A stretch of 64,000 bases of DNA from Cordylochernes scorpioides (taxonomy: Eukaryota > Arthropoda > Arachnida > Pseudoscorpiones > Chernetidae): NCBI GenBank assembly GCA_030710605.1, contig CP092863.1, forward strand, positions 143,126,623 to 143,190,622, read 5' to 3'. Both the position numbers and the translations under genes were made by a program. A model generated the notes under the pieces. That model worked only from the letters and a program-made list of their open reading frames with translations. It had not been told where the DNA came from and did not search any database. Shown here piece after piece: positions 1-64,000 of the stretch (position 1 is the stretch's first letter; every line of letters starts with the position of its first letter).

Positions 1-1085
1 TATTACAAATCTGTCTGATAAAATTACCCAAATGGAATATTTTGAGCTTCCTATAAATGGAACAATACCTACTATGCCTCGCATTGAATCGCAGTAGTAG
101 AAGCAGTCCATTCTATTTCCACTCATCCAATTAGTTCACCCAAAATTCAATGCACTTTCTAATATTAATTCCAACATTCAATGCTGTATATAATCACACA
201 AAATTAATTTTATATTCTTACTATATCAGAATTTATACTTTTAATATATTTTATATCATAAAAATCCTTTCATATGTTACCAAATAATATCCAATAATAT
301 TATTATACGACCTCATATTTTACTATTTATACATTATTTTAAACCAAATTTTTACTAAAAGTATTTCCATTATGATTACCTTTTGCTTTCATCTTCGATA
401 TAGACAAGGCGAAGTCCAGTTCGAACAGATTATAACTTTTCTTCCCGCGGAACAAACAATAAATCCAGTGTGTTTTATAAACAGCCGCTGTACAACAACA
501 GATTATCTTTCCCGTCTTGTAGATCAGACTCCCTGGGCTTTGTCGCGCCTTCTGTCGCTGACTTCTAGTGTCATTCAACCTGACTCGACCTTCGTGTTAC
601 TCTGAACCCACTGAGTCTCAGGATTGCTAGTGCTTGTGGTACAACACATTTTTGAGATCAATTAGGCTACTCATTTAATATTTTATATGTGTAATGGTGA
701 GCATAATTCTTTGATACATTGCAATAAACATATGTTTGTAGAAATCAAAGCAAGTTTATTCAATCGAAGTTATATCAATACTTTTTAAAAGTAATTTAAG
801 TATGCTTCATCAAGTGGGATTGGAGTATATAGCTATTCAAAATCGAAGGAGACCAGGCGACTATTTTTTATTGGAGTTCTTGAAATTATTTCTATAGATG
901 CTGTGGAGTTGGAAACAGTATGAGGTCATTCTTTTTGAAAAGGTTAAAATGATAAGGGAACATGATGAATCTAACACAGACATTTCATAATATTTGAATG
1001 CTCACCCCAACCTACCATTATATATTCCAAAAGAGCCCTCATAGACTCACACACACTCAAACTATGCCTATCATTAAGACATTTA
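1..1085. other. AT-rich non-coding stretch
   Basis: No gene is recognisable. Positions 365-620 are less AT-rich and open in short frames on both strands, but nothing in them resembles a known domain and they are not repeated elsewhere in the window. The rest is simple AT-rich sequence. Confidence 0.5.
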
Positions 1086-1089
1086 TCCA

Positions 1090-1560
1090 CAAGAATCAAC
1101 ACTACAAGCAGGTAAAATGACTCACGATTGGTAACCCAAAATCTCCAGCTTTAGCAAACATTTTCAATAGTATTATTGACAAATTAATAATAGATAAGAA
1201 GCAACTGAAAATCACATTCTGGAAGAGAAACATTGACGATATTTTATTCATAAACGAAAATAGCAATATAACAAGCTTTCTGAATTTCTTGAGCAAGTTT
1301 CTAAAATTTACACCTTAAATAAAATATAAAAAACTCTTTATCATTTTCGGATATAATTCTCACCAAAAACAGCTCTAAAATAGGAACAGGCATTTACCGC
1401 AAGCCAACTCACACAGGTGGTTACTAAATTTCCGCTCCTTCGACCCTATTAACTATAAACTATCTGTCATAAAAACCCTCTCAAAAATAATTTTTACTCA
1501 TTGTCATTTCTATAATGTCTTTAAACCTTTTATAAAATTCGTGAGTCATTCCTACATCTC
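1090..1560 (+). pseudogene. Penelope-like element reverse transcriptase relic
   Basis: Translation from 1132 gives a GNPKSPALANIF stretch, the decayed counterpart of the PLE motif GxPMGSPLSPxxANI, followed about 24 residues later by WKRNIDDILFI, where IDD matches the catalytic (Y)xDD box with its first residue degraded. After a frameshift, 1350-1530 reads IYRKPTHTGGY and then a segment like the PLE linker around KTLSKIIFTHC. The order matches motifs B' and C and the linker of the intact PLE at 16034-17455, but on the plus strand. Stops and frameshifts show it is dead. Both sequence and order are visible; only the finer clade is uncertain. Confidence 0.7.
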
Positions 1561-1878
1561 TTGCGAATACTATAACATTTTAAATGTGTATGAACATATC
1601 TGTTTTAAGATGTTTAAAATGAATACCAGTTTTTTTACTATATAAAGTTGTTATCTAATCCTACTCCAGTACCTTAAAAATACAAGTTTTGTCACTCTGG
1701 ATTTCCCATTAGATTTTTATTCCTTGTGTCAAGTATTTATCAGTTACATTCATCACAATTACCTGTAATTAACAGTGGCTTTCCTTTTAGTAAGAGCTCT
1801 AACAAATAGCCATTATTGTTAAACATTGTACATGAGACCTCTTGATATCCTGACCTATTTTTTTATAAGAGGGTCGAA
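1561..1878. other. AT-rich spacer before the unknown gene
   Basis: No feature is supported. A TATAAG string at 1864-1869 lies only 9 nt before the ATG at 1879, too close to be the TATA box for that start codon. Confidence 0.4.
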
Positions 1879-2675
1879 ATGTTTTGCGGCTTTTTTAAAA
1901 AGAAGCTGGTTAACCTGGACATCAGGAACCAGAAAAGATTCGCAATGCCAATAAGCAAAAAAGAGGATTGCTTTTTGAATATATGTGATGACCCTATAAA
2001 TCCAGGAAAGTGGTGCTATAAGCTCTCCGTGGGGCCTCTCAATCCAGAAGGTCCAGCACCTTCAGAGCATCTGGGGATCTAGTGGACGGCGAGCCTGTGA
2101 CCCTCAAGGTCCTGAAGGACAAAACAGGCCGACAATTCATGACGGTAGCCGCATGCTACAGTTTGCCGGCCAGTCTGCCGTATGAAATTGAGCATCTGTG
2201 TGTCCGGGGTGAAAAGAAAAAGAAAAAGGTGGTGGTTAGAGAAATATACTTCCGGATCTTTGTCGGAGAGGAAGGAAAGGCGGGCATCTTGAGAGGAGCA
2301 GTCTCATCCGCTGCTAGTGATGATGTCATCTACCCCTCCAGCACCTCTGACGTCCCTCCCTCCATCCCTAGCGCTTGTGATGCAGCTCCCTCCTCCACAA
2401 GCGGCACTGACGTCCCCCCCTCCATCTCTAGCGCTTGTAATGCAGCTCCCTCCTCCACAAACGGCACTGATGTACCTCCCTCCATCTCTAGCGCTTGTGA
2501 TGCAGCTCCCTCCTCCACAAGCGGCACTGATGTACCTCCTTCCATCATCAGCGCTTCTGATGTACCTCCCACCTCACTAAGCGCCTGTGATGTCTTTTCC
2601 TCCACCACAGAGGTTTGTGATGTCCCATCCACCTCCCCAAGCGCCTGCGACGTCTCCTCTCCAACCCCCGAGTAA
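1879..2675 (+). pseudogene. unknown repeat-tailed protein, copy A (frameshifted)
   Basis: I do not recognise this family. The frame opens with MFCGFFKKK, continues through a conserved-looking part (GKWCYKLSVGPLNP, then DGEPVTLKVLKD and YEIEHLCVRG), then a lysine run (KKKKK), and ends in a tail of 20-residue repeats of the type SACDAAPSSTSGTDVPPSIS. Relative to copy B at 44846-45559, one C is missing near 2045, so the frame stops at 2082 and continues in another frame from 2082. Apart from this the two copies match closely, and four third-position differences around 1988-2020 are all synonymous. That suggests past selection on the protein. The start may lie further upstream in an unseen exon. 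It could be a host gene or part of an unrecognised element. Confidence 0.5.
2335..2640 (+). repeat. 60-bp coding tandem repeat
   Basis: About five units of 60 bp encode 20-residue Ser/Pro/Ala-rich repeats containing CDAAPSST and DVPPSI. Because the unit is a multiple of three, the reading frame is kept. Later units are more diverged and shorter. The same tail is present in copy B at about 45219-45524. Confidence 0.8.
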
Positions 2676-2715
2676 ATTTACTCCTTCTCCTCCTCCATCC
2701 GTCCACCTCCAAACC

Positions 2716-3090
2716 TCACCAATCCGTCCTCCTCCTCTCTAACTCACCAATCCGTCCTCCTCCTCTCTAACTCACCAATCCGTCCTCCTCCTCTCTAACT
2801 CACCAATCCGTCCTCCTCCTCTCTAACTCACCAATCCGTCCTCCTCCTCTCTAACTCACCAATCCGTCCTCCTCCTCTCTAACTCACCAATCCGTCCTCC
2901 TCCTCTCTAACTCACCAATCCGTCCTCCTCCTCTCTAACTCACCAATCCGTCCTCCTCCTCTCTAACTCACCAATCCGTCCTCCTCCTCTCTAACTCACC
3001 AATCCGTCCTTCTCCTCTCTAACTCACCAATCCGTATTCCTCCTCTTTAACTCACCAATCCGTCCCCTCTCTAACTCACCAATCCGTCCT
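2716..3090. repeat. 28-bp CT-rich minisatellite, block A
   Basis: About thirteen near-identical units contain AATCCGTCCTCCTCCTCTCT followed by AACTCACC. The array starts about 40 bp after the stop codon of the unknown protein. It shares the ATCCGTCC core with the 25-bp and 26-bp arrays elsewhere in the window. Copy B has fewer units (45605-45925). Confidence 0.9.
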
Positions 3091-3676
3091 CCCCAACCAT
3101 ACCCAACCGTCCTCCTCTCAAACCCGAACCCCATCTGTCATCCTCCATAATCTAACCCATCCGCCAAACTGACCTTCCACCCCTAGCAAACTCCCAAACT
3201 CCTTGACACCCCAGCTCACCCCCCTGTCACTCGAGGCAAAATCGCCAGCGGTTCCCTAAATTATCCATTGGTATTGGATTTGAAATAAAATTTGTTGAAG
3301 GCACCCAATAGTTTGGTCTATTTTTGTCTAAAACTGATGTTGTTCTCGTTTTTTAAATGTTATATATAAAATTTTAAATAGGTTAGTTTCTCTGGATATT
3401 TGGAGTTTTGAAAATATTTTTAATGAACGCGTCGCTGTTTTTCAGTTATTTAAAAATACCTCATCTTTTTTTCCAATTTTATAGGTATTTAGACTTCGAG
3501 ATCATACATTTTCCTTTGAATATATTATTTCGTTTGACTCGCAAACTTTATTAAAAAAAAATAATTATATCAGACTGATATATTTTTATTGAACATCCTT
3601 TTCTTGAATAAAAAATAACTTTGTGAATTATTTAAAATTTTAATTTTCATCAAAACCTTCTAAATTTATTGAATAG
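3091..3676. other. non-coding spacer with candidate splice acceptors
   Basis: No complete gene is seen. Pyrimidine-rich stretches followed by AG occur near 3440 and 3484, and a short open frame ending FEIKFVEGTQ lies near 3270-3310. These would suit remnants of an intron-containing gene, but none is decisive. Confidence 0.3.
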
Positions 3677-3840
3677 GAATTTTTCCACCTGAATATTCTG
3701 ATATCAATTTCATCAGTTTAAATGAACCAAATAGCCGTACTCAAATGTGGGCAATATTTTCGGCAGAAGATTCAAATAACAATATTCCTATGCTCAAGAT
3801 TGATTATTCAATGCATCTATTTGATTGGTTGGAAATGTAA
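3677..3840 (+). CDS. possible terminal exon, unknown protein
   Basis: After an AG at 3675-3676 the frame is open for 53 codons to TAA at 3838, without an initiating ATG at its start. The peptide has a protein-like composition (SDINFISLNEPNSRTQMW, then MLKIDY and HLFDWLEM). Copy B (46507-46670) keeps the frame with three base changes: one synonymous, one Pro to Ala and one His to Tyr. This suggests the last exon of a spliced gene, possibly the same gene as 1879-2675. No family is recognised, and a chance frame remains possible. Confidence 0.35.
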
Positions 3841-5138
3841 GATTCCTACTGATTTATTTTATAACTATCCTTAGTACACTGGAAACAGGCTATGATATTC
3901 ATAGTTGGTAGAAGTTGGCGACAAATGTCGGGATATGTGAAAATATCAACTTTGGCACTTACAATTGTGCCTCATTGGTTATTCCCAATCGCTGGTGGTG
4001 TTTGACGTATGCAAGAATCAGGGTCATCGGAGCAATTTTTCTCAGAGAATAGAGCTCAATCTGATACTCGAGCAACAGTTTAGACCACTCGCTCACCGAG
4101 GCTGAGATATAGTTTTCTGGGGGTATATGCTTTCACAGTGATTAGCGCCTTCTTTAACAAAATATCTTACTCATAAAGTATTACATTGCTGAATAGAAAA
4201 CTAAATTAATATATATATATATGTAATATTGTTCCAAATGTCGATGTATGGATGAACTGGCAGACGTGTACGTGAGGCGAGTTTTGATGTTCTTCCCACA
4301 CGCGGACAACAAGAAGTAGAGGCAGGGCTAGATGTTAGCACCGAGAGTGATCGGGGACAGCCCACGGGACACAAACTTGGATGCTTATCCCCGAGACATG
4401 GAGAGAGAGACTGAAGTGAACTGCCGAGAAACACCCCCTAGAACCATCTGCTGACCCCCTGCCAAAACCTGTCCTGTTTACAGGGGTGTCTATAAAGAGT
4501 CCCTGGGAGCCCGACATGGGCTTTGGCATTTTTCCTCCCCTCTGTCCCTGCCACCAGCTGACAGAACACTCTTTGGATCTTTATTTTGACGACAACATTT
4601 TTAGTTTTACATACAAATAGGGGTTTACAGATAATATTAATAAAGATATAGCCTATATACAAAATATGGGGGTGGCAGCAAAAAGAAATGGTGTACATTC
4701 CAAAAGAAGGGCAGGATCTTTTAAGCTATAGGCTTTAACTAATTGGAATATATGTGACATATACTAAAAGTGTCATCATTATACAGTTCAAAATATACTA
4801 TATATACATTTAAATAAAAACCGCACATCTCTCTGATCGAAAAATAAATGATATTCCCGCAATCACACACACACAAAGCCTTTATTAAGACATTACTCTT
4901 ATACAGATTCTCCGTACAAGGTGCAATATCAGGAAAAGAGCAGCACAGGAAACCACTAGTTCCGCAACTATATGCAATTATTAGTAATAAGGAAAAGTAA
5001 GATTTAATATGAAAGGTCGACGCAATCGCCCCAAGTCTTCAATTCCATAAGCGCGGAGCAGAAATAGGGACTAAGTTATTTAGTTCACCATAAATATAGC
5101 ATCCAGACACAAAAAAGGAGGTTTACTCCAGCACAGCC
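3841..5138. other. mixed unique sequence of block A, no recognised gene
   Basis: Positions 4240-4560 are unusually GC-rich for the window. A short frame at 4248-4319 (MDELADVYVRRVLMFF, stop TAG) looks protein-like but is only 23 codons long. Block B repeats the whole stretch nearly unchanged. A TA microsatellite lies at 4208-4222. Confidence 0.3.
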
Positions 5139-6415
5139 ATCCATATTTCCAGCTCCGCAATCTCATCGTCGACCAACACGATGGCCCCTCGATGTTTCGT
5201 CATCATTCTGAGGTGTAAGAACAATAGCTTCCAAGTTCTCTTTTCTCCCTCTTTACACCTACTGCCTTGTAAAAATTATATAGGGCCTGAGCAACTAGTC
5301 TGCTTGTTTGGGCACTGGTTAACATCATTTGGATTGACCTAAATTGGCTGGTGTCTACCATTGAAAAGAATGTCCTTCTCTCCTCACTAATATCTTGGCA
5401 TTCATAGATATAATGAGATAGTTCAGTTTCCATATTTTCTTTGCAGAGATCACAAATCTTATCACCCTCTTTGAAAATGTTTGTATGGTTTTCCTTGAAA
5501 AACGAATATAGTATTCTCTGTTGTGCGATATAGCGTTTTACTGGGAATGGAAAGTTGCTAAGTAAATAGTTTTCAATTCGAAATGAACTGTGTAAATACT
5601 TATAGTGAGGGTAGAATTTAGAATTCTCTATTTTTGCCTGGTCACTTTGAATAGATTGTTCTATTGCAATTTTAGTTATTAAAGTATTTCTTGCCGGATA
5701 ATCCTTGCATCGTTGCAGTTAATTAACCAAGAAAATCCTGTTGAGTTGAGTATGTTGGCCAAACTTTCCGCAAGTCCAATATATATATTTATATTTCTTG
5801 ATATCTCATATAGTTGAGCTAAGCATATATGGGGGAGTCGGCTGCTGTTCATTTTTAGAATTCTAAGCCAGAACCCGAGTGTAAGTTTCAGCACCGTAAC
5901 TCCCAGTGACGTTCTTCCGCACTCCATACGTAGAATAAAACCAGGAGTATATCTGGGTAAATTTAGAAGTCTCCGTAAGAAATTGCCTTGTACCCTGTCA
6001 ACCAAGTTTTTTTGGTTGTTTGCCCAAATTGGAGCTGCGTAGAGCAAGGTTGACAGAGCCATTGAGTCTAGAAGCTTGAGTTAGGATCTGATAGAATTGA
6101 TTCTTGTTTTAGTCGATATTGCCCAAACCGCATTAATAGCATTTAGCGCCTTGTTTTTAAAATGCTTTGCCGCCTGTTGAGTTGAGTTTGACGCTGTCAG
6201 CTGGTAACCCAGATACGTGTATTTAGATGTTATAGTGAGAGGCAATTGTCCCCAGAACCAAACATCCGTTCGGGCCTTTCGACCTCCATTTCTAAACACC
6301 ATAACCTTTGATTTGCTCTGGTTCAGCGTTAAAAAATTATCTTCGAAGTATTTTCTGAATACATTGATCTTTTTTGTAAATTTATCTTGGATTCTCCGAT
6401 ATTTTCGCAATCAGG
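5139..6415 (-). pseudogene. LINE reverse transcriptase C-terminal relic, block A
   Basis: Read on the minus strand, 6410 to 6081 encodes NFLTLNQSKSKVMVFRNGG followed by YTYLGYQL, the post-catalytic thumb region of non-LTR retrotransposon RTs. One in-frame TAA at 6081-6083 interrupts it, after which the same frame continues with LYAAPIW, FLRRLLNLPRYTPGF and LGFWLRILKMNSSRLP down to 5679. The frame then shifts, and the last part contains a Cys-x2-Cys...His-x4-Cys knuckle (CDLC, then HYIYEC) near 5390-5460. The fragment is 5'-truncated and lacks the FADD box. It resembles I/Jockey/R1-type elements, but the clade is uncertain. Block B carries the same inactivating TAA, so the element died before the duplication. 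Confidence 0.8.
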
Positions 6416-7165
6416 ATATTAATATTTTTCAAAAAGCTTTTTTAATTTCAAATATTTTGAAAAATAAACGTGCTGATCATCAAAACACGTCGTGCAATGA
6501 TCAACGTTTTTTTTTTTTTTCATCCAAAATGTGCTTTTTTCATTTAAATGTTGAATTTTGAGGATTTCTATAATTTTAGAAATGTAAATACAGTAAAAAT
6601 CAGCATAGGAATTTCTATTTTGTTCCAAGCAATAATATACTCACCAGACAATCTGAACACAATTATCGTTTATAGTTTGGTAAATTTAGAAGTAAATGGT
6701 TTCATATGGAAAAGTGAGGTTAATTTTTTTACATACGATTATTAATTTAGTAATGTTTAAAACTATCCGATAGGATGGATGATATACAATAATTCTTTTA
6801 GAAATTTGATATTTCCAGTTTTAAATTTACACAGGAAAAATATTTTTGAATTGGTTTTTCAATGTATTGGTGAGCTAGGCATGTTTTAGTATTAAGTAAA
6901 AAATATTTGCATAAAATCCCTCGCATATTATAAAGAATACATGGCCGCATGAATCATAAGAGTTAAAATACCCATTGAAAATATCGATTTTGATTCATTA
7001 TCAGTGGAGAAGCTATCGAATTTGACACCCACGTCCTGAGATCGATTAGTTTATTGAATTTTTAGAGAGCTGAAGAATGTGTGAACAAAAGATAACGATC
7101 AGAGTACTATTGCGCTTCTTCTGGTAAAAAGGGCTGAAGGCAAATATGGTGCCCAAATAAATATA
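6416..7165. other. AT-rich spacer
   Basis: AT-rich non-coding sequence with a T14 run near 6508. Nothing else is recognised. Confidence 0.4.
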
Positions 7166-8080
7166 CCCTCCGTCCTCCTCCCCAACCTCAACCATCCATC
7201 CTCTCCCCAACCTCAACCATCCATCCTCTCCCCAACCTCAACCATCCATCCTCTTCCCCAACCTCAACCAACCGTCCTCTCCCCAATCTCAACTTTCCAT
7301 CCTCTCCCCAACCTCAATTATCCGTCCTCCTCCCCAACCTCAACCATCCGTCCTCTCCCCAACCTCAAACTTCCATCCTCTCCCCAACTTCAACCATGCA
7401 TCCTCTCCCAACCTCAACCATCCATCCTCCTCCCCAACCTCAACCATCCGTCCTCTCCCCAACCTTAACCATCCGTCCTCTCCCCAACCTCAACCATCCA
7501 TCCTCTCCCCAACCTCAACCTTCCATCCTCTCGCCAACCTCAACCATCCATCCTTCTCCCCAACCTCAACCATCCGTCCTCTCCCCAACCTCAACCTTCC
7601 ATCCTCTCCCCAACTTCAACCATTCATCCTCCTCCCCAAACTCAACCATCCGTCCTCTCCCCAACCTCAACTTTCCATCCTCTCCCCAACCTCAACCATC
7701 TATCCTCCTTCCCAAACTCAACCATCCGTCCTCTCCCCAACTTCAACCATCCGTCCTCTCCCCAACCTCAACCTTCCATCCTCCTCCCCAACCTCAACCA
7801 TCCGTCCTCTCCCCAACCTCAACCTTCCATCCTCTCCCCAAACTCAACCTTCCATCCTCTCCCCAACTTCAACCTTCCATCCTCTCCCCAACCTCAACCA
7901 TCTATCCTCCTTCCCAAACTCAACCATCCGTCCTCTCCCCAAACTCAACCTTCCATCCTCTCCCCAACTTCAACCATCCGTCATCTTCCCAACTTCAACC
8001 ATCCGTCAACTCCCCAACTTTAACCATCCGTCCTCTCCCCAACCTCGACCATCCGTCCTCTCCCCAACCTCAACCTCTGT
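7166..8080. repeat. 25-bp CT-rich minisatellite, block A
   Basis: About 36 units contain CCATCCGTCC, TCTCCCCAACC and TCAA. Units lacking stops in all frames create a 249-codon open frame at 7396-8145, which I treat as an artefact. Block B has a version of slightly different length (50001-50937). Confidence 0.9.
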
Positions 8081-8347
8081 ATAGTATTAATACTTTTTAT
8101 TTTCATCGAAACCTGCTGAATTTATTGAATATTGAAACAATATGACTTCATAGATTCTGATATAGAATATGTTTATTGTATTTTTGCCATTACCTGGAGG
8201 TTTTTAGCAGCAAGCATCATATTCTGATTTTCAATTCCAAAATAAACACCTGTGCTTAAAGCTTGCATTACTTCAACATCATATATAATATTTATATAAT
8301 TAAAATGTTCTTCAGTTGAGTTTCTTTTTATTTTATCAAAACATTCT

Positions 8348-8381
8348 CAAGCTTTCGGGGATCTCTGCCCTTCTACTTTAG
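8348..8381 (-). ncRNA. hammerhead-like motif, degenerate
   Basis: The minus strand reads AGTAGA, a short hairpin (GGGC against CCCC), then CGAAAGCTTG. This matches the pattern of the PLE motif at 15664-15696, but the first box departs from CUGANGA. It looks like an old isolated PLE repeat and is probably inactive. Confidence 0.35.
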
Positions 8382-8492
8382 AACATAAATAAAACATCGC
8401 CTGATGTTGAACATATGGCAACCTATTTATTGTTATATATGTTATACTGTTTCTATTTAACCTTTAGCCTTATTTAAACATATATTTATAAT

Positions 8493-8672
8493 CAAAATAA
8501 CATGAAAACTTTCTCCGTTGATTGTAAATACTAGAAATAAAACGTAAGGAGAAAAGATTTTTTATTAATCAATTAAACGTTCTACAGTGTCGAAGGGCGT
8601 GACTGCCCGAAAGCTTGTCGCACGTTTAATTGATTAATAAAAAATCTTTTCTCCTTACGTTTTATTTCTAGT
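8493..8672. mobile_element. 180-bp hairpin element with 13-bp TSD
   Basis: Block B lacks this segment at the matching site (about 51340), so it is an insertion. It is flanked by the 13-bp repeats ATATATTTATAAT (8480-8492) and ATATATTTATCAT (8673-8685), which differ at one base. A 53-bp perfect inverted repeat (8528-8580 and 8622-8674) surrounds a 41-nt loop. The loop (8581-8621) carries a small GGGC/GCCC hairpin followed by CGAAAGCTTG, the hammerhead-like signature seen in the PLE repeats. There is no coding capacity, so mobilisation in trans is inferred. Confidence 0.75.
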
Positions 8673-8933
8673 ATATATTTATCATATAGTTACAGTCTAT
8701 ATATATATATATATATATTAAAAAACGAAATAAAAAAATATAAGATAAAAAGATCAGGTGTTGAAATCAATATTAAAAATGGAATATAAAACGAAAATTA
8801 AAATTATACCGCGAATGTTTCTTTTAAAAATCGAAATTTATTTTCAAAGAGAAATAGCGACATTTCTAACTTTGAGGATGAGGTATGGAAAGGTGAAACA
8901 TGAAGAGTAATGGAGAACGGAAAAATAAAAAGT

Positions 8934-9006
8934 GTCCAGGGGCGGGAATCGAACCCACACCCTTCTGCTTACCGGGCAGGTGCCTTGTCCACTCGGCTAC
9001 CCTGGA
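8934..9006 (-). tRNA. tRNA-Thr-like gene (GGT), array unit 1
   Basis: The minus strand folds as a 73-nt cloverleaf: a perfect 7-bp acceptor (TCCAGGG/CCCTGGA), D arm GCC/GGC, anticodon arm CTGC-CCGGTAA-GCAG and T arm GTGGG-TTCGATT-CCCGC. The A box (TAGCCGAGTGG) and B box (GGTTCGATTCC) are intact, and a T5 Pol III terminator follows within 4 nt. Anticodon position 34-36 is GGT (Thr), but residue 33 is C instead of the near-universal U, pair 27-43 is mismatched, and eukaryotes normally use AGT for Thr. It is probably a transcribable Pol III module rather than a working tRNA. Confidence 0.7.
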
Positions 9007-9222
9007 CGTATTTTTCCGTTCATAACTTATATTTAAAGTAACATTTAAAATACAATATAACGCGGCTGATGATTGTAAAACGAAAATTAAAATTATACCG
9101 CGAATGTTTCTTTTAAAAATCGAAATTTATTTTCAAAGAGAAATAGCGACATTTCTAACTTTGAGGATGAGGTATGGAAAGGTGAAACATGAAGAGTAAT
9201 GGAGAACGGAAAAATAAAAAGT

Positions 9223-9295
9223 GTCCAGGGGCGGGAATCGAACCCACACCCTTCTGCTTACCGGGCAGGTGCCTTGTCCACTCGGCTACCCTGGA
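9223..9295 (-). tRNA. tRNA-Thr-like gene (GGT), array unit 2
   Basis: Sequence-identical to unit 1, exactly 289 bp downstream, with the same C33 and T-run terminator. Confidence 0.7.
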
Positions 9296-9511
9296 CGTAT
9301 TTTTCCGTTCATAACTTATATTTAAAGTAACATTTAAAATACAATATAACGCGGCTGATGATTGTAAAACGAAAATTAAAATTATACCGCGAATGTTTCT
9401 TTTAAAAATCGAAATTTATTTTCAAAGAGAAATAGCGACATTTCTAACTTTGAGGATGAGGTATGGAAAGGTGAAACATGAAGAGTAATGGAGAACGGAA
9501 AAATAAAAAGT

Positions 9512-9584
9512 GTCCAGGGGCGGGAATCGAACCCACACCCTTCTGCTTACCGGGCAGGTGCCTTGTCCACTCGGCTACCCTGGA
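9512..9584 (-). tRNA. tRNA-Thr-like gene (GGT), array unit 3
   Basis: Identical to unit 1 with a 289-bp period. Confidence 0.7.
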
Positions 9585-9800
9585 CGTATTTTTCCGTTCA
9601 TAACTTATATTTAAAGTAACATTTAAAATACAATATAACGCGGCTGATGATTGTAAAACGAAAATTAAAATTATACCGCGAATGTTTCTTTTAAAAATCG
9701 AAATTTATTTTCAAAGAGAAATAGCGACATTTCTAACTTTGAGGATGAGGTATGGAAAGGTGAAACATGAAGAGTAATGGAGAACGGAAAAATAAAAAGT

Positions 9801-9873
9801 GTCCAGGGGCGGGAATCGAACCCACACCCTTCTGCTTACCGGGCAGGTGCCTTGTCCACTCGGCTACCCTGGA
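9801..9873 (-). tRNA. tRNA-Thr-like gene (GGT), array unit 4
   Basis: Identical to unit 1 with a 289-bp period. Confidence 0.7.
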
Positions 9874-10089
9874 CGTATTTTTCCGTTCATAACTTATATT
9901 TAAAGTAACATTTAAAATACAATATAACGCGGCTGATGATTGTAAAACGAAAATTAAAATTATACCGCGAATGTTTCTTTTAAAAATCGAAATTTATTTT
10001 CAAAGAGAAATAGCGACATTTCTAACTTTGAGGATGAGGTATGGAAAGGTGAAACATGAAGAGTAATGGAGAACGGAAAAATAAAAAGT

Positions 10090-10162
10090 GTCCAGGGGCG
10101 GGAATCGAACCCACACCCTTCTGCTTACCGGGCAGGTGCCTTGTCCACTCGGCTACCCTGGA
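10090..10162 (-). tRNA. tRNA-Thr-like gene (GGT), array unit 5
   Basis: Identical to unit 1 with a 289-bp period. It is the last complete minus-strand unit before the inversion point. Confidence 0.7.
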
Positions 10163-10378
10163 CGTATTTTTCCGTTCATAACTTATATTTAAAGTAACAT
10201 TTAAAATACAATATAACGCGGCTGATGATTGTAAAACGAAAATTAAAATTATACCGCGAATGTTTCTTTTAAAAATCGAAATTTATTTTCAAAGAGAAAT
10301 AGCGACATTTCTAACTTTGAGGATGAGGTATGGAAAGGTGAAACATGAAGAGTAATGGAGAACGGAAAAATAAAAAGT

Positions 10379-10430
10379 GTCCAGGGGCGGGAATCGAACC
10401 CACACCCTTCTGCTTACCGGGCAGGTGCCT
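10379..10430 (-). pseudogene. truncated tRNA-Thr-like gene at the inversion junction
   Basis: The T arm and anticodon arm are present, but the 5' part (D arm and 5' acceptor strand) is missing because the sequence switches strand at 10430/10431. Confidence 0.8.
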
Positions 10431-10460
10431 AGGGTGTGGGTTCGATTCCCGCCCCTGGAC
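10431..10460 (+). pseudogene. tRNA-Thr-like 3' fragment at the inversion junction
   Basis: Only the variable region, T arm and 3' acceptor strand remain, fused tail-to-tail to the fragment on the other strand. The fusion inside the tRNA is the centre of the array palindrome. Confidence 0.8.
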
Positions 10461-10675
10461 ACTTTTTATTTTTCCGTTCTCCATTACTCTTCATGTTTCA
10501 CCTTTCCATACCTCATCCTCAAAGTTAGAAATGTCGCTATTTCTCTTTGAAAATAAATTTCGATTTTAAAAGAAACATTCGCGGTATAATTTTAATTTTC
10601 GTTTTACAATCATCAGCCGCGTTATATTGTATTTTAAATGTTACTTTAAATATAAGTTATGAACGGAAAAATACG

Positions 10676-10748
10676 TCCAGGGTAGCCGAGTGGACAAGGC
10701 ACCTGCCCGGTAAGCAGAAGGGTGTGGGTTCGATTCCCGCCCCTGGAC
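10676..10748 (+). tRNA. tRNA-Thr-like gene (GGT), plus-strand unit
   Basis: Same 73-nt sequence as unit 1 in the opposite orientation, with intact A and B boxes and a T5 run downstream. Confidence 0.7.
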
Positions 10749-10965
10749 ACTTTTTATTTTTCCGTTCTCCATTACTCTTCATGTTTCACCTTTCCATACC
10801 TCATCCTCAAAGTTAGAAATGTCGCTATTTCTCTTTGAAAATAAATTTCGATTTTTTAAAAGAAACATTCGCGGTATAATTTTAATTTTCGTTTTACAAT
10901 CATCAGCCGCGTTATATTGTATTTTAAATGTTACTTTAAATATAAGTTATGAACAGAAAAATACG

Positions 10966-11038
10966 TCCAGGGTAGCCGAGTGGACAAGGCACCTGCCCGG
11001 TAAGCAGAAGGGTGTGGGTTCGATTCCCGCCCCTGGAC
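10966..11038 (+). tRNA. tRNA-Thr-like gene (GGT), plus-strand unit
   Basis: Same 73-nt sequence. The unit spacing here is 290 bp because a flanking T run has one extra base. Confidence 0.7.
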
Positions 11039-11227
11039 ACTTTTTATTTTTCCGTTCTCCATTACTCTTCATGTTTCACCTTTCCATACCTCATCCTCAA
11101 AGTTAGAAATGTCGCTATTTCTCTTTGAAAATAAATTTCGATTTTTAAAAGAAACATTCGCGGTATAATTTTAATTTTCGTTTTACAATCATCAGCCGCG
11201 TTATATTGTATTTTAAAAATGGAATAT

Positions 11228-12283
11228 CCTGGCCTTTTTATCTTTTATTTTTTTATTTCGTTTTTTAATGTGCTAAGCGTATTTACGCAAGTTTGGCCTT
11301 TAATACCCATTTCTTGGTTTTTCGGGAAACCATTGGGACCAAAATATCTTTTTTGGTCGCAATGGTTCAGCCTACTCCACGCTGACGAGCGCCAAAAGCG
11401 CGAAACGCGTTCGTGGATGGGTTTTCTTGATTTATCAAGAAATTGGGTTGGCCAAATATCAGGGAACAGGCTAAATCAATGTTTAGTTGATTTCTGTTCT
11501 ACCAGATGGCGCTCTGCCTTCTGTAAAGCACATGTGCTCCTGGTCAGGATATGCCATTTTCAATATTGATTTTAACACCTGATCTTTTTATCTTTTTTTT
11601 TATTTCGTTTTTTTAATGTGCTAAGCGTATTTACGCAAGTTTGGCCTTAAATACCCATTTCTTGGTTTTTCGGGAAGCCATTTGGATCAAAAAATATTTT
11701 TGGTCGCAATGGTTAAGCCTACTCCACGTTGACGAGCGCCAAAAGCGCGAAACGCGTTCGTGGATGGCTTTTCTTTATTTATCAATAAATTGGGTTGGCC
11801 AAATATCAGGGAAAAGGCTAAATCAATGTTTAGTTGATTTCTCTTCTACCAGATGACGCTCTGCCTTCTGTAAAGCACATGTGCTCCTGGTCAGGATATG
11901 CCATTTTTAATATTGATTTTAACACCTGATCTTTTATCTTTTATTTTTTTTATTTCGTTTTTTAATGCGCTAAGCGTATTTACGCAAGTTTGGCCTTAAA
12001 TACCCATTTCTTGGTTTTTCGGGAAACCATTGGGATCAAAAAATATTTTTGGTCGCAATGGTTCAGCCTACTCCACGCTGACGAGCGCCAAAAGCGCGAA
12101 ACGCGTTCGTGGATGGCTTTTCTTGATTTATCAAAAAATTGGTTTGGCCAAATATCAGGGAACAGGCTAAATCAATGTTTAGTTGATTTCTGTTCCACAA
12201 GATGGCGCTCTGCCTTCTGTAAAGCACATGTGCTCCTGGTCAGGGTATGCCATTTTAATATATATATATATATATAGCCATGC
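11228..12283 (+). repeat. 350-bp satellite, three units, block A
   Basis: Three units with periods of 347 and 349 bp, judged from the recurring GGTCGCAATGG at 11355, 11702 and 12051. Each encodes a similar open frame (LLHADERQKRETRSW) with no known domain and no consistent start, so a coding role is unlikely. Each carries a near match to the CTCF consensus (CTACCAGATGGCGCT at 11499-11513), degraded in the second unit. Block B has three matching units at 51441-52495. Confidence 0.8.
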
Positions 12284-12400
12284 AATACAGCACCACTCTA
12301 GATGAATTACATATTTATTATGGCTCAATTGATTATACTAACAGTGTTGCTGGATCTTTATATTTACACAGATTATACTATATACAACATATATATGTTG

Positions 12401-12522
12401 TAAATAAAACTACAACCTTTCGCAATAAGTTTCTTTTATTATGATATATCATAATAAAAGAAACTTATTGCGAAAGGTTGTAGTTTTATTTTAAAATTTG
12501 TAGCGCAATTTTTTCGTTACTT
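12401..12522. mobile_element. 122-bp palindromic element with 13-bp TSD
   Basis: Absent from unit copies II, III and IV at the same site. It is flanked by the exact 13-mer CATATATATGTTG (12388-12400 and 12523-12535). It contains a perfect 90-bp palindrome (12402-12491, 45-bp arms, no loop) and a short unique tail. There is no coding capacity. Confidence 0.85.
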
Positions 12523-12605
12523 CATATATATGTTGAAAACCAAGCAATCCACTTTGAATGTAGTACGCTTTTTTTTTTTTTGGATTGAATGTTTATTACA
12601 ATTTT

Positions 12606-12645
12606 CAATATTTCGATGAAGGAGTTCGCCTATCTTCATCGGGGG
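12606..12645 (-). ncRNA. hammerhead-like hairpin, unit copy I
   Basis: The minus strand reads CCGATGA, a hairpin, then CGAAATATTG, with CGATGAAG and CTTCATCG as an outer stem. The layout parallels the motifs in the 37-kb hairpin element. The core differs from CUGANGA at one or more positions, so activity is doubtful. Confidence 0.3.
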
Positions 12646-12665
12646 AATTCATACCTTGTAAACAT

Positions 12666-12806
12666 CCACGTGAAGTGGCGAGGGTTTGTATAAGACAGAT
12701 TGGTGTGAACAAATTTATTATTATATATTTTAAATATATTTCTATTGAAAGATTTGGCCACACCAACCAGCCTTATACAAACCCTCGCAACTCGTGCATC
12801 ACGTGG
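12666..12806. repeat. imperfect inverted repeat within the 7.5-kb unit
   Basis: Arms share CCACGTG and CGAGGGTTTGTATAAG, each present as its reverse complement across an AT-rich loop. It recurs in all unit copies and underlies a conserved 92-codon open frame (12585-12863) that I do not accept as a gene. Confidence 0.7.
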
Positions 12807-12894
12807 TTAATTTCTTTTCAAAGTTTGAATTCAAAGACTTCGCCGATATGTTCCCTTCTCTAACTTCAAGCAAACGTTCCTCCTCCTCATCCTT

Positions 12895-14540
12895 AACCAT
12901 CCGTCCCCTGCTCATCCTCAAACATCCGTCCCCCTGCTCATCCTCAACCATCCGTCTCCCTGCTCATCCTGATGCATCCGTCCCCCTCCTCATCCTCAAC
13001 CATCCGTCCCCTACTCATCCTCATGGATCCGTCCCTCTCACCATCCTCAACCATCCGTCCCTCTCACCATCATCAACCATCCGTTCCTTCTCACCATCTT
13101 CAACCATCCGTCCCTCTCACCATCCTCAACCATCCGTCCCTCTCACCATCCTGCAGCATCCGTTCCTCTCCTCATCCTCAAACCTCCGTTCCTCCTCATC
13201 CTCAAACCTCCGTTCCTCTCCTCATCCTCAAACCTCCGTTCCTCCTCCTCCTCTAGAATCCGTCCTTCTTACCATCTTCAACCATCCGTCCTCTCCTCAA
13301 CATCCTCAATAATCCATCCTCTCCTCAACATCCCAAACATCCGTCCTCTCCTCACCATCTTCAACCATCCGTCCTCTCCTAAACATCCTCAAACATCCGT
13401 CCTCTTCTCAACATATTCAACCATCCGTCCCCCTGCTCATCCTCAAAAATCCGTCCTCTCCTCATCTTCAACCATCCGTCCTCTCCTCATCCTCAAATAT
13501 CCGTCCTCTCCTCATCATCAAGCATCCGTCCCTCTCCTTATCCAAGCATCTGTGTTCCTCCTCAATCTCCATAATTCTGTCCTCCTCAATTTCAGTCAAC
13601 CGCCCTCCTTCCGAAAATACGCTTCTCATCTTCCTCCGTATTCAGAAATCCGTTACCTCTCCAATTTCAACCATCAGTCCCTCTCACAAACCTCAACTCA
13701 TCCGTTCCTCTCCCAAACTTCACTCATCCGTTCTCCTTACCATCCTCAAGCATCCACCCCCCTCCTCTTCCTCAAGCATAAATCCTCCTCCCCCCTTCTC
13801 ATCCTCAAGCATCCGTCCCCCTCCTCATCTTCAAACATCCATCCCCCTCCTCATCCTCAAGCATCCGTCCCCCTCCTCTTCCTCAAGCATCGATACCCCT
13901 CCCCCTACTCATCCTCAAGCATCCGTCCCCCTCCTCATCCTCAAGCATCCGTCTCTTTCCTCATCCTCAAGCATCCGTCCCTCTGCTCATCCTCAAGCAT
14001 CCGTCCCCCTCTCTTCCTCAAGCATCCGTCCCACTCCTCATCCTCAAATATCCGTCCCACTACTCATCCTCAAATATCCGTCCCCCTCCTCATCCTCAAG
14101 CATCCGTCCCTCTGCTCATCGTCAAGCATCCGTCCCCCTCCTCATCCTCAATCATCCGTCCCCCTCCTCATCCTCAAGCATCCGCCCCCCTCCTCATCCT
14201 CAAACATCCGTCCCTCTGCTCATCCTCAAGCATCCGTCCCTCTGCTCATCCTCAAGAATCCTTCCCACTCCTCTTCCTCAAGCATCCGTTCCTCTGCTCA
14301 TCCTCAAGCATCCGTCCCCCTCCTCATCCTCAAGCATCCGTCCCCCTCCTCTTCCTCAAGCATCCGTCCCCCTCCTCATCTTCAAGCATCCGTCCCCCTC
14401 CTCATCCTCAAGCATCCGTCCCCCTCCTCATACTCAAGCATCCGTCCCTCTCCTCATCCTCAACCATCCAACCTCCTGCCCAACCTCATCTATCCGTCCT
14501 CTTTTCTAATCTCAACCATCCGTCTCCTCCCCAAGTTTGG
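12895..14540. repeat. 26-bp CT-rich minisatellite, unit copy I
   Basis: Long array of units with CATCCGTCCCCCTCCTCATC followed by CTCAAG. A stop-free 26-bp unit is read through all three frames, so a 26-residue peptide repeat appears in each and yields frames of up to 344 codons. Low-copy variants at 13270-13730 include short unique stretches. Confidence 0.9.
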
Positions 14541-14800
14541 CGAGGAGGACGGGTGGTTGAGGTTGGAATGGAGGACGGATGCTTGAGGATGAGGAGGGGG
14601 ATGGATGCTTGAGGATGAGGAGAGGGACGGATGCTTGAGTATGAGGAGGGGGACGGATGCTTGAGGATGAGGAGGGGGACGGATGCTTGAGGATGAGCAG
14701 AGGGACGGATGCTTGAGGATGAGGAGGGGGATAGGTGGTTGAGGTTGGGGAAGGGAAGGATGGATTAAGTTGGGGAGAGGATCGAATGTTGAAGTCAACC
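14541..14800. repeat. inverted block of the 26-bp minisatellite
   Basis: The CT-rich strand becomes GA-rich at about 14540 (near AAGTTTGGCGAGGAGGAC) and switches back near 14800. The switch is conserved in copies II and III, so the inversion predates their duplication. Confidence 0.85.
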
Positions 14801-15576
14801 ATCCGTCATCACCCTAACCTCAACCATCCGTCTCATCTCCCCAACCTCAACCATAATGAATAAGATAAATTAATAAATGATTCTAAATCCTATGAACAAG
14901 TGAAATTATTATAAACCCTAAGATTATAATAAGAGTAATCATCGTGATTGGTCATACACGTGTAGATGCATCTCTCTTGATTGTGTACTGTAATTTGCTG
15001 ATGGCTTGTGCCATCTTTCGGCATAAATATCAACTTATACTAAATATATAATTTATAAACTAAATATATAATTAATTTCTTATTTTATAGATGCACTATA
15101 TAATTTATAGTTATATTTTCAAGATATATTTTTCTTTCAATTTATCAAACTGTTCAAAGTACAATTCAACCTTTGCACTATTATTTCATAAAGACATTTC
15201 AATTCATATATTTAATCTATGTAATGCGTTTTTATTCATATGAACAACATCCTCTTGCAGTTTTACAATAATATCTAATTTATAAAATTAAATTTGAAGT
15301 CCTGAGATATCATTCAACCAGCATGTATCATCCACCAAGCATGTAATTTTCAAAATTTTGTTTTCAAACAGCAATAATGTAGTATATTTTTCTCTCAATA
15401 TATAATAAGTATTTAAAATATGTATATAATAATTTATATATATAAATAGTATTTATTATTAAGTTGTTAACGTGATAATCCTGTTGAAGGACTGACAAAT
15501 CCGAAAGTTTTAAAATAAAAAGTTGCATAAGAAACTCAACCATTGAAGCTTCATTTATTTTATAATAATATCTAAT
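14801..15576. other. AT-rich unit backbone, copy I
   Basis: Non-coding sequence shared with 30966-32150 and 56956-57720. No gene seen. Confidence 0.6.
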
Positions 15577-15663
15577 TTCTGAACGGTAAAATCTTCCCAA
15601 TTACATGCTTGGTAAGGACAAAAATTCAGGAGATGAGTTTCTTTCAACACTTTATTAGGACAT

Positions 15664-15696
15664 CAAGCTTTCGGGCACAGCGTGGCCCTTCTACAG
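15664..15696 (-). ncRNA. hammerhead-like motif in PLE repeat
   Basis: The minus strand reads CTGTAGA, a stem GGGC/GCCC, then CGAAAGCTTG. The order box-stem-GAAA-palindromic AGCT matches the minimal hammerhead motifs known from PLE flanking repeats, which are thought to act as dimers. The first box differs from CUGANGA at its fourth base (U for A), so cleavage may be lost. Confidence 0.5.
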
Positions 15697-16033
15697 GATC
15701 AAATGTATAAGAAAAATGATACACTATATACACGAAGAATAAATCAGCATATGTATTATTAGAATTAGTTGTAAAATTTTTAAAATAATCGGTAATACTT
15801 AGGATTTTTGTTTAAAAAGAATATCGAGACAAAAGCAAATTAATAAAATTTGTTAAGAAGAATAATATACGAATATTACAAGGTATTAAGATAAAAGCGC
15901 AACAAGACTAAAAGGACGTTCCCACGGTTCGACGTAAACTGAGATAAAACCATGAGTATTTAAAAGGCAAAACAGTCCAAAAGGACACTAAAATAAATGA
16001 ACAAAACAGGGAATTCATGGGGTACATCGATGG

Positions 16034-17455
16034 CTATTTATGTAATAAGCTTATATACGGCTCAGGTACATCAATATGTCTGTTTATACTATTATATCTC
16101 AGAGATAGCAAGGCCTCGACACCCAATCTTTTGTGTTTATGTGGTATGTTAGAATAATGTGATCTTGGATCAGTTGTGTTGAAACTATGTCCTGTCTGTG
16201 ATATGTGCTGGACAATAAGTGATTTCGGATCGTTATGTCTGATGTTTCTGTCGTGTTCCTGTATTCTGTCTTTAATGTAACGGCCAGTTTCACCTACATA
16301 AACACTGTCGCAATCGTTGCATTTTATGGAATAAACAGCATTGTTTCTTTGAAGAGTGTTCCGAGGTGTGTTGTCTTTGGTAATAGGGTTCCTTAAGATA
16401 GTGCCTATACTAGGGGTGTTGGAAAAGTAGGTGCGGATGCCGAAGTTCTTTAGTTCTCTAGCTATTTTTATGCTTTGCAAGGAATATGGTATTGTGCAGA
16501 TGGATTTATAGTTGTCATATATCTTGGTGCGGGATGGGTTATGGAAATGCCTTAAAATAAAGTTTTTAGGATAACCAGAGGACATTAAATTTGAAATTAT
16601 GTTATTTGTTTCCTTTTGCTTTGACTCCTCAGTGTTACAGTGGGTATATATTCTCTTGGACAAGGTTCTTACCGTATTGATTTTATGGCTTAATGGGCAG
16701 AAAGATGAGAAGTTTATATACATTGGGTGAAAGGTGGGTTTATAATAGACTTCAGTATTATATCTTTTGCGTGTTTTTGTTATGCGTATGTCCAAAAATG
16801 CCAAAGAGTCACATGTTTCAGTATCGGAAGTAAAGTCTATGTCTTGATAGAAATTATTCAATGTGTTGAGTATATCATTAAAGGCGTTAATTTTGATTAT
16901 AGCAAAGACGTCATCTATGTATCTAGACCAGATTAAAATGTCGTCTGGGAAGATATTAACTATACGTTTATCTATCTTGCGCATCACTATTTCTGAAAGG
17001 GGAGAGGATAATGGGCTACCCATAGGGGTGCCTTTGGTCTGTTTGAAGTAAGCTTGGTTGAATTTGAAAATACTATGGCAAAGACTGATTTTGATAAGTG
17101 CAATGAGTTTGGAAATGGTGTCTGTGGGGCAACCTTGTTCGATTAGAAATTCTGTGGTGCAATCTAGAATAAGCTGGTGGGGGAGACTGGGATATAAATT
17201 AACAACATCGAATGAGACCATGATGGTGCCAGGTGTAACTGTTGTTTGTTGTAACTTACCTATGAAGACAGGAATGGAGGAAATGGTCGTCGGGGAGTCA
17301 CTATCTCTGAGCATCGGGGCCAGTATTTTGGCTAGATAAGTTGCTAACGGAGCTGCAGGGGAGAGGTGGTACGCGATGATGGGTCTTAGTGGGATACCTT
17401 CTTTGTGTAATTTAGGTAGACCGTAAATATAAGCTTTTGACATTATATTGGACAA
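16034..17455 (-). CDS. PLE reverse transcriptase and GIY-YIG endonuclease, C-terminal part
   Basis: A 473-residue frame carries the telomerase-like RT of Penelope elements: YGLPKLHK near residue 11, RPIIA at 24, catalytic Asp in SFDVVNLYPSLP at 83, GTPMGSPLSSP at 142-152 and the catalytic YIDD at 179-182. The C-terminus is a GIY-YIG nuclease (VYSIKC at 374, YVGETGR at 386-392, His401, putative metal-binding Glu447). Together these would prime and extend on genomic DNA during insertion. The frame begins in mid-protein: the N-terminal part lies in another frame at 17478-18356, separated by a probable single-base indel in an A8 run at about 17486-17493. The true start is therefore not the Met at 17455. 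Confidence 0.9.
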   Translation of the reverse strand: MSNIMSKAYIYGLPKLHKEGIPLRPIIAYHLSPAAPLATYLAKILAPMLRDSDSPTTISSIPVFIGKLQQTTVTPGTIMVSFDVVNLYPSLPHQLILDCTTEFLIEQGCPTDTISKLIALIKISLCHSIFKFNQAYFKQTKGTPMGSPLSSPLSEIVMRKIDKRIVNIFPDDILIWSRYIDDVFAIIKINAFNDILNTLNNFYQDIDFTSDTETCDSLAFLDIRITKTRKRYNTEVYYKPTFHPMYINFSSFCPLSHKINTVRTLSKRIYTHCNTEESKQKETNNIISNLMSSGYPKNFILRHFHNPSRTKIYDNYKSICTIPYSLQSIKIARELKNFGIRTYFSNTPSIGTILRNPITKDNTPRNTLQRNNAVYSIKCNDCDSVYVGETGRYIKDRIQEHDRNIRHNDPKSLIVQHISQTGHSFNTTDPRSHYSNIPHKHKRLGVEALLSLRYNSINRHIDVPEPYISLLHK

Positions 17456-17477
17456 AAAATATTTGCATTCTTCGGAA

Positions 17478-18356
17478 CTAATGATTTTTTTTCCTCAGCA
17501 GATTGTTGATTTCTTTTTTAAAAGAAGAGGTTGCGGTATTCTGATCATCTATGGATATGGGGGTAAACGTGTGCGGGTCAACAAGTATTGTGTCCATCTT
17601 GGAAATGTATTCGGATGTGTTCATGATGACTGTAAGTGAACCTTTATCAGATCTAGTGATGGTTATATCTTTGTTCGTTGTTAGTGAGCGCAATACATTT
17701 TTGTTGATTTGGTAGGTATGTTGGGTTTGGTTGTGGTCGCTAAGGACTGTTGCGGTGTGCTGTCTGATTTTAAACTTCTCTTGATGATTTAAGCGGAAAA
17801 TGGAAGATTCAACCCCTGCTATGATTGTTATGGCATCAGCTCTAGCTTGAGGTCTATATTTAAGTCCTTTAGATAATATGTTTATATGCTCTGTAGTAGA
17901 CTGGAAACTAGAGAGATTCACTATTGTTTGTAGGGCATTGTACGGCGCGAGTTTGAAGTTATATTTTCTGGACCAATGTGTTAGTTTCTTATTATGTCTA
18001 GCTGTAATGGTAATATCTTGCTTTTTGATGTTTTCTGTGATTCTTCTAAGAAAATCAGCCATGTCTTGAACTGTTAAACGCATGGACTGGTGAAATAGGA
18101 GGCCTTTAACTGATTTTGTGAGGATACGGATGTGTGAATAGCAACCTTTAGTGCGGGCTCGTAGTAGCTTAAAATGAGTTTCTGTGATGATTTTGGCAGA
18201 GTAGTGATTGCCGATCGGATCTTTCATACGCAAAGATGGAGGAATGAATCCTTGGTTTTCGCATATTTTGTTAAAGGCAAGATGCTTCTTCCATTTTGCC
18301 AACGCAAGTGATTTTTTGAGGAGGTTCTTCATGTAGAAACGTGTATCAGGATTCAT
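17478..18356 (-). CDS. PLE polyprotein, N-terminal part
   Basis: A 292-residue frame starting MNPDTRF. It contains the conserved PLE N-terminal signatures LSKGLKYRP (161-169) and RSDKGSLTVIM (235-245), which precede the RT core in intact elements. It ends right after LLRKKN, where a run of eight A shifts the frame. Reading past the run in the other frame leads directly into 16034-17455. A real mutation or a homopolymer sequencing error would look the same. The Met at 18356 lies 34 bp from the element's upstream edge and is a plausible start. Confidence 0.85.
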   Translation of the reverse strand: MNPDTRFYMKNLLKKSLALAKWKKHLAFNKICENQGFIPPSLRMKDPIGNHYSAKIITETHFKLLRARTKGCYSHIRILTKSVKGLLFHQSMRLTVQDMADFLRRITENIKKQDITITARHNKKLTHWSRKYNFKLAPYNALQTIVNLSSFQSTTEHINILSKGLKYRPQARADAITIIAGVESSIFRLNHQEKFKIRQHTATVLSDHNQTQHTYQINKNVLRSLTTNKDITITRSDKGSLTVIMNTSEYISKMDTILVDPHTFTPISIDDQNTATSSFKKEINNLLRKKNH

Positions 18357-18477
18357 AGTGCGACAAGCAAAATAAAACAGTATTTAAGATTTCTAAACGG
18401 TAAAATCTTCCCAATTACATGCTTGGTAAGGACAAAAATTCAGGAGATGAGTTTCTTTCAACACTTTATTAGGACAT

Positions 18478-18510
18478 CAAGCTTTCGGGCACAGCGTGGC
18501 CCTTCTACAG
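18478..18510 (-). ncRNA. hammerhead-like motif in second PLE repeat
   Basis: Same sequence as 15664-15696, placed at the same offset from the repeat start. Two flanking copies are the arrangement expected for PLE ribozyme-like motifs. Confidence 0.5.
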
Positions 18511-18847
18511 GATCAAATGTATAAGAAAAATGATACACTATATACACGAAGAATAAATCAGCATATGTATTATTAGAATTAGTTGTAAAATTTTTAAAAT
18601 AATCGGTAATACTTAGGATTTTTGTTTAAAAAGAATATCGAGACATAAGCAAATTAATAAAATTTGTTAAGAAGAATAATATACGAATATTACAAGGTAT
18701 TAAGATAAAAGCGCAACAAGACTAAAAGGACGTTCCCACGGTTCGACGTAAACTGAGATAAAACCATGAGTATTTATAAGGCAAAACAGTCCAAAAGAAC
18801 ACTAAAATAAATGAACAAAACAGGGAATTCATGGGGTACATCGATGG

Positions 18848-19767
18848 CTATTTATGTAATAAGCTTATATACGGCTCAGGTACATCAATATGTCTGTTTA
18901 TACTATTATATCTCAGAGATAGCAAGGCCTCGACAACCAATCTTTTGTGTTTATGTGGTATGTTAGAATAATGTGATCTTGGATCAGTTGTGTTGAAACT
19001 TTGTCCTGTCTGTGATATGTGCTGGACAATAAGTGATTTCGGATCGTTATGTCTGATGTTTCTGTCGTGTTCCTGTATTCTTTCTTTAATGTAACGGCCA
19101 GTTTCACCTACATAAACACTGTCGCAATCGTTGCATTTTATGGAATAAACAGCATTGTTTCTTTGAAGAGTGTTCCGAGGTGTGTTGTCTTTGGTAATAG
19201 GGTTCCTTAAGATAGTGCCTATACTAGGGGTGTTGGAAAAGTAGGTGCGGATGCCGAAGTTCTTTAGTTCTCTAGCTATTTTTATGCTTTGCAAGGAATA
19301 TGGTATTGTGCAGATGGATTTATAGTTGTCATATATCTTGGTGCGGGATGGGTTATGGAAATGCCTTAAAATAAAGTTTTTAGGATAACCAGAGGACATT
19401 AAATTTGAAATTATGTTATTTGTTTCCTTTTGCTTTGACTCCTCAGTGTTACAGTGGGTATATATTCTCTTGGACAAGGTTCTTACCGTATTGATTTTAT
19501 GGCTTAATGGGCAGAAAGATGAGAAGTTTATATACATTGGGTGAAAGGTGGGTTTATAATAGACTTCAGTATTATATCTATTGCGTGTTTTTGTTATGCG
19601 TATGTCCAAAAATGCCAAAGAGTCACATGTTTCAGTCTCGGAAGTAAAGTCTATGTCTTGATAGAAATTATTCAATGTGTTGAGTATATCATTAAAGGCG
19701 TTAATTTTGATTATAGCAAAGACGTCATCTATGTATCTAGACCAGATTAAAATGTCGTCTGGGAAGG
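18848..19767 (-). pseudogene. PLE RT/GIY-YIG C-terminal fragment
   Basis: Matches the first PLE from the YIDD-proximal region to the C-terminus. The GIY-YIG motifs are intact, with a few substitutions such as VVEAL for GVEAL at the Glu motif. The RT catalytic region upstream is lost, so it cannot encode a working RT. Confidence 0.85.
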
Positions 19768-20044
19768 TATCACTACTCTGCCAAAATCATCACAGAAACT
19801 CATTTTAAGCTACTACGAGCCCGCACTAAAGGTTGCTATTCGTCTTTGCTAACCTAATTTTCATTATAATCTAATTCTCGCTTCGCGATGGAATTAATTC
19901 ACAATTTAATATGAACCAGCTAATATTGTCCATTTGAAATGGGTTGACAGTTAGAATTTGTGTCTAGATATTGAAAGCCCTACTTTTATAGAATAATTTA
20001 ATACATCTACGCTCTCTATCACAAATAGAATGTTTTAAAACTAG

Positions 20045-20515
20045 AGAATACCTTAGTCAAACTAACTTATTAAAGCGTATACAGTTCCATCCAAATTTTA
20101 TAGTCACTCAATTTGTCACATCACACGGCCAGAAATACTTACATTAAAGAGGTCTATCAGAAACACCAAATTGTTCCTGCGGAGAAACTAAAAGAACTCA
20201 AATTAACTTAATCAAACTAACTTATTTAAGCGTACACAGTTCCATCCAAATTTTATAGTCACTCAACTTGTCACATCCCACGGAAAAATTCCAGAAATAC
20301 TTACATAAAAGAGGTCTATCAGAAACATCAAATTGTTCCTGCGGAGAAACTGAACAAACTTCACCTTATCTATGACTGTCCGAACTTTACAGAAGTGAGA
20401 CATCGATTGTTCCCTTATCTAAATGATTTAACTCTCTTACATCAGCCACTTTGTCTATATAAATTTTATGAACTCTGTCGAAAAATACATGTAAATTTTT
20501 AATTATAAGTTCTAA
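20045..20515 (+). pseudogene. LINE C-terminal zinc-knuckle relic, copy I
   Basis: Across two frames the plus strand reads QFHPNFIVTQFVTSHG, KYLHKRGLSET, CSCGETEQT and then LIYDCPNFTEVRHRLFP. This is the CxCGxxEQTxxHLxxxCP tail of I/Jockey-type LINE proteins, ending at a TAA near 20503. About 150 bp of the segment is duplicated in tandem (about 20050-20215 and 20220-20350). It recurs in copies II and III. Confidence 0.7.
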
Positions 20516-21149
20516 TTTGTTTGTTGTTTTGTTTGTTTCCCCTGTAATAGGTGCAAATATTTCAATATCGCTACTGATTGATTAATAAATGAAATAAAAT
20601 TAATGTATTTCGGTTTGAAATAAATAATAAATATATAACCTCATAACGCCTAGAGAATATATAAATGTATATTAGTTTCATTTTGTTTCATTGGATTGAT
20701 ATAACAACCTGTATATACATATCAAGTTTCATGATATTTCATTATTTCCTTTTTTTCCGTATGTATTACTTTCTATTTCAACTAGTGTATATATATGTTA
20801 TATTAAAATATTATTTTATTTGAGAGAAATTATATTTCATAGATTCAAATACTCTGCTAAATCGACCGCCAGAGGTCACGCTTCCCCTATATAAAACCGA
20901 TTGTTGTTGTTTCCCGATGGCCGGCTCAAATCTTTTGTACATTATGTAAATAGGTTTAATTTTTTGTTCTTACGCCTTAAGCCAGGCAGTACTTTTATCA
21001 AATTATGTTTTTATATATTCCATAAGCTCAATTAAATCTATTTTTGATCTTTACTATTGTTATTATACTTTCAAGATTTTAACCACGACATAGCATAATC
21101 CTCAATATAACCAAAACCAAGCCGAAAATCTTTTTATTTATATAATATA
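20516..21149. other. AT-rich unit backbone
   Basis: Non-coding, shared with 33126-33790 and 58736-59387. No gene seen. Confidence 0.6.
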
Positions 21150-21645
21150 CTAGACGAATGACCCAAGCAACGCCCGGGTTTACCCGATTAAATGTTTTAT
21201 TCAAACACTATTCGTTACAATTATAAATTGGCGCCGTGGATGTCACTCTTGTGAAACGTCCCGCTCCAAACTTTACAGTTAGATTAGTTATGATATAAAT
21301 CTTCAAATCGAGCGAGCGTCTATAAATATTTCGATTTAGATCAAGTATTCTAATTATTAAGCGAACTATTATTAATAAAATTTTGAGAAGATTTCGATTT
21401 TAAACGTATTTATAACCTTGATAGAGGGCGCTGTTCGTGAGCTAAGTAGAATAATTTGAATATATAGTTTTAATATTTAATTTATATATAATTTAAAATA
21501 GCCTATCGTTTTCCTCGTATTTTTTTACCTATGAATGGAAATTTTGGTTTGAATTAGTGAACTACTGCGAATTTGTATACCGGACATACAAACCAACAAA
21601 CAAACAAACAAACATACAAAAATTCATTTTTATATATATAGAAGA
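21150..21645 (-). mobile_element. non-autonomous Helitron-like element, copy I
   Basis: On the minus strand it starts TCTTCTATATATATAAAAATG and ends in a GC-rich hairpin followed by CTAG, with host A on the 5' side and T on the 3' side and no duplication. These are standard Helitron termini. Copy II lacks it at the matching site (about 33790). No Rep/helicase is encoded. A (CAAA)n-like microsatellite lies near its 5' end. Confidence 0.7.
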
Positions 21646-21683
21646 TATAATATAAATGAGTTTTAAAAATTGTTAAAAAAAAA

Positions 21684-21754
21684 TGCATCGGCCGGGAATC
21701 GAACCCGGGCCGCCCGCGTGGCAGGCGAGCATTCTACCACTGAGCCACCAATGC
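21684..21754 (-). tRNA. tRNA-Gly (GCC)
   Basis: 71-nt cloverleaf on the minus strand: acceptor GCATTGG with CCGATGC (one G-U pair), A box TGGCTCAGTGG, anticodon loop CTGCCAC giving anticodon GCC, T arm with GGTTCGATTCC, discriminator A and a T9 terminator immediately downstream. It looks structurally sound. It lies inside a repeated module, so it may be an amplified copy rather than the main cellular gene. Confidence 0.85.
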
Positions 21755-21986
21755 GTATACAAAATGGCCATATTTGGGTATTCATTCCATTCCGGATTAC
21801 TCCGCGTAAAAAAAAGTACTTCAAATGAAAAAAAGAAATAGCCAAAAATACTAAGCAAATTGTATACAAATATTTTCCTCAGGTTTATAAAAAGCGACAT
21901 GCAAAATTTGGTACCAATTGGTTCAGTAGTTTTTGAGTTTATCGCGAAACAGACAGACAGACAGACAGAAATTGACTTTTATATAT

Positions 21987-22331
21987 TGTTACATCATGAT
22001 TAATGACGTATTTCTTATATTATTTTTAATATATTTGAAATTTAAATTATATATTTATTTATTTTTATATAAAATATTCTATGATATTTATTTTAAACAC
22101 AGATTATTTAGATTGTCATCATTTGTATTTAGGTACACGTGTGACTTCACTGCTCTCTTTGATGTGAAAAAAATAAATAAAGTATTCTGGAGGCTACTAA
22201 AAGTAGACTTATCTCATTATTCCCTTTTATAAATTTGTAGGATGGTTGAAACACGCTCTGGTAAGATGCAAGACACGTCTGAGGAGAGAATCAAGGCTGA
22301 AGAGTCTGCCAAGCCACAACCTGGTGCAACA
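21987..22331 (+). repeat. 5' LTR
   Basis: 345 bp, starting TGTTACATCATG and ending GGTGCAACA. It contains TATAAA at 22229-22234 and the gag start codon at 22242. Following it, TGGTAGAGATG at 22334 is the only candidate primer-binding site, and it lies inside the gag frame. Confidence 0.92.
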
Positions 22332-23405
22332 ATTGGTAGAGATGCTAGTTCCGACCCAGTTGTCCTGAATCCCAACATCGACATCCCCAAGTATGATGGA
22401 ACGGAAGACCCTCGCCCATGGATTGAATCTCTTGAAGAAATTGGCTTCCTGTATCATTGGGCAGACTACATTATCTCTCGTTATGCTGCCATGAATATGA
22501 TTGGTAGCGCCAAAACCTGGCTGAACCTACACAAGATAAGTTTCACCAGCTGGGAAAATTTCAAGAGCCGCCTAATTGAGGATTTTGCCTCAGACGCCAA
22601 CAAAGAAGAAATTAAGATGAGACTAAGCAGGATGCAACAGTGGAATGAACCTGCAATCAGGTTCGCAGAGGATATCCTTGTACTGTGCAACAAGGTCGAC
22701 CCCCAAATGGAAGAAGAGACTAAAATAAACTGGGTTATTGGAGGGTTAAAGAAAGAATACTCTTTTGCCCTTCACCTAAACCCTCCTAAAAATACCAATG
22801 AACTCTTAGAAATTTGTAAAAAGCTGGATTTGTTCGAAAAGAATTACCAAGAACGTGCAGAAAAATCAAAAGCTCTATATAATGGACCACGCTCTCCTCG
22901 TCCCCATCATCAAGATCAATGGAAGAATGCTACGTCGCTCAGAAGACCATATCAGAACACCTCCAAGCCCCAGGCCCCCGCTCCGAGGTACTACCAGAAC
23001 ACCTCCAAGCCCCAGGCCCCCACTCCGAGGTACTACCAGAACAAGCCTCTGCCCCAGGTATCTGCCCCTAGACGATCTTACACTCCCAATCCTGAGCCAA
23101 AACCGGTCTACCCAAGTAAAACCTACAATAAGAATCCAAATTCAAATAGGAATAGGACAGAAGACGGGAGACCAATATGTTTCAAGTGTAACAAGCCAGG
23201 ACACGTAGCGCGGTATTGCAGAGTCAAGTTTGTGAGGATCGTAGAAGAGGACCCCTCAGTTTCCCAAGACAAGAGTCAAGAAAATCTTCAAATGGACGAA
23301 AGAAAAGATTATACACGGCCTCGCCTCTATGCGGATGTTTGTAATGACACACAAACGAATATTCCTACACGGAATAGATATTCCGTGTTGGAAGATTTAA
23401 ACTAA
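22242..23405 (+). CDS. gag: Gag-like capsid/nucleocapsid protein
   Basis: 387 residues, starting MVETRSGK inside the LTR. The middle resembles retrotransposon capsid (IPKYDGTEDPRPWIESLEE, then KTWLN). Two tandem 14-residue Pro-rich repeats (YQNTSKPQAPAPRY type) lie near residues 235-265, and a CCHC zinc knuckle (CFKCNKPGHVARYC) sits at 313-326 for RNA binding. The start in the LTR is supported by a diverged solo LTR (34435-34804) that keeps the same N-terminal frame. The frame ends with TTA AAC TAA, directly on the frameshift heptamer, so most product should stop here and a minority continue into pol. Confidence 0.88.
   Translation: MVETRSGKMQDTSEERIKAEESAKPQPGATIGRDASSDPVVLNPNIDIPKYDGTEDPRPWIESLEEIGFLYHWADYIISRYAAMNMIGSAKTWLNLHKISFTSWENFKSRLIEDFASDANKEEIKMRLSRMQQWNEPAIRFAEDILVLCNKVDPQMEEETKINWVIGGLKKEYSFALHLNPPKNTNELLEICKKLDLFEKNYQERAEKSKALYNGPRSPRPHHQDQWKNATSLRRPYQNTSKPQAPAPRYYQNTSKPQAPTPRYYQNKPLPQVSAPRRSYTPNPEPKPVYPSKTYNKNPNSNRNRTEDGRPICFKCNKPGHVARYCRVKFVRIVEEDPSVSQDKSQENLQMDERKDYTRPRLYADVCNDTQTNIPTRNRYSVLEDLN
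23396..23402 (+). promoter_or_regulatory. -1 programmed ribosomal frameshift heptamer
   Basis: T TTA AAC read in the gag frame matches the X XXY YYZ slippery rule, followed at once by the gag stop TAA. Slipping back one base enters the protease frame, which is open from 23378. Weak nested stems (23416-23420 with 23426-23430, and 23408-23411 with 23439-23442) could act as the stimulator. Confidence 0.85.
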
Positions 23406-23872
23406 GTGTCGCGCCTGATTCCTTCAATCAAAGCAAGTCGACCATAAATGTAATTAGAAAGTTGGACCCTAGGTACAAAATTAATATTAATGTGGACAAG
23501 ATAGGGTTATGCGAAGCTTTGATTGATACAGGCGCCGATCTTTCAGTGGTCGACCTAAGGACAGCACTTTTTGCTGGCCGTGAAATAAATAGTCTCACTA
23601 AAACATGTTCAGGACCCGATGGAAAAAAATTAGATATGGTAGGTAGCATTATTTTAGATTTAAAAATTGATGACACTGAATTATCCCACGAATTTGTAGT
23701 AATGGACGCGCATCTACGAACTCTTATTCTTGGACGAGATTTCCTTAAAAAAATGAATGCTAAAATTGATTGTAAACGAGAAACGATAAAATATAATTTG
23801 ATGAGTAATCATGAAGTAAGCAATTATGATCTAAAAAAAAATAAAGAGCACTACAGATACCGTTATACCTAA
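23402..23872 (+). CDS. pol: aspartic protease region of pol
   Basis: Entered by -1 frameshift from gag. It carries the retroviral-type protease active site ALIDTGADLSVV (LxDTGA) and the later LILGRDFL, the expected spacing for a gypsy protease. It stops at 23870 only because the frame changes after an A9 run (23833-23841); the continuing pol frame is open from about 23847. The break is a +1 change relative to the pol frame, either real or a homopolymer error. Confidence 0.85.
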   Translation, partial: LSVAPDSFNQSKSTINVIRKLDPRYKININVDKIGLCEALIDTGADLSVVDLRTALFAGREINSLTKTCSGPDGKKLDMVGSIILDLKIDDTELSHEFVVMDAHLRTLILGRDFLKKMNAKIDCKRETIKYNLMSNHEVSNYDLKKNKEHYRYRYT

Positions 23873-26060
23873 ACTATCTATTAAATTGATTAGGGCCTCA
23901 ATAGAAGCAGAGGATGGGGAATATGTCATCGAAGAGAACAACAAAATGACTCAAACAAATGGTCTTCGATTGGCAAGAAGTTTGCTTACTGTCACGGATA
24001 AGAAAACTCATATCTGGATAACGAACCCTTATCCTCGACCTTTAAAAATCATGAAAGACCAAACATTGGCTTATGGAAGTCTTCCTGCAGAGGTAAATTT
24101 TATAGAGAATATAGAGAAGCAGAATGAAAATGACGAAATACAATTTCAAATAAACAAAAATTTATCATTTAAAGAACAAGAGAGGTTAAAACAAATTTTG
24201 GCCAAGTATACTGATTTGTTCTCATCAAGGTTAGGCAGGACCAATTTGGCAAAACATCAGATTCATACAGAAGACGCAAAACCGATAAAGCACAAGCCTT
24301 ACAGGGTAAGTGCTAAGGAACGAACCATCATAAAAGATCAAATAGACGAGATGCTTGAAGAAGGAATAATTAGACCATCTTCAAGTCCCTGGTCCTTTCC
24401 CGTTATATTGGTCAAAAAACGAGATGGCAAATACAGATTTTGTGTGGATTACAGGAAATTAAATGAAGTAACAGTGAAGGATGTTTATCCAATCCCAAGA
24501 ATTGATGATGTAATGGATTCTCTCCAAGGATCCAAGTACTTCTCAGCAATAGATCTCAAATCGGGATATTGGCCAGTCGAAATTGAAGAGAGAGACAAAG
24601 AGAAGACGGCTTTCACTACGGCACATGGGTTATATGAATTCAACGTGATGCCTTTTGGACTTTGTAACGCGCCTGCTACCTTTGAGAGAAATATGGAGAA
24701 TATGCTTGGAAATCTGAGATGGCAAATTTGTTTGTGTTATCTGGATGATGTTATCATATATAGCCCGGATTTTCCAACGCACCTCAAAAGACTCGAAGCT
24801 GTTTTTAGATGTTTTCGTGAATCTAATTTAAGATTAAACGACAAAAAATGCCGATTTGTTTTTGAAGAATTGGAGATTCTCGGCTATATAACGAGCAAAC
24901 ATGGTATAAAACCCGCGGAACATAACATCAAAGCTATCAGAAATTTCCCTCGGCCCACAAAGGTCAAAGAAGTACAATCATTTTTGGGAATGTGCTCATA
25001 TTATAGAAAATTTATCAAAGATTTCTCAAAAATTGCTGACCCTTTGACCAACCTTATTAAGAAAAGTGTATCATTTACCTGGACAGAAAGGCAAGAGGAA
25101 GCGTTTCAAACCCTAAAAACAGCACTATTAAGTCCACCAATCTTAGGGCACTTCAATCCAAATGCGCCTACTTATATTCATACTGATGCGTCCAACATCG
25201 GCATAGGTGCAACTCTTGTCCAAGACATCGGTGGTGAAGAGAAGGTGATCTCATATTTGAGTCGTACCCTGAGTAAAGCGGAGCAAAATTATTCAACCAC
25301 TGAAAAAGAATGTCTGGCCGTTGTCTGGTCAATGTCAAAATTACGACCCTACCTTTATGGAAGACACTTTAAAATAGTAACAGACCATCACGCCTTATGC
25401 TGGCTCAAAAACTTGAAGGACCCAACAGGTCGATTGGCAAGATGGGCATTGAAAATTCAAGAATATGACTTCGATATAATACATAAATCGGGAAAGAAGC
25501 ATCTGGACGCCGATGGCTTATCTAGGGGACCCTTACCAGAAACTGATTGGGATGAGGATTTTGAAAGGCTATTTTTAAATCAAATAACAGACGAAGAGGA
25601 TAAATTTATCGAAAGTGTTAAGAAAAACCTTAATGGAAGCAGGCGATCAATTACGCAAAACTTTAAAGAAGAAGATGGATGCCTCTTTAAGAAAAACCCG
25701 AACCCTGAAGGCAGGGCGTGGTTGCTTGTGGTTCCAGAGAATAAAAAGAGAGAAATTATGAAAGAATATCACAATCATATGTCGAATGGCCATCTGGGCG
25801 TCGCCAGAACCATGTACCGAATAAAGAGTAAATACTTTTGGCCATCCATGCTAAAGGATGTCTCAGAATTCGTTAAGACGTGTCACCTTTGCCAAAGTAG
25901 GAAAGGCTCAAATCAATTACCTTCTGGACTACTACAGCCCATCCCCCCAGCCAACTTTCCTTTCGAAAGAATTGGAATTGACTTTTTTGGTCCACTGCCA
26001 TCTACGAAAAACAGGAAAAAATGGATAATCGTGCTGACGGACTACTACGTGCAAGATTAA
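23847..26060 (+). CDS. pol: reverse transcriptase, RNase H and N-terminal integrase
   Basis: Internal part of pol in its second frame; the Met at 23886 is not the natural start. RT shows YPIPRIDD, DLKSGYWPVEI, MPFGLCNAPATFE and the catalytic YLDD near residue 285 counted from 23886. RNase H follows with HTDASNIGIGA, TEKECLAVVW and TDHHALCWL. The integrase zinc region is an HHCC finger (HNHMSNGHLG to CHLCQ), followed by the first core Asp in GIDFFGPLP and VLTDYY. The frame then hits a deletion junction and stops at 26058, leaving the core incomplete. Confidence 0.9.
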   Translation, partial: STTDTVIPKLSIKLIRASIEAEDGEYVIEENNKMTQTNGLRLARSLLTVTDKKTHIWITNPYPRPLKIMKDQTLAYGSLPAEVNFIENIEKQNENDEIQFQINKNLSFKEQERLKQILAKYTDLFSSRLGRTNLAKHQIHTEDAKPIKHKPYRVSAKERTIIKDQIDEMLEEGIIRPSSSPWSFPVILVKKRDGKYRFCVDYRKLNEVTVKDVYPIPRIDDVMDSLQGSKYFSAIDLKSGYWPVEIEERDKEKTAFTTAHGLYEFNVMPFGLCNAPATFERNMENMLGNLRWQICLCYLDDVIIYSPDFPTHLKRLEAVFRCFRESNLRLNDKKCRFVFEELEILGYITSKHGIKPAEHNIKAIRNFPRPTKVKEVQSFLGMCSYYRKFIKDFSKIADPLTNLIKKSVSFTWTERQEEAFQTLKTALLSPPILGHFNPNAPTYIHTDASNIGIGATLVQDIGGEEKVISYLSRTLSKAEQNYSTTEKECLAVVWSMSKLRPYLYGRHFKIVTDHHALCWLKNLKDPTGRLARWALKIQEYDFDIIHKSGKKHLDADGLSRGPLPETDWDEDFERLFLNQITDEEDKFIESVKKNLNGSRRSITQNFKEEDGCLFKKNPNPEGRAWLLVVPENKKREIMKEYHNHMSNGHLGVARTMYRIKSKYFWPSMLKDVSEFVKTCHLCQSRKGSNQLPSGLLQPIPPANFPFERIGIDFFGPLPSTKNRKKWIIVLTDYYVQD

Positions 26061-26070
26061 ACATTGCTTC

Positions 26071-26712
26071 ACAACGAGCTATCATCCCCAGACTAATGGA
26101 TTGACAGAGCGGTTAAATAGAACATTGATCAATATGCTCAGTATGTATGTGAACACTGATCAGAAAAATTGGGACGAAATACTCCCATTCATCACTCACG
26201 CTTACAATACTACAATTCAGGAAACCACAGGATATTCTCCCTTTTTCCTGATGTTTGGAAGAGAACCCACGTCTCTTTTGGACGACAGGAATATCTCGGT
26301 GGACATTGACAAGGACGATTATGATGAATACATAAAACATCACTTAGACAAAATAAACAGAACAAGAAAATTAGTTATTAACAACACAATAAAGACTCAA
26401 GAAAGAATGAAAAAGAACTATGACAAGAAACACATGGAAAGAAGCTACGAACCAGGAGAATTAGTAGCAGTTTGGACACCAATTAGGAAAATAGGAAAGT
26501 GTGAGAAACTACTGAGAAAATATTTTGGCCCATATAGAATATTAAAGAAGCTATCTAACGTAAATTACTTAATTGAGCCAAAAGATAATCCTGGCCAAGA
26601 CCCATTGATTGTCCATGTCTCAAGACTCAAACCCTATTTTGAGAGAATTGATGAGGTAACTCACGAGGACGTGACGACCTCTGGAGAGGGGGAAGTGTTA
26701 CATCATGATTAA
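26071..26712 (+). CDS. pol: integrase C-terminal part with GPY/F-type tail
   Basis: Opens in a new frame with SYHPQTNGLTERLNRTL, which holds the last catalytic Glu of the DDE triad, then continues to a GPY/F-type module (KYFGPYRILKKL). Compared with the usual gypsy spacing of about 60 residues, the segment with the second catalytic Asp is missing, so integrase activity is not expected. The stop TAA at 26710 lies 15 nt inside the 3' LTR. Confidence 0.88.
   Translation, partial: TTSYHPQTNGLTERLNRTLINMLSMYVNTDQKNWDEILPFITHAYNTTIQETTGYSPFFLMFGREPTSLLDDRNISVDIDKDDYDEYIKHHLDKINRTRKLVINNTIKTQERMKKNYDKKHMERSYEPGELVAVWTPIRKIGKCEKLLRKYFGPYRILKKLSNVNYLIEPKDNPGQDPLIVHVSRLKPYFERIDEVTHEDVTTSGEGEVLHHD
26685..26695 (+). 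promoter_or_regulatory. polypurine tract
   Basis: AGAGGGGGAAG ends directly at the first base of the 3' LTR, the expected plus-strand primer position. It lies within the last codons of pol. Confidence 0.85.
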
Positions 26713-27040
26713 TGGCGTATTTCTTATATTATTTTTAATATATTTGAAATTTAAATTATATATTTATTTATTTTTATATAAAATATTCTATGATATTTAT
26801 TTTAAACACAGATTATTTAGATTGTCATCATTTGTATTTAGGTACACGTGTGACTTCACTGCTCTCTTTGATGTGAAAAAAATAAATAAAGTATTCTGGA
26901 GGCTACTAAAAGTAGACTTATCTCATTATTCCCTTTTATAAATTTGTAGGATGGTTGAAACACGCTCTGGTAAGATGCAAGACACGTCTGAGGAGAGAAT
27001 CAAGGCTGAAGAGTCTGCCAAGCCACAACCTGGTGCAACA
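26696..27040 (+). repeat. 3' LTR
   Basis: 345 bp, one base different from the 5' LTR. It holds a second copy of the gag start region. Confidence 0.92.
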
Positions 27041-27051
27041 ATATATAGAGA

Positions 27052-27341
27052 TATAATAATATATATTTATATTATATTTTTTATAAATTAGTTTTAAAAA
27101 TTGTAAAAAAAAAATGCATCGGCCGGGAATCGAACCCGGGCCGCCCGCGTGGCAGGCGAGCATTCTACCACTGAGCCACCGATGAAATGAAAAAAAGAAA
27201 TAGCCAAAAATACTAATCAAAATGTAGCCAAAAATTTTCCTCAGGTTTATAAAAAGCGACATGCAAAATTTGGAACCAATTGGTTCAGTAGTTTTTGAGT
27301 TTATCGCGAAACAGACAGACAGACTTTTATATATATAGAGA
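27052..27341 (-). repeat. second tRNA-Gly module with Helitron-like 5' end
   Basis: On the minus strand the module begins TCTCTATATATATAAAAGTC followed by a CTGT microsatellite, as many Helitrons do, and ends just beyond the tRNA T run. No CTAG end is found on the tRNA side. Confidence 0.5.
27115..27185 (-). tRNA. tRNA-Gly (GCC), second module, imperfect acceptor
   Basis: Same as 21684-21754 except that position 1 is T instead of G, which breaks the first acceptor pair (T against C). Upstream sequence is shortened relative to the first module. Probably a pseudogene. Confidence 0.65.
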
Positions 27342-28029
27342 TAATCTAAAATTCAAATAATTAATATTAAAAAAACATGTATATTATTTTCATAATTGAC
27401 TATTATTTTATTTTTGACCATAAATTTAGAACATAACACTTCGAATATTGTTGTAAATATGTATAGTTGACCTACCTAAATTTTTAAATTCACTAATATA
27501 AGATTCATTTTATAAATTTTATATTACTGTGAAAAATAATGTTATGTATAATTTACTTCAAGTAATTCAAAATAAAAATTACTTGATGGGTAAATAATTA
27601 TCTTTCCTATTTTCACGACAGAACCTTCAATTCTCTATCTTTTTCAACAACAAAACAAAATATTCATAACATATATATGTTTTCTACTGAGATTATAAAC
27701 AAAAAAACATTCTTTTTTTCTTTACAATCTTCATCTCTATATTTGCTTTCTTCTTTAGAACACTTTTATATTCTTCTTCTTTATATTTTTATATTTATAT
27801 TCTATAGAATCTTTATCTACATTCTTCTTTTTTCTATAATATTTATCTATATTCTTATTCTTTTTTACTCATTTTTAAATTAAAAATAATATATTTCTTA
27901 AAATATACATCAACTTATATGATTTACATATATAAATTTTTCTTTCTTTCTTACTTTCGAACGTTATTTATTTAAAAAGAGCTTCTTCTTATTATTTTTT
28001 TTAAATCGAAAAATGAACCTTTAAACATG
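27342..28029. other. AT-rich spacer with CTT-rich stretch
   Basis: 27690-27870 is a loose TTCTT/TATA-rich repeat also seen at 52930-53260 and 60920-61080. No gene. Confidence 0.5.
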
Positions 28030-28690
28030 AATCAATTTGAATATAAATGAATTATTTGAAATGTATATCCATTAGAATATAAATGAACTTTTTGAAATGT
28101 ATATCAAATCGAATATAAATTAACTTCTTCAATGTATCAATTCGAATATATAAATTAACTTTTTGAAATGTATATCAATTCGATTTTATATTAACCTTTT
28201 GAAATGTATTAAGTCGAATATAAATAAACTTCTTGAATGTAATCAATTCGAATATAAATTAATTTTTTGAATGTATCAATTCGAATATATAAATTAATTT
28301 TTTGAATGTATCAATTCGAATATATAAATTAATTTTTTGAATGTATCAATTCGAATATATAAATTAATTTTTTGAATGTATCAATTCGAATATATAAATT
28401 AATTTTTTGAATGTATCAATTCGAATATTAATTAACATTTTGAATGTATCAATTCGAATATATAAATTAATTTCTTGAATGTATCAATTCGAATATAAAT
28501 TAATGTTTTGAAATGTATATTAATTCGAATATAAATTAACCTTTTGAAATATATCAATTCGAATGTAAATTAACTTTTAGAAATATATCATTTCGAATAT
28601 TAATTGACTTTTTGAAATATATCACTTTGAATATAAATGAAATTTTTGAAATATATCAATTCGAATATAAATTAACTTTTTGAAATTCAA
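28030..28690. repeat. AT-rich minisatellite, 28-35 bp units
   Basis: Units contain GTATCAATTCGAATATA followed by AAATTAA and TTTTTGAA. Five units at 28262-28420 are near-identical with a 35-bp period. Related arrays lie at 53405-54290 and 61240-61800. Confidence 0.88.
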
Positions 28691-29109
28691 CAATTAAAAT
28701 AAATATTATCACTAAATTCACTTTTTCCAATATAATTTATATATATCTAGTTTTCTCTAAATTTCGAACGTTAGGCTTAATATTTTCAGAATTTTACTGA
28801 TCTTTCCGTTTCCCGGCGCTGCCACCATGTTATATATATTATAATGTTTCTATTTAACCTTTAGCCTTATTTAAACATATATTTATAATATAGTTACAGT
28901 CTATATATATATAGCCATGCAATACAGCACCACGCTAGATGAATTACATATTTATTATGGCTCAATTGATTATACTAACAGTGTTGCTGTTTCTTTATAT
29001 TCACACAGATTATACTATATACAACATATATATGTTGAAAACCAAGCAATCCACTTTGAATGTAGTACGCTTTTTTTTTTTTTTTTGATTGAATGTTTAT
29101 TACAATTTT

Positions 29110-29149
29110 CAATATTTCGATGAAGGAGTTCGCCTATCTTCATCGGGGG
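29110..29149 (-). ncRNA. hammerhead-like hairpin, unit copy II
   Basis: Same as 12606-12645. Confidence 0.3.
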
Positions 29150-29394
29150 GATTCATACCTAGTAAACATCCACGTGAAGTGGCGAGTGTTTGTATAAGAC
29201 AGATTAGTGTGAACAAATTTATTATTATATATTTTAAATTTATTTCTATTGAAAGATTTGGCCACACCAACCAGCCTTATACAAACCCTCGCAACTCGTG
29301 CATCACGTGGTTAATTTCTTTTCAAAGTTTGAATTCAAAGACTTCGCCGATATGTTCCCTTCTCTAACTTCAAGCAAACGTTCCTCCTCCTCAT

Positions 29395-30650
29395 CCTTGA
29401 CCATCCGTCCCCTGCTCATCCTCAAACATCCGTCCCCCTGCTCATCCTCAACAATCCGTCCCCCTGCTCATCCTGATGCATCCGTCCCCCTCCTCATCCT
29501 CAACCATCCGTCCCCTGCCCATCCTCATGCATCCGTCACTCTCACCATCCTCAACCTTCCGTCCCTCTCACCATCCAACAGCATCCGTTCCTCTCCACAT
29601 CCTCAAACATCCGTTCCTCGTCATCCTCTAGAATCCGTTCTTCTTACCATCTTCAACCATCCGTCCTCTCCTCAACATCCTCAATAATCCGCCCTCTCCT
29701 CAACATCCCAAACATCCGTCCTCTCCTCACCATGTTCAACCATCCGTCCTCTCCTAAACATCCTCAAACATCCGTCCTCTCCTCAACATCTTCAACCATC
29801 CGTCCCCCTGCTCATCCTCAAATATCCGCCCTCTCCTCATCTTCAACCATCCGTCCTCTCCTCAATTCATGCATCTGTCTTCCTCCTTAATCTCCATAAT
29901 TCTGTCCTCAATTTCAGTCAACCGTCCTCCTTCCGAAACTACCCTTCTCATCTTCCTCCTTATTCAGAAATCCGTTACCTCTCCAATTTCAACCTCTCAC
30001 AAACCTCAACTCATCCGTTCCTCTCCCAAACTTCACTCATCCGTTCTCCTCACCATCCTCAAGCATCCATCCCCTTCCTCATCCTCAAGCATCCGTCCCC
30101 CTCCTCATCCTCAAGCATCCGTCCCTCTGCTCATCCTCAAGCATCCGTCCCCCTCCTCATCCTCAAACATCCGTCCCCCTCCTCATCCTCAAGCATCCGT
30201 CCCCCTCCTCATCCTCAAGCATCCGTCCCTCTGCTCATCCTCAAGCATCCGTCCCTCTGCTCATCCTCAAGCATCCGTCCCCCTCCTCTTCCTCAAGCAT
30301 CCGTCCCTCTGCTCATCCTCAAGCATCCGTCCCCCTCCTCATCCTCAAACATCTGTCCCCCTCCTCATCCTCAAGCATCCGCCCCCCTCCACATCCTCAA
30401 ACATCCGTCCCTCTGCTCATCCTCAAGCATCCGTCCCCCTCCTCATCCTCAAGCATCCGTCCCTCTGCTCATCCTCAAGCATCCGACCCCTCCTCATCCT
30501 CTAACATCCGTCCCCCTCCACATCCTCAAAAATCCGTCCCTCTGCTCATCCTCAAGCATCCGTCCCTCTCCTCATCCTCAACCATCCAACCTCCTGCCCA
30601 ACCTCTTCTATCCGTCCTCTTTTCTAATCTCAACCATCCGTCTCCTCCCC
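29395..30650. repeat. 26-bp CT-rich minisatellite, unit copy II
   Basis: Shorter version of the array at 12895-14540. Confidence 0.9.
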
Positions 30651-30654
30651 AAGT

Positions 30655-30965
30655 TTGGCGAGGAGGACGGGTGGTTGAGGTTGGAATGGAGGACGGATGC
30701 TTGAGGTTGAGGAGGAGGACGGATGGTTGAGGATGAGGAGAGGGACGGATGCTTGAGGATGAGGAGAGTGACGGATGCTTGAGGATGAGGAGGGGGACGG
30801 ATGCTTGAGGATGAGGAGGGGGACGGATGCTTGAGGATGAGCAGGGGGACGGATGATTGAGGATGAGCAGAGGGACGGATGCTTGAGGATGAGGAGGGGG
30901 ATAGGTGGTTGAGGTTGGGGAAGGGAAGGATGGATTAAGTTGGGGAGAGGATCGAATGTTGAAGT
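30655..30965. repeat. inverted minisatellite block, unit copy II
   Basis: GA-rich on the plus strand, with the same switch junction as copy I. Confidence 0.85.
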
Positions 30966-31528
30966 CAACCATCCGTCATTTCCCCAACCTCAACCATGAT
31001 AAATATGATAAATTAATAAATGATTCAAAATACTACGAACAAGTGAAATTATTATAAACCCTAAGATTATAATAAGAATAATCATCGTGATTGGTCATAC
31101 ACGTGTAGTTGCATCTCTCCTGATTGTGTACTGTAATTTGCTGATGGCTTGTGCCATCTTTCGGCATAAATATCAACTTATACTAAATATATAATTTATA
31201 AACTAAATATATAATTAATTGTTTATTTTATAGATGCAATATATAATTTATAGTTATATTTTCAAGATATATTTTTCTTTCAATTTATCAAACTGTTCAA
31301 AGTACAATTCAACCTTTGCACTATTATTTCATAAAGACATTTCAATTCATATATTTAATCTATGTAATGCGTTTTTATTCATATGAACAACATCCTCTTG
31401 CAGTTTTACAATAATATCTAATTTATAAAATTAAATTTGAAGTCCTGAGATATCATTCAACCAGCATGTATCATCCACCAAGCATGTAATTTTCAAAATT
31501 TTGTTTTCAAACAGAAATAATGTAATAT
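30966..31528. other. AT-rich unit backbone, copy II
   Basis: Shared with 14801-15380. No gene. Confidence 0.6.
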
Positions 31529-31948
31529 ATACATTACGAGCGTCATTCCTCATCTCCTAATCTCCTAATCAACTCTGTCACCGTTTGCTTTTTTTTTTGG
31601 AATGGCGCCCTCCTATTGGTTGGCTACGGTCACGCCACCTTTGACCCCCCCCCCCCCCCCCCATCATGCCCCCTCCACTCGCCATTTAACTATTGTGTTG
31701 GAGCGGGTCGCTCCCTAAATAAATGCATATATTAGATAATAACCAAATGGAATCCTCTCTTTCTTTTTCCTAGTAAGAACCACGCCTACGGAAGCCAACA
31801 GTACATAGACAGATAAAGCACAAAGGCTATAGTTATTAACTAACATATGCAATTAATTAAGGCGCCAATTTATAATTGTAACAAATAGTATTTGAATCAA
31901 AACATTCAATCGGGTAAAACACGGGCGTTGCCCGGGTCATTCGGCTAG
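31529..31948 (+). mobile_element. 420-bp Helitron-like insertion with C18 tract
   Basis: Absent from copies I and III. The right end is a GC hairpin followed by CTAG and host T, and the last 90 bp match the minus strand of the Helitron at 21150. The left end has no clear TC start; instead both sides show TGTAATAT (31521-31528 and 31949-31956). An uninterrupted run of 18 C lies at 31645-31662. Confidence 0.55.
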
Positions 31949-32689
31949 TGTAATATTTTTTTCTCTCAATATATAATAAGTATTTAAAATATGTACATAA
32001 TAATATATATATAAAAACAGTATTTATTATTAAGTTGTTAACGTGATAATCCTGTTGAAGGACTGACAAATCCGAAAGTTTTAAAATAAAAAGTTGCATA
32101 AGAAACTTAACCTTTGAAGCTTCATTTATTTTATAATATTATCTAATGTTTAACAATCTACTTTAAAAGTTATTCTGAAGAAATAATAGTTGAAATCCAA
32201 TCAACCCTATTTTACACAATTTTAAAATAAAATGGTAAAAAACAATTAAAATAGTCAAAAGACACATTTACATATTTAGTAATTTAGATTATTTATGAGA
32301 TTCCATAGATTCATTGTCTAGGAATAAATAAGAAAAATATTTTTCTATTATTTACTACAAGCCAATATACTGTTAATTTTAAAGCATTGCTGAGAAAACC
32401 CAATTACAGGCGTTACATTGACATCGGGCGTGAGGGTTTGACCCAATTATCATAACAATACCAAATATTTGACAGACGTCCATGCTAACCTAATTTTCAT
32501 TATAATCCAATTCTCGCTTCGCGATGGAATTAATTCACAATTTAATATGAACCAGCTAATATTGTCCATTTGAAATGGGTTGACAGTTAGAATTTGTGTC
32601 TAGATATTGAAAGCCCTTCTTTTATAGAATAATTTAATACATCTACGCTTTCTATCACAAGTAAAATGTGTTAAAACCAGAGAATAACT

Positions 32690-33125
32690 TAGTCAAACTA
32701 ACTTATTCAAGTGTATACAGTTCCATCCAAATTTTATAGTCACTCAATTTGTCACATCACACGGCCAGAAATACTTACATAAAATAAGTATATCAGAAAC
32801 ACTAAATTGTTCCTGCGGAGAAACTGAACAAACTCAAATTAACTTAGTCAAACTAACTTATTTAAGCGTATACAGTTCCTTCTAAATTTTATCGTCACTA
32901 AATTTGTCACATCACACGGCCAGAAATACTTACATAAAAGAGGTCTATCAGAAACACCAAATTGTTCCTGCGGAGAAACTGAACAAACTTCACCTTATCT
33001 ATGACTGTCCGAACTTTACAGAAGTGAGACATCGATTGTTCCCTCATCTAAATGATTTAACTCTCTTACATCAGCCACTTTGTCTATATACATTTTATGA
33101 ACTCTGTCGAATAATACATGTAAAT
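32690..33125 (+). pseudogene. LINE C-terminal zinc-knuckle relic, copy II
   Basis: Counterpart of 20045-20515, including the partial tandem duplication. The tail LIYDCPNFTEVRHRLFP is open in a 75-codon frame (32904-33131). Confidence 0.7.
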
Positions 33126-33800
33126 TTGTAAATATTTAATTCTAAGTTCTAATTTGTTAGTTGTTTTGTTTGATTCCACTGTAATAGACGCAAATATTTC
33201 AATATCGCTACTGATTGATTAATAAATAAATTAAAATAAACTTATTTCTGTTTGAAATAAATAATAAATATATAAACTTATAACGCCTAAAGAATATTTA
33301 AATGTATATTAGTTTCATTTTGTTTCATTGGATTGATATAACAACCTGTATATACATATCAAGTTTCATGATATTTCATTATTTCCTTTTTTTCCATATG
33401 TATTACTTTCTATTTCAACTAGTGTATATATATATGTTATATTAAAATATTATTTTATTCAAAATTATATTTCATAGTTTCAAATACTTTGTTAAATCGA
33501 CCGCCAGAGGTCACGCTTCCCCTATATAAAACCGATTGTTGTTGTTTCCCGATGGCCGGCTCAAACCATTTGTACATTATGTAAATAAGTTTTTATTTTT
33601 GTTCTTACGCCTTAAGCCAGGCAGTACTTTTTTCAAATTATGTTTTTATATATTCCATAAGCTCAATTAAAGCAATTACTGATAAAAACTATTTATGTTA
33701 TTATACTTTCACAAGATTTTAACCACGACATAGCATAATCCTCAAGATAACCAAAATCAAACCGAAAATCCTTTTATTTATATAATATATATTATAATCT

Positions 33801-34434
33801 AAAATTCAAATAATCATTAAAAACACATGTATTTTATTTTCATCATTGACTATTATTTTATTTTTGACCATAGATTTAGAAATAACCACTTTGAATATTG
33901 TTGTAAATATGTATAGTTAACCTGCCTAATTTTTAATTCATGAATATAGAATTCATTTCATAAATTCAATATTACTGTAAAAAATATTTAATATATAATT
34001 TGCTTCAAGTAATTGAAAATAAAACCTACTTGATGGGTGAATAATTATCCTTCCTATTTTCACCACTGCACCTTCAATTCTCTATCTTTTTCAGCAACAA
34101 AACAAAATATTTATAATATATATATGTTTTATATTGATATTATAAACAGAAATACATTGCTTTAATGCATTGATATATGTAAATGTGTATTTCAACATGC
34201 AAATATATATTAATACATTATATCGTCATCTGTTATAATAAATTTAACTATTTTGGACGTGTATGATTCTTTTAAAACAAAAAAATATTTCAACTACTCT
34301 TACGGCAATGATTCTTAAAAACACTTTCTGGAGAATTAGCAACCCACTGAAGACGTTGAGAACTATTTCAGAAAAGAAATATATATCAATAGAACTCTAT
34401 AATTTCTACAGATCAATTGTAAATAGATTCATAT
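33801..34434. other. AT-rich spacer
   Basis: No gene. A 62-codon frame at 34263-34451 runs into the solo LTR and has no known domain. Confidence 0.5.
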
Positions 34435-34804
34435 TGTTACATCAATTTTAATGCGTCTTACATTTATTCAAAATATTATATGATATATAATATTTATTTA
34501 AAACAGATTATTTAGATTCTCATCATTCCTTTTTATAGTTACATTCCTTTTATAATATTTATTGTACATATATCTTGATTGGTTATTGGAGCGAGAGAGG
34601 ACCTAGACGCAGACGGCGGATCACGACCTACGAGGAAGACCACGAATAAATAAACACAATAACGTTGGATAGTAAATTATTTTTATTTACTTTTACTTTT
34701 ATTTATTTGCTTTGAATATGGAAACCCGCTCGGGAAACGTGTATAACACTAAGAAGGAAGAAACCAAGGTCGACGACCCCGTAAAGCTGCAACTTGGTGC
34801 AACA
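34435..34804 (+). mobile_element. solo LTR of a related gypsy element
   Basis: 370 bp, TGTTACATCA to GGTGCAACA, flanked by ATAT on both sides. It aligns end to end with the 345-bp LTRs but is well diverged in the middle. Its last 85 bp keep an open frame from ATG at about 34718 (METRSGNVYNTKKEE, ending QLGATI) that matches the Gag N-terminus of 22242. Confidence 0.85.
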
Positions 34805-34972
34805 ATATACAAAAGAGGTAGGGAAGAAGGTTTTAGAATAGATGTGTAAATAAATCCCTTTTCAAACAAGGGCTCACGTGAACATGGGGAAAGGAAGGAA
34901 ATATTACTGTATTATTTTGTTGTTGTATGGCGAATCCATACAGGGCAATGGGCCCTAAAAAAAGCCTTTTAA

Positions 34973-35293
34973 CACAAAGCAATAACGCGCCATCTATACA
35001 CACAAAATAAAAGGATTTAAAAGCGCGAATGTTTCTTTTATACATAAAGCGAACTTCTACTGTCCTTACTGCGATGAAAAAATATATTGGGAGGGCTTGG
35101 CTCATCAGTGGTGAACCCTCCCAGCGGTTTCGCCAATTTAATCCACCAATTTAAATTGGCGAAACCGCTGGGAGGGTTCACCACTGATGAGCCAAGCCCT
35201 CCCAATATATTTTTTCATCGCAGTAAGGACAGTAGAAGTTCGCTTTATGTATAAAAGAAACATTCGCGCTTTTAAATCCTTTTATTTTGTGTG
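34973..35293. mobile_element. 321-bp palindromic element with 12-bp TSD
   Basis: Perfect 142-bp arms (34999-35140 and 35152-35293) with an 11-nt spacer, flanked by AAAAGCCTTTTA (34961-34972 and 35294-35305). Each arm contains the conserved module with CGAAACCGCTG and CACTGATGAGCC that recurs at 42363, 43345 and 43805. No protein is encoded. Confidence 0.85.
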
Positions 35294-35332
35294 AAAAGCC
35301 TTTTAGTTGTTTTTGTCTTACTGCAAAGATAA

Positions 35333-35400
35333 AATTATTGAAGTGCCTGGCTCATCAGTGGTGAACACTCACATTAGTTTTATCATTGCGGTTAGGGAAG
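35333..35400 (-). repeat. fragment of the CTGATGAGCC module
   Basis: Minus strand reads GTTCACCACTGATGAGCC and then diverges. Partial, older copy. Confidence 0.5.
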
Positions 35401-35498
35401 TAGAAAATTGTTATATTTTATAAATACACTACACGCTACAATATATATATATATTTTTACCAGTATACAGAAGTTTAATAGTTTGGTATTAAAAAAAC

Positions 35499-35572
35499 GG
35501 TCGGTGTACAAGTGGGTAACACCCTCGATTCCCGACAGCCATGAACCGGGATTGAATCCCTCGTTAACATTT
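35499..35572 (+). pseudogene. degenerate tRNA-like sequence
   Basis: An A box-like TGTACAAGTGG and a B box-like GGATTGAATCC are spaced as in a tRNA, but the stems are poor. Probably a tRNA-derived SINE head. Confidence 0.3.
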
Positions 35573-35639
35573 TGTTTAATATATGAATAACCTTCATATA
35601 TTATTCATTGTTGTCTTCTTTCTTATCTCCACTCAATCA

Positions 35640-36005
35640 CATAAGGATATCAAGTTGTGACCCTTGATGGTGTCTGTTTGACAACCATCATGACTGGGTG
35701 AAGTAGAATGCGTCTGCCTTTGTCATTAAGACTGGGAGCACTACTCAGTGGCAGGCCGACTTAGCTCCAAAAGAAATGGCCGCCTCTGACATGAGGAACA
35801 GACACCATGTGCAGCCGCTCCTAACATGGAGTACAAACGCTGCTCATCCTGTACCCCTGGAGCCCTTACAGGGTACTATCAGCCGGGCCAGCTGAACCCA
35901 GGTTTTTTAGTGAGCTTGTTACTGCTCCCCCTCCTCCTTTTTCATCCGGGCTTGGGACCGGCAAACTTTTTGCTCTTGTTGAGCGGTACCTAATAAAGTG
36001 TTTTT
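35640..36005 (+). repeat. dispersed repeat, probable LINE 3' end
   Basis: More GC-rich than its surroundings; contains CATCCGGGCTTGGGACCGGC and ends near AATAAAGTG, a possible polyadenylation signal. A second copy lies inverted at 44215-44490. The 3'-end type is inferred; no RT is present. Confidence 0.5.
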
Positions 36006-36200
36006 GTAACTTGGAACTTTTGTATTAAAATATAGTCAATGAGAGAAAACTAAATATTTATATTTTACATATTTCTCTATTTAATAGTATTTAAATCACG
36101 ATACCAGCATTGTAATAGTACTATTTTTTTATATATCACCAAAAATAATAAATATTTTAGAATAAATTAACCATATATAATAGAATTAATTGGTAATATT

Positions 36201-36347
36201 TATTATAAAAATGGTTTATCTGGTAATTCACACACACTCCCGCCTGAACACAAGATTATTCTTGTCAATTTCCTCAACACAGTCATCGCTGGGGACACGG
36301 ATTCCATAACTCGCAAGTCTGAACTCAAGACGATTCTAAGCTCCTGA
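36201..36347 (+). pseudogene. orphan coding fragment, unrecognised
   Basis: An open frame with protein-like composition (PPEHKIILVNFLNTVIAG, then SELKTILSS, stop TGA at 36345) has no start and no upstream partner. It may be the C-terminal end of a retroelement protein or an exon. No family recognised. Confidence 0.25.
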
Positions 36348-36551
36348 TAGGATCCAGACGTACCTTTGGAGAAGGCCTCGTCTGGTGTATATATTTCTCT
36401 ACTATTTCAAACTCTGTAAACTCTCTCTTGACTGTTGACTAGATGTTAATAAACCCTTTTTAATTGTTAATTGTCGCACATGTTTCGCATAAAACAAAAA
36501 TAAACAAAATTTCAGTGTAATATAATTTAATTTACTTTATTTTTAATTTTC

Positions 36552-36579
36552 CTGTAGAAGCGCCTTGCCCGAAAGCTCG
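36552..36579 (+). ncRNA. hammerhead-like motif, isolated
   Basis: CTGTAGA, a weak stem, then CCCGAAAGCTC. Nearly the PLE motif of 15664-15696, on the plus strand, with no PLE coding sequence nearby. Confidence 0.35.
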
Positions 36580-36916
36580 AAATAGATTTATTTGCAAAAG
36601 AAACTCATCCCTCAAGCTTTTAGATTTGAACATTCTATTAAGGGATTAGCCTATTAATTAAAAAAAACTATATTTAATATATATATATAAAAACATAGTA
36701 TGAATAAAATGTATTCAATCTATAAATATAATAAGAATATATTGTCACATAGAAAATTAAGAAAAACAAACTTCAGAAATGACACGGCAATTTATTTAAG
36801 ACAAGCACCAATTAAAATATTGATATAATACAAGAGAGAAGCAACGATGAAAGTTTACGTAGATTAATAATATATATAAACATCGAAAACAATAATCTGG
36901 ATATATAAAATATAAT
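36580..36916. other. AT-rich spacer
   Basis: Segment 36741-36860 is repeated in diverged form near 43188-43260 (TGTCAC, then GACAAACTTC). No gene. Confidence 0.4.
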
Positions 36917-37466
36917 TTGTTTTGAATATAGAGCAATCCATATTTAATTCATTAGATAATAAAAAGGAATACACCTATCCCCCGATTTACACGGTAGATA
37001 CGTTCCTGAGAAAAAGCGTGTAAATCGGGGGATAGGTGTACACAGAAATAAAATACATTGACAGGTTAAAATATGTAGTCAGCACATAAGCTCGGGATTC
37101 CTCGTGAGATGTGTACACAGCGCATGTGTTCAATCACAGTAGCATTTAATATAGTGCGATAAAAACAACAAAAAATTATATTTGGAAAACCGTGTAAAAG
37201 CGAAAACGTGTAAAACAAGTACCGTGTAAATCGGGGGATAGGTGTATATTGGATTTAATAAAATATTTATTTTGCCAATATTTCGGTTGGCTAAACGCCA
37301 ACCTTTATCGAGGCATTACATTTTGTATACACAAACTCATTACTATGAAGCTCTGAGTTTGTGTATACAAAGATGTAATGTCTCGATAAAGGTTGGCGTT
37401 CAGCCAACCTAAATATTGGCAAAATAAATCTTTCATCAAATCCAATATATTCCTTTTTATTATCTA
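36917..37466. mobile_element. hairpin element with two opposed hammerhead-like motifs, split by a MITE
   Basis: Arms 36951-36971 plus 37245-37337 pair with 37347-37468. Each arm carries a GGTTGGC/GCCAACC hairpin next to a (G/T)AAATATTGG box. Flanking 12-mers ATAAAATATAAT (36905-36916 and 37467-37478) suggest a target duplication, though AT-richness weakens this. The MITE at 36972 interrupts the left arm only. Confidence 0.65.
36972..37244. mobile_element. 273-bp MITE with TA target duplication
   Basis: 24-bp perfect terminal inverted repeats (36972-36995 and 37221-37244, starting CACCTATCCCCCGATTTACA), flanked by TA. The undisturbed right arm of the surrounding hairpin shows the pre-insertion sequence, confirming one TA duplicated. 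This fits the Tc1/mariner/pogo superfamily. An extra inverted copy of the terminus lies at about 37016-37038. No transposase is encoded. Confidence 0.85.
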
Positions 37467-37490
37467 ATAAAATATAATAAATAATTTGCT

Positions 37491-38090
37491 ACAAATATTG
37501 TAGAAATACCGATCACATTCTCTCATTCACCAACAAATTAACAAATATTGAAGAAATACCAATCACATTCTCTCATTCACCAACAAATTAACAAATATTG
37601 AAGAAATACCAATCACATTCTCTCATTCACCAACAAATTAACAAATATTGAAGAAATACCAATCACATTCTCTCATTCACCAACAAATTAACAAATATTG
37701 AAGAAATACCAATCACATTCTCTCATTCAACAACAAATTAACAAATATTGAAGAAATACCAATCACATTCTCTCATTCACCAACAAATTAACAAATATTG
37801 AAGAAATACCAATCACATTCTCTCATTCACCAACAAATTAACTAATATTGAAGAAATACCAATCACATTCTCTCATTCACCAACAAATTAACAAATATTG
37901 AAGAAATACCAATCACATTCTCTCATTCACCAACAAATTAACAAATATTGTAGAAATACCGATCACATTCTCTCATTCAACAACAAATTAACAAATATTG
38001 AAGAAATACCAATCACATTCTCTCATTCACCAACAAATTAACAAATATTGAAGAAATACCAATCTCATTCTCTTTTTCACCAACAAATTA
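37491..38090. repeat. 50-bp minisatellite, 12 units
   Basis: Exactly 12 head-to-tail units of 50 bp beginning ACAAATATTGAAGAAATACC, with very few variants. Confidence 0.95.
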
Positions 38091-40094
38091 ACAGTTTCTC
38101 TATCATTATATCAGATGACCAATAAAAAAGGTGTGTATTATAGAGAAGAGAGAATATAAAAAAGAGATTTAATTAAAAGAAGATAAAAAAGCCACTCACA
38201 GAGAGAGAGATAGGTTTTAAGAGAGGCGTCTGAGATAAGCTCCAATTATAGAAGAGATGAGCTCTGGTAACCAACAGGAATAAGCCTTTTAAGACAAGTT
38301 TTTTGGTAGGTAGGTAAAGATAAGGTTTTTTTTTTACCTTGAGCTTCTGGCTTTGGTGAGTTCGCCTTCCTCATAAAATGATGGCAAAACTTCTTAGAAG
38401 TCCGTCAAATATAACTTTTTGGTTGACTGAAATCATTCTGTGAACTCTTTTTCACACTAACGTATTTTTAGAGCAATCTACTTCAAAATATTTTTATTGA
38501 TATGTTATTTATATTTATATATTTGTTTAGATTATATTATAACGTATAAAAAATAAAAGATAATTTTTTTTTTGATATATCGGACTCGATATCCCATCTT
38601 GGGATACTTGCGTCTAAATATTTTAGCAACTTAATTTAATAAACAAGACTAAAAAACAAAATTAAAACTGAGAGGTTGGTTTTCGCAAATAGAAAAGAAA
38701 TTCTAAAATGAATCTACAAAAATTATTGAATTTTACATAGGTGTCTTTGTTATATACAAATTTGCACATTTCTTCGATGGGATAAAAATGATTATTTCTC
38801 TAGCTGTGAAAGATTGGACATTCTATCAATAAATGTATTGAGTTTTGGTTTTCTTTTCCACAGAGAAAATCATATGTATTGTGGTAACAAAATTGAATGA
38901 TATATATAATATAACATATGGAAGAAAATAATACGAATTATTGTATAAATATCTATATAATATATTATTAATATATAAACATATATGCATATAAATATAT
39001 ATATATATTATAGATGATGTTTTGTTTTGACGTTAATTTCAAGGGGAGAGGTGACCTTTGCTTTTCTAGATCAATTTCCTCTCGGTAAAATTTCTATCTA
39101 TATAAATATATTTTCTACAGTTGGACATTTCTTATGGATTGCTCTATTTTCAAAATAATATAGAGAAATAACAATAAAATTTATATTATGAATTTTATCA
39201 AATACACAATTGAATTACTTCAAATATATATAAAAGTAAATAAAATACATACTACTTAAATAATATATTGAAATATTGTAACTTAAATTGAATAATTATA
39301 TTGTATGTGAATCTTTTTAACAAAAATATTTTCCCTAATTATTTATTCATTCATATATTTTATATTAATTATAATAATCATATTATAAATATAAAAATTC
39401 TAGGCAAATGTTATATTATTCATCATATAATTAAATTATAAATATAAAAAAGCTTTCATAAATAATATATAATAGTAATATGAAAACAATATGGCAAATG
39501 ACATGTACTACAATTGGTTAATTTCAAAAAGAAAAAAAAAACTTTTCCAAATATGTGATTATTTAGTTAAAATAAATTGAATTTAAACCTTTAAATTTTG
39601 TCATGCTAATAAAATTATCTTCTATTAAATTAGCCAGTTTTTATATCCATTTTAAAATACATTTTAATAATTAATTCATAAACTTTTTATATAAATTTAA
39701 TGATCATTTGTTAAATAATTGTTTATTTCTATATATTTATAAATTTTAATAGATTAGAAACTTTATAATAATTATATTTAAAAGTATTTTATTCGATTTT
39801 TTCAAATCTCAATTCTATTAGAAATGTATTTGTGATTTCTTTTGTATTATTTACAAGCATTTTATTTCACGTATTTTTTTTGTGGATGTATTTTTACAGA
39901 ATGTATATAGAAGAATCTCTTTTTTTCAAATATTTAACAGGTTATGTATATAATGAAATTTCGTGTCATATAATCATATAACTTATTGTAATTATCATTA
40001 TTATATCTATGATAGGGATTTTCGCGTGTCATATGTACAACCATTTAAAAAGAATTCTGTCTTTATATATCAACTCATGGAAAAAACTTAAGGA
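38091..40094. other. AT-rich gene desert
   Basis: Two kilobases of AT-rich sequence with TA microsatellites (38993-39012). Nothing is recognised on either strand. Confidence 0.5.
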
Positions 40095-40430
40095 AGTTGT
40101 ACCTTTTAGAACGACATTTGAAAATTATCCGGAATGTGTTTCTTTGAACGAAACATAGAAATTCATTTTAAGGATAAATAACGATTATTTCAAACCTTAG
40201 GGATGAAGTATGAAAGGATGAATTGTGAAGAGAATAATGATAACTTCCCATCCCTAGACACTTTATTTTTCCGTTTATCATTACTCTTCACAATACATCC
40301 TTTCATACATCATCCCTAAGGATAAAAATAATTGTTATTTCTCCTTAAAATAAATTTCGATTTTTCTTTAAAAAAAACACATGCGGGATAATTTTCGAAT
40401 TGTCGTTCTACAAAATAGTTTATATTTTTG
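40095..40430. repeat. diverged inverted pair of the tRNA-Thr-like unit flanks
   Basis: Left and right parts are the flanking sequence of the 289-bp unit in opposite orientation (GGGATGAAGTATGAAAGGAT against ATCCTTTCATACATCATCCC). The tRNA body is lost except for CCCTAGACACTTTATTTTTC. It is an older relative of the 8788-11212 array. Confidence 0.6.
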
Positions 40431-40799
40431 ATAACAGATGGCGCGCGCTAATTCATTATACTAAGTTGAAATAAGAAGTTGTGTTCTCTCAAAATAATCT
40501 GAAATATCTATAATTTTCATTAAAGGATATTCTCTTAAGTTTCTCGTTGCCTCAAAATCCTTAATTAAATATGTTATCCAAGAGTTAGCGTGTGCCATTG
40601 ATAAGCTCCATGTTCCCCTAACCAAACTTAATTATCAGCCTTATTATTTCTTAATTATCCGAAACCATAACCACTAATGACTTGGTGTAATTAATTATCT
40701 TTTGTTCTGCCCGGTGAAGTGGAACGGAACACCCTTGTCTTTTCCATTCGCGCTGTGAGTATCAGAATCTCCAAACTTCTGTCTTTGTACACATATAAC

Positions 40800-41330
40800 T
40801 ACACTCATGGACAAAACTTAAGAAAGTTGTACCTTTTACCATGTATATCGGGATTCAGACAATAACTGTGAAATATATTACAGTGACCTTTATTGAAGAC
40901 ATACGAGATAACCAAGTGTGTATACACTCATGGATAAAACTTAAGGAAGTTGTACCTTTTAGCATGTATATCGGGATTCAGACAATAACTCTGAACTATA
41001 TTACAGTGACCTTTATTGAAGACACACGAGATAACCAAGTGTGTATACACTCATGGACAAAACTTAAGGAAGTTGTATCTTTCAGCATGTATATCGGGAT
41101 TGAGACAATAACTATGAAAAATATTACAATGACCTTTATTGAAGACACACGAGATAACCAAGTGTGTATACACTCATGGACAAAACTTAAGGAAGTTGTA
41201 CCTTTCAGCATTTATATCGGGATTCAGACAATAACTTTGAAAGATATTACAGTGACCTTTATTGAAGACACACGAGATAACAAAGCGTGTACAAAATTTT
41301 CTCTGTCTCCTTAATTTTGAAAATATGACA
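40800..41330 (+). repeat. 123-bp tandem repeat, four units
   Basis: Period 123 bp (starts near 40841, 40964, 41087 and 41210). Because 123 is a multiple of three, one frame stays open for 157 codons with a 41-residue repeat (MYIGIQTIT, then IHSWTKLKEVV). No known domain. Confidence 0.85.
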
Positions 41331-41431
41331 ACCAGCAACATGTTGCACACTCATGGACAAAACTTAAAGAAGTGGAAAGTCTTCGATTCCACCGGTCGTC
41401 TTTTTCTTTTGAAGGGGACAGATGATATTTT

Positions 41432-41560
41432 GTTCACACTTGGTTATCTCGTGTGTCTTCAATAAAGGTCAATGTAATATCCTTCAGAGTTATTGTCTGA
41501 ATCCCGATATACATGATGAAAGTTAAAACTTCCTTAAGTTTTGTCCATGAGTGTACATTG
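41432..41560 (-). repeat. inverted copy of the 123-bp repeat
   Basis: One full unit in the opposite orientation, directly before the hammerhead-like motif at 41614. A partial copy also lies near 40075-40110. Confidence 0.85.
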
Positions 41561-41613
41561 CACGTGACAAGAATAATTTTTAACGCCTTGCTATATGTTT
41601 TAATTTTTGTTAG

Positions 41614-41652
41614 CTCCTGACGAGGACAAAAGCTTTTTGTCGAAACGTCGAG
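41614..41652 (+). ncRNA. hammerhead ribozyme-like motif
   Basis: CTC, CTGACGA, a 7-bp stem (GACAAAA/TTTTGTC), GAAA, CGTC, GAG. All conserved core positions are present: CUGANGA, GAAA and a GUC cleavage triplet, with CTC/GAG as stem I. Stem III is only the palindrome ACGT, as in the minimal PLE-type motifs believed to act as dimers. It is the best core match in the window. Confidence 0.6.
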
Positions 41653-41699
41653 GTAATAAAAAGATTTACTGGCCGAAGTATCTTTTTTCAAGAAATATG

Positions 41700-42092
41700 A
41701 ATGCCGGCCAGGCAGCCTCTATCTTCACGATTGCACGTGGCGTTAGAGTTATGAGATAAATCATTATTTAGAACATAGAATTATAGTTGATATAATATCT
41801 TGAGAATATTAATATAGAAAATGATCACCTAAATATTTAATCAATCTTATATTTCATTCGTTTCCCTGTGGATCTCATTATATCAAAGCCCGCCCTGAAC
41901 TAACAAGGGCCATTAGTCCGAAACCATGGTCTCTGAGTGGACGCTTCTCAGTTTTCCAAAACTGGTGTTGTGGATTTGTCACCGACCTGAGTCCGTTAGT
42001 TTGCGGAGACAGTCAATTGATGGCTTCTACAACCTTTGACGTCTATATTTAGATGAATCTACCTTTATTAATATATAATGATTATATCTTTT
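41700..42092. other. spacer, nothing recognised
   Basis: Moderately complex sequence near 41880-42050 without an open frame or known repeat. Confidence 0.4.
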
Positions 42093-42172
42093 TACAAGGT
42101 GGTCAGTGGAAGGATGTTTAAACCGTTTGGTTTTCGACCACTACGACCCGGGTTCGATTCCCGCATTGGACA
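42093..42172 (+). pseudogene. tRNA-Glu-like pseudogene (TTC)
   Basis: TGGTCAGTGGAAGGA resembles the tRNA-Glu A region, the loop TTTTCGA gives anticodon TTC, the B box GGTTCGATTCC is intact and a T6 terminator follows. Acceptor pairing is poor and the body is about 5-8 nt too long. Confidence 0.5.
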
Positions 42173-42362
42173 CTTTTTTATAATTAAAAAAAATGCTCTA
42201 ATGGCCCCCGATTCTTGTAAAAGTCCAAACCCCACCAGCGAGTGCAAGTAATTAAACGGGGCTCTGGTACATTTGTAAGTTTCTTGAAAACCATTTCTGA
42301 GATTCCATCCTTCAGTGGTGCATATATAGGCAGAATCGATTAATACAGTATTAGAGCTCTGA

Positions 42363-42520
42363 GAAGCGGTCTGGTGGATTAAATTGGCGAAACCGCTGAG
42401 AGGATTCACCACTGATGAGCCAAGCCCTCCCATTATATTTTTTCATTGCAGTAAGGGCAGTAGAATTTGTATTTTATATAAAAGAAACATTCGTGTTCTT
42501 TTAAATCCTTTCATTTTATA
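42363..42520 (+). repeat. CTGATGAGCC module, copy
   Basis: About 155 bp like one arm of the palindrome at 34973-35293, with a few substitutions. It lies 190 bp downstream of the tRNA-Glu-like sequence. Confidence 0.75.
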
Positions 42521-43344
42521 CATTTGTAAGTGCAAAGTCGAACTGCTTTTCACATGTGTAGACATGTGGTGCGCTTACAGTAAAAAGCAGTCGCTAACTA
42601 CCCACCATGATTATCATGGCCTGTATCACGTGTACTTGGGATAATTAAAAAAAAAACTTTTTACTCTTCCTAAAAAACTTCTTAAAACCCTATTTAAACT
42701 TGAATTATTGAGTACATTTTACATTACTATATAGTTCATAACATCCTTTACAATACTAACCAATAGAGACTTAGATATTTATATTAATAGTATTACTCAA
42801 ATAGAAAATCCTTTTTTAAGAAAAAGGTAAAAAAAAAATCCCATTTGAAATAGAGAGGCAAGCGTTCAATTGGAAAAGGGCTGATGGTTGAAATACCAAT
42901 TTTACATTTTAAATTGTATTATGGTTCAGGTAGAGAATTACACGAAGCCTCCTCTCTCTTTGATCTGGACATATGGAAATTGGCTTGGTTTGAAACGTGA
43001 ATTTTAACTCAATCTAATTTTGGAGAGAATTCCTTTAAGACCAATTCTGTTCAGCCGTGCTCTACTGAATGTCAAATTCTTTACTTATTTACATATGTAA
43101 TGATTGGTTCTCTCTTATTTATGATTCTATTTACATAGTATTGTATGTTTCAGGTATCACTGTGGATGAATCTTTATATCTTTCATATTGTCACGTAGGA
43201 AATTAGGAAAGACAAACTTCAAGATGACGCTGCAATTTATTCATGGCACAAACTAAAATTTATAAAATATAAGGTTGTATCAAAAGTTCGTTTTTTCTTA
43301 AAACGTTTTTTTTATATATATTCTTATTACTTGGCGAATATAAA
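42521..43344. other. AT-rich spacer
   Basis: No gene seen. Confidence 0.4.
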
Positions 43345-43490
43345 ATGAAAGGATTTAAAAGCACGAATGTTTCTTTTATACATAATACAAACTTCTACGG
43401 CCCTTACTGCGATGAAAAAATATATTGGGAGGGCTTGGCTCATCAGTGGTGAACCCTCTCAGCGGTTTCGCCAATTTAATCCACCAACAT
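43345..43490 (-). repeat. CTGATGAGCC module, minus-strand copy
   Basis: Close match to one arm of 34973-35293. Confidence 0.75.
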
Positions 43491-43804
43491 ATAAATAATT
43501 ACATCGAGCAATGCTCTTCCGTAAACAATAAATACAAGGTCAGTTAGGCATAAATTGGCATAATTTGTGTTAACTTGGCGAATATATAATAATACATAAT
43601 ATAATTCTAATAAATATCAAATATCAAAATTCGAAACTATTATAGACGCGTATGATTATTTTTAAAATAAATATATATTTATAATTTATATGTAATTCTA
43701 CTGTCTTCAAAGCTTATGTCCATAGTTCATCTAAATTACCCATTCCAAGAGTCTAAGCATAAGTTTTTTCAATATAAAAGGAAGTTCCAAAATGCAATAT
43801 AACA

Positions 43805-43975
43805 GCGGTATGGTAGATTAAACTGGCGAAACCGCTGGGAGGGTTCACCACTGATGAGCCAGGTCCTCCCATTAATTTTTCCATTCCAGTAAGGGCATTA
43901 GAAATTGTTTTATTTTCAAAAGAATCATACGTGTCTATAATAGTTTCGAATTTTGATAACAGATGGCGCGCTAAT
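43805..43975 (+). repeat. CTGATGAGCC module, diverged copy
   Basis: Keeps GGCGAAACCGCTGGGAGGG and CACTGATGAGCC; ends near GATAACAGATGGCGCGC, which also occurs at 40432. Confidence 0.7.
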
Positions 43976-44107
43976 GCATCATAATATATCTTATATTTTA
44001 GCTGTAAACAGTCTGATGAATGCCCACGAGAGCACATACCAATAACACATTTGTTCAATTATTTTTGTATAAAGATCATCTTGATTTTGTACATAGGAAT
44101 ATTTGCC

Positions 44108-44139
44108 CGTTGAAGAAGATAAAATTTCTCGAAAGCTTG
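44108..44139 (+). ncRNA. hammerhead-like motif, degenerate
   Basis: TTGAAGA, a hairpin AGATAAAATTTCT, then CGAAAGCTTG. Same family as 15664-15696; first box incomplete. Confidence 0.35.
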
Positions 44140-44214
44140 CCAATTAAAAGAAATTCTTTATCTTAATTGTATTTATTCTTCCTTTTCACATAATACAATT
44201 ATTTTATTCCAATA

Positions 44215-44490
44215 AAATCCGCCTTTGCCGGTTCCAAGTCCGGATGAAAAAGGAGGAGGGGGAATAGTAACAAGCTCACTAAAAAACCTGGGTTCAGCTG
44301 GCCTGGCTGATAGTACCCTGTAAGGGTTCCAGGGATACAGGATGAGCAGCGTTTGAACTCCATGTTAGGAGCGGCTGCACATGGCGTCTGTTCTTCATGT
44401 CAGAGGCGGCCATTTCTTTTGGAGCTAAGTCGGCCTGCCACTGAGTAGTGCTCCCAGTCTTAATGACAAAGGCAGACGTGTTCTACTTCA
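44215..44490 (-). repeat. inverted copy of the 35640-36005 repeat
   Basis: Matches that repeat in reverse complement over about 270 bp with scattered differences. Confidence 0.75.
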
Positions 44491-44743
44491 CCCAGTGTGT
44501 AGATAAGAAAGAAGAAGACTTTATACATAAAACAAAGACATTATACATAACGCCGAATATAATATTGGTATTTCAATTTTTTGCAAGTGTTTTTACGAAC
44601 CTTTGGGACAATCTTGTACAAGAGAAGCAATGAAGAAAGTTTAAACTGAGTAAAAAATTATATAAATATCAAAATTAATAATCTGTTGATGAAACCAATA
44701 CTTTGCTACAATATAATATATTGGCATATACGCACGAATCTAT

Positions 44744-44843
44744 NNNNNNNNNNNNNNNNNNNNNNNNNNNNNNNNNNNNNNNNNNNNNNNNNNNNNNNNN
44801 NNNNNNNNNNNNNNNNNNNNNNNNNNNNNNNNNNNNNNNNNNN
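44744..44843. other. assembly gap, 100 N
   Basis: Exactly 100 N, the usual scaffold placeholder of unknown true length. Block B begins in mid-gene directly after it. Confidence 0.98.
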
Positions 44844-44845
44844 AA

Positions 44846-45559
44846 GAGGATTGCTTTTTGAATATATGTGATGATCCAATAAATCCAGGCAAGTGGTGCT
44901 ACAAGCTCTCCGTGGGGCCTCTCAATCCCAGAAGGTCCAGCACCTTCAGAGCATCTGGGGATCTAGTGGACGGCGAGCCTGTGACCCTCAAGGTCCTGAA
45001 GGACAAAACAGGCCGACAATTCATGACGGTAGCCGCATGCTACAGTTTGCCGGCCAGTCTGCCGTATGAAATTGAGCATCTGTGTGTCCGGGGTGAAAAG
45101 AAAAAGAAAAAGGTGGTGGTTAGAGAAATATACTTCCGGATCTTTGTCGGAGAGGAAGGAAAGGCGGGCATCTTGAGAGGAGCAGTCTCATCCGCTGCTA
45201 GTGATGATGTCATCTACCCCTCCAGCACCTCTGACGTCCCTCCCTCCATCCCTAGCGCTTGTGATGCAGCTCCCTCCTCCACAAGCGGCACTGACGTCCC
45301 CCCCTCCATCTCTAGCGCTTGTAATGCAGCTCCCTCCTCCACAAACGGCACTGATATACCTCCCTCCATCTCTAGCGCTTGTGATGCAGCTCCCTCCTCC
45401 ACAAGCGGCACTGATGTACCTCCCTCCATCATCAGCGCTTCTGATGTACCTCCCACCTCACTAAGCGCCTGTGATGTCTTTTCCTCCACCACAGAGGTTT
45501 GTGATGTCCCATCCACCTCCCCAAGCGCCTGCGACGTCTCCTCTCCAACCCCCGAGTAA
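44846..45559 (+). CDS. unknown repeat-tailed protein, copy B (5' end in gap)
   Basis: Uninterrupted frame of 237 codons to TAA, missing about 35 N-terminal residues that copy A suggests. It lacks the frameshift of copy A. Order: GKWCYKLSVGPLNPRRSSTF, DLVDGEPVTLKVLKD, FMTVAACYSLPASLPYE, the lysine run, then the 20-residue Ser/Pro repeats. There is no signal peptide or membrane segment in the visible part, and the lysine run could be a nuclear signal. No family recognised. Most differences from copy A within the frame are synonymous. Confidence 0.55.
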   Translation, partial: EDCFLNICDDPINPGKWCYKLSVGPLNPRRSSTFRASGDLVDGEPVTLKVLKDKTGRQFMTVAACYSLPASLPYEIEHLCVRGEKKKKKVVVREIYFRIFVGEEGKAGILRGAVSSAASDDVIYPSSTSDVPPSIPSACDAAPSSTSGTDVPPSISSACNAAPSSTNGTDIPPSISSACDAAPSSTSGTDVPPSIISASDVPPTSLSACDVFSSTTEVCDVPSTSPSACDVSSPTPE

Positions 45560-45604
45560 ATTTACTCCTTCTCCTCCTCCATCCGTCCACCTCCAAACCT
45601 CACC

Positions 45605-45925
45605 AATCCGTCCTCCTCCTCTCTAACTCACCAATCCGTCCTCCTCCTCTCTAACTCACCAATCCGTCCTCCTCCTCTCTAACTCACCAATCCGTCCTCC
45701 TCCTCTCTAACTCACCAATCCGTCCTCCTCCTCTCTAACTCACCAATCCGTCCTCCTCCTCTCTAACTCACCAATCCGTCCTCCTCCTCTCTAACTCACC
45801 AATCCGTCCTCCTCCTCTCTAACTCACCAATCCGTCCTTCTCCTCTCTAACTCACCAATCCGTATTCCTCCTCTTTAACTCACCAATCCGTCCCCTCTCT
45901 AACTCACCAATCCGTCCTCCCCAAC
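45605..45925. repeat. 28-bp CT-rich minisatellite, block B
   Basis: Same as 2716-3090 with about two units fewer. Confidence 0.9.
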
Positions 45926-46506
45926 CATACCCAACCGTCCTCCTCTCAAACCCGAACCCCATCTGTCATCCTCCATAATCTAACCCATCCGCCAAACTGA
46001 CCTTCCACCCCTAGCAAACTCCCAAACTCCTTGACACCCCAGCTCACCCCCCTGTCACTCGAGGCAAAATCGCCAGCGGTTCCCTAAATTATCCATTGGT
46101 ATTGGATTTGAAATAAAATTTGTTGAAGGCACCCAATAGTTTGGTCTATTTTTGTCTAAAACTGATGTTGTTCTCGTTTTTTAAATGTTATATATGAAAT
46201 TTTAAATAGGTTAGTTTCTCTGGATATTTGGAGTTTTGAAGATATGTTTTAATGAACGCGTCGCTGTTTTTTCAGTTATTTCAAAATACCTCATCTTTTT
46301 TTTCCAATTTTATAGGTATTTAGACTTCGAGATCATACATTTTCCTTTGAATATATTATTTCGTTTGACTCGCAAACTTTATTAAAAAAAATAATTATAT
46401 CAGACTGATATATTTTTATTGAACATCCTTTTCTTGAATAAAAAATAACTTTGTGAATTATTTAAAATTTTAATTTTCATCAAAACCTGCTAAATTTATT
46501 GAATAG
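45926..46506. other. spacer, counterpart of 3091-3676
   Basis: Nearly identical to block A; no gene accepted. Confidence 0.4.
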
Positions 46507-46670
46507 GAATTTTTGCACCTGAATATTCTGATATCAATTTCATCAGTTTAAATGAACCAAATAGCCGTACTCAAATGTGGGCAATATTTTCGGCAGAAGA
46601 TTCAAATAACAATATTCCTATGCTAAAGATTGATTATTCAATGTATCTATTTGATTGGTTGGAAATGTAA
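46507..46670 (+). CDS. possible terminal exon, block B copy
   Basis: Frame and stop kept relative to 3677-3840, with the AG acceptor at 46505-46506. Confidence 0.35.
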
Positions 46671-47970
46671 GATTCCTACTGATTTATTTTATAACTATCC
46701 TTAGTACACTGGAAACAGGCTATGATATTCATAGTTGGTAGAAGTTGGCGACAAATGTCGGGATATGTGAAAATATCAACTTTGGCACTTACAATTGTGC
46801 CTCATTGGTTATTCCCAATCGCTGGTGGTGTTTGACGTATGCAAGAATCAGGGTCATCGGAGCAATTTTTCTCAGAGAATAGAGCTCAATCTGATACTCG
46901 AGCAACAGTTTAGACCACTCGCTCACCGAGGCTGAGATATAGTTTTCTGGGGGTATATGCTTTCACAGTGATTAGCGCCTTCTTTAACAAAATATCTTAC
47001 TCACAAAGTATTACATTGCTGAATAGAAAACTAAATTAATATATATATATATATGTAATATTGTTCCAAATGTCGATGTATGGATGAACTGGCAGACGTG
47101 TACGTGAGGCGAGTTTTGATGTTCTTCCCACACGCGGACAACAAGAAGTAGAGGCAGGGCTAGATGTTAGCACCGAGAGTGATCGGGGACAGCCCACGGG
47201 ACACAAACTTGGATGCTTATCCCCGAGACATGGAGAGAGAGACTGAAGTGAACTGCCGAGAAACACCCCCTAGAACCATCTGCTGACCCCCTGCCAAAAC
47301 CTGTCCTGTTTACAGGGGGGTCTATAAAGAGTCCCTGGGAGCCCGACATGGGCTTTGGCATTTTTCCTCCCCTCTGTCCCTGCCACCAGCTGACAGAACA
47401 CTCTTTGGATCTTTATTTTGACGACAACATTTTTAGTTTTACATACAAATAGGGGTTTACAGATAATATTAATAAAGATATAGCCTATATACAAAATATG
47501 GGGGTGGCAGCAAAAAGAAATGGTGTACATTCCAAAAGAAGGGCATGATCTTTTAAGCTATAGGCTTTAACTATTTGGAATATATGTGACATATACTAAA
47601 AGTGTCATCATTATACAGTTCAAAATATACTATATATACATTTAAATAAAAACCGCACATCTCTCTGATCGAAAAATAAATTATATTCCCGCAATCACAC
47701 ACACACAAAGCCTTTATTAAGACAATACTCTTATACAGATTCTCCGTACAAGGTGCAATATCAGGAAAAGAGCAGCACAGGAAACCACTAGTTCCGCAAC
47801 TATATGGAATTATTAGTAATAAGGAAAAGTAAGATTTAATATGAAAGGTCGACGCAATCGCCCCAAGTCTTCAATTCCATAAGCGCGGAGCAGAAATAGG
47901 GACTAAGTTATTTAGTTCACCATAAATATAGCATCCAGACACAAAAAAGGAGGTTTACTCCAGCACAGCC
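46671..47970. other. spacer, counterpart of 3841-5138
   Basis: About 99% like block A by eye; no gene recognised. Confidence 0.4.
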
Positions 47971-49247
47971 ATCCATATTTCCAGCTCCGCAATCTCATCG
48001 TCGACCAACACGATGGCCCCTCGATGTTTCGTCATCATTCTGAGGTGTAAGAACAATAGCTTCCAAGTTCTCTTTTCTCCCTCTTTACACCTACTGCCTT
48101 GTAAAAATTATATAGGGCCTGAGCAACTAGTCTGCTTGTTTGGGCACTGGTTAACATCATTTGGATTGACCTAAATTGGCTGGTGTCTACCATTGAAAAG
48201 AATGTCCTTCTCTCCTCACTAATATCTTGGCATTCATAGATATAATGAGATAGTTCAGTTTCCATATTTTCTTTGCAGAGATCACAAATCCTATCACCCT
48301 CTTTGAAAATGTTTGTATGGTTTTCCTTGAAAAACGAATATAGTATTCTCTGTTGTGCGATATAGCGTTTTACTGGGAATGGAAAGTTGCTAAGTAAATA
48401 GTTTTCAATTCGAAATGAACTGTGTAAATACTTATAGTGAGGGTAGAATTTAGAATTCTCTATTTTTGCCTGGTCACTTTGAATAGATTGTTCTATTGCA
48501 ATTTTAGTTATTAAAGTATTTCTTGCCGGATAATCCTTGCATCGTTGCAGTTAATTAACCAAGAAAATCCTGTTGAGTTGAGTATGTTGGCCAAACTTTC
48601 CGCAAGTCCAATATATATATTTATATTTCTTGATATCTCATATAGTTGAGCTAAGCATATATGGGGGAGTCGGCTGCTGTTCATTTTTAGAATTCTAAGC
48701 CAGAACCCGAGTGTAAGTTTCAGCACCGTAACTCCCAGTGACGTTCTTCCGCACTCCATACGTAGAATAAAACCAGGAGTATATCTGGGTAAATTTAGAA
48801 GTCTCCGTAAGAAATTGTCTTGTACCCTGTCAACCAAGTTTTTTTGGTTGTTTGCCCAAATTGGAGCTGCGTAGAGCAAGGTTGACAGAGCCATTGAGTC
48901 TAGAAGCTTGAGTTAGGATCTGATAGAATTGATTCTTGTTTTAGTCGATATTGCCCAAACCGCATTAATAGCATTTAGCGCCTTGTTTTTAAAATGCTTT
49001 GCCGCCTGTTGAGTTGAGTTTGACGCTGTCAGCTGGTAACCCAGATACGTGTATTTAGATGTTATAGTGAGAGGCAATTGTCCCCAGAACCAAACATCCG
49101 ATCGGGCCTTTCGACCTCCATTTCTAAACACCATAACCTTTGATTTGCTCTGGTTCAGCGTTAAAAAATTATCTTCGAAGTATTTTCTGAATACATTGAT
49201 CTTTTTTGTAAATTTATCTTGGATTCTCCGATATTTTCGCAATCAGG
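47971..49247 (-). pseudogene. LINE RT C-terminal relic, block B
   Basis: Same fragment as 5139-6415, including the in-frame TAA (48913-48915) and the later frameshift. Confidence 0.8.
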
Positions 49248-50000
49248 ATATTAATATTTTTCAAAAAGCTTTTTTAATTTCAAATATTTTGAAAAATAAA
49301 CGTGCTGATCATCAAAACACGTCGTGCAATGATCAACGTTTTTTTTTTTTTTTTCATCCAAAATGTGCTTTTTTCATTTAAATGTTGAATTTTGAGGATT
49401 TCTATAATTTTAGAAATGTAAATACAGTAAAAATCAGCATAGGAATTTCTATTTTGTTCCAAGCAATAATATACTCACCAGACAATCTGAACACAATTAT
49501 CGTTTATAGTTTGGTAAATTTAGAAGTAAATGGTTTCATATGGAAAAGTGAGGTTAATTTTTTTACATACGATTATTAATTTAGTAATGTTTAAAACTAT
49601 CCGATAGGATGGATGATATACAATAATTCTTTTAGAAATTTGATATTTCCAGTTTTAAATTTACACAGGAAAAATATTTTTGAATTGGTTTTTCAATGTA
49701 TTGGTGAGCTAGGCATGTTTTATTATTAAGTAAAAAATATTTGCATAAAATCCCTCGCATATTATAAAGAATACATGGCCGCATGAATCATAAGAGTTAA
49801 AATACCCATTGAAAATATCGATTTTGATTCATTATCAGTGGAGAAGCTATCGAATTTGACACCCACGTCCTGAGATCGATTAGTTTATTGAGATTTTTAG
49901 AGAGCTAAAGAATGTGTGAACAAAAGATAACGATCAGAGTACTATTGCGCTTCTTCTGGTAAAAAGGGCTGAAGGCAAATATGGTGCCCAAATAAATATA
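49248..50000. other. AT-rich spacer
   Basis: Counterpart of 6416-7165, with a T16 run where block A has T14. Confidence 0.4.
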
Positions 50001-50937
50001 CCCTCCGTCCTCCTCCCCAACCTCAACCATCCATCCTCTCCCCAACCTCAACCATCCATCCTCTCCCCAACCTCAACCATCCATCCTCTTCCCCAACCTC
50101 AACCAACCGTCCTCTCCCCAATCTCAACTTTCCATCCTCTCCCCAACCTCAATTATCCGTCCTCCTCCCCAACCTCAACCATCCGTCCTCTCCCCAAACT
50201 CAAACTTCCATCCTCTCCCCAACTTCAACCATGCATCCTCTCCCAACCTCAACCATCCATCCTCCTCCCCAACCTCAACCATCCGTCCTCTCCCCAACCT
50301 TAACCATCCGTCCTCTCCCCAACCTCAACCATCCATCCTCTCCCCAACCTCAACCTTCCATCCTCTCGCCAACCTCAACCATCCGTCCTCTCCCCAACCT
50401 CAACCTTCCATCCTCTCCCCAACCTCAACCATTCATCCTCTCCCCAACCTCAACCATTCATCCTCCTCCCCAAACTCAACCATCCGTCCTCTCCCCAACC
50501 TCAACTTTCCATCCTCTCCCCAACCTCAACCATCTATCCTCCTTCCCAAACCCAACCATCCGTCCTCTCCCCAACTTCAACCATCCGTCCTCTCCCCAAC
50601 CTCAACCTTCCATCCTCCTCCCCAACCTCAACCATCCGTCCTCTCCCCAACCTCAACCTTCCATCCTCTCCCCAAACTCAACCTTCCATCCTCTCCCCAA
50701 CTTCAACCTTCCATCCTCTCCCCAACCTCAACCATCTATCCTCCTTCCCAAACTCAACCATCCGTCCTCTCCCCAAACTCAACCTTCCATCCTCTCCCCA
50801 ACTTCAACCATCCGTTTTCTTTCCAACCTCAACCATCCGTCATCTTCCCAACTTCAACCATCCGTCAACTCCCCAACTTTAACCATCCGTCCTCTCCCCA
50901 ACCTCGACCATCCGTCCTCTCCCCAACCTCAACCTCT
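50001..50937. repeat. 25-bp CT-rich minisatellite, block B
   Basis: Counterpart of 7166-8080 with a different arrangement of unit variants. Confidence 0.9.
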
Positions 50938-51207
50938 GTATAGTATTAATACTTTTTATTTTCATCGAAACCTGCTGAATTTATTGAATATTGAAACAAT
51001 ATGACTTCATAGATTCTGATATAGAATATGTTTATTGTATTTTTGCCATTACCTGGAGGTTTTTAGCAGCAAGCATCATATTCTGATTTTCAATTCCAAA
51101 ATAAACACCTGTGCTTAAAGCTTGCATTACTTCAACATCATATATAATATTTATATAATTAAAATGTTCTTCAGTTGAGTTTCTTTTTATTTTATCAAAA
51201 CATTCTC

Positions 51208-51241
51208 AAGCTTTCGGAGATCTCTGCCCTTCTACTTTAGA
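51208..51241 (-). ncRNA. hammerhead-like motif, degenerate, block B
   Basis: Counterpart of 8348-8381. Confidence 0.35.
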
Positions 51242-51440
51242 ACATAAATAAAACATCGCCTGATGTTGAACATATGGCAACCTATATATTGTTATATATG
51301 TTATACTGTTTCTATTTAACCTTCAGCCTTGTTTAAACATATATTTATAATTTAGTTACAGTCTATATATATATATATTAAAAAACGAAATAAAAGATAA
51401 AAAGATCAGGTGTTGAAATCAATATTAAAAATGGAATATC

Positions 51441-52495
51441 CTCGCCTTTTTATCTTTTATTTTTTTATTTCGTTTTTTAATGTGCTAAGCGTATTTACGC
51501 AAGTTTGGCCTTAAATACCCATTTCTTGGTTTTTCGGGAAGCCATTGGGACCAAAATATCTTTTTTGGTCGCAATGGTTCAGCCTACTCCACGCTGACGA
51601 GCGACAAAAGCGCGAAACGCGTTCGTGGATGGCTTTTCTTGATTTATCAAGATATTGGGTTGGCCAAATATCAGGGAACAGGCTGAATCAATGTTTAGTT
51701 GATTTCTGTTCTACCAGATGGCGCTCTGCCTTCTGTAAAGCACATGTGCTCCTGGTCAGGATATGCCATTTTTAATATTGATTTTAACACCTGATCTTTT
51801 TATCTTTTTTTTTTTTTTTATTTCGTTTTTTAATGTTCTAAGTGTATTTACGCAAGTTTGGCCTTAAATACCCATTTCTTGGTTTTTCGGGAAGCCATTG
51901 GGACCAAAATATCTTTTTTGGTCGCAATGGTTCAGCCTACTCCACGCTGACGAGCGACAAAAGCGCGAAACGCGTTCGTGGATGGCTTTTCTTGATTTAT
52001 CAAGATATTGGGTTGGCCAAATATCAGGGAACAGGCTAAATCAATGTTTAGTTGATTTCTGTTCTACCAGATGGCGCTCTGCCTTCTGTAAAGCACATGT
52101 GCTCCTGGTCAGGATATGCCATTTTTAATATTGATTTTAACACCTGATCTTTTTATCTTTTATTTTTTTTATTTCGTTTTTTAATGTTCTAAGTGTATTT
52201 ACGCAAGTTTGGCCTTAAATACCCTTTTCTTAGTTTTTCGGGAAGCTATTGGGATCAAAAAATATTTTTGGTCGCAATGGTTCAGCCTACTCCACGCTGA
52301 CGAGCGCCAAAAGCGCGAAACGCGTTCGTGGATGGCTTTTCTTGATTTATCAAAAAATTGGTTTGGCCAAATATCAGGGAACAGGCTAAATCAATGTTTA
52401 GTTTATTTCTGTTCCACCAGATGGCGCTCTGCCTTCTGTAAAGCACATGTGCTCCTGGTCAGGATATGCCATTTTTAATATATATATATATATAT
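51441..52495 (+). repeat. 350-bp satellite, three units, block B
   Basis: Units share GGTCGCAATGG at 51567, 51920 and 52270. The third holds CCACCAGATGGCGCT (52414-52428), which fits all 15 positions of the CTCF consensus. Confidence 0.8.
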
Positions 52496-52735
52496 AGCCA
52501 TGCAATACAGCACCACGCTAGATGAATTACATATTTATTATGGCTCAATTGATTATACTAACAGTTTTTCTGGATCTTTATATTTACACAGATTATACTA
52601 TATACAACATGTTCCCCTTTTAATTAAATCCGGGGTAATATATTTTGAACCGAAGTACAGGCGGGAGAATTCTCCTGGTTCCTCTTCACCACTGGACGGT
52701 CTGGGCCTCCTCTCGGTAAACACTGGGTCTTCTCT
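52496..52735. other. truncated unit start and unique spacer
   Basis: 52497-52610 matches the start of the 7.5-kb unit, then switches to unique sequence with no recognised gene. Confidence 0.5.
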
Positions 52736-52885
52736 AAAGTAGAATGCCAATTGATAAACCCTATTTAAGCTTTCTCTAAGTGGAATGCCAATTGATCAAT
52801 CCTATTCAGGCTTTCTCTAAGTGGAATGCCAATTGATCAATCCTATTCAGGCTTTCTCTAAGTGGAATGCCAATTGAACAATCTT
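52736..52885. repeat. 41-bp minisatellite
   Basis: Three to four units containing CTTTCTCTAAGTGGAATGCC followed by AATTGATCAATCC. Confidence 0.85.
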
Positions 52886-53404
52886 ACAATCTCATCTAGC
52901 ACTTCTATTGTGGTTGGAATCCTCTTGAACTCTCATTTGTATCTCTATTTTGGAACCTTTATCTTCTTCATAATCTTTATCTATATTCTTCTTCTTTATA
53001 TAATCTTTATCTAAATATTCTTATTCTTTATAATCTTGATATATATATTCCTTACCATTATAAACTTTAACTCTATATTCTTCTCTTCTTTACAATCTTC
53101 ATCTCTATATTCTTATTTTTATAATCTTTATTTGTTTTCTTCTTTAGAACTTTATATTCTTCTTCTTTATATTTTTATTCTATAGAATCTTTATCTACAT
53201 TCTTCTTTTTTCTATAATATTTATCTATATTCTTATTCTTTTTTACTCATTTTTAAATTTAAAAATAATATATTTATTAAAATATACATCAACTTATATG
53301 ATATACATATATTAATTTTTCTTTCTTTCTTACTTTCGAACGTTATTTATTTGAAAAGAGCTTCTTCTTCTTATTTTTTTAAATCGAGAAATGAACCTTT
53401 AAAC
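52886..53404. other. CTT/TATA-rich low-complexity stretch
   Basis: Loose repeats of TTCTTCTTTATAATCTTTATC; no gene. Confidence 0.6.
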
Positions 53405-54290
53405 ATGTATCAATTCGAATATAAATGAATTATTTAAAATGTATATCCATTAGTATGTGTCCATGTGTCCAAATGTATATCCATTAGTGTGTATCCATTA
53501 GTATGTATATTATCCAAATGTATATCCAAATGTATATCCGAATGAACTTTTTGAAATGTATATCAAATCGAATATAAATTAACTTCTTCAATGTATCAAT
53601 TCGAATATATAAATTAATGTTTTGAAATGTTTATCAATTCGATTTTAAATTAACCTTTTGAAATGTATTAAGTCGAATATAAATAAACTTCTTGAATGTA
53701 TCAATTCGAATATAAATTAATTTTTTGAATGTATCAATGTAATATATAAATTAACTTTTTGAAAAATGTATCAATTCGAATATTAATTAACATTTTGAAT
53801 GTATCAATTCGAATATATAAATTAACTTCTTGAATGTATCAATTCGAATATAAATTAATGTTTTGAAATGTATATCAATTCGATTTTAAATTAACCTTTT
53901 GAAAGGTATTAAGTCGATTATAAATAAACTTCTTGAATGTATCAATTCGAATATAAATTAATTTTTTGAATGTATCAATTCGAATATATAAATTAACTTT
54001 TTGTAAAATGTATCAATTCGAATATTAAATAACATTTTGAATGTATCAATTCGAATATATAAATTAACTTCTTGAATGTATCAATTCGAATATATAAATT
54101 AACTTCTTGAATGTATATTAATTCGAATATAAATTATCTTTTTGAAATATATCAATTCGAATGTAAATTAACTTTTAGAAATATATCATTTCGAATATTA
54201 ATTGACCTTTTTGAAATATATCACTTTGAATATAAATGAAATTTTTGAAATATATCAATTCGAATATAAATTAACTTTTTGAAATTTAGC
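53405..54290. repeat. AT-rich minisatellite before copy III
   Basis: Same family as 28030-28690, with an internal duplication of about 300 bp. Confidence 0.88.
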
Positions 54291-54687
54291 AATTAAAATA
54301 TAAATTATCACTAAATTCACTTTTTCCAATATAATTTATATAGATCTAGTTTTCTCTCTAAATTTCGAACGTTAGGCTTAATATTTTCAGAATTTTAATG
54401 ATCTTTCCGTATCCCGGCGCTGCCACCATGTTATATATATTATAATGTTTCTATTTAACCTTTAGCCTTATTTAAAGATATATTTATAATATAGTTACAG
54501 TCTGTATGTGCACCACGCTAGATGAATTACATATTTATTATGGCTCAATTGATTATACTAACAGTGTTGCTGGATCTTTATATTTACACAGATTATACTA
54601 TATACAACATATATATGTTGAAAACCAAGCAATCCACTTTGAATGTAGTACACTTTTTTTTTTGGATTGAATGTTTATTACAATTTT

Positions 54688-54727
54688 CCATATTCCGATG
54701 AAGGAGTTCGCCTATCTTCATCGGGGG
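54688..54727 (-). ncRNA. hammerhead-like hairpin, unit copy III
   Basis: As 12606-12645, with changes in the GAAATATTG box. Confidence 0.25.
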
Positions 54728-54964
54728 AATTCATACCTTGTAAACATCCACGTGAAGTGGCGAGGGTTTGTATAAGACAGATTGGTGTGGACAAATTTAT
54801 TATTATATATTTTGAATATATTTCTATTGAAAGATTTGGCCACACCAACCAGCCTTATACAAACCCTCGCAACTCGTGCATCACGTGGTTAATTTCTTTT
54901 CAAAGTTTGAATTCAAAGACTTCGCCGATATGTTCCCTTCTCTAACTTCAAGCAAACGTTCCTC

Positions 54965-56600
54965 CTCCTCATCCTTAACCATCCGTCCCCTGCTCATCCT
55001 CAAACATCCGTCCCCCTGCTCATCCTCAACCATCCGTCCCCCTGCTCATCTGATGCATCCGTCCCCCTCCTCATCCTCAACCATCCGTCCCCTGCTCATC
55101 CTCATGCATCCGTCCCTCTCACCATCCTCAACCATCCGTCCCTCTCACCATCATCAACCATCCGTTCCTTCTCACCATCTTCAACCATCCGTCCCTCTCA
55201 CCATCCTCAACCATCCGTCCCTCTCACCATCCTACAGCATCCGTTCCTCTCCTCATCCTCAAACCTCCGTTCCTCCTCATCCTCAAACCTCCGTTCCTCT
55301 CCTCATCCTCAAACCTCCGTTCCTCCTCATCCTCTAGAATCCGTCCTTCTCACCATCTTCAACCATCCGTCCTCTCCTCAACATCCTCAATAATCCATCC
55401 TCTCCTCAACATCCCAAACATCCGTCCTCTCCTCACCATCTTCAACCATTCGTCCTCTCCTAAACATCCTCAAACATCCGTCCTCTCCTCAACATATTCA
55501 ACCATCCGTCCCCCTGCTCATCCTCAAATATCCGTCCTCTCCTCATCTTCAACCATCCGTCCTCTCCTCATCCTCAAATATCCGTCCTCTCCTCATCCTT
55601 ATCCAAGCATCTGTGTTCCTCCTCAATCTCCATAATTCTGTCCTCCTCAATTTCAGTCAACCGCCCTCCTTCCGAAAATACGCTTCTCATCTTCCTCCGT
55701 ATTCAGAAATCCGTTACCTCTCCAATTTCAACCATCAGTCCCTCTCACAAACCTCAACTCATCCGTTCCTCTCCCAAACTTCACTCATCCGTTCTCCTGA
55801 CCATCCTCAAGCATCCACCCCCCTCCTCTTCCTCAAGCATAAATCCTCCTCCCCCTTCTCATCCTCAAGCATCCGTCCCCCTCCTCATCTTCAAACATCC
55901 ATCCCCCTCCTCATCCTCAAGCATCCGCCCCCCTCCTCTTCCTCAAGCATCGATACCCCTCCCCCTACTCATCCTCAAGCATACGTCCCCCTCCTCATCC
56001 TCAAGCATCCGTCTCTTTCCTCATCCTCAAGCATCCGTCCCTCTGCTCATCCTCAAGCATCCGTCCCCCTCTCTTCCTCAAGCATCCGTCCCACTCCTCA
56101 TCCTCAAATATCCGTCCCACTCCTCATCCTCAAATATCCGTCCCCCTCCTCATCCTCAAGCATCCGTCCCTCTGCTCATCGTCAAGCATCCGTCCCCCTC
56201 CTCATCCTCAAGCATCCGTCCCCCTCCTCATCCTCAAGCATCCGCCCCCCTCCTCATCCTCAAACATCCGTCCCTCTGCTCATCCTCAAGCATCCGTCCC
56301 TCTGCTCATCCTCAAGAATCCTTCCCCCTCCTCTTCCTCAAGCATCCGTCCCTCTGCTCATCCTCAAGCATCCGTCCCCCTCCTCATCCTCAAGCATCCG
56401 TCCCCCTCCTCTTCCTCAAGCATCCGTCCCCCTCCTCATCTTCAAGCATCCGTCCCCCTCCTCATCCTCAAGCATCCGTCCCCCTCCTCATCCTCAAGCA
56501 TCCGTCCCTCTCCTCATCCTCAACCATCCAACCTCCTGCCCAACCTCATCTATCCGTCCTCTTTTCTAATCTCAACCATCCGTCTCCTCCCCAAGTTTGG
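54965..56600. repeat. 26-bp CT-rich minisatellite, unit copy III
   Basis: Counterpart of 12895-14540. Confidence 0.9.
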
Positions 56601-56604
56601 CGAG

Positions 56605-56955
56605 GAGGACGGGTGGTTGAGGTTGGAATGGAGGACGGATGCTTGAGGTTGAGGAGGAGGACGGATGGTTGAGGATGAGGAGAGGGACGGATGCTTGAGG
56701 ATGAGGAGGGGGACGGATGCTTGAGGATGAGCAGAGGGACGGATGCTTGAGGATGAGGAGGAGGACGGATGCTTGAGGTTGAGGAGGAGGACGGATGGTT
56801 GAGGATGGGGAGAGGGACGGATGCTTGAGGATGAGCAGAGGGACGGATGCTTGAGGATGAGCAGAGGGACGGATGCTTGAGGATGAGGAGGGGGATAGGT
56901 GGTTGAGGTTGGGGAAGGGAAGGATGGATTAAGTTGAGAAGAGAGGATCGAATGT
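56605..56955. repeat. inverted minisatellite block, unit copy III
   Basis: GA-rich block with the same switch point, about 90 bp longer than in copy I. Confidence 0.85.
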
Positions 56956-58285
56956 TGAAGTCAACCATCCGTCATCTCCCCAACCTCAACCATGATGAAT
57001 AAGATAAATTAATAAATGATTCTAAATCCTATGAACAAGTGAAATTATTATAAACCCTAAGATTATAATAAGAGTAATCATCGTGATTGGTCATACACGT
57101 GTAGATGCATCTCTCTTGATTGTGTACTGTAATTTGCTGATGGCTTGTGCCATCTTTCGGCATAAATATCAACTTATACTATATATATAATTTATAAACT
57201 AAATATATAATTAATTGCTTATTTTATAGATGCACTATATAATTTATAGTTATATTTTCAAGATATATTTTTCTTTCAATTTATCAAACTGTTCAAAGTA
57301 CAATTCAACCTTTGCACTATTATTTCATAAAGACATTTCAATTCATATATTTAATCTATGTAATGGGTTTTTATTCATATGAACAACTTCTTCTTGCAGT
57401 TTTACAATAATATCTAATTAAAAAAATTAAATTTGAAGTCCTGAGATATCATTCAACCAGCATGTATCATCCACCAAGCATGTAATTTTCAAAATTTTGT
57501 TTTCAATCAGAAATAATGTAATATATTTTTTTGTCTCAATATATAATAATTATTTAAAATATGTATATAATAATATATATATATGAATAGTATTTATTAT
57601 TAAGTTGTTAACGTGATAATCCTGTTGAAGGACTGACAAATCCGAAAGTTTTAAAATAAAAAGTTGCATAAGAAACTTAACCCTTGAAGCTTCATTTATT
57701 TTATAATAATATCTAATGTTTAACAATCTACTTTAAAAGTTATTCTGAAGAAAAACTTATAAAACAAAATACGATAATACACCACTATCATCTTGAAATC
57801 CAATCAACCCTATTTTACACAATTTTAAAATAAAATGGTAAAAAACAATTAAAATAGTCAAAAGACACATTTACATATTTAGTAATTTAGATTATTTATG
57901 AGATTCCATAGATCCATTGTCTAGGAATAAATAAGAAAAAAGATTTTTCTATTATTTACTACAAGCCAATATACTGTTAATTTTAAAGCGTTGCTGGGAA
58001 AACCCAATTACAGGCGTTACATTGACATCGGGCGTGAAAGCTTGACCCAATTATCATAACAATACCAAATATTTGACAGACGTCTTTGCTAACCTAATTT
58101 TCATTATAATCTAATTCTCGCTTCGCGATGGAATTAATTCACAATTTAATATGAACCAGCTAATATTGTCCATTCGAAATGGGTTGACAGTTAGAATTTG
58201 TGTCTATATATTGAAAGCCCTACTTTTATAGAATAATTTAATACATCTACGCTCTCTATCACAAATAGAATGTTTTAAAACCAGA
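56956..58285. other. AT-rich unit backbone, copy III
   Basis: Uninterrupted version that gives the empty site for the PLE pair (near 57717-58083). Confidence 0.65.
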
Positions 58286-58289
58286 GAAT

Positions 58290-58735
58290 ACCTTAGTCAA
58301 ACTAACCTATTAAAGCGTATACAGTTCCATCCAAATTTTATAGTCACTCAATTTGTCACATCACACGGCCAGAAATACTTACATTAAAGAGGTCTATCAG
58401 AAACACCAAATTGTTCCTGCGGAGAAACTAAAAGAACTCAAATTAACTTAGTCAAACTAACTTATTTAAGCGTATACAGTTCTATCCAAATTTTATAGTC
58501 ACTCAATTTGTCACATCACACGGCCAGAAATACTTACATAAAAGAGGTCTATCAGAAACATCAAATTGTTCCTGCGGAGAAACTGAACAAACTTCACCTT
58601 ATCTATGACTGTCCGAACTTTACAGAAGTGAGATTGTTCCCTGATCTAAATGATTTAACTCTCTTACATCAGCCACTTTGTCTATATAAATTTTATGAAC
58701 TCTGTCGAAAAATACATGTAAATTTTTAATTATAA
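58290..58735 (+). pseudogene. LINE C-terminal zinc-knuckle relic, copy III
   Basis: Counterpart of 20045-20515, with a 6-bp deletion in the EVRHRLFP region. Confidence 0.7.
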
Positions 58736-59387
58736 GTTCTAATTTGTTTGTTGTTTTGTTTGTTTTTATCTGTAATAGACGTAAATATTTCAATATCGCT
58801 ACTGATTGATTAATAAATGAAATAAAATTAATGTATTTCGGTTTGATATAAATAATAAATATATAACCTCATAACGCCTAGAGAATATATAAATGTATAT
58901 TAGTTTCATTTTGTTTCATTGGATTGATATAACAACCTGTATATACATATCAAGTTTCATGATATATCATTATTTCCTTTTTTTCCATATGTATTACTTT
59001 CTATTTCAACTAGTGTATATATATGTTATATTAAAATATTATTTTATTTGAGAGAAATTATATTTCATAGTTTCAAATACTTTGTTAAATCGACCGCCAG
59101 AGGTCACGCTTCCCCTATATAAAACCGATTGTTGTTGTTTCCCGATGGCCGGCTCAAATCTTTTGTGCATTATGTAAATAGGTTTAATTTTTTGTTCTTA
59201 CGCCTTAAGCCAGGCAGTACTTTTATCAAATTATGTTTTTATATATTCCATAAGCTCAATTAAATCTATTTTTGATCTTTACTATTGTTATTATACTTTC
59301 AAGATTTTAACCACGACATAGCATAATCCTCAATATAACCAAAACCAAGCCGAAAATCTTTTTATTTATATAATATACTAGACGAAT
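58736..59387. other. AT-rich unit backbone
   Basis: Shared with 20516-21149; no gene. Confidence 0.6.
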
Positions 59388-59872
59388 GACCCAAGCAACG
59401 CCCGGGTTTACCCGATTAAATGTTTTATTCAAACACTATTCGTTACAATTATAAATTGGCGCCGTGGATGTCACTCTTGTGAAACGTCCCGCTCCAAATT
59501 TACAGTTAGATTAGTTACGATATAAATCTTCAAATCGAGCGAGCGTCTATAAATATTTCGATTTAGATCAAGTATTCTAATTATTAAGCGAACTATTATT
59601 AATAACATTTTGAGAAGATTTCGATTTTAAACGTATTTATAACCTTGATAGAGGGCGCTGTTCGTGAGCTAAGTAGAATAATTTGAATATATAGTTTTAA
59701 TATTTAATTTATATATAATTTAAAATAGCCTATCGTTATCCTCGTATTTTTTTACCTATGAATGGAAATTTTGGTTTGAATTAGTGAACTACTGCGAATT
59801 TGTATACCGGACATACAAACCAACAAACAAACAAACAAACATACAAAAATTCATTTTTATATATATAGAAGA
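59388..59872 (-). mobile_element. non-autonomous Helitron-like element, copy III
   Basis: Same element and same insertion point as 21150-21645. Confidence 0.7.
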
Positions 59873-59910
59873 TATAATATAAATGAGTTTTAAAATTTTT
59901 TAAAAAAAAA

Positions 59911-59926
59911 TGCATCGGCCGATGCA
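59911..59926. repeat. perfect palindrome at inversion junction 1
   Basis: TGCATCGGCCGATGCA flanked by an A run and a T run: the two 3' ends of tRNA-Gly modules fused head to head, with the tRNA bodies lost. Confidence 0.85.
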
Positions 59927-60229
59927 TTTTTTTTTTTACAATTTTTAAAACTAATTTATAAAAAAATATAATATAAATATATACTATTATATCTCTATAT
60001 ATATAAAAGTCAATTTCTGTCTGTCTGTCTGTCTGTTTCGCGATAAACTCAAAAACTACTGAACCAATTGGTACCAAATTTTGCATGTCGCTTTTTATAA
60101 ACCTGAGGAAAATATTTGTATACAATTGCTTAGTATTTTTGGCTATTTCTTTTTTTCATTTGAAGAACTTTTTTTTACGCGGAGTAATCCGGAATGGAAT
60201 GAATACCCAAATATGGCCATTTTGTATAC

Positions 60230-60303
60230 GCATTGGTGGCTCAGTGGTAGAATGCTCGCCTGCCACGCGGGCGGCCCGGGTTCTACCACTAAGCCACCGA
60301 TGC
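60230..60303 (+). pseudogene. chimeric tRNA-Gly at inversion junction 2
   Basis: 60230-60282 is tRNA-Gly (GCC) in the plus sense up to GGGTT. The rest is the 5' part of another tRNA-Gly in the minus sense. The bases TTC at 60281-60283 fit both parents, so the join has 3-nt microhomology. Confidence 0.85.
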
Positions 60304-60544
60304 TTTTAAAAAAATGGCCATATTTAGGTATTCATTCCATTCCGGATTAGTCCGAGTAAAAAAATAGTTCTTCAAATTAAAAAAAGAAATAGTCAAAAAT
60401 AATTAGCAAAATGTAGCCAAAAATTTTCCTCGGGTTTATAAAAAGCGACATGCAAAATTTGGAACCAATTGGTTCAGTAGTTTTTGAGTTTATCGCGAAA
60501 CAGACAGACAGACAGACAGGAATTGACTTTTATATATATAGAGA
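60304..60544 (-). repeat. tRNA-Gly module upstream part
   Basis: Third copy of the module flank, ending in the Helitron-like TCTCTATATATATAAAAGTC start on the minus strand. Confidence 0.6.
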
Positions 60545-61240
60545 TAATCTAAAGTTCAAATAATTAATATTAAAAAAACATGTACATATTTTATTTTCAT
60601 AATTGACTATTAATTTATTTTTGACCATAGATTTAGAACATAACACTTCGAATATTGTTGTAAATATGTATAGTTGACCTACCTAAATTTTTAAATTCAC
60701 TAATATAAGATTCATTTTATAAATTTTATATTACTGTGAAAAATAATTTTATGTATAATTTACTTCAAGTAATTCAAAATAAAAATTACTTGATGGGTAA
60801 ATAATTATCTGTCCTATTTTCACGACAGAACCTTCAATTCTCTATCTTTTTCAACAACAAAACAAAATATTCATAACATATATATGTTTTCTACTGAGAT
60901 TATAAACAAAAAAACATTCTTTTTTTCTTTACAATCTTCATCTCTATATTTGCTTTCTTCTTTAGAACACTTTTATATTCATATTCTTCTTCTTTATATT
61001 TATATTCTATAGAATCTTTATCTACATTCTTCTTTTTCTATAATATTTATCTATATTCTTATTCTTTTTTACTCATTTTTAAATTAAAAATAATATATTT
61101 CTTAAAATATACATCAACTTATATGATTTACATATATTAATTTTTCTTTATTTCTTACTTTCGAACGTTATTTATTTAAAAAGAGCTTCTTCTTCTTATT
61201 TTTTTTTTAAATCGAAAAATGAACCTTTAAACATGTATTA
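60545..61240. other. AT-rich spacer with CTT-rich stretch
   Basis: Counterpart of 27342-28029; no gene. Confidence 0.5.
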
Positions 61241-61800
61241 ATTCGAATATAAATGAATTATTTGAAATGTATATCCATTAGAATATAAATGAACTTTTTG
61301 AAATGTATATCAAATCGAATATAAATTAACTTCTTCAATGTATCAATTCGAATATATAAATTAACTTTTTGAAATGTATATCAATTCGATTTTAAATTAA
61401 CCTTTTGAAAGGTATTAAGTCGATTATAAATAAACTTCTTGAATGTATCAATTCGAATATAAATTAATTTTTTGAATGTATCAATTCGAATATATAAATT
61501 AACTTTTTGAAAAATGTATCAATTCGAATATTAAATAACATTTTGAATGTATCAATTCGAATATATAAATTAACTTCTTGAATGTATCAATTCGAATATA
61601 TAAATTAACTTCTTGAATGTATATTAATTCGAATATAAATTATCTTTTTGAAATATATCAATTCGAATGTAAATTAACTTTTAGAAATATATCATTTCGA
61701 ATATTAATTGACCTTTTTGAAATATATCACTTTGAATATAAATGAAATTTTTGAAATATATCAATTCGAATATAAATTAACTTTTTGAAATTTAGCAAAT
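61241..61800. repeat. AT-rich minisatellite before copy IV
   Basis: Same family as 28030-28690 and 53405-54290. Confidence 0.88.
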
Positions 61801-62009
61801 AAAATATAAATTATCACTAAATTCACTTTTTCCAATATAATTTATATATATCTAGTTTTCTCTAAATTTCGAACGTTAGGCTTAATATTTTCAGAATTTT
61901 AATGATCTTTCCGTATCCCGGCGCTGCCACCATGTTATATATATTATAATGTTTCTATTTAACCTTTAGCCTTATTTAAAGATATATTTATAATATAGTT
62001 ACAGTCTGT

Positions 62010-64000
62010 ATGTGCACCACGCTAGATGAATTACATATTTATTATGGCTCAATTGATTATACTAACAGTGTTGCTGGATCTTTATATTTACACAGATTAT
62101 ACTATATACAACATATATATGTTGAAAACCAAGCAATCCACTTTAAATGTAGTACGCTTTTTTTTTTTTTTTTGATTGAATGTTTATTACAATTTTCAAT
62201 ATTCCGATGAAGGAGTTCGCCTATCTTCATCGGGGGAATTCATACCTTGTAAACATCCACGTGAAGTGGCAAGTGTTTGTATAAGACAGATTGGTGTGAA
62301 CAAATTTATTATTATATATTTTAAATATATTTCTATTGAAAGATTTGGCCACACCAACCAGCCTTATACAAACCCTCGCAACTCGTGCATCACGTGGTTA
62401 ATTTCTTTTCAAAGTTTGAATTCAAAGACTTCGCCGATATGTTTTCTTCTCTAACTTCAAGCAAACGTTCCTCCTCCTCATCCTTAACCATCCGTCCCCT
62501 GCTCATCCTCAAACATCCGTCCCCCTGCTCATCCTCAACCATCCGTCCCCCTGCTCATCCTGATGCATCCGTCCCCCTCCTCATCCTCAACCATCCGTCC
62601 CCTACTAATCCTCATGGATCCGTCCCTCTCACCATCCTCAACCATCCGTCCCTCTCACCATCATCAACGATCCGTTCCTTCTCACCATCTTCAACCATCC
62701 GTCCCTCTCACCATCCTCAACCATCCGTCCCTCTCACCATCCTGCAGCATCCGTTCCTCTCCTCATCCTCAAACCTCCGTTCCTCTTCATCCTCAAACCT
62801 CCGTTCCTCTCCTCATCCTCAAACCTCCGTTCCTCCTCCTCCTCTAGAATCCGTCCTTCTTACCATCTTCAACCATCCGTCCTCTCCTCAACATCCTCAA
62901 TAATCCATCCTCTCCTCAACATCCCAAACATCCGTCCTCTCCTCACCATCTTCAACCATCCGTCCTCTCCTAAACATCCTCAAACATCCGTCCTCTTCTC
63001 AACATATTCAACCATCCGTCCCCCTGCTCATCCTCAAAAATCCGTCCTCTCCTCATCTTCAACCATCCGTCCTCTCCTCATCCTCAAATATCCGTCCTCT
63101 CCTCATCCTCAAGCATCCGTCCCTCTCCTTATCCAAGCATCTGTGTTCCTCCTCAATCTCCATAATTCTGTCCTCCTCAATTTCAGTCAACCGCCCTCCT
63201 TCCGAAAATACGCTTCTCATCTTCCTCCGTATTCAGAAATCCGTTACCTCTCCAATTTCAACCATCAGTCCCTCTCACAAACCTCAACTCATCTGTTCCT
63301 CTCCCAAACTTCACTCATCCGTTCTCCTTACCATCCTCAAGCATCCACCCCCCTCCTCTTCCTCAAGCATAAATCCTCCTCCCCCTTCTCATCCTCAAGC
63401 ATCCGTCCCCCTCCTCATCTTCAAACATCCATCCCCCTCCTCATCCTCAAGCATCCGTCCCCCTCCTCTTCCTCAAGCATCGATACCCCTCCCCCTACTC
63501 ATCCTCAAGCATCCGTCCCCCTCCTCATCCTCAAGCATCCGTCTCTTTCCTCATCCTCAAGCATCCGTCCCTCTGCTCATCCTCAAGCATCCGTCCCCCT
63601 CTCTTCCTCAAGCATCCGTCCCACTCCTCATCCTCAAATATCCGTCCCACTACTCATCCTCAAATATCCGTCCCCCTCCTCATCCTCAAGCATCCGTCCC
63701 TCTGCTCATCGTCAAGCATCCGTCCCCCTCCTCATCCTCAAGCATCCGTCCCCCTCCTCATCCTCAAGCATCCGCCCCCCTCCTCATCCTCAAACATCCG
63801 TCCCTCTGCTCATCCTCAAGCATCCGTCCCTCTGCTCATCCTCAAGAATCCTCCCCCCTCCTCTTCCTCAAGCATCCGTCCCTCTGCTCATCCTCAAGCA
63901 TCCGTCCCCCTCCTCATCCTCAAGCATCCGTCCCCTTCCTCATCTTCAAGCATCCGTCCCCCTCCTCATCCTCAAGCATCCGTCCCCCTCCTCATCCTCA
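62010..64000. repeat. 7.5-kb unit copy IV, runs off the window
   Basis: Starts as copy III does. Its minisatellite is closest to that of copy I. A hammerhead-like hairpin lies near 62197-62236. Confidence 0.75.
62470..64000. repeat. 26-bp CT-rich minisatellite, unit copy IV
   Basis: Counterpart of 12895-14430; truncated by the window end. Confidence 0.9.

Follow-up and report, generated by a model that had tools for sequence, protein, structure and literature searches.

The window analysed here is a stretch of 64,000 nucleotides from the pseudoscorpion Cordylochernes scorpioides (GCA_030710605.1, contig CP092863.1, positions 143,126,623 to 143,190,622), and at 8788-11212 it carries an insert of tRNA-like units arranged in two arms, minus then plus. 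The minus arm (8788..10430, minus strand) comprises 5.7 identical 289-bp units, and its outer end, at unit position ~220 after TTTTCGTTTT, is termed start site 1; the plus arm (10431..11212, plus strand) comprises 2.7 units, and its outer end, at unit position 248 excluding or 253 including the bases common to the target site duplication (TSD), is termed start site 2. ARAGORN predicted five tRNA-like genes on the minus strand (8932-9007, 9221-9296, 9510-9585, 9799-9874 and 10088-10163) and two on the plus strand (10675-10750 and 10965-11040), while two truncated tRNA copies meet at the head-to-head junction (10430/10431) at unit positions 23 and 45. The sequence-only reading of five minus and two plus intact units joined by truncated pieces was thus exact to the base; its unit length of 289 bp holds for the identical minus-arm units, but the plus-arm copies vary in length because one A/T run varies, and carry one substitution. 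The two arms are identical in 785 of 788 aligned columns, with tandem-repeat scores of 3288 and 1551. The exact 15-bp duplication and the empty site that had been reported were both recovered: the TSD TTAAAAATGGAATAT stands at 8773..8787 and 11213..11227, where the initial bases of the right copy also match the unit as priming microhomology, and its one further occurrence in the window is a lone copy at 51425..51439 in block B, with contiguous flanks. Block B starts directly after a 100-N gap (44744-44843), so the empty site could represent either an allele or a paralogue; whichever it is, it shows the unoccupied target.

The tRNA-like gene was typed as Thr(GGT) with a tRNA-model score of 58.4 bits, and reading the sequence against the A/B box consensus revealed pol III A- and B-box-like motifs. 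A working tRNA was considered and rejected, as the minimum-energy fold without constraints is not a cloverleaf. The unit has a GC content of 37%, and the tRNA is directly followed by a T-run, at which pol III transcription would be expected to end within the unit.

The target of the insertion is itself a hammerhead (retrozyme-like) array, with a short minus arm (8717..8787) and a plus arm (11235..12261, ~2.9 units of ~350 bp) bearing three hammerheads that match Rfam HH9 below the gathering score (11366-11432, 11713-11778 and 12062-12127). The same hammerhead array, free of the tRNA insert, lies in block B (51380..52481), its minus arm spanning 51380-51442 and its plus arm starting at 51448. 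Within the 289-bp unit, a hammerhead-like skeleton (CGCGG-CTGATGA..GAAA..CCGCG) recurred in 4 of 20,000 shuffles, a figure for a skeleton defined after being seen. A hammerhead in the unit was rejected, as no hammerhead family was found on it among 46 Rfam matches at E<=10 (the adjacent ~350-bp units match HH9 three times), the motif lies on the strand complementary to the template, neither stem II nor stem III forms when read by eye, and the core is missing in two older relatives (76-80% identity) that span the motif. Having no credible hammerhead, the unit is by definition not a retrozyme.

The 74-nt tRNA has 3,738 exact copies in the 2.6 Gb genome and its backwards-read pattern has 0, which together with the tandem scores indicates that the repeat is not due to chance, and the window array is a member of a dispersed family. 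The window also holds an old diverged two-armed copy of the element (minus 40104-40239, then plus 40245-40413; 74-77% identical). A 25-mer of the unit gave 0 matches in viral contigs, and a 19-mer gave one match in prokaryote contigs, in Halobacillus. We segmented 32 arrays, namely the window array and 31 of the 37 clusters listed; at 37 clusters for every 100 copies, the genome would contain about 1,400 such arrays. Twenty-three were two-armed, every one minus-then-plus in the tRNA sense, and nine were one-armed; four further arrays on other contigs were likewise two-armed and minus-then-plus. In the first 100 of the 3,738 exact tRNA copies every strand switch, 8 of 8, had this order, as did 18 of 18 in a subfamily marked by 124A>G of array L054, a variant found 130 times genome-wide (100 listed copies, 15 contigs). 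The two lists together give 25 distinct switches, with one array common to both. Monomer insertions with the same ends, for which the sequence-only reading had proposed a search, do exist: L037, L046 and L060 are one-armed, contain ~1 unit and have perfect TSDs and the same start sites.

All 46 outer ends of the 23 two-armed arrays fall within unit positions 210-231 or 247-270, that is, at start sites ~220 and ~251, about 31 nt apart. Either end of an array may carry either site, and one of each is present in 22 of the 23, the exception being L055 with both outer ends in one class. The nine one-armed arrays end at the same two sites; outer ends of L047, L051 and L062 lie up to ~17 nt from the usual positions, and L074, from another contig, ends at unit position 242. 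Inner ends are scattered uniformly on the unit (Rayleigh p 0.70 versus 3e-18 for outer ends). TSDs of 11-18 bp were present in 26 of 32 arrays, 25 of them perfect, and none was seen in the other six; at the same threshold flanks swapped between loci gave 8 of 96, and a stricter threshold retained 24 of 32 arrays versus 1 of 96 swapped-flank controls. The TSDs are 83% AT versus 64% for the window, and microhomology between target and unit at 42 ends averaged 2.52 nt versus 0.41 nt at random phases. At the array ends inspected no poly(A) or simple tail was found, the unit sequence abutting the TSD. Penelope-type machinery would be expected to start in an AC-rich stem-loop. Folding predicts a CGCGG/CCGCG hairpin whose loop includes start site 1 at ACAATCATCAG (old copies: ACAATCACAAG), and a single compensatory pair, TGCGG/CCGCA, was noted among the old copies; the predicted fold does not exceed shuffled sequences in stability (z -0.77). 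Hammerhead arrays of this genome follow the same minus-then-plus rule (12/12 switches) and, in 7 of 9 loci, the two-site end rule, with sites ~47 nt apart.

Units and both arms of one insertion have array-specific variants in common. Across all arrays, the distance within an arm was 0.0074 versus 0.0048 between arms and 0.017 between insertions; with the largest array, L042, left out, the values were 0.0037 within and 0.0031 between arms. In L054 (12 units) a variant is either shared by every unit of the two arms or confined to one. Uniform arrays favour one-unit templates. Other patterns favour a mixed concatemer or template jumps: in L062 (45A>T) and L033 (142G>A) the variant is confined to the outermost unit of both arms, and in L074 two unit types are mixed in equal outer-to-inner order but in differing numbers. 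We had considered insertion-private variants as proof of a one-unit bottleneck, but this is weakened by their recurrence elsewhere in the genome; the 33-mer with 213T>A of L056, for example, has 9 exact occurrences, found in every covered unit of L056 and of L075 and in single units of L072-L074.

A Penelope-like element with reverse transcriptase (RT) and GIY-YIG endonuclease lies at 15575..19841 on the minus strand, a partial tandem also built head-to-head, in which a minus arm reaching 19770 meets a plus arm of 73 bp (19769-19841), and places an ORF with RVT_1 and GIY-YIG domains about 4 kb from the tRNA array. These activities are not encoded by the 289-bp unit, which is too short. On the window element the two outer ends are separated by ~250 nt rather than ~30, and no adjacent TSD was seen; the element's best exact match to the 289-bp unit, as the sole Penelope compared, was 12 nt, and a protein search with part of its ORF gave no match at E<=0.001. 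A purified Penelope-like protein cuts AT-rich DNA on both strands, extends each of them and begins reverse transcription at two neighbouring positions inside the RNA, with the intervening segment forming the 30-40 bp genomic 'tail' (PMC11167929), and rotifer Penelope copies are described with inverted pLTRs, an optional 31-bp tail at one end and short TSDs (PMC3846280). Penelope elements have been proposed as retrozyme helpers on the basis of co-occurrence and shared hammerheads (PMC7229834, PMC7761336), a link that the orientation and two-site rules of the hammerhead arrays support.

The array is best explained as a single inserted non-autonomous retroelement, its 289-bp unit bearing a tRNA-like gene. 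We consider it likely that such arrays arise in one step, a Penelope-like enzyme copying one multimeric or circular RNA of tRNA sense with both strands of the target as primers, and the strict inversion rule fits Penelope-type priming on both target strands. The sequence-only reading had suggested that a ready multimer entered in one RNA-templated step, which now gains support from the variants common to both arms, the two end positions and the priming-type microhomology. A Penelope-like (GIY-YIG) enzyme would cut the two strands of the target 11-18 bp apart; each freed 3' end would pair with A-rich bases at one of two RNA sites, located within an AC-rich stretch of the tRNA-sense RNA or immediately 3' of it; reverse transcription would extend both 3' ends across several units; and end joining would unite the two cDNAs head to head. 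The template may be a 289-nt RNA circle read repeatedly, or else a parent array may have been transcribed into a linear concatemer, which also fits. The tRNA-like gene would probably serve as a promoter or processing signal.

A LINE enzyme copying a concatemeric transcript, with the second strand priming internally so that the 5' part becomes inverted (twin priming), would yield an equal head-to-head order, TSDs and microhomology joints. Twin priming, however, places the second priming at an arbitrary internal position, whereas the second site here is fixed ~31 nt from the first and either end carries either site; moreover, 23 of 32 arrays are two-armed and the array ends inspected lack a poly(A) or simple tail, and we regard this origin as unlikely. 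A small insertion followed by tandem growth in each arm through unequal exchange appears quite improbable as the general route, although one-unit insertions exist and variant blocks of L042, the longest array, recur with periods of 7 and 5 units in one arm and of 3 units in the other. The window minus-arm units are also closer to one another (0.0002) than to the plus arm (0.0010), a difference resting on three changes. Against such growth, the L054 variants occupy all units of both arms or one, and the overall within-arm distance is not below the between-arm distance, L042 included or left out. The later amplification in situ allowed for by the sequence-only reading does occur in L042.

DNA circles or palindromic repair can give rise to tandem and inverted arrays joined by microhomology, and extrachromosomal circles of tandem tRNA genes, or products of palindromic break repair, might have been captured at a staggered break; such a DNA route predicts neither two fixed outer positions pairing with the target nor a single orientation rule across all two-armed arrays examined, and we hold it to be very improbable. 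False inverted joins within the repeat during assembly, which the 100-N gap and near-duplicate blocks of the window bring to mind, receive almost no credence from us, given perfect TSDs with differing flanks at many loci, the swapped-flank control and an identical array form on 15 contigs.

Among known systems, Penelope/Poseidon elements (PMC11167929, PMC3846280) share with the tRNA arrays the head-to-head inverted copy, the ~31-nt end difference, the short TSD, the AT-rich target and the probable extension of both strands and start in an AC-rich stretch. Unlike them, the tRNA arrays have a 289-bp unit with a tRNA-like gene and no protein-coding sequence, target microhomology at both ends and arms that can each contain many units; the Anolis Penelope-like enzyme is reported to start at sites non-homologous to the target, whereas the tRNA arrays show clear microhomology. 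Animal non-LTR retrozymes (PMC7229834) are likewise dispersed AT-rich tandem units of 150-450 bp with TSDs >4 bp; they have a type I hammerhead in each unit and give linear and circular monomer RNAs in tissue. The tRNA unit has 289 bp, 37% GC and TSDs of 11-18 bp, but it has a tRNA-like gene instead of a credible hammerhead. The comparison 'as for retrozymes' in the sequence-only reading stands for the integration pattern, in both the orientation and the two-site rules, and fails for the ribozyme. Internal A-/B-box-like motifs, TSDs and a presumed reliance on a partner enzyme are shared with tRNA-derived SINEs, which are single units ending in a poly(A) or simple 3' tail shared with a LINE, whereas the tRNA insertions are mostly multi-unit and two-armed with no simple 3' tail seen. 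LINE-1 twin priming shares the inversion order, the TSD and the microhomology joint, but not the fixed second start site. TRIM/LTR elements with small-RNA genes carry LTRs and short TSDs of 4-6 bp. TRIMp3 elements (Helenus, Ajax and Cassandra; PMC10886601) are also short non-autonomous retroelements with a small-RNA gene, with tandem arrays reported for one family, but they are LTR elements, and the tRNA arrays have no LTR form, longer TSDs (11-18 bp) and inverted arms.

More tentatively, and with the chances leaning against it, these elements could be ribozyme-free analogues of retrozymes, in which the tRNA-like gene would replace the hammerhead in making RNA circles and a Penelope-like enzyme would prime both cut strands on one circle, rolling in opposite directions and so producing the head-to-head array in a single step; hammerhead retrozymes in this genome would then enter in the same way. 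In the literature searched, mostly papers outside subscription, nothing was recognised that describes retrozyme or tRNA arrays arranged head-to-head and ending as Penelope elements do. A repeat with a hammerhead and a tRNA repeat lacking a ribozyme both show an insertion footprint like that of a Penelope enzyme in vitro, which bears on how animal retrozymes enter chromosomes. The two-end footprint provides a sequence-only test usable on other genomes, and the arrays offer RNAs with predicted start sites for biochemical assay. Inverted and tandem 'satellite' arrays may thereby be explained as direct insertion products.

The insert at 8788-11212 is bordered by the 15-base sequence TTAAAAATGGAATAT at 8773-8787 and 11213-11227, and a third copy in the window lies at 51425 in block B, where its flanks are contiguous, which bears out the exact 15-bp duplication and the empty site claimed in the sequence-only reading. 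The minus arm (8788-10430) consists of 5.7 identical 289-bp units and the plus arm (10431-11212) of 2.7 units, in which one substitution and two differences within an A/T run were found; the near-identity of units noted earlier is complete within the minus arm, and the plus arm departs from it by these three changes. Directly before block B stands a 100-N gap (44744-44843). The block matches block A at 98% identity along 6.5 kb; it may represent a paralogue, or else an allelic copy set in tandem. Block A also contains a near-perfect fold-back element (8525-8677), whose 62-nt arms are 95% complementary and separated by 29 nt; by reading, the corresponding site in block B (about 51350) lacks it. 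Its loop motif GAAGGGC..GCCCGAAAGCTTG recurs in the Penelope repeats at 15664-15694 and 18478-18508, and a similar form is present at 8348 and 51207.

The seven full tRNA-like genes counted from sequence alone were all matched as intact genes by the Rfam tRNA model (58.4 bits) and called Thr(GGT) by ARAGORN, and the motifs TAGCCGAGTGG and GGTTCGATTCC, which we take to be A- and B-box-like, are intact. Nearly all tRNAs carry U33. Read by eye, the anticodon loop CCGGTAA has C at this position, the acceptor stem can be extended to 8 bp and a TTTTT run stands directly behind the gene; the free minimum-energy fold gave no cloverleaf. Because of these four features a role in translation appears doubtful, and the gene is a candidate promoter, RNase P/Z processing signal or passenger. 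Three tRNA-Gly(GCC)-like genes were also seen in the window (21684-21754, 27114-27186 and 60231-60300), the first two also matched by Rfam.

A DNA search with the whole 289-bp unit, which skips very common words, returned no matches, and the exact 74-nt tRNA sequence was found in 3,738 copies (1,938 + 1,800) in the 2.62-Gb genome, against 0 for the control. The first 100 of these, all on one contig, formed 37 clusters, which extrapolates to about 1,400 arrays in the genome, and opposite-strand neighbours among them (copies no more than 1.5 kb apart) ran minus-then-plus in 8/8 cases. The same order was found in 18/18 cases for a subfamily variant (100 of 130 places listed; 34 clusters on 15 contigs); with one array common to both lists, these make 25 distinct strand switches, all minus-then-plus. 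For the end analysis, 32 arrays were segmented against the unit, namely the window array and 31 of the 37 clusters (19 + 12 fetched), a sample biased to one contig and to copies with an intact tRNA.

In unit coordinates in tRNA sense, where 1 is the first tRNA base, the 46 outer ends of 23 two-armed arrays fell into two classes, 24 in 210-231 and 22 in 247-270, with one end of each class in 22/23 arrays and two of the first class in the array L055. The 46 inner ends were evenly spread (Rayleigh p 0.70 vs 3e-18 for outer ends), and nine one-armed arrays ended at the same two places. Four more arrays fetched via another variant (L072-L075) were all minus-then-plus, with outer ends at 221 (the other cut off by the fetched stretch), 228/253, 242/220 and 251/221, respectively. 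An old two-armed copy in the window (40104-40413), minus then plus, has both matches stopping at unit position 224, and no TSD was found there by eye. Once TSD-shared bases were set aside, the outer ends fell most often at 220, following TTTTCGTTTT, and at 250-252, within TTGTATTTTAA or following it, a spacing of about 31 nt. At 42 ends the target bases continued the unit's next bases for a mean of 2.52 nt, whereas random positions gave 0.41 and exchanging the two classes gave 0.65; arm junctions showed overlaps up to 8 bp or fillers up to 15 bp. TSDs of 11-18 bp, 25 of them perfect, were identified in 26/32 arrays and not found in L033, L035, L055, L057, L059 and L063. When left flanks were paired with another locus's right flank, 8/96 passed the same threshold, and under a stricter threshold 24/32 real arrays passed vs 1/96 swapped trials. 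The 21 TSDs used for end analysis were 83% A+T, compared with 64% for the window.

The preferred explanation is a Penelope-like enzyme with both target strands priming on one multimeric or circular tRNA-sense RNA. Among 135 units the mean distance was 0.0074 for units of the same arm (402 pairs), 0.0048 for units from opposite arms of the same insertion (300) and 0.0171 for units of different insertions (8,187); the array L042 contributes most within-arm and between-arm pairs, and without it the values were 0.0037 (98), 0.0031 (108) and 0.0169 (4,897). In the window array alone they were 0.0002 within arms vs 0.0010 between arms, on three changes. Many variants are also shared by both arms: each of the 12 units of L054 carries 124A>G and 287T>A, each of the 32 units of L042 carries 117T>G, and the covered units of L062 all carry 99T>C and 174T>A in either arm, as do those of L056 for 213T>A and 260T>G and those of L073 for a 22-bp deletion. 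A fixed substitution absent from the other arrays of the 32 was present in 7/23 two-armed arrays. Genome-wide, 124A>G was counted 130 times and 213T>A nine times; since array variants recur in this way, they mark sub-lineages and are alone no proof of single-unit copying.

Another possible source of the likeness between arms is gene conversion. L062 and L033, in each of which a variant occurs in both arms but only in their outermost unit, speak against a pure one-unit circle, and so does L074, which mixes two unit types, the outer type first in both arms in different numbers; a circle and a concatemer are both candidate templates. As to growth after insertion, L042/L043 (G000:C1:19818500-19836000), the longest array seen with 32 units, has one variant set common to both arms, and its later variants recur block-wise, with periods of 7 and 5 units in one arm and of 3 units in the other, which favours some growth in place there. 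The proposal of insertion as one unit rather than later amplification is therefore supported by the variants shared between arms and qualified by L042.

The sequence-only reading drew a parallel with retrozymes, whose ribozyme part did not stand. A hammerhead-like skeleton lies in the 289-bp unit on the strand opposite to the template (4/20,000 shuffles, the skeleton having been defined after it was seen), but no Rfam hammerhead model matched the unit, and the core is missing from relatives at 76-80% identity (L033 5268-5510, L039 6094-6280); a hammerhead was thus rejected, and the unit is by definition not a retrozyme. What the same relatives do retain is the AC-rich stretch, together with a stem that can pair (TGCGG/CCGCA vs CGCGG/CCGCG), and in our reading the region would be a start-site element and not a ribozyme. 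For the template strand, folding predicts a hairpin with the CGCGG/CCGCG stem; its stability is not above shuffles (z -0.77; 36/200 as stable), which leaves one compensatory pair in few sequences as its support. The added controls support the TSDs and distances, and weaken the hairpin alone.

According to one account (PMC11167929), a purified green anole Penelope-like protein cuts both strands of an AT-rich target, extends both, and starts reverse transcription at two neighbouring internal sites, mostly in an AC-rich stem-loop, the stretch between them corresponding to the 30-40 bp genomic 'tail'; its start is described there as not homologous to the target. Rotifer Penelope copies are described (PMC3846280) with inverted pLTRs, TSDs of 8-10 bp and, at one end, an optional tail of 31 bp, the head-to-head form being called the most frequent. 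Like Penelope, the 289-bp arrays are two-armed, with one end about 31 nt longer, short TSDs and AT-rich targets; unlike Penelope, they pair with the target at both ends and have arms of many units. The window itself holds a Penelope-like element (15575-19841), a partial tandem with repeats 99.3% identical and an ORF with RVT_1 and GIY-YIG at 16034-19786. It is also head-to-head, through a 73-bp plus arm at 19769-19841, but its two ends are about 250 nt apart on the element. Compared with this one element, the 289-bp unit gave short matches only, the best of 12 nt. Other features of the window are a Ty3/gypsy-like element (22233-26712; open pieces with RT, RNase H and integrase-zinc-binding domains) and four large blocks of about 26-bp minisatellites (TCAAGCATCCGTCCCCCTCCTCATCC; 12866-14469, 29370-30587, 54948-56529 and 62457-64000), three of them near reverse-complement stretches.

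The insertion target is the left arm of another array, of about 350-bp units with a hammerhead, matched three times by HH9 (Rfam) with E values from 5e-5 to 2e-4, short of the gathering score. In both blocks this array is itself head-to-head, a short minus arm followed by about 2.9 plus units. Another hammerhead-like string, CTGACGAGGACAAAAGCTTTTTGTCGAAA, lies at 41617 (pattern match only). Genome-wide there are 4,076 copies of the 28-nt hammerhead core, and among the first 100 places strand switches were minus-then-plus in 12/12, two of which look like copies of one locus. In 7/9 loci (eight fetched and block B) the two ends lay around 184-189 and around 220-243, counted on a unit of about 348, L064 and L070 each having one end elsewhere. 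L066 (G000:C1:61652500-61654200), with several hammerhead-repeat arms side by side, was scored on the middle pair; a further minus arm 13 bp after its plus arm is probably a second insertion beside the first, and arms of different insertions may thus lie plus-then-minus. L064, L066 and L070 gave no TSD. Several other hammerhead loci lie within TA repeats, where TSDs are hard to judge. The tie between animal retrozymes and Penelope elements proposed to date is based on hammerheads common to both and on their co-occurrence (PMC7229834, PMC7761336). For the 289-bp arrays, the insertion footprint points to a helper that would be Penelope-like.
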